From the NCBI GenBank assembly GCA_001825675.1, contig MHYA01000065.1, positions 1 to 36,830 of the forward strand: a stretch of DNA of 36,830 nt, written 5' to 3'. The DNA comes from Planctomycetes bacterium GWF2_42_9 (GTDB taxonomy: Bacteria > Planctomycetota > Phycisphaerae > Sedimentisphaerales > UBA12454). Each line of letters begins with the position of its first letter. Position 1 is the first letter of the stretch. A program made the position numbers and the translations under genes. The notes under the pieces are model-generated. The model saw only the letters and a program-made list of their open reading frames with translations, searched no databases and had not been told where the DNA came from. Below are positions 1 to 36,830 of the stretch, in pieces.

Positions 1-302
1 AGATGGTTGCAGATGGCATTACTCCGATGTTCATGCCGCAATTTGACCATATGCGGGATATATTGCTTAACCCTCGTTATGGCAGAGAGTATCAAATGCA
101 CTACAATCTCGAAGCACCTTCGAAAGGAATAATGATCCACTGTCTCATGGCAGCTTATCCCTGGTGGAAAGCAACATACGAAGAGGGTGGTGCGCCGGGA
201 ATTTTATGGTCTGATTACCTTTGTGATGGTTTCGCTACGGAAACACAAAAACGAGAATTAAAGCTTCTTACAGAGAACTTTAGCCGCATGAAAAGGAATT
301 AA
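1..302 (+). CDS. 3' end of an unrecognised gene (partial)
   Basis: The reading frame is open from the window edge to a TAA at 300-302, giving about 99 residues of a protein whose N-terminus lies outside. The first ATG at base 3 is probably internal, because nothing upstream can be seen. The visible part is rich in Trp, Tyr and Met, has no membrane segment, and has conserved-looking stretches such as YPWWKATYEEGG and ILWSDYLCDGF. I do not recognise the family. It lies 137 bases upstream of the first mannosidase-like gene on the same strand, so it may belong to the same carbohydrate operon. Function unknown. Confidence 0.6.
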   Translation, partial: MVADGITPMFMPQFDHMRDILLNPRYGREYQMHYNLEAPSKGIMIHCLMAAYPWWKATYEEGGAPGILWSDYLCDGFATETQKRELKLLTENFSRMKRN

Positions 303-439
303 TTGTCGATGAATGCAAGAGGAATATGTATCAATTGTGTGAAGAACGGCACAGAGAAACCTTTCACATCCCTCCAAATTGGAGGGGGCGTGGGATTTGA
401 CTGCAAACTGGCTGGAAAGGAGTGGTTAAGGGAATCGTT

Positions 440-3340
440 ATGTCAAATAGGCCAATAATTTATGTAATTTCTGGAACTCATTGGGATCGTGAGTGGCGTT
501 TTACTGCCGAGCAGTCTTTGTTGCGTCTTGCAGAACTGGTTGATGTGTTATTGAATGTTCTTGAGAACAATAACGCATATCCATGTTTTTTGTTGGATGG
601 CGGTACTGTCATAATGGAGGACTATCTTGCGATTCGCCCGGAAAATGAACAGCGATTAAAAGCGTTATTTAAGGCGAAACGAATCCAAACGGTGATGTGG
701 TACACACTGCCGGAGATGTCCACGGTTGCCCCGGAAGCACTGATACGAAATCTTCTGATTGGCAAAAAGATGGCTGATCAGTTTGGCGGCGCCATTAAGA
801 CAGGTTATACGGCCACATCGTACGGACAGATATCTCAACTGGCCCAGATTTACTCCGGATTTGGAGTTAATACCGTAATGTCCTATCGGGGCACGAATAA
901 ATACCAAGTTCCTCCGATCTGTAAACTGGAAGGTCCCGATGGGTCAAGAGTATATCATATTCGTTGTTTTGATGAAGTTACACGTACTAACTGGTTCTTC
1001 TACCCGCACTACATGCTCGTGTTGGATAAATTGGCAAGAGATTTAGGCACGAAGTGGAATCCTGAAGAATGGCCGATTCATATGGCCGATCAAGGCCTCT
1101 ATGAGACAGCGATTCAGTTGAAAAATGAAAATATGGATTTCAACACGGACCCTGAGAAAATCAAAAAGGCAGTACGAATGCTTGTTAATCAGGCTAAGCC
1201 TCAATGTATCGGCGATAATTTGTTGGCACTGGATATGGAGGATAACGCGGTTCCTTATGTCAAGTTGCCGGAGATGATTAAGAAGATTAATGAAACTCTG
1301 GACGATTATCTGATTAAGCAATCCTCGTTGGATGAATATGTTGAAAGCTGCCTTAACAGTATTGATGATTCAAAATTACATACGCTTAAGGGTGAAATGC
1401 GGTTTACGCTGATCGAGGCGGGCTTTAACGGACTTTTGGGAGCGACACATTCATCACGGATTGACCTGAAACTGATGAACGATCTTGCCCAGCGGGAGTT
1501 GATTAATATCGCCGAGCCATTGTCTGCAATGAGTTCTGTTTTCGGCGGCAGCTACGAGACAACACTCCTTGACAGAGCATGGCTGTATCTCCTTAAAAAT
1601 CAGGCTCACGACAGTATTTGCGGGGCGGCTATTTCAGAGGCGCATGACGATAATCCAGGCCGATTTAGATCGGTTATCTCATTGGCCAAAGAATGTTCCC
1701 GCAAGGCTTGTGAAGAAATATGGAGTCAAATTGATACTGCTGGAATATTTGAACAGGGCGACTTGACGCTGACATTCTTCAATACGTTACCGATCCGGAA
1801 AAGAGGCGTAGAATTAGTTGTAATTGATGCTCCTAAGCCAAATTTTGGTGAATATAAGATTGAACCTTGCACCGGGGCAGGCCCGATTGTCGAAGGATTT
1901 AATCCTGATGAGATGGTGACATTCCAGTATTTTGATATTTTTGATGAAAGCGGCAATAAGATTCCATTTAAAATTCTGGAGAGGGAAAATATCGATTTGG
2001 AGGTAGAGCGAAAGCTGGATTCAAATGCTGCGGTTTACGATATTTTACGCAATCGGATCTTACTGGAAGTTGATGTCCCGCCGATGGGATACAAAACCTA
2101 TGCGGTCAGACCTCGTAAACGGCATTATGTGACAGTCCCAAAGCCCCATGGGTCACGGCCATTGATCGCTTCAAATAATAGGATTCTTGAAAACGAATAC
2201 CTGAAGATCAGTATAGATTCGAACGGTACAGTTGATGTTTTAGACAAAAACTCTGGCAGACAGCTTCATGGTCTTCATTATTTCTGTGATGACGCCAGCA
2301 CGGGCAATGCCCACAAACATAAAGGTACGCTGCGTAATTTTACGGTAACCAGTTTGGGTGAAAAGGCCTCCCTGACTCTGATTGAGAATAATACGCTAAG
2401 GGCTTCTTGGAAGATTGACTTGGAAATGTCAATACCAGACTGTGCGGAACTCAGCTCCAGAAACAGATCTCATACAAAGACAACACTGCCTATCTCAACG
2501 ACTGTTACATTAAAAAAGGGGAGTAAACTGGTGGAAGTGAAGACGGCCATCAGCAATCAAGCCAGAGATCATCGGCTCAGAGTGATGTTCCCAACCCATA
2601 TTGATACGGATTACGCATATGCGGATGCGGCGTTTGATGTGATCAAACGCTCTGTCCTATGGGAACAGGTCGGCGATAATGTGGAAGAGTATCACCCGTT
2701 TAAGCCGATGCAGCGGTTTGTAACGGTCAGTGATGACAAAGAAGGGTTTTCGTTTATCAGCAAGGGTCTTGGTGAATATGAAGTGATTGACGACCCCCAG
2801 CGAACGCTTGCGATTACGCTGCTTCGGACAAGCCGGGCTTACATGCGTGCCAATCGTGGTCTGATGACGCCAGAGGAGTACTGCAGGAATTTGGGTCAGC
2901 ATTGCTTGGGTACCATTGAATATGAATATGCCATCTGTTTGCATAAGGGCAATTGGGATCAGGGAGGGATTCATCTGGCCGCGGACTCCTTTCGATTGCC
3001 GATGCGAGCGATTCAGGGTGTTTCCAAGAAAGGTCTGTTACCTTTGACACAATCGTTGTTTATTCTGGAACCGGCGGAGGATATTCAAGTATCGGCCTTT
3101 TATAAAAGCAGTCTGGCCGGTGGTTATATCCTGAGGCTTTGGAATACAAAAAACAAAGATGTCAATGCGAAGATTCAGTTTAATATAAACATAACCTCTG
3201 CCCAGTTAGTCTCGATGGATGAACAAACCATACAGGAAACCTTAAAGGTTAATAACAGTGTGATTGAATTAAAAATTACACATTCCAAAATCGTAACCCT
3301 ATTAGTAAAAACGCGAGATAAGGATTTATGCAATGTCTGA
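440..3340 (+). CDS. GH38 alpha-mannosidase-like protein 1, nucleophile Asp missing
   Basis: A protein of 966 residues with full GH38 architecture (N-terminal catalytic, middle and C-terminal beta domains), close in length to bacterial mannosylglycerate/alpha-mannosidases such as E. coli MngB. The zinc-binding motif HWDREW is at residues 14-19 (H14, D16), the acid/base Asp is probably D268 (MEDNAVP), and the distal zinc His is H390 in AHDSICG. The family's nucleophile segment, normally LPDSFG, reads TATSYG (residues 124-129), with Thr126 where the Asp should be. There is no signal peptide, so it is probably cytoplasmic. I chose ATG 440 over GTG 422 because AAGGGA at 428-433 gives good ribosome-binding spacing. 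The stop overlaps the next gene by 8 bases. Family assignment is secure; hydrolytic activity is uncertain. Confidence 0.9.
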   Translation: MSNRPIIYVISGTHWDREWRFTAEQSLLRLAELVDVLLNVLENNNAYPCFLLDGGTVIMEDYLAIRPENEQRLKALFKAKRIQTVMWYTLPEMSTVAPEALIRNLLIGKKMADQFGGAIKTGYTATSYGQISQLAQIYSGFGVNTVMSYRGTNKYQVPPICKLEGPDGSRVYHIRCFDEVTRTNWFFYPHYMLVLDKLARDLGTKWNPEEWPIHMADQGLYETAIQLKNENMDFNTDPEKIKKAVRMLVNQAKPQCIGDNLLALDMEDNAVPYVKLPEMIKKINETLDDYLIKQSSLDEYVESCLNSIDDSKLHTLKGEMRFTLIEAGFNGLLGATHSSRIDLKLMNDLAQRELINIAEPLSAMSSVFGGSYETTLLDRAWLYLLKNQAHDSICGAAISEAHDDNPGRFRSVISLAKECSRKACEEIWSQIDTAGIFEQGDLTLTFFNTLPIRKRGVELVVIDAPKPNFGEYKIEPCTGAGPIVEGFNPDEMVTFQYFDIFDESGNKIPFKILERENIDLEVERKLDSNAAVYDILRNRILLEVDVPPMGYKTYAVRPRKRHYVTVPKPHGSRPLIASNNRILENEYLKISIDSNGTVDVLDKNSGRQLHGLHYFCDDASTGNAHKHKGTLRNFTVTSLGEKASLTLIENNTLRASWKIDLEMSIPDCAELSSRNRSHTKTTLPISTTVTLKKGSKLVEVKTAISNQARDHRLRVMFPTHIDTDYAYADAAFDVIKRSVLWEQVGDNVEEYHPFKPMQRFVTVSDDKEGFSFISKGLGEYEVIDDPQRTLAITLLRTSRAYMRANRGLMTPEEYCRNLGQHCLGTIEYEYAICLHKGNWDQGGIHLAADSFRLPMRAIQGVSKKGLLPLTQSLFILEPAEDIQVSAFYKSSLAGGYILRLWNTKNKDVNAKIQFNINITSAQLVSMDEQTIQETLKVNNSVIELKITHSKIVTLLVKTRDKDLCNV

Positions 3341-6158
3341 CAAATCAGAATTAACCGGGTATATTGTCAATCATACTCACTGGGATCGCGAATGGCGTTA
3401 TTCAATGTGGCAGACGCGGTTTATGCTTGTCGAGGTAATGGACGAATTGATTGAGAATCTTGAGACCGGCAAATACAAGAGCTTTTTAATGGATGGCCAA
3501 GTATCGCCGATTATGGACTATCTTGAGATTCGTCCGGAAAAAAAAGAGCAACTTCAAAAGCTGATTTCTTCCGGTAAAATTGAAATCGGTCCATGGTATA
3601 CGCTGCCGGATGAGTTTCCGATTGATGGAGAGGCGATGGTACGCAACCTGTTATGGGGTGATCGTCTGGCTAAAGAACTTGGCGGGGGCCTCAAAATTGG
3701 TTATACCTCTTTTGGCTGGGGACAGACCGCGCAATTGCCCCAACTCTATAAAGAGTTTGGAATGGACGTGGCCTTTATCGGCAAGAGGGTCAACAACGAA
3801 CGAGCCCCGCAGAGTGAGTTCTTATGGCGCGGGCCGGATGGTTCTGAACTTCTGGCAAGCCGATTTGGAGATTGTGGGCGGCAGAACTTTTATTTTCATA
3901 TCCATCTGACATCGTTGTTTGGGATCGATCATTTCAGCCCAAGCTGGTGTTACCATTGGGATCAGGATGGGATTATTTATCACCGTTCGGATAAGGATTT
4001 CTACGAACAGGACATGAGTCGGCTTGATGCGCCTGAAAAATGGCATCCTGAAATGATAACCCCTGAACGTATTGAAAAGGTCTGGGCGACGACGAATGAA
4101 AGTGTGATTGACGAGCATCGTATCATGATGAATGGCTGTGATTATGCAGGCAGCCAAAAACTTCTTCCCGAAATGATCGAGAAACTCAAAGGGATTGACA
4201 AAAATCGATCAAGAGTGTGGAAACAGGCGAGCCTGTCAGAATTTGTCAAAGTAATGCGGGAAAAAATCGATCTTGGGACAATAGCTTCAGTCGAAGGTGA
4301 ACTAAGAGATGGTCCTGCTGCTTATATGACAGGAAACGCGTTAATGACGCGAAATTATTTGAAATTCCTCAATAAGAAAGCTCAAAACCATCTTATTCGT
4401 TTTGCGGAGCCGCTCAGTGTGATGGCCTCGATGCGAGGGGCGGAATTCCCTGAAAAGATGATAGAATTGGCGTGGAAAAATCTATTGGATTCTCATCCGC
4501 ACGACTCCATTAACGGAGTAACTCAGGATGTTACAGCGGATGATGTGAAAGTCAGACTGAAACAATCGATTGAACTAAGCGAAGCAATTGGTGACAATGC
4601 GTTAAGGTATCTCAGCAAAAATATTGAAATGAATCATTTCGATAAAAATGATGTTGTGTTAGCTGTTTTCAACCCGCTGCCATATGAACGTGAGGAGATG
4701 GTTGAAACATGGATTAATGTTCCTGTTGAGTACAGTCATAATGAAATTCTTGTGCCTATCAGCGAAGGAATTCAAATTTTTGACAGCAAGGATAATCCGG
4801 TGAATACCCAATGGGTATCAGTTGAAGATCATGTTGCCAGTGTTCAGGAAGTACATACAAGGACGTTTCCATTTTATAACAAACGACATCGTGTGATTTT
4901 TGATGCGGGGATAATCCCTGCCGGAGGTTATAAGCTATTTCGTTTAGGGCGTAAAGATGAGAGCAGGAAAGATGCTCAGTATGCTGATCTCTGGTCAAGA
5001 ACCGGCGATATTCTCAAGTCGCCTGATATTATGGAAAATGAATATCTGATTGTAAAATTTAACTCCAACGGCACCTTTGACCTAGCTGATAAAGAGCACA
5101 ATCACACGTTTTATAACCTTAATTACTATGAAGATGCGGCTGAACACGGGGATTACTGGACTAATAAAAGAGCAATGGAGGTTCAAACCTATAGCTCTCT
5201 ATGCTGTCAAAGTAGGATATGGACACAAGAATCAGGACCTCTTCGTGCCACGATTGTTAGCGAAGTGACTGTACCGCTTCCTGCGGCTTCGACAGTGGAT
5301 TGGCAGAGAAGAGGTGATCAACTTATTGATATGGTTTTACGAACATATGTAACACTTAAGGCCGGGAGCAGACAAGTTGATGTTCAGGTTGAGTTTGAGA
5401 ACCGGCATAAAGATCATACGCTCAGGGTTATGTTGCCGACCGGGCTTGAAAAGGCGGAGTACGCTTATGTAGGTGGCCATTTTAATGTCCAAAAACGTTC
5501 TATTTACCCCCAAGGCCCGCAAAAGGGAAGTTACTGGGTTGATATGGCTCGTTTGCCGCATGATAAGTTTGTTGATGTCAGCGATGGTGATAATGGTTTT
5601 GCTGTTCTCAACGATTGTCTGGTTGAATACGAAGTCAGCAATACACCCCAACGGGTTTTGGCTCTTACTTTACTGCGGGCGGTGAGAAATGCTCTTTGTA
5701 CAGAATTGCGTAGTTGGACCCAGTTCAATAATCAGGATGGCGGTCAGTGCTTGGGGAAACATACTGTCCATTATGCGCTAAGACCTCACAAAGGCGACTG
5801 GAGTCAAGCCGATATTCCTCTTCATGCGGATTTATTTAATTCCGCGGTTTATCCGGTTCAGACGAGGCGGCATAAAGGTTTCTTGCAGTCGCATCAAACC
5901 TCATTCATTCAGATTAAAGACTCGGCAATACGTTTTTCAGCATTAAAGCAGTGTCATGATCGCGATAATTATATTCTTCGTTTATACAATCCAACGAATA
6001 TGGCACGGGAAACAGAAATTGAATTTAGCAGTAAACTCGCGAATATATGGCTTTGTAATCTGAATGAAGATAGATTGTCCGAAATCAAGTCTGTAAGCAA
6101 CACATTAAAAATTGTGTTTGAGCCTAAAAAGATTAGAACAATTGAATTTCAGGTTTAA
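3333..6158 (+). CDS. GH38 alpha-mannosidase-like protein 2, nucleophile Asp missing
   Basis: A protein of 941 residues, paralogous to the preceding gene and translationally coupled to it (its ATG lies inside the end of the upstream gene). HTHWDREW is at residues 14-21 (zinc ligands H16, D18), the acid/base candidate is D270 in NGCDYAGS, and H390 lies in HPHDSINGV. The nucleophile segment reads TSFGWGQTAQLP from residue 125, and Phe127 occupies the position that is Asp in LPDSFG of characterised members. The C-terminal beta domains contain the HTLRVMLPT block typical of GH38 C-terminal regions. No signal peptide is seen. The two proteins could form a heteromer or act on two linkages of one glycan. 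Family is certain; reaction is not. Confidence 0.9.
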   Translation: MSDKSELTGYIVNHTHWDREWRYSMWQTRFMLVEVMDELIENLETGKYKSFLMDGQVSPIMDYLEIRPEKKEQLQKLISSGKIEIGPWYTLPDEFPIDGEAMVRNLLWGDRLAKELGGGLKIGYTSFGWGQTAQLPQLYKEFGMDVAFIGKRVNNERAPQSEFLWRGPDGSELLASRFGDCGRQNFYFHIHLTSLFGIDHFSPSWCYHWDQDGIIYHRSDKDFYEQDMSRLDAPEKWHPEMITPERIEKVWATTNESVIDEHRIMMNGCDYAGSQKLLPEMIEKLKGIDKNRSRVWKQASLSEFVKVMREKIDLGTIASVEGELRDGPAAYMTGNALMTRNYLKFLNKKAQNHLIRFAEPLSVMASMRGAEFPEKMIELAWKNLLDSHPHDSINGVTQDVTADDVKVRLKQSIELSEAIGDNALRYLSKNIEMNHFDKNDVVLAVFNPLPYEREEMVETWINVPVEYSHNEILVPISEGIQIFDSKDNPVNTQWVSVEDHVASVQEVHTRTFPFYNKRHRVIFDAGIIPAGGYKLFRLGRKDESRKDAQYADLWSRTGDILKSPDIMENEYLIVKFNSNGTFDLADKEHNHTFYNLNYYEDAAEHGDYWTNKRAMEVQTYSSLCCQSRIWTQESGPLRATIVSEVTVPLPAASTVDWQRRGDQLIDMVLRTYVTLKAGSRQVDVQVEFENRHKDHTLRVMLPTGLEKAEYAYVGGHFNVQKRSIYPQGPQKGSYWVDMARLPHDKFVDVSDGDNGFAVLNDCLVEYEVSNTPQRVLALTLLRAVRNALCTELRSWTQFNNQDGGQCLGKHTVHYALRPHKGDWSQADIPLHADLFNSAVYPVQTRRHKGFLQSHQTSFIQIKDSAIRFSALKQCHDRDNYILRLYNPTNMARETEIEFSSKLANIWLCNLNEDRLSEIKSVSNTLKIVFEPKKIRTIEFQV

Positions 6159-6271
6159 CCTTTTAAGCGGACAGGAAATACCAGTGACGGCTTGATTATT
6201 ACAACAGACGGTCAAATTAGTATAGAATATCCCAAGCAGATTCCGATTCTGTATTTACAACAGGAGATCGT

Positions 6272-8335
6272 ATGACAATGCATCCGCTAGATATCGCGAT
6301 TATAGTTTTCTACATGCTTCTTCTTGTTGTGATTGCGACCTATTTGAAAAAGCGTGCGACAAACAGCATGGATGATTATTTTCTTGGCGGCAGACAAATG
6401 CCCTGGTGGACATTGGGTGTAACAGGTATGGCTGCTTGGCTGGATATGACAGGAACGATGATTATTACCGCGTTCCTGTTTATGCTGGGCCCGAGAGGTC
6501 TATTTGTCGAATTTAGAGGTGGCGCGGGTCTGGTTTTGATATTCTGTATGCTCTGGCTTGGCAAATGGCACCGCAGAAGCGGCTGTATGACAGGTGCGGA
6601 ATGGATGATATTTCGTTTTGGCAAAGATAATGGTGCCCATGCCGCACGACTGCTATCGGCCGTTTCCATGGTGATTTTTACAGCTGGCATTCTTGCCTAT
6701 TCCTTTATCGGAGCAGGCTTGTTTCTGTCTACATTCCTTCCATTTCAGCCGTGGGTCTGTACCTTAATCCTTGTGATTATCACAACATTATATACGGTGC
6801 AATCCGGATTTTATGGGGTTGTTGTCACAGACATTTTTCAGATGCTGCTTGTAGTGATTGGAGTTGTGTGCGTCACCGTGATGGCGGTTATAAAGGTTCG
6901 TGATCATGGTGGTATTGCGGATGTTGTATTCGAGGTAACCGGCAACAGCCAATGGTTCAGTTCTGTTCCCAATTTTCAAACTACTATGCCGAAAGGCTAC
7001 GAACAGTATAACGCTTTATTTTCGATCACCATGTTTTATCTGCTTAAAACGATTGTTCAGGGGCTTGGTGTCGGCGGAGAACCGAAATACTTTGGTGCGC
7101 GTAACGATCGGGAATGCGGGTTATTAAGTTTTCTGCAAGGCTGGCTTATGTCGATCCGATGGGTTCTCATGATCGCTTTTGTTATTCTCGGTCTTTTTCT
7201 TGTCAAAGACTGGTTTCCGGACCAGGCGGTATTATCCCAGGCCTCGACTTTAATCAAATCGCAGGTTCGGGATGTGAAAGAAACCGAATGGGCTGGTGTA
7301 ATTTCTAATATTGTCAATCACAAACAAGCGTACCCTGTGGAGTTGATTTCAGGCCTCGAATCCATGCTGGGACCCGACTGGTCGTCTAAACTCTACCTAA
7401 TTAATTTTGAAGGTGAGATCAATGCTGAACGAATTATGCCTTCAGTATTGGCGTCGTGTATTCCGATTGGGATTCGTGGACTATTGCTGGTTGCTTTGCT
7501 GGCTGCGGCAATGTCTACGATTAATGCCTTTTTGAATATGGCAACAGGTTTCTTTACACGCGATATCTATCAGGCGTACCTGCGTCCCAAGGCTCATAAC
7601 AAGGAATTAATCTTGGCCAGCTATGGCTTTGGTGTGGTGCTCGTTAGCTTGTCTTTCATCATGGCTTATACCAGTAAGAATATCAATGACATCTGGGGCT
7701 GGATTACAATGAGTTTGGGAGGTGGAATGATTGTTCCATTTGCGCTGCGTCTGTATTGGTGGCGTTTTAACGGGTATGGATTTGCAATAGGTACCTTCTT
7801 TGGCATGATAGCTTCTCTTGTTCAGAGACTTGTCTGGCCGGCTTGGCCTGAAACGCATCAGTTTATTTTTACGATTGCAATCGGGCTTATTGCAAGTGTT
7901 ATAGGCACTTATTTGACAAAGCCGACGGATCCTGAAGTGTTAAAGAATTATTATCACAAGATCAGGCCTTTTGGCTTGTGGGCAAAGCTTAAAGAAACCT
8001 TATCTGTACAGGAACGGGCCAGAACTGAATCAGAAAATAGAAATGACTTGATTTCCTTGCCATTTGCTTTCTTCTGGCAGGTAACGATCCTGTTGTTGCC
8101 ACTACAACTCTTGATAGGCTCCTACAAAGATTTTGTGATCACATTTGTAATATTAGTATTATCTCTTGTTGGCTTATATGTTTTCTGGTACCAAAAACTT
8201 GACTCTCTTGACAGGGAAGCTGAAAGGATTACAGATGATGCCGATATTGGAAAACATTGCGGCGATGAAGCCGAAGGCGATGAAGAATTTGACTCTGCCG
8301 GAAATAAGGGGCCACGTCGATCTGGCCAGAGCTAA
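6272..8335 (+). CDS. Sodium:solute symporter (SSS family) 1
   Basis: A polytopic membrane protein of 687 residues beginning with a hydrophobic helix and the SSS-type pattern DYFLGGRQMPWWTLG after the first segment. Repeated membrane helices continue to about residue 640, with a large hydrophilic loop near residues 315-395. It is expected to import a sugar or other organic solute with Na+. AGGAG at about 6263-6267 precedes the ATG. The gene follows the mannosidase pair by 113 bases, so it probably imports their product or substrate. After the last helix (ending near LYVFWYQKL) the C-terminal tail is highly charged and Gly-rich. That tail is encoded in bases that in another frame form a better-looking small ORF, so it is probably not conserved. 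Confidence 0.92.
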   Translation: MTMHPLDIAIIVFYMLLLVVIATYLKKRATNSMDDYFLGGRQMPWWTLGVTGMAAWLDMTGTMIITAFLFMLGPRGLFVEFRGGAGLVLIFCMLWLGKWHRRSGCMTGAEWMIFRFGKDNGAHAARLLSAVSMVIFTAGILAYSFIGAGLFLSTFLPFQPWVCTLILVIITTLYTVQSGFYGVVVTDIFQMLLVVIGVVCVTVMAVIKVRDHGGIADVVFEVTGNSQWFSSVPNFQTTMPKGYEQYNALFSITMFYLLKTIVQGLGVGGEPKYFGARNDRECGLLSFLQGWLMSIRWVLMIAFVILGLFLVKDWFPDQAVLSQASTLIKSQVRDVKETEWAGVISNIVNHKQAYPVELISGLESMLGPDWSSKLYLINFEGEINAERIMPSVLASCIPIGIRGLLLVALLAAAMSTINAFLNMATGFFTRDIYQAYLRPKAHNKELILASYGFGVVLVSLSFIMAYTSKNINDIWGWITMSLGGGMIVPFALRLYWWRFNGYGFAIGTFFGMIASLVQRLVWPAWPETHQFIFTIAIGLIASVIGTYLTKPTDPEVLKNYYHKIRPFGLWAKLKETLSVQERARTESENRNDLISLPFAFFWQVTILLLPLQLLIGSYKDFVITFVILVLSLVGLYVFWYQKLDSLDREAERITDDADIGKHCGDEAEGDEEFDSAGNKGPRRSGQS

Positions 8336-8423
8336 ATCCCTCGGATCATTTTTGTTGATGAGTATGAATGACTATATTGAACTGCTTTCGCGGACGAAGC
8401 CGGAAAATATAATTAGTGCATAA
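8235..8423 (+). CDS. Small 62-residue protein overlapping the symporter end
   Basis: An ORF in the +1 frame that overlaps the last 101 bases of the symporter and ends 16 bases before the next start codon. An AAAGGA at 8223-8228 sits six bases before tandem ATG codons at 8235 and 8238. The product starts MMPILENIAAMKPKAMKN and includes a hydrophobic stretch (GSFLLMSMNDYIELL). Codon choice in this frame looks more natural than in the overlapping symporter tail. I do not recognise a family. A small partner of the transporter is a guess from position only. It could also be a chance ORF. Confidence 0.5.
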   Translation: MMPILENIAAMKPKAMKNLTLPEIRGHVDLARAKSLGSFLLMSMNDYIELLSRTKPENIISA

Positions 8424-8439
8424 GATAAAAAGGATTTTT

Positions 8440-9684
8440 ATGAATCGAAGTTATGATGTAATGGTAGCTGGTCATTTATGTCTCGATATAATTCCTTTAT
8501 TTCCGGATACTGGAGCAAGACAGATACAAGAGATATTGTCTCCCGGCAAACTTGTTAATGTTGGAAACGCCAAAATCAGTACCGGCGGCCCAGTGTCCAA
8601 TACTGGGATCAACATGAAAACGCTGGGTAACAAAGTTTGTTTTTGTGCCTGTGTAGGCGATGATGTTTTAGGCCAACTGACAGTAAATCTCCTTAAAGCC
8701 AGTGGTAATGCCGAAGGGATTGGGGCTGTTAAAGGTGCGGCCAGTTCCTACACGGTGGTGCTTGCCCCACGAGGTATTGACCGGATATTTCTTCACAATC
8801 CAGGCACCAATAATTATTTCGGAGCGGAAAATCTCGATCTCAAGCTGATACAGCAGTGTCGACATTTTCATTTGGGATATCCCCCTTTAATGGCTCGGAT
8901 GTTCGCCGACGAAGGTAAAGAACTGGCCAAAATTTTCAAGATTGCCAAAGAGGCTGGCGCCACTACCTCTTCTGATATGACTCTGCCGGATCCAGCTTCC
9001 CCTTCCGGAAAGGCGCCATGGCGTAAAATATTGGAAAACATTCTTCCCTATATTGACATCTATGTTCCATCTATTGAGGAAACATTCTATATGCTCTATC
9101 CGGAAGAATTTCTGAAAATGAAGGCTGAGCACCATAATGCTGAATTGATTGATTATATAAACCCAAAGCAATATTCTAAACTTGCTGACGAGATTATTTC
9201 GATGGGGGCGAAGATGACGACTCTCAAGAGTGGCCATAGAGGGTTCTATATCAAAACCGCATCGAAAAGCGTCTTTAAAAATTTAGGCGCAGCCCAACCG
9301 GGTGATTTTGATAATTGGGCCAATCGGGAACTCTGGGCGCCTGCCTATCAGGTCGAAAAGTTTGGCTCTGCTACCGGTTCCGGCGATTCTTCCATTGCCG
9401 GACTCCTGACAGGATATCTGAACGGAAATACCATTGAACAGTCTCTGAAATACGCGACCTGCCTTGGATACCAGAATGTTTGTGTTCTGGATGCAGTTAG
9501 CGGAATCAAGGATCTGAAAACAACAAAGGAAATGATAAGATCAGATATGCCGATGATAGATACCCATCTTGATGGCAATGGCTGGAAATATAATCAAGAT
9601 TTAAAGATATTTTCTGGTATTAAAGATAAACTGAGTTTAGCTACAAATGAACTGAAAAAATCATTTACGATTGTCGAGCGTTAA
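8440..9684 (+). CDS. PfkB-family carbohydrate kinase 1
   Basis: A ribokinase/PfkB-fold sugar kinase of 414 residues. The N-terminal part has the GG-rich substrate-lid region (STGGPVSNTGINMKTLG) followed by CVGDDVLGQ. The C-terminal signature reads SATGSGDSSIAGLLTGYL, where the GSGD Asp is the expected catalytic base and the neighbouring Gly residues form the anion hole. It should phosphorylate a sugar or nucleoside-like hydroxyl with ATP in the cytoplasm. ATG 8440 is preferred over GTG 8416 because AAAAGGA lies just before it. At about 414 residues it is longer than the usual 300-340, with an extra segment around residues 210-300. Substrate not predictable. Confidence 0.9.
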   Translation: MNRSYDVMVAGHLCLDIIPLFPDTGARQIQEILSPGKLVNVGNAKISTGGPVSNTGINMKTLGNKVCFCACVGDDVLGQLTVNLLKASGNAEGIGAVKGAASSYTVVLAPRGIDRIFLHNPGTNNYFGAENLDLKLIQQCRHFHLGYPPLMARMFADEGKELAKIFKIAKEAGATTSSDMTLPDPASPSGKAPWRKILENILPYIDIYVPSIEETFYMLYPEEFLKMKAEHHNAELIDYINPKQYSKLADEIISMGAKMTTLKSGHRGFYIKTASKSVFKNLGAAQPGDFDNWANRELWAPAYQVEKFGSATGSGDSSIAGLLTGYLNGNTIEQSLKYATCLGYQNVCVLDAVSGIKDLKTTKEMIRSDMPMIDTHLDGNGWKYNQDLKIFSGIKDKLSLATNELKKSFTIVER

Positions 9685-9704
9685 ATTCGTTCAAGGAAAA
9701 TAAA

Positions 9705-10985
9705 GTGTCAATACGTTTATTTTTAGTGCCGTTTTTTTTGTATACCGGATATTGCACGGCAGGATTTCACGAAAATGCCACGTTTAAAACAATTAATAAT
9801 TTTGCAAAAAGTATCCGAGAATTTGGTGTGCTGCCGACCAATACTCCTGCGATGAACAGAGACAATCTGCAAAAAGCGATTAATTGGGCCCATCCGCGGG
9901 GGGCGGCGATTTATGTGGAACCGACTGACGTTCCTTATCCGATGGAGGGTGGGATTATTCTCAGAGCAAACGTCTCCTTAGTTGGAGTACATGGGCCGGT
10001 CGGGCGAGGAACCCGGCACCCTGATAAAGCTCAACCGGTAGGCAGCGTTTTTGCAATTGAAGATGAAGAAAAAGTTTTCATGACAGTGGAAAATGCGACG
10101 CAGATTCGAGGGATTCAGTTCTGGTATCCCAAACAGACTCTCGATGATCCCGCAAAGATCATCCGCTATCCGGCAACCATTCAGGCATCAAAAGCCAAAG
10201 GTGCTCAGGGAGTTATGCTGTCGTGTCTGACTTTTTACGGCGAGTTTATAGCCATGGATTTTAATGCCAAGGCTGAGGCGATTGTTGAACAGATTCTCTT
10301 CGAGCACTGTTATGGCTATCCGCTCAGTGGTGAATTTATCCGTATTGATTATTGCTACGACATCCCGCGCATACTTCACTGTCATGTGAATCCGGCCAAC
10401 CGGCGATTCATAGACGGCGGTTACAGCCGGGCGGTCATTGACTCCGTGGTTGCACGGAAAACATTCACCTATCGAATAGACCATACGGACAATGCTCAAT
10501 GTATCGATCTTTTTACGTTTGGGGCGTATGGCGGGATTTACTTGGGGCCGGCGACTTACGGGCAATTAACCAATTTCAATTTTGATTGTGTTACCGTAGG
10601 AATACATAAACTTGGTGACAATTCACGTAACCGCAATTGGCAGGTCAGCCAGGGATCGATCATCGCCAATACAGGGCAGCATTTGAATGAGATTCACTCG
10701 CTGATTGTTGAAGGTCAGGGTCACATGTCACTGACCAATGTAGAAGCGTTTTCTGGGCCTAATAACGCACTGACAACACTGGATAAATCACAAGATTTTC
10801 TTCTTGTTACGGGCAATGAAAAACTCACGATAACAATGGTCAGTTGTCGAATGCGAGATTACGTTGCCGATAACCCAATTACCCGTTCAAATGCGAACGC
10901 AGTCATTCAGGCAATAGGTTGCTTTGACAAGCATGAAAACATATTTGAATCCGGCGATAGGTTTTATCACGATAACGGTTATTGA
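9705..10985 (+). CDS. Secreted right-handed beta-helix protein (pectate-lyase-like)
   Basis: A protein of 426 residues starting at GTG 9705 after AAGGA about eight bases upstream. The first 19 residues form a signal peptide (hydrophobic LFLVPFFLYTGYCTA). Next comes a pectate-lyase-superfamily-like entry: a region pairing residues in a helix (DNLQKAINWA) with GAAIYVEPTDVPYPMEGG, then repeated short beta-strand turns with N/G-rich ladders (for example GIQFWYPK, LTNFNFDCVTVGI, HMSLTNVEAFSG). This is typical of polysaccharide lyases and beta-helix glycoside hydrolases. It probably acts outside the cytoplasm on a glycan. I cannot assign a PL or GH family or catalytic residues. It ends the first block; a 494-base gap follows. 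Confidence 0.7.
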   Translation: MSIRLFLVPFFLYTGYCTAGFHENATFKTINNFAKSIREFGVLPTNTPAMNRDNLQKAINWAHPRGAAIYVEPTDVPYPMEGGIILRANVSLVGVHGPVGRGTRHPDKAQPVGSVFAIEDEEKVFMTVENATQIRGIQFWYPKQTLDDPAKIIRYPATIQASKAKGAQGVMLSCLTFYGEFIAMDFNAKAEAIVEQILFEHCYGYPLSGEFIRIDYCYDIPRILHCHVNPANRRFIDGGYSRAVIDSVVARKTFTYRIDHTDNAQCIDLFTFGAYGGIYLGPATYGQLTNFNFDCVTVGIHKLGDNSRNRNWQVSQGSIIANTGQHLNEIHSLIVEGQGHMSLTNVEAFSGPNNALTTLDKSQDFLLVTGNEKLTITMVSCRMRDYVADNPITRSNANAVIQAIGCFDKHENIFESGDRFYHDNGY

Positions 10986-11479
10986 AATTGACCTGCCCTA
11001 ATTTATTGCACCAGTCGTAATTAGAGTATAGCCGAGTGATTCATCGTCGAAGCAACCTACGCCAGTAATTTCAAAAAAAATACGAGATAAATAAAATAAG
11101 CTCGAAAAACATGTGGCCAACGGTAGTTCCATATCAGTGCAAGAAATTATTCACTTTTTTGTGCCTTTTGGACAAAAAAACCAAAATAAAAAGACAATTA
11201 ACATATAGTAAAAATATGTAGGGTATTGTTAAGATAAGATGTTACATGCAAAACAACATGTATGGATACTTTTGGAATCTATTTACAGTGCCGGATTACT
11301 AAAAGAGAATTTCAGCCGAATAAGAACTGCATCACGGAAAAGCCATCCGTAAATTCGCCGGGTGCGTAACACCAGAGGAGGTGGCTTAACGCCATACTCT
11401 CTTAATGGCCGTGGTTTTGTGGATACAAAAGAATGCGAATGTTGTGCAACTTTAAGCGGTATTTTTGTAGTGGAGAATT
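10986..11479 (+). promoter_or_regulatory. 494-base non-coding leader before the aldolase gene
   Basis: No credible ORF occurs here. The first two thirds are AT-rich. A 6-base inverted repeat with an 8-base spacer (TACATG/CATGTA, 11243-11262) could be an operator. The last 150 bases are richer in GC and contain consecutive short hairpin candidates: ACGGA/TCCGT near 11334-11350, GGTG/CACC near 11360-11372, and TGGC/GCCA near 11381-11393. Then comes the ribosome-binding GGAG before ATG 11480. This suggests a new transcription unit with a structured 5' leader. No known riboswitch class is recognised. Confidence 0.4.
11243..11262. promoter_or_regulatory. Inverted repeat, possible operator
   Basis: TACATG at 11243-11248 is the exact reverse complement of CATGTA at 11257-11262, separated by an A/C-rich 8-base spacer. 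It lies about 220 bases upstream of the aldolase start, a plausible place for a regulator site. No regulator gene is present in the window to pair it with. A chance occurrence is possible. Confidence 0.25.
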
Positions 11480-12295
11480 ATGTCGGGAAAAAATATCAGA
11501 CTCGCGAAATTATTCAGAAGTAAGAAAAATCTAGTCATTTCCGCCTTAGACCATGTGGTTGAATATGGCGTTCAACCGGGGATTGAAGATGCAAGAAAGG
11601 CGATCGAGAATTGTATAACCACTGACGCTATATTGCTTCCGAGATTTATGCTTAAGAGGAACTGCGATTTATTTGGCAAGGTCAATGCTCCAACGCCGAT
11701 AGTCCGTATCAACTGGTCTTCTTCATTCTATTATCCGTTAAATTACCGAGAAGGATTTACAACGATTTGTACGAATGTTGAAGAAGCTGTGGAAGCAGGT
11801 GCTGAGGCCATCATCTGCTCTCTATTTTTGGAAGAACAAGATAACCAGCAAATGGAAGTTAACAACGTGGCGATCTTCTCGGAAGTGGTCTGTCAAAAGG
11901 AAAAGCTGGGCATTCCACTGATTGGGGAATGTTATGTTGTCGAGCATAAAGAAAAAACAAAGCAACAGGTGCACGATAAGGTAAAACGAATTTCAAGAAT
12001 AATGGCCGAATTAGGCGCTGATTTGATTAAAACGTTCTATACCGGTACTCAATTTCACGAGGTGGTTGAAAATACCCCTGTTCCAGTATTTACAATTGGC
12101 GCTGAGAAATTGAATACTAACCTTGCTGTGTTGGAAAAAGCTTATAACTCTGTTGATCAGGGTGCAAGGGGCATTATTTTTGGACGAAACATCTTTATGG
12201 CCAAAGATCCTAAAGTTTTAATAACAGCACTAAATGATATTATAAATAAAGGACTGACACCGAAAAAAACAGCGGCAAAATACGGTTTAAAATAA
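11480..12295 (+). CDS. Class I (DeoC/LacD/DhnA-type) aldolase
   Basis: A TIM-barrel aldolase-like protein of 271 residues. The N-terminal SALDHVVEYG matches the conserved Asp region of DhnA-type fructose-bisphosphate and LacD/YihT-type aldolases. The Schiff-base lysine is probably K184 in GADLIKTFYTG. The C-terminal GARGIIFGRNIFMAKDP is the usual phosphate-binding Gly/Arg loop. It should reversibly cleave a ketose phosphate into two three-carbon units (or a related split) in the cytoplasm. ATG 11480 is preceded by GTGGAGA. It opens a block with an FGGY kinase 102 bases downstream, which would make a phosphorylated substrate. Exact substrate unknown. Confidence 0.85.
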   Translation: MSGKNIRLAKLFRSKKNLVISALDHVVEYGVQPGIEDARKAIENCITTDAILLPRFMLKRNCDLFGKVNAPTPIVRINWSSSFYYPLNYREGFTTICTNVEEAVEAGAEAIICSLFLEEQDNQQMEVNNVAIFSEVVCQKEKLGIPLIGECYVVEHKEKTKQQVHDKVKRISRIMAELGADLIKTFYTGTQFHEVVENTPVPVFTIGAEKLNTNLAVLEKAYNSVDQGARGIIFGRNIFMAKDPKVLITALNDIINKGLTPKKTAAKYGLK

Positions 12296-12397
12296 AAAGT
12301 GATCACGTTGTCCAAGATAATGGTATTTGAAAAATGAACAAATAAGGTATCGCCGGCTTTGTGAATTAATCGATTAAAACAGAAGGTCTTGTAACAG

Positions 12398-13768
12398 ATG
12401 AAATTATTTTGTGGAATTGACTTTGGAACAAGCAATACGAAAGCGGTCTTACTTGATGACCAGATGTTGTTACTTGACAGAATCACGTTGCCAGTTAAAC
12501 AAAGCTTTGACATAGATGCAGAGTTAATTTGGTTGTCGCATTTTAAAAATGTTATTCAATACTTTAAATCCAAAGGTTTATTGGATTATAATAAAGTCTG
12601 TTGTAGTATAACTTCCCAGGGAGGGACGTTCGTTTTTCTGGATAAAAAATTCAGGCCGATTACGGAACCCATTTCTTGGCTCGAAAACGCCAGCATGAAT
12701 ACCGTAAAATCTCTTGCAGATTTTTTCACTCCGGAAGAATATTATAGAATGACTGGCTGGGAACCTCACCCCTGGTTGGCTGTTTTCAAGATAAAGGAGC
12801 GTTTAGAAAAAAATAAGCTTTCCGGAAAGCTTAGGTATGTTTCCATGATTCCGGAATATATACATGCTCAATTGACAGGAAGATTCATTACGGATGTTAC
12901 CAATGCCCAAATAACCGGATTATGCGATTTCAGACAGCTTTCTTGGTCTGAGGGGGTGATGAATTGGGCGGGACTAAAAACTGAATTATTGCCTCAAATA
13001 TGTTCTAAGCCGGAAATCATCCTTGAGAAATTAGATATCGAAGGCGTAAAGATTGATATATTTACCAGCTCCCATGATCAATATGCGTTAATGCATGCAG
13101 CGGATATTCAGGTGGATAGAGATGTCCTGTTGGGCACCGGTACGGCTTGGGTTTTAAATGGCAGGGTATCAGAACCATTGTATAAAGATGATTTCAGTAT
13201 TCACCCGGGTCGTGACATCGATGAAGGCTGTTATGGCTTTATTCAGACGTTTGGGCCTGTAGGCAATGATTTCGACAAGCTTTTGACGGAACTTAATATT
13301 GATTACAGTCACTTTTCGGAATTGAGATCGCAGTTTCCCTCTCTGGGGATAGATGTATTTTCAATGCCTTTATGTGACAATGTTGACAACAAGGTTTCGA
13401 TAGCTGTCAAAAATTACATGGATGTAACTGCCTCTAAAGTGTTATATGCGATTGAAAGACTTGGATTAGATTATCAATTACAAAAACTTATAATGACCGG
13501 GGGGGCTACGGCCAGTTCCTACTGGCCGCAAGCTATAGCCAACCTGACTAGGATGGTTATTGAAACGGTCGATTTTCCCGAGATGACGGCTCTTGGTGCT
13601 GCCAAATTTGCGCGAAGTACTCTATTAAAAGTGCGTGATACTGGAGGAATTCATTGGCCAAAGCAGGCTAACGTTAGATACATTGAGCCCAAAGATACGG
13701 AAAAATACAGGGAGTGGTATACACGCAAACAAAAACCTATTTTGATTAAAGAACTATCCCGCAGTTGA
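12398..13768 (+). CDS. FGGY-family carbohydrate kinase
   Basis: A protein of 456 residues with the ASKHA fold. The phosphate-1 motif FCGIDFGTSNTKAVLLDD is at the N-terminus, the middle part has TGTAWVLNG (phosphate-2 type loop), and MTGGATASSYWPQAIANLT near the C-terminus is the adenosine motif. It transfers phosphate from ATP to a sugar or polyol (family members act on xylulose, gluconate, rhamnulose, glycerol and others). It is shorter than typical members (about 480-520). It is flanked by the class I aldolase and the amidohydrolase and is probably co-transcribed with both. The intergenic distance to the next ORF is very short. Substrate not assignable. Confidence 0.9.
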   Translation: MKLFCGIDFGTSNTKAVLLDDQMLLLDRITLPVKQSFDIDAELIWLSHFKNVIQYFKSKGLLDYNKVCCSITSQGGTFVFLDKKFRPITEPISWLENASMNTVKSLADFFTPEEYYRMTGWEPHPWLAVFKIKERLEKNKLSGKLRYVSMIPEYIHAQLTGRFITDVTNAQITGLCDFRQLSWSEGVMNWAGLKTELLPQICSKPEIILEKLDIEGVKIDIFTSSHDQYALMHAADIQVDRDVLLGTGTAWVLNGRVSEPLYKDDFSIHPGRDIDEGCYGFIQTFGPVGNDFDKLLTELNIDYSHFSELRSQFPSLGIDVFSMPLCDNVDNKVSIAVKNYMDVTASKVLYAIERLGLDYQLQKLIMTGGATASSYWPQAIANLTRMVIETVDFPEMTALGAAKFARSTLLKVRDTGGIHWPKQANVRYIEPKDTEKYREWYTRKQKPILIKELSRS

Positions 13769-13780
13769 TTGAGCAAAAAA

Positions 13781-14821
13781 ATGCGCGACCTATTTGAAAT
13801 GAAAAAACTAGATATTGATTTTTATGAAAAGAATCTAAAAGATTTTTTGCCGGATAGTATTGTTGATATCCATACACATGTCTGGCTTGACAGCTTAGTA
13901 AAACATAAAGATGACGAACTTAGCAAAATCGCGGCTTGGCCGTCAAAGGTAGCCCATGAGAATTCAATCGAACACCTCAAACGAAGTTACGAACTATTGT
14001 TTCCAGGTAAAAGTGTGACCCCGGTAATTTTTTCAAATATTCTTGATAAGGAAAATTTAGACTCGCTAAATAATTATTGTGCGACATGTGCTACGAAGAA
14101 TAATTATCCAGCTCTTGCAGTTGTTCGTCCTGACTGGGATGCCGACAAACTTGAACATATTATTCAAGAGGGGAATTTCTATGGTGCAAAGGTTTATCTT
14201 ACTTTTTCTGCTTCTTATATCCCCGTAAATGAAATACGTATCTTTGATTTTCTGCCTCATCATCAGCTTGAGATTTTAAACCGGCATGGCTGGGTGGCGA
14301 TTTTACATATTTCAAGACCTCAACGGCTCAAAGACTCGGTTAATTTGGCTCAACTTCTCGAAATTGAACGACGTTATCCAAATATCAAGTTGGTTGTCGC
14401 TCATGTGGGGAGAGCGTATTGCCTGGAAGATGTGGGTGATGCTTTCGAGGTTTTGAAAGAAACCCAAAGGATGCTCTTTGATATTTCCGCAAATACGAAT
14501 GCGGATGTTTTTAAAATACTTATTGATACAGTAGGTCCTAAGCGCATTCTATTTGGCAGTGATATGCCAATTACAACGATGCGGATGCGAAGGATATGTG
14601 AAAACGGAAATTATGTAAATCTTGTTCCCAAAGGTGCTTATGGCGATGTGTCTGATGATCCCCACATGAGGGAAGTTGAAGATACTGAAGCAGAAAAGCT
14701 TACATTCTTTATATACGAACAAATCGATGCTTTTAGAAAAGCTTCGATAAAATGTCGTTTGTCCAATAATGATATCGAGGCTGTGTTTAATGGGAACTCA
14801 CGAAAAATTCTTGGTCTTTAA
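13781..14821 (+). CDS. Amidohydrolase-2 family metal-dependent hydrolase/lyase
   Basis: A TIM-barrel protein of about 347 residues. Metal-ligand motif VDIHTHVW lies near residue 30, further conserved positions are in VAILHISRP and KLVVAHVGRAY (candidate metal His residues), and RILFGSDMPI near the C-terminal side carries the characteristic Asp. NGNSRKILGL closes the protein in the usual family manner. Members hydrolyse lactones or decarboxylate/hydrolyse ring substrates; in a sugar locus a lactonase-like role is plausible but unproven. The frame also opens at TTG 13769 directly after the kinase stop. I prefer ATG 13781; neither has a strong ribosome site, so the gene is probably translated by coupling. 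Confidence 0.8.
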   Translation: MRDLFEMKKLDIDFYEKNLKDFLPDSIVDIHTHVWLDSLVKHKDDELSKIAAWPSKVAHENSIEHLKRSYELLFPGKSVTPVIFSNILDKENLDSLNNYCATCATKNNYPALAVVRPDWDADKLEHIIQEGNFYGAKVYLTFSASYIPVNEIRIFDFLPHHQLEILNRHGWVAILHISRPQRLKDSVNLAQLLEIERRYPNIKLVVAHVGRAYCLEDVGDAFEVLKETQRMLFDISANTNADVFKILIDTVGPKRILFGSDMPITTMRMRRICENGNYVNLVPKGAYGDVSDDPHMREVEDTEAEKLTFFIYEQIDAFRKASIKCRLSNNDIEAVFNGNSRKILGL

Positions 14822-15123
14822 TGAATATATTAAGAATATAAGTGTATGGCATACTGTTATTTTCTTTAGCTATTTTTGGGAGTCGTGGTTTTTGCTGTGG
14901 TTGTAGTCGCATGAGCAAACAAAATCGTCATCGGATTATTTTCTGGCTTCCTAAAAGTTAGCTTGATATGCGGTTGGAGCTTCTTTCACGAGTTTGAATT
15001 ATTTTGCAGCCAACCGAACTGAAAATGGTTTTCATGTAGGCTGCCGTTGATACTTAGAGCGAACTGATTTTGTAATAAATTATATTCGGAAACTATGTAA
15101 AACCTGAGTAACAGAGAGTATTT
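14822..15123 (+). promoter_or_regulatory. 302-base intergenic region with nested inverted repeats
   Basis: No ORF of note. CGGTTGG at 14971-14977 pairs with CCAACCG at 15010-15016. Overlapping it, GCAGCC at 15006-15011 pairs with GGCTGC at 15039-15044 around a tight hairpin GAAAA-TGG-TTTTC at 15021-15033. The two arms share the CC at 15010-15011, so the structures are mutually exclusive, which would fit an alternative-fold leader or an attenuator. They lie 80-150 bases before the symporter start. No known riboswitch is recognised. Confidence 0.4.
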
Positions 15124-16722
15124 ATGGGAATTAGTCTTAGCAGGATAGATATTTTTATCTTTGTCGCCTATTTTGCTTTAGTGATAGCGATAGGCATTGC
15201 GGCCTCACGAAATGCTGCACGCAGCAAACGCGATTATTTTCTGGCTGGCGATAAACTGCCATGGTGGATGATAGGCGGGAGCATTGTGGCCGCGAATATA
15301 AGCAGTCATCATTTCATCGGCGTAATGGGAACGGCTTATACCAAGGGATTTGTTGCAATGACGATCGAATGGGGTGCGATACTGCTGGGATTTAATGTAC
15401 TATTATGGATATTTCTGCCGTACTATTTGCGGAACGGCTTTTATACCATGCCGGAATTTCTTCAAAAGCGTTACGGTGCGGCGGCTAGGACAACTTTTGC
15501 GGCACTTGTCCTAGTCACATATATTTTCGTTGAAATCAGCGCCGTTCTGTATCTCGGTGCAATCGCATTACATTCATTGCTTGGCATAGTGATGTGGAAG
15601 AGCATTGTTGCGCTGGCGATATTTACAGGCATATATACCATCCTCGGAGGGCTGCGAGCAGTTGTATGGACAGAAATGCTTCAGCTTGCTGTACTGCTCA
15701 CGGGCGGCATAGCATTATCTATCATGTCAATAAAGGCGGCGGGCGGCTGGTCGGCCGTAATGGAAACAAGCCGCACATGGCATATGATCCTGCCCGCAAC
15801 GGATTCTGATTTTCCGTGGACGATGTACCTCGGCGGCATAACCTGTATCAGTGTCTTTTACTGCGCAGCCAACCAGTTCATAGTTCAGCGAACGCTTGCA
15901 GCAAAGGATGAATGGCACGCCAGAATGGGCGTAGTCTTTACCGATTATCTCAAATTTTTAATGCCCCTGATCATCATCATACCAGGACTCCTCGCGGTAA
16001 AGATGTTTCCCAATCTCGACAAGCCGGACATGGTTTTTCCGACGCTTGTAAAATATCTGCTTCCACCAGGGCTGGTGGGGCTTGTTATGGCGGGTTTAAT
16101 AGCAGCCGTGATGTCGCATATATCAGGGGCGATCAATTCATGCACAACTATTTTTACCTGCGATTTTTATCTGCCGTACATAAATAAGAAAGCCTCCGAA
16201 AGACAGGCCGTTGTCGTAGGTAAGATAACCGGAGCGGTTATTGTGGTGCTTGGAGTTCTCTGGGCATTTGTTTTGCTGCCTCATTCGGGAAAGCCGATTT
16301 TTCTTTACCTGCTAAATGCGTATGGTTATGTTACCCCCGGCATAGCGACAATGTTCCTTTTGGGAATTTTCTGGAAAAGAACTACGCACGCCGGAGCGCT
16401 TGCAGCCGGCGCATTGACGATCCCGCTTTCAATATTGATCGAGAAAACCGCTCCAATGCTGCCGGAGGAAATCGCTGCTTTTGTTACACCATTTTTCAAC
16501 AGGACCGGAATCGTTTTCTGGTTATGTATGCTCACAGGCGTTATAGTTAGCCTGTTTTCAAAACCGCTCAACGAGGAACAGTTAAAAGGACTTATCTGGA
16601 CGCGGTCAAGTCTGTCGCTTCCGCCCGAACTCAAGGCCAGGGCAGGGTTGCTTAAAAGTCCCGTGCTGTGGTGGGCAATTATTACAGCGGCAGTTCTATT
16701 CATGTATGTAAAATATTATTAA
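15124..16722 (+). CDS. Sodium:solute symporter (SSS family) 2
   Basis: A polytopic protein of 532 residues with the SSS signature near the N-terminus (SKRDYFLAGDKLPWWMIGGS, followed by ANISSHHFIG). About 13-14 membrane helices run to the C-terminus, ending in a final helix WWAIITAAVLFMYV. This is the standard length and topology for sugar-type SSS transporters of the SGLT group. It should co-transport Na+ and a sugar or polyol. GAGAG before ATG 15124 is the ribosome site. It follows an inverted-repeat leader and precedes the dehydrogenase block. It is less GC-poor than several neighbours, which may indicate a different history. Confidence 0.93.
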   Translation: MGISLSRIDIFIFVAYFALVIAIGIAASRNAARSKRDYFLAGDKLPWWMIGGSIVAANISSHHFIGVMGTAYTKGFVAMTIEWGAILLGFNVLLWIFLPYYLRNGFYTMPEFLQKRYGAAARTTFAALVLVTYIFVEISAVLYLGAIALHSLLGIVMWKSIVALAIFTGIYTILGGLRAVVWTEMLQLAVLLTGGIALSIMSIKAAGGWSAVMETSRTWHMILPATDSDFPWTMYLGGITCISVFYCAANQFIVQRTLAAKDEWHARMGVVFTDYLKFLMPLIIIIPGLLAVKMFPNLDKPDMVFPTLVKYLLPPGLVGLVMAGLIAAVMSHISGAINSCTTIFTCDFYLPYINKKASERQAVVVGKITGAVIVVLGVLWAFVLLPHSGKPIFLYLLNAYGYVTPGIATMFLLGIFWKRTTHAGALAAGALTIPLSILIEKTAPMLPEEIAAFVTPFFNRTGIVFWLCMLTGVIVSLFSKPLNEEQLKGLIWTRSSLSLPPELKARAGLLKSPVLWWAIITAAVLFMYVKYY

Positions 16723-16949
16723 TTCTCGTGTTTGAATAATCCTTATGGCAATCAATATATTAGGTATTGATCGGGTGGTGGATGTCGTTGGTGCCTTCTA
16801 CAGAGAGTATGCTCTGGCCTGAATAAATCATGGAGGTATTACTGCTCCGAGTTTCACTGCCATCGAGCTTGATGATTTTATTCCTTTGGTTGGCGGATTG
16901 TTTATTAATTTCGTTCAGAATACAGGTTTTTAGGGAGTGCAATTACAAA

Positions 16950-17984
16950 ATGAAAGCTTTAAGATTTTACGGACAAGAAGATATTCGACTAGACGAGGTT
17001 GCTCGTCCTCAAGCAGAGTCGGGTGGGTTGTTGGTCAAAGTCGAGGTATGCGCTATATGCGGGACGGACTTGAAAGCATATTTCAAAGGTAATCCTCGAA
17101 TTAAGCCACCCCAGACAATTGGTCACGAGTTTGTTGGAAAAATTGTTGAAGTTGGCAAAGATGTTAATGGTTATAATGTTGGCGAAAGAGTAACAATGGC
17201 GACGAGTATTTCCTGTGGTCATTGTGCAACTTGCCGAGCTGGCTATACCAATCGATGTGAGGGCCTAAAGCCTATAAGCTATGATTATCCCGGCGCGTTT
17301 GCCGAGTATATTGCTATTCCGCCGGCGGGTGTTTCAGGCGGAAACACGATAAAAGTACCGGATACTCTTAGTGATATGGCAGCATTAGCAGAGCCGATAA
17401 GTTGTGCGATAAATGCACAGATTTTGGCAGGCGTAAAGATGGGCGATACCGTTGTAGTGGTCGGCTGTGGACCGCTCGGGGCGATTCATACTCAGGTTGC
17501 AAGGGCAAACGGAGCAACAAAGATAATCGTCACGCAATCCTCCGCTGAACGCTTAAAACTTGCAGCCAAGCTCGGCATTGATGAAATCATTGACACATCC
17601 AAAACCGACCCCGTCGAAGAGGTCATGCGATTAACAGGTGGGATTGGTGCTGATGTTGTAATTGTAACGGCTTCTGCTGCAGCCGCGCAGGAGCAGGCGA
17701 TTCGTATGGCTCGTAAGGGAGGTATGATAAATCTCTTTGCCTCTCTTCCCAGCGGATGTTCTGAATTGAAAATTGACTCTCGCTTACTCCATTATCGAGA
17801 GCTTTTTATAAGCGGAGCATCTGACAGTACGCCTTATCATGTTGAACTGGCCGTCAAATTGTTAGAAAGTGGGTTTATTTCCGATAAAATTATTACTCAC
17901 CGTCTGCCTATTGACAAGTTCATTGATGGCTTAATGCTCATGAAAGAAAGCAAAAGTCTTAAAGTGGTGCTTAAGCCGGAGTAG
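16950..17984 (+). CDS. Zn-dependent medium-chain alcohol/polyol dehydrogenase
   Basis: An MDR-family dehydrogenase of 344 residues. The catalytic zinc motif is CAICGTDLKAY with GHEFVGKIVEVG, and the structural zinc cluster is CGHCATCRAGYTNRC. The Rossmann NAD-binding segment is VVVVGCGPLGAIH. This resembles sorbitol/threonine/L-iditol-type dehydrogenases, so it probably oxidises a sugar alcohol or reduces a keto sugar using NAD(P). ATG 16950 with MKALRFYG is the natural family start; upstream codons in the same frame back to 16830 look non-coding. TAGGGAG lies about 12 bases upstream. The SDR gene follows after six bases, so they are probably one operon. Confidence 0.93.
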   Translation: MKALRFYGQEDIRLDEVARPQAESGGLLVKVEVCAICGTDLKAYFKGNPRIKPPQTIGHEFVGKIVEVGKDVNGYNVGERVTMATSISCGHCATCRAGYTNRCEGLKPISYDYPGAFAEYIAIPPAGVSGGNTIKVPDTLSDMAALAEPISCAINAQILAGVKMGDTVVVVGCGPLGAIHTQVARANGATKIIVTQSSAERLKLAAKLGIDEIIDTSKTDPVEEVMRLTGGIGADVVIVTASAAAAQEQAIRMARKGGMINLFASLPSGCSELKIDSRLLHYRELFISGASDSTPYHVELAVKLLESGFISDKIITHRLPIDKFIDGLMLMKESKSLKVVLKPE

Positions 17985-17990
17985 ATAAAG

Positions 17991-18758
17991 ATGCGATTAA
18001 AAGATAAAGTTGCGATTGTTACCGGCTCGGCCGCGGGGATTGGCAGGGGCATTGTTGAGAGATTTCTCAGGGAAGATGCCAAGGTTGCAATTGCGGATAT
18101 TAATATCGAAGCGGCACGAAAAACGGCCGACGAATTGGGTCGATCAACAGTCGCCATAAAGGTTGATGTAACCGACAGAAAATCAGTTGAGCAGATGGTC
18201 GTCATGGCTGAAGAACAGCTTGGGCCAATTGATATACTTGTGAATAATGCAGGTGTTTCGGAAATTGTGCCATTCCTTGAGATGAATGATGCGATGTGGG
18301 ACAAACATATTGATGTCAACCTCAAGGGAGCATTCTTGTGTGCACAAGCCGTCCTGAAGAACATGGTCAAACGTAAGGCGGGTAAAATCATTAACATGAG
18401 CAGCCAATCGGGCAAGAAGGGCAATAGCCAATATGAGGCCTACTGTGCATCTAAATTTGGAATCATCGGCCTGACACAGAGTCTGGCTGTCGAGTTTGCT
18501 CCATTTAAGATTAATGTGAACGCCGTGTGTCCGGGCGTTGTATGGACGCCGTTATGGGATAAAATGGCGCCACAGTATGCAATCAAGCGTAATATTTGTG
18601 TTGACCATGTCCGGGATTATTTGGCAAATCGGATTCCTTTAGGTCGATTGTGCACCCCCGATGATGTTGCAGGCGTAGTAGCATTTCTTACTTCTGCGGA
18701 TGCGGATTATATGACCGGACAAGCTATTAATATAACCGGAGGAGTGATAATGCACTAA
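17991..18758 (+). CDS. Short-chain dehydrogenase/reductase (SDR)
   Basis: A classical SDR of 255 residues. The cofactor motif is TGSAAGIGRG near residue 12, the NNAG motif is at about residue 85, the catalytic Ser lies in INMSSQSG, and YCASKFG gives the Tyr and Lys of the active site. The C-terminus MTGQAINITGGVIMH is typical of NAD(P)-dependent sugar or polyol dehydrogenases. An Asp follows the second beta strand (AIADINIEAA), which usually favours NAD. It begins six bases after the MDR dehydrogenase, with GGAG inside that gene's end as ribosome site. The pair could interconvert a polyol and two keto sugars. Confidence 0.94.
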   Translation: MRLKDKVAIVTGSAAGIGRGIVERFLREDAKVAIADINIEAARKTADELGRSTVAIKVDVTDRKSVEQMVVMAEEQLGPIDILVNNAGVSEIVPFLEMNDAMWDKHIDVNLKGAFLCAQAVLKNMVKRKAGKIINMSSQSGKKGNSQYEAYCASKFGIIGLTQSLAVEFAPFKINVNAVCPGVVWTPLWDKMAPQYAIKRNICVDHVRDYLANRIPLGRLCTPDDVAGVVAFLTSADADYMTGQAINITGGVIMH

Positions 18759-18879
18759 TTTATTCGTTTCTTAAGATTAAAATTGTATGCACGACGCGAA
18801 TGGTACTTTGGCTTCAGGCTGTATTATATTTAATCTAAGAAGTTATAGCGTTGGTTCAGATACTCAACTTTTTTCCGTT

Positions 18880-18892
18880 CCGGCGATGCCGG
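18880..18892. promoter_or_regulatory. Short GC hairpin upstream of the transaldolase start
   Basis: CCGGC and GCCGG form a perfect five-base stem around GAT. It ends four bases before the ribosome site AGGAG (18897-18901) of the transaldolase gene. There is no T-run after it, so it is unlikely to be a terminator. It could tune translation or stabilise a processed mRNA end. Confidence 0.35.
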
Positions 18893-18909
18893 GGTTAGGA
18901 GCAAATAGT

Positions 18910-19560
18910 ATGCAAATATTTTTAGACACCGCAAATATCGCAGAAATAAAAAAAAGCCTGGCAACTGGGGTGGTCAGTGGTGTAACTACGAACCCAAGTA
19001 TTATTTCCAGAGAAAATAAACCATTTGACACATGCATTGCTGAAATTATAGCTGTCGATCCAAACCTAACAGTACTACTGGAAGTACTTGCGATGGATAC
19101 TCAAGGCATGATTTCTGAAGCCCGAAAGTTAAATAATATCTCTAATAATATTGTTGTGAAAATTCCAATGACCCCAGAAGGATTGGCTGCTGTTAAAGTT
19201 CTCTCACAGGAGGGAATCAAAACGACAGTAACTCTCGTATTCAGTCTCAATCAAGCTATCGCTGCAAGTTGTGTAGGTGCCGATTATGTAGCGCCTTTTA
19301 TAGGAAGACTTGAAGATATAGATACAGATGGAACTGAACTGGTTAATACGATCAAAAGAACCTTTGAGACTCAGAAGAATAAGACGAAAATCATCGTTGC
19401 GTCTATCCGAACACCTAAAGCCGTATCGACGTTATTTTCCATAGGTTGTGATATTATTACAATGCCCCTCAATATTCTTGAAGGTATGTTTAAACATCCT
19501 CTAACCGATGCGGGCCTGAAAAAATTTAACGAAGATTGGCAAAAAGTACCTGCGAAATAA
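18910..19560 (+). CDS. Transaldolase (TalC/FSA-type, transaldolase-like active site)
   Basis: A small transaldolase-family protein of 216 residues. The start MQIFLDTANIAEIKKSL and SGVTTNPSIISRE are family hallmarks. The Schiff-base lysine is K84 in VVKIPMT. The residue equivalent to Tyr131 of E. coli fructose-6-phosphate aldolase is Phe130 in APFIGR, which in characterised enzymes favours dihydroxyacetone transfer (transaldolase) over aldol cleavage. ATG 18910 is chosen because AGGAG sits eight bases before it; the frame stays open to 18787 but that part looks non-coding. It probably works in the pentose phosphate branch or in a dedicated sugar pathway with the flanking enzymes. Confidence 0.92.
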   Translation: MQIFLDTANIAEIKKSLATGVVSGVTTNPSIISRENKPFDTCIAEIIAVDPNLTVLLEVLAMDTQGMISEARKLNNISNNIVVKIPMTPEGLAAVKVLSQEGIKTTVTLVFSLNQAIAASCVGADYVAPFIGRLEDIDTDGTELVNTIKRTFETQKNKTKIIVASIRTPKAVSTLFSIGCDIITMPLNILEGMFKHPLTDAGLKKFNEDWQKVPAK

Positions 19561-19595
19561 TCAATTAATAAGTTGAAACTCAAGAAAGGTAATTT

Positions 19596-20654
19596 ATGCC
19601 GTTAGTAACTGATTATAATGCGGTGAAGGACGCTTATGCCCAAGCCGCTGAACTGGGTGTGGCACTTCCGGTTTTTTGTGCAGAAGATAGAGAAACGCTT
19701 GAGGCCATTCTTGCTTCGGCGTTGAAAATGGCCCAAGAGATTGGCGTTGAGGATTTGCCGATAATTCCTGCCTGGACCTGCCGCTACCCATCCAGAGGAC
19801 AAATGACATTGTTAACCGCTTGCGGCGACCCGATTTTAGGAACGAAGATGATGTTGTCTGATTTGCAACTTTTTGCCTCAGAAGACAGTCCCTACAGAAA
19901 ACTTCGCATTATGCCTCATCTTGACCACGCTTTTCCATGGCTCGATGGTGACATACTCAATAATTTTGCCGACAAGTTCGCCTCCATGATGTGCGATGCC
20001 AGCGAAAAACCGTTCGAGGAGAATATAAGATTAACCTCACAGTATGCAGAAAGAGTGAAGGAAAAGGTTGTCGTTGAAGGTGCTGTTGATGAAATCTTTG
20101 AATCAGGAGGCAAGTCAGAAAAGAATGAACATACGACCGTTGAACAGGCAAAAAAGTTCTTAAGCCGAACCGGTGTTGATATTATCGTGCCGAATGTTGG
20201 AACGGAACATCGTGCTACCGCAGACCAGGTAAAATATAATTCCAAAAGGGCAAAAGAGATCAGCGATGCCGTAGGTAAGGTTCTTTGTCTACACGGAACG
20301 TCCTCGGTTAATCCGAAAGATTTGCAAAAACTTCCTGTAGATGGATTCGTCAAGATAAATGTATATACCACCCTTGCGGTAAATGGCGGCCAGGCGTTGG
20401 TACACAAAACACTGAAGAATCTTGGAAATATTTATAGCGCGGAGCAATTAGGCGAACTCGTCCAGCAGGGTATTCTGGGCAAGAAGGTTCTATCAGAAGA
20501 ATATGGCGAAACGAAGAAACCAATAAAGCCCAAACTTGCTTGTGTGGCTAACCCACCTCGCAGAGATGCCTGGTTTGAAGCAGTAAGAGATCGTTGCCAT
20601 GACTTCCTGGATATTTTTAATTATAAAAACTTTACGGAATCTAGAGAAAAATGA
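19596..20654 (+). CDS. Class II aldolase-like protein (FbaA/GatY-type fold)
   Basis: A protein of 352 residues that follows the class II fructose/tagatose-bisphosphate aldolase pattern. RIMPHLDHAF carries the conserved Asp and zinc His, CDASEKPFEENI is the family's second block, VVVEGAVDEI supplies Glu, GTEHRAT a zinc His, LCLHGTSS another zinc His, and VKINVYTTL the C-terminal loop. The phosphate-binding loops differ from the standard HGGSG and N-x-D/T-D forms, so the substrate may not be a usual bisphosphate. Predicted zinc-dependent aldol cleavage in the cytoplasm. AAAGG lies upstream of ATG 19596. The kinase that could feed it follows after 129 bases. Confidence 0.83.
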   Translation: MPLVTDYNAVKDAYAQAAELGVALPVFCAEDRETLEAILASALKMAQEIGVEDLPIIPAWTCRYPSRGQMTLLTACGDPILGTKMMLSDLQLFASEDSPYRKLRIMPHLDHAFPWLDGDILNNFADKFASMMCDASEKPFEENIRLTSQYAERVKEKVVVEGAVDEIFESGGKSEKNEHTTVEQAKKFLSRTGVDIIVPNVGTEHRATADQVKYNSKRAKEISDAVGKVLCLHGTSSVNPKDLQKLPVDGFVKINVYTTLAVNGGQALVHKTLKNLGNIYSAEQLGELVQQGILGKKVLSEEYGETKKPIKPKLACVANPPRRDAWFEAVRDRCHDFLDIFNYKNFTESREK

Positions 20655-20783
20655 TTTCACCAAAATCGAAATAGTTGAACATCTGTATTACTGCGGATTG
20701 CAATTTTACGGTGATTAACCATACCCAAAATTTAGATGATACTTCGATATATCCGTAGTACGATCAAAAAGAGGGTCATAGCT

Positions 20784-21995
20784 ATGCAAACCGATGTTCT
20801 TATACTGAATACGTTAGTGGCAGATTTCAGAAGTAGCGATTTTGAATATACCAGAGCTTTAACATGCCCGGGTGGAATGGTCAAATGTAGAAATGTAGAT
20901 ATGCCCAACTATTCGCAACAGCAACTTAAAAAATGGATACAGCAGGGTTTTGTAACTGTCGGCGGTCCAGGTAATGTAGCTCCTTTGATTGCAAAGGCGG
21001 GGCTTCGTGTAGCCATTGGAGGAAATCTTGGCAAAGGAGACTATGATGGTTTGGATGCTCAGGGTCGTTTCATTTTTGATATGATGGCCGAATATAATGT
21101 TGATCTTTCTGGAATTCGCGTTCATCCGGAATTAGCCACAGGTACCACTTTTATATGTGAAAAAAGCACGAAAGAACGGGCAGGGATAGCCTATTTTCCC
21201 AACGCCAATGATGAGTTTGATTTTGAATGTTTTAAAGATGTGGTTGTCAGCTTAAATCCTAAAATTGTTTATTATATGTATTCCGGCATCTCTGAAAAAG
21301 GAGACGCCAATGAGGGTAAGGATCTGGCCGAGTTTATAAAATGGTGCCGCAATAAAGGAATCATTACTATAGCAGACAGCGTTACGCTTGTAGGGAATCC
21401 ACAAAAGTTGATCCATTCAGGTACTCCTGTTACTGAATATAAACTCTTGATACCGCTTTTACCCGAAGTCGATCTATTTTTCACCTCTTCAGATGAGGCC
21501 AAAATGATTGTAAATACTTTGGGAGCACCTCGCAATTGGTCTGATTTCACGCAGGATGAAAATAACCATCATGTCTTAAACTTTTTGACATCGCAATTCT
21601 GGAGAAAGGAAAACAGACCCAGAATCTTTGGGGTGACCGTCAATAATGGCGTTTATGAAAAACATAATAATCCTAACGGTGCCTCGCATGGCCCTAACAG
21701 AGTAGAATCCAGATTTATGTGCGATGATGTTGTCGATTTGGTAGGTGCGGGTGATGCGTTCAGAACAGGTTTGATATGCTATATTGCAAAGAATATCAGT
21801 GAATTTAAGACCGGTATGATAAATTATGTTGAGGCAATACAGATGGGTAATCTATTTGCAGCCCTTTATATTAAAGCCCCTTTGCAGAACAGATATTGTA
21901 ATCTAAAAAGCTATCCGAAAATGTACGAGTTGCTACAAAATAGCTCGAAAAATATTACTTTCCGTGAGTCGGCAAAAATGAAACCGTCCAATTAA
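20784..21995 (+). CDS. PfkB-family carbohydrate kinase 2
   Basis: A PfkB/ribokinase-fold protein of 403 residues. The N-terminal region has the substrate-lid motif VTVGGPGNVAPLIAKAG and IGGNLGKGDYDG. The C-terminal signature VDLVGAGDAFRTGLICY contains the catalytic Asp of GAGD. It should phosphorylate a ketose or ketose-like substrate with ATP. ATG 20784 is preferred over 20736 because GAGGG lies eight bases upstream and MQTDVLILN matches the usual first strand. It sits between a class II aldolase-like enzyme and an MFS sugar porter, a combination expected for an uptake-phosphorylation-cleavage pathway. Length exceeds the usual 300-330 because of inserts around residues 220-290. Confidence 0.9.
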   Translation: MQTDVLILNTLVADFRSSDFEYTRALTCPGGMVKCRNVDMPNYSQQQLKKWIQQGFVTVGGPGNVAPLIAKAGLRVAIGGNLGKGDYDGLDAQGRFIFDMMAEYNVDLSGIRVHPELATGTTFICEKSTKERAGIAYFPNANDEFDFECFKDVVVSLNPKIVYYMYSGISEKGDANEGKDLAEFIKWCRNKGIITIADSVTLVGNPQKLIHSGTPVTEYKLLIPLLPEVDLFFTSSDEAKMIVNTLGAPRNWSDFTQDENNHHVLNFLTSQFWRKENRPRIFGVTVNNGVYEKHNNPNGASHGPNRVESRFMCDDVVDLVGAGDAFRTGLICYIAKNISEFKTGMINYVEAIQMGNLFAALYIKAPLQNRYCNLKSYPKMYELLQNSSKNITFRESAKMKPSN

Positions 21996-22031
21996 ATATT
22001 TAAAAATAAAATTTAATTAAGGAACAATATT

Positions 22032-23438
22032 ATGAACAACAATGTTTTAATGAGAAGCGCCATTGTTGCTGCACTTGGAGGGCTGCTTTTTGGTTTTGAT
22101 ACCGCCGTCATATCAGGAGCTGAGACGGCGTTACGTTCCATTTTTGAGCTTACTGACGGCATGTATGGTTTCACGGTTGCCAGCGCTCTAATAGGCACGA
22201 TCATAGGTTCGATAAGTGCCGGCAGGCCGTCTGATATTTGGGGTCGCAAGAAAATCTTAATTCTCACGGCTGTACTTTATTTTGTTTCAGCAGTGGGAAC
22301 CGCTTGTGCTTGGAGTTGGATTTCATTCATTATTTTTAGATTCGTCGGTGGTTTAGCTGTTGGTGCAGCAACTGTTGTTTCTCCGACCTATATTGCTGAG
22401 ATATCACCCGCCAAGGTTCGCGGCCGACTTGTTGCAGTAACTCAGTTTAATATAGTCTTTGGTATTCTGCTGGCTTTTTTTTCCAATTACATTATCACCA
22501 AACTTCAGCTTGGCCAGATAGAGTGGCGATGGATGTTTGGTGTGCAAGCTTTGCCGTCAGCGGCATTTTTCTTTCTCCTCTTTGCCAATCCTGAAAGTCC
22601 AAGGTGGCTTATTGCGCAATCACGGGTGGAACATGCCAGAGAAATACTTAATAAACTTGGTACTGACGCCGGAGATGTGGATGAAGAGATACATGTTATT
22701 CAGCAATCAATTGTTTCTGAACATCATAGTATTTCTGATCCGTTTTATTGCAGGAAATATATCAAGCCGATCATGCTTGCAGTTATGATCGCGATATTCA
22801 ACCAGCTTTCTGGTGTCAATGCGATTTTTTACTATGCCCCTAAAATATTCGTGATGGCCGGAGCAGCCCATGAAAGTGCTATGCTCCAGTCTGTGATAAT
22901 TGGGTTTACAAATCTTGTTTTTACAATGCTTGCTCTTTTGATAATAGACAATTTTGGCAGAAGAAAACTGATGCTTGTAGGTTCTTTTGGTTATATTGTA
23001 AGTCTGTTCGCCGCGGCCATTGCTTTTTACACATGGGGGAGCAACTTCACCCCCGCTGGAGGCAAAATAGTACTCGCAGCATTGATGCTTTTCGTCGCTT
23101 CTCATGCTTTTGGGCAAGGAGCTGTTATATGGGTATTTATTAGTGAAATATTTCCTAACCGTGTTCGTGGGCATGGACAGGCGCTTGGATCATTTACTCA
23201 TTGGTTCATGGCGGCTGCGGTATCCTGGACTTTCCCGCCAATCGCCAAAGCCCTGGGGAGCGGGACGGTGTTCACGGTATATGGTTTTATGATGATTCTG
23301 CAATTATTTTGGGTGTTATTCTTTATGCCTGAAACAAAGGGCATACCACTGGAAGAAATTCAGAAGAAACTGGGTATTGAGTCCCACGCCCCAGAGCAGG
23401 CCGCCCCTATCGCCGCATCCAATACAGGAAAAATTTAG
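22032..23438 (+). CDS. MFS sugar porter 1
   Basis: A 12-helix major facilitator protein of 468 residues of the sugar porter family. Helix 1 reads GGLLFGFDTAVISGAE, the loop 2-3 motif is GRPSDIWGRKK, PESPRWL follows helix 6, helix 7 contains NQLSGVNAIFYYAP, the loop 8-9 motif is DNFGRRK, and PETKGIPLEEIQ closes the C-terminus. These match proton/hexose or polyol symporters such as XylE and GalP. The long hydrophilic loop between helices 6 and 7 is standard. AAGGAA precedes ATG 22032. It is the third transporter of the locus and follows the second PfkB kinase. Confidence 0.95.
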   Translation: MNNNVLMRSAIVAALGGLLFGFDTAVISGAETALRSIFELTDGMYGFTVASALIGTIIGSISAGRPSDIWGRKKILILTAVLYFVSAVGTACAWSWISFIIFRFVGGLAVGAATVVSPTYIAEISPAKVRGRLVAVTQFNIVFGILLAFFSNYIITKLQLGQIEWRWMFGVQALPSAAFFFLLFANPESPRWLIAQSRVEHAREILNKLGTDAGDVDEEIHVIQQSIVSEHHSISDPFYCRKYIKPIMLAVMIAIFNQLSGVNAIFYYAPKIFVMAGAAHESAMLQSVIIGFTNLVFTMLALLIIDNFGRRKLMLVGSFGYIVSLFAAAIAFYTWGSNFTPAGGKIVLAALMLFVASHAFGQGAVIWVFISEIFPNRVRGHGQALGSFTHWFMAAAVSWTFPPIAKALGSGTVFTVYGFMMILQLFWVLFFMPETKGIPLEEIQKKLGIESHAPEQAAPIAASNTGKI

Positions 23439-23650
23439 AATTGAATGCAATTTCGAATAGCAGAGGGATTAAACAAAGTCAAGAAAAATCCTCGAATTGT
23501 TATGTCCTTAGAAGGTAAATGGTTAATGGCTTTTTCAGCAAGCCCTAATTACATGATAATTTTAATTTTGGTTTCTTTATTCAAAATTGGCGATGCGGTA
23601 TCAGCCTTATACAGCTATATCGGTGAGTAATTTTATTAGGATAGGTATAC

Positions 23651-25468
23651 ATGAAAACGTTACCCGAGAACAGGTTGAGTGGTGTGAACGAACTTCATAG
23701 TGTAAATACAAGAATAACCCAAAAAGGTTATAATTCCTTTCTCCTGCTTGTCGCGGGTCTGGGCGGCTTACTTTACGGGGTGGATGTTGGCATAATTGCT
23801 GGTGCGCTGCCTTACTTGGAAGCCACATCCGGTCTGAATGCCGGTCAGCTATCGTTTGTAGTCGCGGCCGTGCTGCTGGGTAGCGTTATCTCAACTCTGT
23901 TTGCGGGCCTGCTCGCTGATTGGGTTGGGCGTAAGTTCCTGATGTTGGCAAGTGGTATTCTGTTTGTTATCAGTATTCCTTTGATCGCTCTTTCACAAGG
24001 CTATGGACCGTTGGTTTTAGGTCGCCTGCTGCAAGGCATTAGTGCAGGACTGATTGGTGTGGTAGTCCCGCTATATCTTGCTGAGTGCCTGACCGCATCT
24101 AACCGTGGCAAGGGAACCGGCATCTTTCAATGGCTACTGACGCTGGGTATTGTTGCGGCGGCGGTTATAGGTATGTTTTTCAGTATTCGCGTCGAGGAAG
24201 TGGCAAAACTCGGCAACGCCGATAAACTCTTGGCATTTAAAGACACCGCTTGGCGCGGGATATTCTGGGTTTCACTGCCGCCGGGTATTCTTTTTGTGAT
24301 TGGTAGTTTCATGGTAGCTGAATCGCCGCGATGGCTCCTCCGCCGTGGCAAAACAGAGGCCGCATTTGCTGCGCTGATTCGCTCCCGCACCCATGAGCAG
24401 GCTGTCCTGGAACTTAAGGAAATGGAGAATGCTGCAAAAGTGGAAACTGCCAAGGCCTCAACGATGGGTGGTAGGATTAAGGGATCCCTTCTTCAACGCA
24501 AGTATGTACTTCCTTTCGTGCTGGCCTGCATTATTCTTGCCTGTAATACAGCTACCGGTATTAATGCCATCATTGGCTACAACGCGACCATCCTTTTGCA
24601 GGCAGGTCTTTCCGATGTCCATGCCCACTGGGGCTACGTCATTCTTACAATTGTGAATTTCCTGGCAACGATCGTCGGTGTTGTTATGGTGGATCGAAAG
24701 GGTCGCAAGTTTCTGTTATCAGTCGGCAGCGCTGGCGTTGTTGTCTCGCTTATTTTTGTAGGCGCATTATTCTTTCAAGCCGAGGGGTTGCGTGTGGATT
24801 GTCGGAAAACGGTTCAGTCGCTGGTTACTTCCGATCAGACGCTTGTTCTGGCATTCAATGAGGATACTGCAGGCAGGTTACTTGCCGATACTGGCAAAGC
24901 CGTAAGCGGACCGGCAACGTTAACTATAATCTACTCATATGGCGACTTCCGCGCTGCAACAAAAGTATTGCGTTCCGACGACAGGGCGGCAAAGCCAATC
25001 GAAATTACATGTTACAGTTGTTTGCCCGCTAATAAGATAGTGGCTTTTTTCTCAAATCCTTTGGCCGATCTCAATACTGCACGCATGGCCCCACTTAAGA
25101 TCGAAAATGCGTTGCTAACCCCTGTACCCAGTGTGCGGATCGGCTGGCTTACCGTTGCCGGTCTCTTCTGTTTCATGGCATTCTTTGCGGCCGGTCCAGG
25201 TATCTGCGTATGGCTTGCGCTTTCTGAGCTTATGCCCACCCGTATCCGCTCCAACGGTATGAGCATTGCACTATTGCTTAACCAGGCGGTATCTACGGCC
25301 ATTGCGGCCACCTTCCTGCCGACCGTCGGAAAATATGGCTATTCGACGATGTTCTTCGGGTTCGGCATCTGTACTGTGATTTATTTCGTCACGGTCATGC
25401 TTTTCCTGCCCGAAACCAAAGGAAAAACTTTGGAAGAAATTGAAGAACAATTTGAAGGTAAGAAATAA
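23651..25468 (+). CDS. MFS sugar porter 2 with periplasmic insert
   Basis: A sugar porter of 605 residues, about 130 longer than its neighbour. Standard motifs are present: GGLLYGVDVGIIAGALPYL, ADWVGRKF, AESPRWLLRRGK, NTATGINAIIGYNA, DRKGRKF and PETKGKTLEEIEEQF. Between helices 9 and 10 (about residues 376-495) lies an extra soluble domain of about 120 residues, expected on the periplasmic side. It contains a Cys near residue 381 and a CYSC pair, so disulfide formation is possible. Helices 10-12 resume with GWLTVAGLFCFMAFFAAGPG. The transporter is probably proton-coupled. The insert may bind sugar or a partner; that is inference. It follows 212 bases of apparently non-coding DNA. Confidence 0.94.
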   Translation: MKTLPENRLSGVNELHSVNTRITQKGYNSFLLLVAGLGGLLYGVDVGIIAGALPYLEATSGLNAGQLSFVVAAVLLGSVISTLFAGLLADWVGRKFLMLASGILFVISIPLIALSQGYGPLVLGRLLQGISAGLIGVVVPLYLAECLTASNRGKGTGIFQWLLTLGIVAAAVIGMFFSIRVEEVAKLGNADKLLAFKDTAWRGIFWVSLPPGILFVIGSFMVAESPRWLLRRGKTEAAFAALIRSRTHEQAVLELKEMENAAKVETAKASTMGGRIKGSLLQRKYVLPFVLACIILACNTATGINAIIGYNATILLQAGLSDVHAHWGYVILTIVNFLATIVGVVMVDRKGRKFLLSVGSAGVVVSLIFVGALFFQAEGLRVDCRKTVQSLVTSDQTLVLAFNEDTAGRLLADTGKAVSGPATLTIIYSYGDFRAATKVLRSDDRAAKPIEITCYSCLPANKIVAFFSNPLADLNTARMAPLKIENALLTPVPSVRIGWLTVAGLFCFMAFFAAGPGICVWLALSELMPTRIRSNGMSIALLLNQAVSTAIAATFLPTVGKYGYSTMFFGFGICTVIYFVTVMLFLPETKGKTLEEIEEQFEGKK

Positions 25469-25767
25469 CTTGAATTTTAGATTCTTATTCTGGCCGGTGT
25501 TTCCCTTTTTATTACCATATTGTTTGCTTAAGTTTACTGGCAATTAGATGCCGGACTCAAAGAAACTTATAATTGAATTATGGTACATGGATTTATGAAA
25601 TCGGCTAAAAACGTGCGCTATTGGTTGTTATTATTTTAGGTTCGTTAACGTTTCAAGGCTGCACAAATAAGAAATTATCGGCAGAATCTGAAGCGCACTG
25701 AAGATTGGAAACTATGGGCTGGGCCGAAGGAGCAAATAAACAAATTAAAATTGAGAGGTGGAAAAAA
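25469..25767 (+). other. Intergenic region with a broken lipoprotein-like remnant
   Basis: No intact gene. An ATG at 25595 opens a 14-codon frame (MKSAKNVRYWLLLF, then TAG). In the neighbouring frame the bases 25621-25701 encode a hydrophobic run ending in a lipobox-like LTFQGC, then TNKKLSAESEAH and TGA. Joined by a frameshift these would make a lipoprotein signal region. This suggests either the decayed start of a secreted protein or the loss of a signal peptide from the next gene, which lies in the same frame just after the TGA. Confidence 0.35.
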
Positions 25768-26718
25768 ATGACTGGTGACAAACTTTTAAGGCAGATCTCA
25801 ATTCCTGAAGGTTCAACAATGAATCAGCAGTTATACAAGGAATTTTTAATCAAGGCATATGAACTTGTGTTGGAACGAGGGCAATATTTTACTCCGGACG
25901 AGGATGTTAATTCCCTGGAATTAGCGCATCTGATACCATCAGTACCGGAAACAATTATTGCGATCTATGTCGGGATCAATGATGCTGTCTGTAATAAGGG
26001 ACTTGTGTCGCCATTTCTAGTTCGGCATGGTCATAATAATGTATTCGTCTTCGATCAAGAAGTTTACTCGGGCCAAAGTGATGTTCCTGCCGGCACAATA
26101 GATGCCAAGAGTATATTAAATGGATTTGAGCCTCCAAATGAGACATGGAATAAGCAGTGGACGTATATAATGATTGAAGACCCGGCCAGGACCTTTGAAA
26201 GTCTATGGCAGGAAAAGGGTTATATCGATATGATACCTGCCAAGTTTGAGGATTTTACAGTCCTGACAGCCCCTGAGCAAAGCAGAGTCTGTGTATTCAT
26301 TGACCCTAAAGCATTTGAACACCCTGTCAACATCAGCAGGCCATATCTCAAAACAGCCCGTGATAGAGGGCAAAAGATCGTGAGTGATTTTAAAATACCC
26401 TCAGTTCTTGAGGGTGAAACGGATGAGTTGGTCCCGGTTGTTCTTAATCAGGGCGAAAAACTTTATGTAGCCAGAACTGACTTTGGTCCATGTGCTCATT
26501 GTTGGAGCAACCTTTACCCTGATAATAAAACCTATGCGGTGGTAAACGAGAATTCAGCAGTGCCGTTGGACCTGGTAATTGCCAAACCGCCTATCAATTC
26601 TAAGTATGCCAGGGGGCTGATTCCCCCCAAAGGGAGTGCGGATATGACAACGGACTGGTTTTATAGGGGCAGACAGATTGTACGCAGACCGGTACTGCAA
26701 GGTCTTTTCAAGGGATAA
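25768..26718 (+). CDS. Unrecognised conserved-looking protein, about 316 residues
   Basis: A soluble protein with balanced composition and no membrane helix. ATG 25768 is preferred because GAGAGG lies about nine bases upstream; the same frame stays open back to TTG 25705. The sequence contains a possible metal or disulfide site PCAHCWSNL near residue 255, and several Trp/Tyr-rich segments such as WNKQWTYIMIEDPARTF. I do not recognise the family. Its position between a sugar porter and a secreted putative hydrolase, on the same strand, suggests a carbohydrate-related job. An isomerase, epimerase or binding role cannot be told apart from sequence. Confidence 0.7.
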   Translation: MTGDKLLRQISIPEGSTMNQQLYKEFLIKAYELVLERGQYFTPDEDVNSLELAHLIPSVPETIIAIYVGINDAVCNKGLVSPFLVRHGHNNVFVFDQEVYSGQSDVPAGTIDAKSILNGFEPPNETWNKQWTYIMIEDPARTFESLWQEKGYIDMIPAKFEDFTVLTAPEQSRVCVFIDPKAFEHPVNISRPYLKTARDRGQKIVSDFKIPSVLEGETDELVPVVLNQGEKLYVARTDFGPCAHCWSNLYPDNKTYAVVNENSAVPLDLVIAKPPINSKYARGLIPPKGSADMTTDWFYRGRQIVRRPVLQGLFKG

Positions 26719-26833
26719 TGTGGAGCAAAAATAAAATTGTGAATTATTGGAAAATGTTTATCAGAACTCAAACCGATTCGATGGCTTGTTATCGGTAGTT
26801 TATTAAAAAATAATTAATCGAGAGGAATTTTGC

Positions 26834-28336
26834 GTGATTTTGTTATCCAAGATTAGAAAAACGGAATTGATATTTGTTTTTATGGCTTGCTTGTTTTCAA
26901 CTCAAACCCAAGCTTTTGCATCTCAGGCTTTTGGAATTTGTTCTGCTCAGGTGGTGGATGGCAATATCTTATCTCCCGCAGCATTAGCCATAGATGGAAA
27001 CGAGAACACCGAGTTCGTCTGGACCGGTAAAAATAATATTGCTGAAGTTGTGCTTGATCTTGGGGCGCCTTGGAGAATCGAAGCGATACAGGTAGTAACC
27101 GGTTTGGAAAAACGTTGTCTGTATGTTGATGAAATCGAGATAGGACCCAAGCCGGACAAGTTGAAACGGCAACTTGGACGCAAGGTGAATCTGGCGTTCT
27201 ATCCCAAAGCAGTTTCGGAAATTCCTCTCAAGCCTGTCGTAGGCAGATATGTAAAAATCACTTTAAGTGCCGGAGAGGCAATAAGCGAAATCAAAATATG
27301 CGGCCGGGTGAACTATCCAGAACGTCATTTCCTTTACTGGGCAAATGACATAAAAAGGGATTACCTTGATAAAATCGATTATCTGGATAAAGAGCTTGGT
27401 GCCACGGACCTGTGGCTGGACTGGATAGCTTCGCCATGGCAGCAGTCGGTAGACGGGATAGGTTTCGAAGTATGGGAGAAGTCCGGGGCACTTCAAGTAT
27501 TCAAAAATAGAGGTATGCGATACTGGCTCAGTGAGCATGAAGCATTTGCGACCATGGTCAATTCTGCCGCTGTTTTGGAGAACGAACTTGCTTGGCAGAC
27601 AACATACCGAATGGCCAGGCAGGTATATATAAATGCTAAACGGCTTGGATTCACGGGCATTGTCATGGATGCGGAGGTGTATTACAACCGTGACGCATGG
27701 AGCCATGAAAAACACTTTGGCCCGCAAGGATTATATTATCAGCGCGGCTATAAGTATGGAAAGGTGTTGAAGAGCGTTTGGGATTGTGAATTGATCCAAT
27801 TATGGGAAGGACGGATGTTCAGTTCATTTCACCGTGCCGGCGCTCCACTTGTCTCGGACAAGATGGATTTTATGCAGGGGAATTATTGGTGGCTCAAAGG
27901 CCTTAATGACGCCGGCGTACGCGTATCGATGGCGCTTGAAAAAACCTACGGTGCGGGATTTAACGAAATTAATGCCATAGTTGAAAATGGAGGACCGTCA
28001 CATATTCAGAGCTGGCTTGAAGGGAAAAAGCCTGATCAATTTGTAGAACTGACTTATGAGTGCTATCCATTTTTGTACCGTGTTATACCGGGCTTTCACC
28101 CGTGGCAGTCGTGCAATGCAAAGGCTCCCTGCTATTTGCCAAAATACCTGGATGAGCAGTTGAGTATAGCAGAACAAACCTCTGATGCGTACTGGATCTA
28201 CACCGAAGGAGCTGGCAAAGCCGGCGATCCGCGTGAACTGGACCAGGCCATTTTTAAAAAATACAATATCAGTGCTCAGGATTATTTGGATGTCATCATG
28301 AAGCATCCGACTGAAAGAACTAAGAATACAAAGTGA
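26834..28336 (+). CDS. Secreted protein: discoidin-like domain plus putative hydrolase domain
   Basis: A 500-residue protein starting at GTG 26834 with AGAGGA seven bases upstream. The first about 30 residues form a signal peptide (ELIFVFMACLFSTQTQAFA). Residues about 35-155 resemble an F5/8 type C (discoidin/CBM32-like) beta-sandwich: AIDGNENTEFVW, VVLDLGAPWRIEAIQVVTG, GRYVKITL. The rest looks like a TIM-barrel-like domain with conserved acidic segments (GIVMDAEVYYN, DKMDFMQGNYWW) and many Trp. Such pairings are usual for glycan-binding glycosidases, but I cannot name a GH family. It is the last gene of the sugar locus before the mobile-element region. Confidence 0.75.
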   Translation: MILLSKIRKTELIFVFMACLFSTQTQAFASQAFGICSAQVVDGNILSPAALAIDGNENTEFVWTGKNNIAEVVLDLGAPWRIEAIQVVTGLEKRCLYVDEIEIGPKPDKLKRQLGRKVNLAFYPKAVSEIPLKPVVGRYVKITLSAGEAISEIKICGRVNYPERHFLYWANDIKRDYLDKIDYLDKELGATDLWLDWIASPWQQSVDGIGFEVWEKSGALQVFKNRGMRYWLSEHEAFATMVNSAAVLENELAWQTTYRMARQVYINAKRLGFTGIVMDAEVYYNRDAWSHEKHFGPQGLYYQRGYKYGKVLKSVWDCELIQLWEGRMFSSFHRAGAPLVSDKMDFMQGNYWWLKGLNDAGVRVSMALEKTYGAGFNEINAIVENGGPSHIQSWLEGKKPDQFVELTYECYPFLYRVIPGFHPWQSCNAKAPCYLPKYLDEQLSIAEQTSDAYWIYTEGAGKAGDPRELDQAIFKKYNISAQDYLDVIMKHPTERTKNTK

Positions 28337-28462
28337 AATATGGTTTTAAACAGTAAATTTGCAAAAGAAAGGAGAGTGTTAAAAAAAGGCTCATCCGGTT
28401 AGCAGCTATGCTTATGGCAGATTATCCGCAACTTTGGCCCGAAACAATTAGAGGACTTCTCG

Positions 28463-28690
28463 GTAACTTCACGACTAACCACACCATTGTAAAAAATTAA
28501 GCGGCGATTTCTTCTGCGGTATTTTCTGCTTTCTTTTGCGGCTTTTCCCAATTGTCGGGCAGCAGTTCATCGATTTTGCTTGCGGTGTGAGTACTGATTC
28601 GGCCAAGAACATCCCTGAAGTATGCAAACGGATCGATCTTATTTAATTTACAGCTGGCCACAAGGCTATAAATGATCGCAGCTTGGGACT
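28463..28690 (-). pseudogene. IS66-family transposase (tnpC) 3' remnant with its terminal repeat
   Basis: On the minus strand, about 65 residues match the C-terminal tail of the IS66 transposase present further along the window: AAIIYSLVASCKLN, DPFAYFRDVLGRISTH, KIDELLPDNW, followed by an Ala/Lys/Glu tail and a stop at 28497-28499. Behind the stop the DNA resembles the right end of the other IS66 copy: a T-run, GGTG, then a terminus reading GTAAC from 28463. The rest of the element is missing. Sequence differences show that it is a related but distinct IS66 member, not a recent duplicate. Confidence 0.85.
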
Positions 28691-29004
28691 GTTTGCGGCA
28701 TGATTGGGGTCTTTTAATCCGGCCAAGTAACAAAGTGTGCCAAGGTCGGTAAAGTAAATCTTAGGGCTCTTAACCAGCCTTTTGCCCAGTTCCCGAAATA
28801 AGGCCGTAACACAATAATTTGCAAAGTGGCCTCAAGTACCGAAATCCATGCTTTTGCAGTGTTTACTGCTACTCCAAGGTCACGCGCCATTTCTGTGAGA
28901 TTTAACAGTTGTCCATTTCGAGCTGCCAGGGCTCTGAGAAAATTTTGAAATGTGGTCAGGTCGCCGACTTGACGCAAAGTACGAATATCACGCTCACATT
29001 TCAA
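28685..29004 (-). pseudogene. DUF4143-type AAA ATPase fragment, frameshifted
   Basis: Reading the minus strand from 29004, ERDIRTLRQVGDLTTFQNFLRAL, AARNGQLLNL and LGVAVNTAKAWISVLEATLQIIVLRPYF match the DUF4143 part of ATP-binding proteins common in bacterial accessory DNA. Near 28786-28795 the frame breaks. In the next frame the family sequence continues as GKRLVKSPKIYFTDLGTLCYLAG and then DPNHAANSP before it runs into the IS66 remnant at about 28685-28690. The ATPase domain upstream is absent. The gene is thus truncated at both ends and frameshifted, and certainly inactive. Confidence 0.85.
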
Positions 29005-29064
29005 ACCAAATATGAACTATTTTAAACACCATGATATTGAACAACTGGGTACCGGAGCCTTGGA

Positions 29065-29085
29065 GTAAGGTCCCGAGCAACCGCA
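29065..29085 (+). repeat. IS66 left terminal inverted repeat
   Basis: Begins GTAAGGTCCCGAGCAA. It pairs with the reverse complement of the right end, which begins GTAAAGTCCCGAGCAA. The start GTAA is typical for IS66 ends. Confidence 0.88.
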
Positions 29086-29109
29086 TCTGTCCACGCTCTT
29101 TGAAAAGTT

Positions 29110-29115
29110 TATAAT
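29110..29115 (+). promoter_or_regulatory. Candidate -10 box for the IS66 operon
   Basis: A perfect TATAAT lies 28 bases before the tnpA start and downstream of the left terminal repeat. A -35 match at the right spacing (29087-29092, CTGTCC) is weak, so this is only a candidate. Confidence 0.35.
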
Positions 29116-29142
29116 GTGCTCATGATTTAATTGGAGATGATC

Positions 29143-29493
29143 ATGGGCAGAGTTCGCGAATGTGGCGGCGATCAGGAGCAGTTCTGGCGTATGGCTCTTG
29201 AGACTTGGCAGGCAAGCGGGTTATCGATCCGACAGTTCTGCAGGCAGGAAGGGTTGTCTGAGCCGCAGTTTTATTTATGGCGGAAGAAGCTCTCTGGCAG
29301 CGGCGTTACTGGCCCGGTCCATCAGAATGAACCCGGGCAGGAGGCATTTATTGAAGTGGCTCTGCCGAAGAACAATGATGTAGCCATAGAAGTTCTGCTC
29401 ACATCCGGCAATATGGTTCGAATACCTTGCGGCGCTGACACTGAGACATTGAGTAATGTTATGTCGGCCCTTCATGCGGCGGGATTATGCTGA
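29143..29493 (+). CDS. tnpA: IS66 TnpA accessory protein
   Basis: A small protein of 116 residues with a helix-turn-helix-like N-terminal half: FWRMALETWQASGLSIRQFC followed by EGLSEPQFYLWRKKL, the typical IS66 OrfA pattern. The C-terminal half is a small beta-rich part (FIEVALPKNNDVAIEVLLTSG). It is required together with TnpB for transposition in characterised IS66 members and probably binds DNA. ATG 29143 follows GGAG by six bases; in-frame alternatives are ATG 29137 and TTG 29131. Its stop overlaps the tnpB start in ATGCTGA, suggesting translational coupling. It appears intact. Confidence 0.9.
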   Translation: MGRVRECGGDQEQFWRMALETWQASGLSIRQFCRQEGLSEPQFYLWRKKLSGSGVTGPVHQNEPGQEAFIEVALPKNNDVAIEVLLTSGNMVRIPCGADTETLSNVMSALHAAGLC

Positions 29494-31836
29494 CATTTCC
29501 GTCATCGGTCAAAATATTCATTTACTCTCAACCTGCCGACATGCGGTCCGGCTTTAGTGCGCCAGGCGAAGCTTGGCGTTTCCAATGGGTGAGATTCCCA
29601 TCTTGGCAAGGAGAAGTGAGCCACTCCACCAAGGATCGAGTCTTGGGCTCATGGAGGTAACGATATGAGTTAAGCGTAGACAGAGCGACATCCGGGCTGT
29701 AACGAAAGTGAAGCGGTAGAGCCACGTAACAACAACATCCGAGGGCTGACAGGTTTGAACCCCTGGAAAGCAATAGTAGGCAGCCGATAAAGGCGAGGCT
29801 GTCGGAGACCTCGGCGGGGTCTGAGAGCACGGCACGGATCGAAATGGAAACGTCAGGAACCTGGGATATCCATCATGGTCTTTGGCAGCGATGTCGGAGT
29901 ATGCTGAGCAAGAGGTACATCTGAATGCAAGCAGACGCTGTGATGGAAGTCGGACTTGTTGATAGTACTCTGAGCGTGGGAAAGCCATGTACACGGGGAA
30001 GCGACAAGCGGAACGAGTTCCTATAATTCAAGGGCACATGGACTCCACACAGAGGGAGAGATATTCATGTCAACAGAATTGATTAAGGTAGCGGATAAAG
30101 CTAAAACGGACTCCAAGCTTCGCTTTACCAGCTTGGCTCATCTTTTGACACCAGAATTCCTTGCGGAAACGTGGAAGCTGATGAATCGAAAAGGTAGCTA
30201 CGGAGTCGATAGAGAAACGACACAGGAATTTGAGAGCGGCCTTGAAATTAGATTGGAACAAATCCAACATAAATTAAAGGTCGGACGGTACAGAGCTCCA
30301 GCAGTCCGCAGGGTATACATACCAAAAGGCAAGGACAAATTGCGTCCCCTTGGTATACCCACAGTAGAAGATCGACTGGTGCAGGCAGCGGTAGCTCGAA
30401 TACTAAGCGTATTATTTGAACCAATTTTTATGGAAAGTTCTTATGGATATCGGCCAAACCGCAATGCTCATGATGCTCTTCGAAGCATAAGAAGTTGCTT
30501 AATCGGGAGCAAAGTTATGCATGTGTTTGAAGCAGACATCCACTCCTATTTTGAAAGAGTGAACCATAAATGGCTGATTCAGATGCTGAGTCAGAGAGTC
30601 GCCGACCCAGTAATCATGCGCCTTATCGGCAAGTGGTTGCGGGCTGGCGTAATGGAAAATGGGATAAAGTATCGGCGCGACGATGGGTTACCGCAAGGTG
30701 GCCCAATCAGCCCGATACTCGCGAATGTCTATTTACATTATGCTCTAGACTTATGGTTTGCCCGAAAGTTCAAGAGGAACTGTCAAGGACAAGCCCACAT
30801 AGTCAGATTTGCTGATGATTTCCTTGCTATGTTCCAATATGGAGCTGATGCAGAAAAGTTTGGCAATGAGTTAAATGAGCGCATGAACAAATTTGCCTTA
30901 CAATTGTCACCAGAAAAGACTAAGCGGCTTGTGTTCGGGCGTTTTGCACAGGAGCGCCTTGCTCCTCAAGGAAAGCGGCCTGAAACTTTCGAGTTTCTTG
31001 GATTCAAGCATATATGTGGGGTAGACCGGAAAGGGAAATTTGCCCTTATCCGAATACCGAGTCAAAAGAGCTGTCGTAAGTTTCTCGATCGAACCAGAGA
31101 ATGGTTAATGAGGCATATACATTGGAAAGTAAGAGACCAACAGCGGCGACTAAGCCAGATGTTATGTGGATTCTACCAATATTTTGCCCTGCCACATTGC
31201 GGAGCAAAGCTGTGCAGCATCCACTTAAACGTGATGCGACAATGGCGTCGGACACTGAGAAGGCGAAGCCAGCGTAGCAAAACGCATTGGAGCTATTTGC
31301 TCCGGCAATCATGGTTCGTGCTGCCGACACCGGTCAGTCTGCATCAAAATGTATGAATTTAGCTCTCTGCGGATGCGTTCCGAAGAGCCCGTTGCGGGAA
31401 AACCGCACGGCGGGTTCTGTGAGGGGCTGAGGTCCAACTGGATAAGGTGAACATATTGTGGCACCACCGAGAAATCAGGTGGCAAACAGAGAATACAAAC
31501 CTTCACCTGAAATCCAGAAGACCTCAGTCTACTCGACATAAACTCTCGATGCTGGCTGAGAGTTTCATGCTCAAGGATCCTTTGAGCGGACATCTGTTTG
31601 TCTTTTTTGGCAAGAGCGGTGATAAATGTAAAATCTTGTTCTGGGACAGGACAGGATTCGTAATTTGGTATAAGCAGCTTGAAGAAGGCACATTTGAAAA
31701 ACTGCCCTGTGAAAAGAACAAGGCTTCAATTGAAGTTGATATCGCCAAGCTGACCTGGATTCTCGAAGGCATCGACCTCTTCAAGGCCAGAAGACGAAAA
31801 CGCTACGATCGCAAAACTCAAAATGAATTCATCTGA
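29487..31836 (+). CDS. tnpB: IS66 TnpB, split by a group II intron (exons 29487-29556 and 31538-31836)
   Basis: Exon 1 encodes MLTFPSSVKIFIYSQPADMR and then SGF, the standard TnpB opening. Exon 2 encodes KLSMLAESFMLKDPLSGHLF, then FGKSGDKCKILFWDRTGFVI and WYKQLEEGTF, and ends at TGA 31834-31836. Joining base 29556 to 31538 makes codon AAT (Asn) and restores one frame of 122 codons plus stop, the normal length of this family. TnpB is an accessory protein of unknown biochemical role that IS66 transposition needs. As long as the intron is present, function depends on its splicing. The first exon overlaps tnpA by seven bases. Confidence 0.9.
30067..31356 (+). CDS. ltrA: Group II intron reverse transcriptase/maturase (no HNH endonuclease)
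   Basis: A protein of 429 residues with reverse transcriptase blocks in order: NRKGSYGVDRETTQEFE (RT0/1), RRVYIPKGKDKLRPLGIPTVEDRL (RT2), SSYGYRPNRNAHDAL (RT3), FEADIHSYFERVNH (RT3/4 with a catalytic Asp), GLPQGGPISPILANVYLH (RT4), VRFADDFLAM (RT5, FADD instead of YADD), SPEKTKRLVFGRFA (RT6) and FEFLGFKH (RT7). The maturase X region follows (WKVRDQQRRLSQMLCGFYQYF). There is no Cys-rich HNH endonuclease after it, so mobility would be of the endonuclease-lacking type. It promotes splicing and reverse transcription of the intron. The gene appears intact, with GGGAGAG before the ATG. Confidence 0.95.
   Translation: MSTELIKVADKAKTDSKLRFTSLAHLLTPEFLAETWKLMNRKGSYGVDRETTQEFESGLEIRLEQIQHKLKVGRYRAPAVRRVYIPKGKDKLRPLGIPTVEDRLVQAAVARILSVLFEPIFMESSYGYRPNRNAHDALRSIRSCLIGSKVMHVFEADIHSYFERVNHKWLIQMLSQRVADPVIMRLIGKWLRAGVMENGIKYRRDDGLPQGGPISPILANVYLHYALDLWFARKFKRNCQGQAHIVRFADDFLAMFQYGADAEKFGNELNERMNKFALQLSPEKTKRLVFGRFAQERLAPQGKRPETFEFLGFKHICGVDRKGKFALIRIPSQKSCRKFLDRTREWLMRHIHWKVRDQQRRLSQMLCGFYQYFALPHCGAKLCSIHLNVMRQWRRTLRRRSQRSKTHWSYLLRQSWFVLPTPVSLHQNV
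31385..31417 (+). ncRNA. Group II intron domain V
   Basis: The 33-base hairpin begins GAGCCCG and ends CGGGTTC, with an apical GAAA loop closed by GCGG/CCGC. It keeps the catalytic triad AGC at 31386-31388 and a two-base bulge region. It is the most conserved part of group II introns and marks this one as probably active. Confidence 0.92.
31421..31537 (+). ncRNA. Group II intron domain VI, unusually long
   Basis: The basal stem pairs GAG (31421-31423) with CTC (31532-31534), leaving A31531 as the bulged branch-point. Above it stack CTGAGGTC/GACCTCAG (31427-31434 with 31520-31527), CTGGAT/ATCCAG (31438-31443 with 31512-31517), GGTGAA/TTCACC (31446-31451 with 31502-31507) and CCACC/GGTGG (31464-31468 with 31478-31482). 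About 117 bases long, against roughly 35-45 in common group II introns. Confidence 0.8.
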
Positions 31837-31925
31837 TCAACAATAATTGCAAAATATTTTAATTTGTTTTGCTCTAATACGAGTTATCGCTTGCTTTTAA
31901 TGCATTTGCGGCTATACTGACATTC

Positions 31926-33474
31926 ATGTCAGGGATGACGCAAATAACCGCAGCAACTTCTAAAGAACACCTTCCTAATGATAATGATACGCTCAAGGAA
32001 ATGGTGCTTACTCTGCTTGGTCAGATAAATGATTTGCAGGGTCAGCTGTATTATCTCAAGCGGCAGCTCTTCGGCAAGAAGTCTGAAAAGCTCAGTGCCG
32101 ACCAGCGGCTGCTCTTTGAGAACCTTTATAATCAGATCGAGGCAAAGATCGAAGAGCAAAAGCTTGAGTCGACGCCTGAACCTGTCAAACAAAGAAAGAA
32201 TGTAAATCACAAGGGCAGGAATCCCTTGCCCGCCGAGTTGCGACGTGAGATTATCCCTGTCGAACCATCCGAAGAAGAACAGTTCTGCCATATACACAAT
32301 ATGTCAAAGAAATTAATCGGCACTGAAGATACCGAGAAACTGGAATTTGTTCCGGCCTCACTGTTTGTTAAGGTATATCGCCGGTCCAAGTATGCCTGCG
32401 ACCAATGTCAGGGCAACATCTCTATTGGTGAACTTCCCGCCATGGCTATAGATAAAGGAATTGCCGGCGAAGGGCTTCTCGCACACATTATCACCAGCAA
32501 ATACTGTGATCACTTGCCTCTGAACCGATTAGAGGGCATATTTAAAAGAAGCGGTGTTGATATCAACGTCTCGACAATGTGCGACTGGGTGGGACAGTGT
32601 TCGGACTTGCTGGAGCCTCTGGTACATCGGATGCATCAGAAAACACTTGAGTCGCCCAAGATCAATTCTGATGACACCGCGATACCGGTCAAAAGCCCCA
32701 GTCGCAAGGGTTCTACATATAACGGATACCTGTGGGTATACATCGATAACATGAATAACGTGGTGTTTGATTTTACCCCGACAAGATCAAGAGAGGGGCC
32801 AATCAAGTTTTTGGGGAAATATAATGGCAAACTGCAGGCGGATGCTTACAGCGGCTATGATGAGTTCTTCAGAAAATCCGGAGCTGCCGAGGTAGGCTGC
32901 CATGCCCATGCCCGCAGAAAGTTTGAATATGCCCTTGATAGTGATCCAGTCAGGGCTGCGCGTATGATGGTACTATGGAAGAATCTGTACGAAATCGAAA
33001 AAACAGCAAAAAAAGAAAAATACAGTGATGCACAACTGCTCGAAGCCAGGCAGATGCAGGCAAAACCGATCCTTGCAGAAATAAAAACACTGCTGGATGA
33101 ATACAAGATACAGGTGTTGCCCAAAAGCCATCATTGGCAAAGCCGTCACCTATTCACTGAACCAGTGGGATGCACTTCTGCGATACCTGGACGAACCCAT
33201 ACTTGAGATCGATAATAATTTATCTGAAAGAACTTTGAGGATGGTGGTGCTCGGCCGCGTCAATTATCTCTTCGCCGGCAGTGAGGCAGGAGCAAAACGC
33301 GCGGCGATCATATACAGCCTTGTGGCCAGTTGCAAATTAAATGAGCTTGACCCATTCGCCTACTTCAGGGACATCCTTACCCGCGTCAGTACTCATCCTG
33401 CTGAGAGAATTGACGAACTCCTGCCGGGAAACTGGAAAAAACCGGAAAAGGCAGCCGAAAAATCAGCTGCATAG
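31926..33474 (+). pseudogene. tnpC: IS66 TnpC transposase with a +1 frameshift
   Basis: Frame one (31926 to about 33128) encodes the N-terminal leucine-rich coiled region (LLGQINDLQGQLYYLKRQLFGKKSEKL), a zinc-finger-like part (CHIHN and CDQCQG) and two catalytic acidic blocks: INSDDTAIPV and LQADAYSGYDEFF. The C-terminal part, with the third acidic residue in NNLSERTLRMVVLGRVNYLF and the tail DPFAYFRDILTRVSTH, lies in the next frame up to 33474. One extra base in 33120-33129 explains the break, because removing it gives the expected VLPKS-IIGKAVTY. A +1 shift is not the usual IS programmed type, so I call it inactivating. A sequencing error is the other option. Confidence 0.88.
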
Positions 33475-33488
33475 ATTTTTTTAAGGGG

Positions 33489-33509
33489 TGCACTTGCTCG
33501 GGACTTTAC
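33489..33509 (-). repeat. IS66 right terminal inverted repeat
   Basis: Its reverse complement begins GTAAAGTCCCGAGCAA and mirrors the left end, with mismatches at three of 21 positions. It ends eight bases before the start codon of the following gene. Confidence 0.88.
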
Positions 33510-33517
33510 GACTTTGT

Positions 33518-34651
33518 ATGGAAAAAGTTAAAGTTGGATTTATAGGGGCTGGTTGGATGGGCTCTGTTCAGCTCAAGAAACCAGAGCGCGAAGATGTTGA
33601 AGTTATTGCTCTTTTCGAGCCTAATAAAAAACGAGGGGCAGAAGCACTTGCAAATGCTGGTTTATCTTCAAATATACTTGTTCCAGATTATAACCAAATT
33701 ATAAATAATGAGAGTATAAATACTGTTTGGCTTGTAAGTCCTAACAGCTTTCACGGCCCTCAAGCTATTGTAGCAATGAAATCAGGAAAGCATGTTTTTT
33801 GTGAAAAACCAGCTGCGACAAACTTTGATGATTACTGCACTGAAATTGAAATCGAAAAAGCAAATCCTTTCCTTATTACTTATGTTGATTACATATTGTA
33901 CTTTGATTCAATGGAGCAGAAGCTAAGGGAAATGATTGCGACTGGTGAATTCGGTCAAATAACACAAATACAAATCAACTATCGTCATCCGATCAATATT
34001 ACAGGAGACAAGGTCTGGAAACTTAATAAAAATATTATGGGCGATGCAATAAGCATGGGCATTAATCATGCTATTTCTGTTATGGTATTCGCGATGTCAA
34101 CTCAAGCAAAACCAATATCTGTATATGCGACCAGCATGCCAGCTAAAGTTCGAGGGTTTGAAGCCGATCCCATATGGGCAATTACCATTCTATTTGATAA
34201 TGGTAGTACAGGCTTTTGTTTTGGCAACATAGATAACGGCAACGGATACGATGCATTTCATAGTGTATACGGCACAGAGGGCGCTTTTGTCTTTGATTCT
34301 CAACAGCCCCATAAAAATAAAATCCGTTACTGGTCACAAAAGTCTACGCAAGGGAAGTGGGGCTTTCCCTTGGATCATGAGCAATGTTATAACCAAGGGC
34401 TCAGAAATTGTGTGTGGCCGGATACTATGTCGACGCCTGACAGTGGCAATGTTGTTGAACATCAGACAGGAGCTGCTATATCACATTTTATTGATTGCAT
34501 TAAAGCAAACGTGAAATCCCCCTTGAGTTTTGCAAATAGTTCCGAAATTGCCGAAATAGGATGGGCCTCTCAGATATCGGCCATACTGAAAAAACCAGTG
34601 TCATTGCCGTTAAATTGGGCAAATGCTCGTAAATTGCTTGAGAATCACTGA
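33518..34651 (+). CDS. Gfo/Idh/MocA-family oxidoreductase
   Basis: A protein of 377 residues with an N-terminal Rossmann motif VGFIGAGWMGSVQ, the family marker EKPAA at about residue 97 (SGKHVFCEKPAATN) and a C-terminal alpha/beta substrate domain with conserved-looking GDAISMGINHA (candidate catalytic His/Asp region). Members are NAD(P)-dependent sugar, inositol or amino-sugar dehydrogenases. ATG 33518 is the natural family start. The frame runs back into the IS66 right end, where GTG 33488 is an alternative that would add ten IS-derived residues. No good ribosome site is seen before 33518, so the insertion probably replaced the original 5' region. Confidence 0.9.
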   Translation: MEKVKVGFIGAGWMGSVQLKKPEREDVEVIALFEPNKKRGAEALANAGLSSNILVPDYNQIINNESINTVWLVSPNSFHGPQAIVAMKSGKHVFCEKPAATNFDDYCTEIEIEKANPFLITYVDYILYFDSMEQKLREMIATGEFGQITQIQINYRHPINITGDKVWKLNKNIMGDAISMGINHAISVMVFAMSTQAKPISVYATSMPAKVRGFEADPIWAITILFDNGSTGFCFGNIDNGNGYDAFHSVYGTEGAFVFDSQQPHKNKIRYWSQKSTQGKWGFPLDHEQCYNQGLRNCVWPDTMSTPDSGNVVEHQTGAAISHFIDCIKANVKSPLSFANSSEIAEIGWASQISAILKKPVSLPLNWANARKLLENH

Positions 34652-34652
34652 A

Positions 34653-34853
34653 ATGAAGATTAGGAAATACAGATGCAACTACGCACGTGAACCTTTATCA
34701 GCTTTTGGACTGGTATTAGGCCATGAGCGGGAACTGGGTTACTTCAGCTTGTCGGAGCTGGAAAGTTGCCAGGGGCCGCTCGGATTGCGAATCGAACGGG
34801 ATTTACATTTTGCGCCGACGCCGCTGAGCAAAATTAGGATGAAAAATGAATAA
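34653..34853 (+). pseudogene. DUF2958-like fragment
   Basis: About 66 residues starting two bases after the oxidoreductase stop. The segment FGLVLGHERELGYFSLSELE, then GPLGLRIERDLHFAP and TPLSKI, matches the C-terminal half of DUF2958 proteins, which occur on plasmids and integrative elements. The N-terminal part of the domain is missing and replaced by unrelated residues. It is a remnant of accessory DNA; function of the family is not established. Confidence 0.7.
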
Positions 34854-34935
34854 TGAGAATCAGAATCGCTGCAAAAGATGTGGATTATGCTGTACAGAGG
34901 TGGGGTCATTGGCAAACTCAACCAGTCTCTTTTAA
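34846..34935 (+). pseudogene. YkgJ-like CxxCGxCC fragment
   Basis: A 29-codon ORF starting inside the end of the previous fragment: MNNENQNRCKRCGLCCTEVG and a few more residues, then TAA. The CxxCGxCC pattern opens the YkgJ family (Fe or Zn-binding Cys cluster), whose proteins are normally over 90 residues long. This is therefore probably the truncated first part of such a gene. Very short, so the call is tentative. Confidence 0.4.
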
Positions 34936-35080
34936 ATTTTTTCACGGGCTTCAATATTCATTACAGAGATAGCATAAATACTTGAACTTTCAAAAATTTA
35001 TAGATATACTCCTAAAATTGAAGTCTTGCGTGAAGATTTCATGGCAGGTTTTTATATTAAAAAAGATACACCCTTATTAA

Positions 35081-35452
35081 AAACTCGAAGTCTGGTTCCA
35101 GGACGAAGCCAGAATAGGCCAGCAGGGAACATTAACATCGGTATGGGCACAGAGAGGTTCTCGCCCGACCGCCGTAAAGCAGACCGAATATGAATGGGTG
35201 TACATTTTCGGAGCGGTCAATCCTGCAAACGGCAAATCATCAGCCATGATAGCCCCGACAGTCAACACCGACTACATGAATCACCATTTACGTTTTATAA
35301 GCAGGGAGGCCGGAGATGATGCCCATGTGGTGCTTGTGCTTGATCAGGCCGGATGGCATGTGACAAAAAATCTTGCATTGCCGGATAATATCACATTGCT
35401 GCACCTGCCCCCATACAGCCCGGAACTCAACTGTGTCGAAAGGAGATACTAA
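35081..35452 (+). pseudogene. IS630-family transposase fragment (DDE_3 part)
   Basis: In frame from 35081, the residues WFQDEARIGQQGTL, VYIFGAVNPANGKSS, HVVLVLDQAGWHVTK and LLHLPPYSPELNCVERRY give the three DDE blocks of an IS630 transposase: Asp in WFQDEARIG, Asp in LVLDQAGWH, Glu in PELNCVE. An in-frame TAA at 35078 cuts off the N-terminal helix-turn-helix part. The C-terminus stops right after the third catalytic block, where intact members continue for about 50 residues. It is truncated at both ends and inactive. Confidence 0.88.
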
Positions 35453-35832
35453 TGTTTATGGTTGCTTCTGAGCTGCTCAGCTTTGCTGAAACCGCATTTC
35501 GGGCATTTATCTGGTGCGGTCGCAGAGACAGTCATAGGAAAAAACACAGTGCTGCATTTTGAACATTTAACTGCTACCTGCGCGGCTTTCTGGCCGCATT
35601 CTTTGCAGGGTAAAGTAAAATCTCCAGGGGCTGAGTTTTGCCCATTGTCGGTTATCAAATCCTGGTACTTGCCATGGGTCATAGAATAAGTTGCATTACA
35701 TTTGCTGCAAAGGAGTGTAATGCTAACTGAATCGGCGGGATCACCTCTGAAAAAACTAAAATACGCGATTATTGCTGCTGAAATAAGAAATACGGTTGCG
35801 AGAATGGTTTTCATGTTATTTGAGAACTGCAT
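35449..35832 (-). CDS. Membrane-anchored double zinc-ribbon protein
   Basis: A protein of 127 residues. One N-terminal membrane helix (about residues 7-27, ILATVFLISAAIIAYFSFF) is followed by a soluble part with four CxxC pairs: LLCSKCNATY, LPCKECGQKA, VKCSKCSTVFF and DKCPKCGFSK. They could form two zinc ribbons. ATG 35832 is chosen because GGAG lies six bases upstream on the minus strand. It starts 29 bases after the URO-D-like gene and is probably in its operon. Its last codons abut the IS630 remnant. I do not know a named family; a role in protein-protein contact at the membrane is a guess. Confidence 0.75.
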   Translation of the reverse strand: MQFSNNMKTILATVFLISAAIIAYFSFFRGDPADSVSITLLCSKCNATYSMTHGKYQDLITDNGQNSAPGDFTLPCKECGQKAAQVAVKCSKCSTVFFPMTVSATAPDKCPKCGFSKAEQLRSNHKH

Positions 35833-35861
35833 AATTAACTCCAATGAAGGTTTAGCTCATA

Positions 35862-36830
35862 TTATTGAAATGCTATTTCGCTCAACGGTAACTGCCATGC
35901 CTGAAACACTGCCTCAATGTTGGCGACAGGATTATTTGGACCCCACTCGCACTGTGCAATGACTCCGCCACAATTACTATCGAATGCCTCACGTACCTTG
36001 CATACAGCCTTATGCACATCAGCAGGCGAACCGAACGGCAGCACGCACTGGCGGTCAATTTCACCCCAGAATGTGATGCGGCCTCTATACTTTGCGGCGA
36101 GTTCATCCAAGTCCATGCAGAACAGCTGGCTGTTGACAGCATCGACGCCGATCTCGATGAGATCTTCATAGATCGACATGATATTGCCGTCACTATGCAT
36201 GAATGCTTTTTTACCCGCAGCATGAATTATCTGGCAGTACTGTTTGTACAATGGTTTAAAATAATGCCGCCACATATCAGGCGAGATGAGCAACGCCGTC
36301 TGGCTGCCCCAGTCATCCATGAAGCCGACAGAATCCGTATTTGTCCTGGACCATCCTTCCACTTCCCGCAGATAGAATTCGTGAACCATTGCAAGAAGGC
36401 TTCTGAACTGGGCACAATCGTATGCCATGTCCATGAGTACCGTTTCGGTGCCGCGGAGGAACTGGACGCGTTCGAACGGGCGCGCGTCGCTGCCGAGGAA
36501 CATGAATTTCTTGCCGCTTTTGAGATTACGGTCCTGGCAGCGGTTGACCTCATCCCAGTCTGCGTGTTCTAAAATTTCATAAGGCGGAGTATAGGTGGTC
36601 ATGGCCGACCAGTCTGCAATGAGAGGCGTTTTAACTTCCCCGACAACACCATCTTCTCCACATTCCCAGACGCAGCCCCATTCATCTGTATAGCTGCCTT
36701 TTCTGAATCTTGAACTGGTTGCACGGCTGCTATTGCCCATTACCTGGCCGGCACCGATGAAATCTTCCGGGTACTGTTCCAGAAGGTTTTGCAGCTGGTC
36801 CGCCGCAAACATAAAAACCCATGGAACTCG
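35862..36830 (-). CDS. Uroporphyrinogen-decarboxylase-like protein (partial)
   Basis: The minus-strand frame is open to the window edge, so the N-terminus is missing. The first ATG at 36812 is probably internal, because the codons before it (RVPWVF) look like the normal URO-D-like DRVPW region. Visible blocks are typical of the URO-D/methyltransferase superfamily: FMDDWGSQTALLISPDMW, KPLYKQYCQIIHAAGKKAF, MHSDGNIMSIYEDLIEIGVD and ITFWGEIDRQ. Such proteins in carbohydrate-degrading PVC and Firmicutes genomes are usually not heme enzymes and often lie near sugar or methyl-transfer genes. Reaction unknown. The stop TAA is at 35862-35864. Confidence 0.85.
   Translation of the reverse strand, partial: RVPWVFMFAADQLQNLLEQYPEDFIGAGQVMGNSSRATSSRFRKGSYTDEWGCVWECGEDGVVGEVKTPLIADWSAMTTYTPPYEILEHADWDEVNRCQDRNLKSGKKFMFLGSDARPFERVQFLRGTETVLMDMAYDCAQFRSLLAMVHEFYLREVEGWSRTNTDSVGFMDDWGSQTALLISPDMWRHYFKPLYKQYCQIIHAAGKKAFMHSDGNIMSIYEDLIEIGVDAVNSQLFCMDLDELAAKYRGRITFWGEIDRQCVLPFGSPADVHKAVCKVREAFDSNCGGVIAQCEWGPNNPVANIEAVFQAWQLPLSEIAFQ

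Follow-up and report, generated by a model that had tools for sequence, protein, structure and literature searches.

Two overlapping genes of the window (the whole 36,830-nucleotide stretch of planctomycete DNA analysed here) encode proteins, P1 and P2, which, judged from their sequences, are intact members of a large and unstudied bacterial clade of GH38-fold proteins with a re-engineered −1 site. The retained fold, the loss of the catalytic nucleophile, the residue changes correlated with this loss, the tree, the gene neighbourhood and the co-occurrence with a HAD-family enzyme have been established by computation. The favoured reading, to which we give a probability of roughly 45%, is that the clade consists of cytoplasmic inverting α-mannoside phosphorylases that would use phosphate as the nucleophile and feed the HAD enzyme and the mannose-6-phosphate isomerase ManA; this is inferred and has not been demonstrated.

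Loss of the GH38 nucleophile

The P1 and P2 genes overlap by 8 bases on the + strand, P1 starting at the ATG at 440 with a GTG at 422 also in frame. In a profile search all four GH38 Pfam domains exceeded the Pfam cut-offs in both proteins, and the nearest solved structures by phmmer were the bacterial enzymes 3lvt/5kbp and 2wyh. An AlphaFold2 model, made for P2 only (pLDDT 91, pTM 0.92), matched 5kbp best in Foldseek (TM 0.84/0.90, E 4e-73), indicating that the GH38 fold is kept. Both proteins belong to the GH38 sequence and fold family; they score far below the cut-off of the mannosylglycerate hydrolase (MngB) equivalog PRK09819 (420 and 388 bits against 1138). The closest relative of P1 in the set is another Thr-type protein, L030 (46%). 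The window's own genome has 13 GH38 matches, four of which lack the nucleophile aspartate (Table 1).

In the Streptococcus pyogenes enzyme SpGH38, D125 was assigned by its authors as the nucleophile, D232 as the acid/base and H13, D15, D125 and H351 as metal ligands (PMC2815779). D125, together with D126 of Escherichia coli MngB, aligns without gaps with T126 of P1 and F127 of P2, both by phmmer against 2wyh, 3lvt and 5kbp and in a 122-row MAFFT alignment. The aspartate of the GYxPD[ST]FG motif, which is nucleophile and zinc ligand at once, is thereby missing from both proteins, the motif reading GYTATSYG in P1 (122-129) and GYTSFGWG in P2 (123-130). An alignment artefact was considered and rejected, the motif being ungapped against many canonical rows as well as by phmmer. 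An earlier note on this DNA had named these same two replacements, which proved exact to the residue, and had been equally correct that the HWD motif (H14/D16 in P1, H16/D18 in P2), the acid/base aspartate and H390 are kept; D391 is kept too. Clade-wide, the other zinc ligands (His-x-Asp and the distal His) are found in 100% of rows, the acid/base aspartate in 97 of 98 and H390 and D391 in 98 of 98, and the equivalents of SpGH38 H13, D15, W18, D232, H351 and D352 are practically invariant. By the defining aspartate, which was tested and is absent, P1 and P2 would appear to fall outside the retaining zinc α-mannosidases; there is no assay of mannosidase activity with retention.

Table 1. Positions of the two GH38-fold genes, their active-site residues, the genome's other nucleophile-less GH38 genes and two downstream neighbours (window coordinates unless a contig is given)
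Feature	Position	Strand	Basis
P1, GH38-fold protein of the nucleophile-less clade, Thr type, 966 aa	440..3340	+	PF01074, PF09261, PF07748, PF17677 above cut-off
P1 R20 (SpGH38 Y19), clade-specific arginine	497..499	+	alignment
P1 T126 at the place of the catalytic nucleophile (SpGH38 D125)	815..817	+	alignments
P1 R182 (SpGH38 S193), clade-invariant arginine	983..985	+	alignment
P1 D268, acid/base kept	1241..1243	+	alignment
P1 H390-D391, zinc ligand and substrate-contact Asp kept	1607..1612	+	alignment
P2, GH38-fold protein of the nucleophile-less clade, Phe type, 941 aa	3333..6158	+	four GH38 Pfam domains above cut-off
P2 R22 (SpGH38 Y19), clade-specific arginine	3396..3398	+	alignment
P2 F127 at the place of the catalytic nucleophile	3711..3713	+	alignments
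P2 R177 (SpGH38 L187), clade-specific arginine	3861..3863	+	alignment
P2 R183 (SpGH38 S193), clade-invariant arginine	3879..3881	+	alignment
P2 D227, conserved acid in a clade-specific loop, candidate alternative catalyst	4011..4013	+	alignment
P2 D270, acid/base kept	4140..4142	+	alignment
P2 H390-D391, zinc ligand and substrate-contact Asp kept	4500..4505	+	alignment
Sodium:solute symporter (SSF), probable importer	6272..8335	+	PF00474; homologues near clade GH38 in 4 loci
PfkB-family sugar kinase	8416..9684	+	PF00294; homologue near clade GH38 in about 11-12 loci
Nucleophile-less GH38 of the same genome (F)	C135:12889-15690		
Nucleophile-less GH38 of the same genome (S)	C39:30052-32853		

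Relatives were sought in one genome per GTDB species with the patterns HWDREWR or [PST]F[GS]WGQ[TIV][AS]Q, which gave 498 stretches, 429 of them encoding a relative. The best 80 of the 429 were kept and the other 349 were left unread; HWDREWR alone does not prove the substitution. Records among these best 80 are named as Planctomycetota, Hydrogenedentota, Verrucomicrobia, Kiritimatiellae, Chlamydiae, Spirochaetes (Treponema) and many Firmicutes, and cultured Ruminiclostridium, Paenibacillus, Faecalicatena and Pontiella are among them. Some genomes carry several nucleophile-less GH38 paralogues. The nucleophile position is occupied by F (92), T (4) or S (2) in 98 different rows of the 122-row alignment, and on a tree computed with the nucleophile columns left out all of the F/T/S rows lie on one side of a single branch (SH-aLRT 92), requiring one change. 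The tree was a quick LG+G4 search on 62 clade and 12 canonical rows remaining after thinning, and some long branches meet among the canonical rows. Such a tree of homologues had been proposed as a check in the earlier note, and its outcome, with the 98 relatives, bears out the suggestion of an uncharacterised GH38 clade. No characterised active member with the same substitution, which would have spoken against this, was found, and none of the PDB entries matched by sequence belongs to the clade. The open-licence literature (subscription journals and CAZy lay outside the search) yielded no description of a nucleophile-less GH38 clade and no relevant paper on an α-mannoside phosphorylase or β-mannose 1-phosphate.

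Correlated residue changes and a HAD partner

Compared with the bacterial GH38 α-mannosidases SpGH38 (2wyh/2wyi), the Enterococcus faecalis enzyme (3lvt/5kbp) and MngB, the clade shares the four-domain fold, the zinc ligands of the HWD motif, the distal His together with the Asp that follows it, the acid/base Asp and the stacking Trp, whereas it differs at the nucleophile itself and at a set of positions around it. R149 and Y192 of SpGH38 are partners of D125 and have been linked to ionising or hydrogen-bonding the nucleophile (PMC2815779). The R149 position is K in 84 of 98 clade rows (R in 12, H in 2). At the Y192 position most of the MngB-like canonical rows have Y, whereas the clade usually has G, A, T or P. 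The phenylalanine two residues after the nucleophile (SpGH38 F127) has become W in 93 of 98 rows, with Y or F in a few, and Y574 has become W in 94 of 98. Arginine is gained at three sites: S193, next to the nucleophile-bonding Y192, is R in 98/98 clade rows against 1/14 canonical rows; L187 is R or K in 97/98 against 5/14; and Y19 is R in 96/98, where 13/14 canonical rows have Y. That these arginines lie near the active site is suggested by their alignment beside known active-site residues and not by any distances.

Phe-type members have in addition a loop that is missing from most canonical enzymes, in which the position of P2 D227 has D in 86 and E in 3 of the 98 clade rows, and H217 is H in 87. 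D227 is absent from the Thr/Ser types, among them P1, the genome's Ser-type paralogue (P4) and L030. Another Asp or Glu filling the nucleophile site had been put forward in the earlier note as one finding that would refute the loss; the alignment contains no compensating acid conserved in the whole clade, D227 being the only new and widely conserved one, and confined to the F types.

The clade has a dedicated partner, a HAD protein of the β-phosphoglucomutase (β-PGM)/sugar-phosphatase type. Neighbour clustering placed this protein of about 330 residues near the GH38-like gene at 41 of 79 clade loci, usually in the same orientation and no more than about 200 bp away. It has an N-terminal extension of about 80 residues and the motifs DLDGT, KPHPWLY and GIEDS, and across phyla is 54-72% identical to the first sequence of its alignment. 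Among 161 genomes of the window's order, 24 have both genes, 7 the GH38 clade only, 3 the HAD only and 127 neither (Fisher p 3e-19, uncorrected for kinship), such that the HAD is present in 24/31 genomes with the clade and in 3/130 without; 17 of 30 HAD genes in the order lie within 500 bp of a clade GH38, and the pattern recurs at the level of the window's genus and of its family. Of 199 genomes drawn from the phylum, 5 contain the clade, and 4 of these gave a strong HAD match (>400 bits), against 0 of the 194 others, among which are 9 with only canonical close relatives. Thr/Ser and Phe types share the HAD, since the gene lies 24 bp from the Thr-type L030 and, at locus L065, a single copy sits between a Ser-type and a Phe-type GH38; P4-type (S/T) proteins also occur in a genome (G013, 84% complete) without it. 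Genomes carry one or few conserved HAD genes against several divergent GH38 paralogues, as would be expected if all paralogues gave one product.

The chemistry of the HAD is less settled. DLDGT is invariant in 33 aligned rows, and the DxD nucleophile/acid and C1 cap expected of β-PGM are present; the best named relatives are the HxpB and β-PGM families, at low score, and by fold Foldseek returned CbbY, AlnB and β-PGM without separating mutase from phosphatase. The cap residue R49 of β-PGM, which holds the second phosphate, is Val in this family, and H20 is also missing, so that the protein may be a phosphatase; its identification as a proven β-phosphoglucomutase is not supported.

Proposed phosphorolysis and competing explanations

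Enzymes working by single displacement are marked by the absence of an enzymatic nucleophile and the retention of the acid. For an inverting phosphorylase this is met at the canonical position, D227 being a possible substitute, and the basic phosphate site that would also be needed may be represented by the new arginine columns. Because the His/Asp/His zinc ligands, the stacking Trp, the acid/base Asp and its neighbouring Asp are kept, zinc probably continues to bind a mannose-like sugar and the leaving group is probably still protonated, and the arginines gained at the nucleophile site suggest an anion as the incoming nucleophile. In the proposed reaction, inorganic phosphate bound by the new basic residues would attack C1 of an imported α-mannoside in the cytoplasm, releasing β-mannose 1-phosphate and a shorter sugar or aglycone; the HAD would convert the former to mannose 6-phosphate and ManA would convert this to fructose 6-phosphate (mannoside + Pi → β-Man1P → Man6P → Fru6P). 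In 62 of 80 members (the best 80 of 429) the open frame extends for at most 35 residues ahead of the HWD motif, a length into which a signal peptide would hardly fit. A class I mannose-6-phosphate isomerase is encoded near 14 of 79 clade loci and the typical operon order is SBP-ABC-ABC-HAD-GH38-PMI; intracellular location, importer, β-PGM-type HAD and ManA together would provide a short path from mannoside to fructose 6-phosphate. There are no biochemical data on phosphate as the nucleophile, the stereochemistry, the product, the substrate, the role of the HAD or phosphate-dependent cleavage, all of which are inferred.

Two known systems offer partial parallels. To our knowledge GH130 is unrelated to the GH38 family, and the likeness proposed is that of a mannoside enzyme whose choice between phosphate and water follows basic versus acidic residues. 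In GH130 mannoside phosphorylases three basic residues hold the phosphate, and members with carboxylates there are hydrolases (PMC4599007). The GH38 clade shows the opposite exchange, with basic residues gained, which was counted in favour of phosphorolysis; GH130, however, acts on β-linkages and gives α-mannose 1-phosphate, whereas an α-linkage and β-mannose 1-phosphate are predicted here. In the E. coli ycjT-ycjU pair, an inverting GH65 α-glycoside phosphorylase gene adjoins one for a β-PGM-type HAD, although that system handles glucose rather than mannose, has a different fold and includes a HAD with an intact β-PGM signature. A 2022 review of phosphorylases makes no mention of GH38 or of an α-mannoside. 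A bolder claim is held with still more reserve: that these proteins form the first family of α-mannoside phosphorylases, in which the fold of a retaining zinc mannosidase turned inverting by loss of the nucleophile and gain of a phosphate site, and that they act together with a new HAD β-phosphomannomutase.

Several observations count against phosphorolysis: the larger side chain of Phe, compared with Asp, could obstruct attack from that side; β-PGM R49 and H20 are missing from the HAD; 7 of 31 clade genomes have no HAD; and the neighbour found in the window is a PfkB kinase, with the HAD gene of this genome on another contig (C5). The gain of three arginines could instead serve to hold an anionic glycoside (phosphate, sulfate or carboxylate), perhaps aiding its cleavage, with the HAD acting as a sugar-phosphate phosphatase on the product. 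The HAD is indeed as near to phosphatases (HxpB, CbbY, AlnB and the MtlD phosphatase domain) as to β-PGM, and putative sulfatases, named by eye, lie near some clade loci; this explanation is nevertheless considered unlikely, as an anionic substrate alone accounts neither for the loss of the nucleophile nor for the mannose-6-phosphate isomerase, and the common neighbour families included no recognisable PTS. We regard as slightly more doubtful the idea that the proteins are still hydrolases using a different carboxylate or a zinc-bound water. The conservation of D227 and H217 makes the former a candidate base or nucleophile in the F types, and the kept zinc ligands, with one coordination site left open, would suit the latter. 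The T/S types, however, share R183 and the acid/base and, in L030 and L065, have the HAD partner too, while lacking D227, and hydrolysis leaves the HAD unexplained.

The earlier note had left the choice between another mechanism and binding without cutting; the former is now favoured by the loss of the nucleophile-supporting residues, the gain of arginines and the HAD partner, and the latter is disfavoured. The nucleophile of GMII and of Bl_Man38A has been mutated to obtain sugar complexes (PDB titles), as would befit a non-catalytic sugar-binding or regulatory protein, yet such a role is improbable for a clade in which the acid/base and the H390/D391 pair are almost without exception retained, several paralogues coexist in some genomes and the operon position, with importers and sugar-phosphate enzymes, points to catalysis. 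Ordinary decay of a GH38 gene, for which only the missing Asp speaks, was rejected, as the earlier note had argued: the frames are open and full-length, the tree has a single origin and the replacement motif is conserved across phyla.

Many bacterial species, including cultured gut and soil Firmicutes, carry 'α-mannosidases' unable to use the textbook GH38 mechanism, and the labels 'mannosylglycerate hydrolase' and 'α-mannosidase' should not be relied on for the clade even if its members are not phosphorylases. The analysis also links a conserved HAD gene, whose function is unknown, to a partner. Should phosphorolysis be correct, the clade would provide an α-mannoside route absent from the 2022 phosphorylase review, might allow α-mannosides to be synthesised from a sugar phosphate, and would document how a retaining hydrolase can turn into an inverting phosphorylase.

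Gene surroundings

Neighbour families were tested on representatives, and the ABC, UroD-like and sulfatase names come from sequences read by eye. The best matches of the window's PfkB kinase are 44-81% identical (L055 81%, L047 62%). Replacement of the HAD by PfkB is not supported, since, in a search of 31 relatives, most genomes containing a close PfkB homologue proved to have the HAD too. About 8 kb from the genome's Ser-type GH38 lies a protein joining the C-terminal part of a PfkB to a HAD domain (L015:266-1525), its start possibly cut by the slice; it was rejected as a member of the conserved PfkB or HAD sets, with no match at E 1e-10. UroD-like proteins occur as 18 copies in 11 of 79 clade loci (for example L015:6626-9774, L160:11509-12582 and L108), the one representative scanned giving no family match, and a GH94 phosphorylase gene directly adjoins the GH38 gene in 3 clade loci, which counts in favour of the phosphorolytic reading. 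Next to a Phe-type paralogue (P3), L014:9267-12886 encodes α-L-rhamnosidase-like and sialidase/BNR-repeat-like proteins, again named by eye.

Further along the window, 11480-25468 is a dense row of sugar-catabolism genes encoding a DeoC/LacD-type aldolase, an FGGY kinase, an amidohydrolase, a second SSF symporter, a Tdh-like dehydrogenase, an SDR, a fructose-6-phosphate aldolase (above the equivalog cut-off), a class II aldolase, a second PfkB and two MFS sugar porters. Proteins of 426 and 337 residues (9705-10985 and 25705-26718) belong to the same gene row and matched nothing in Pfam or NCBIfam at the thresholds applied. A group II intron with its reverse transcriptase/maturase (RF02005, RF00029, TIGR04416) occupies 29592-31537 and is followed by an IS66 transposase at 31926-33206.
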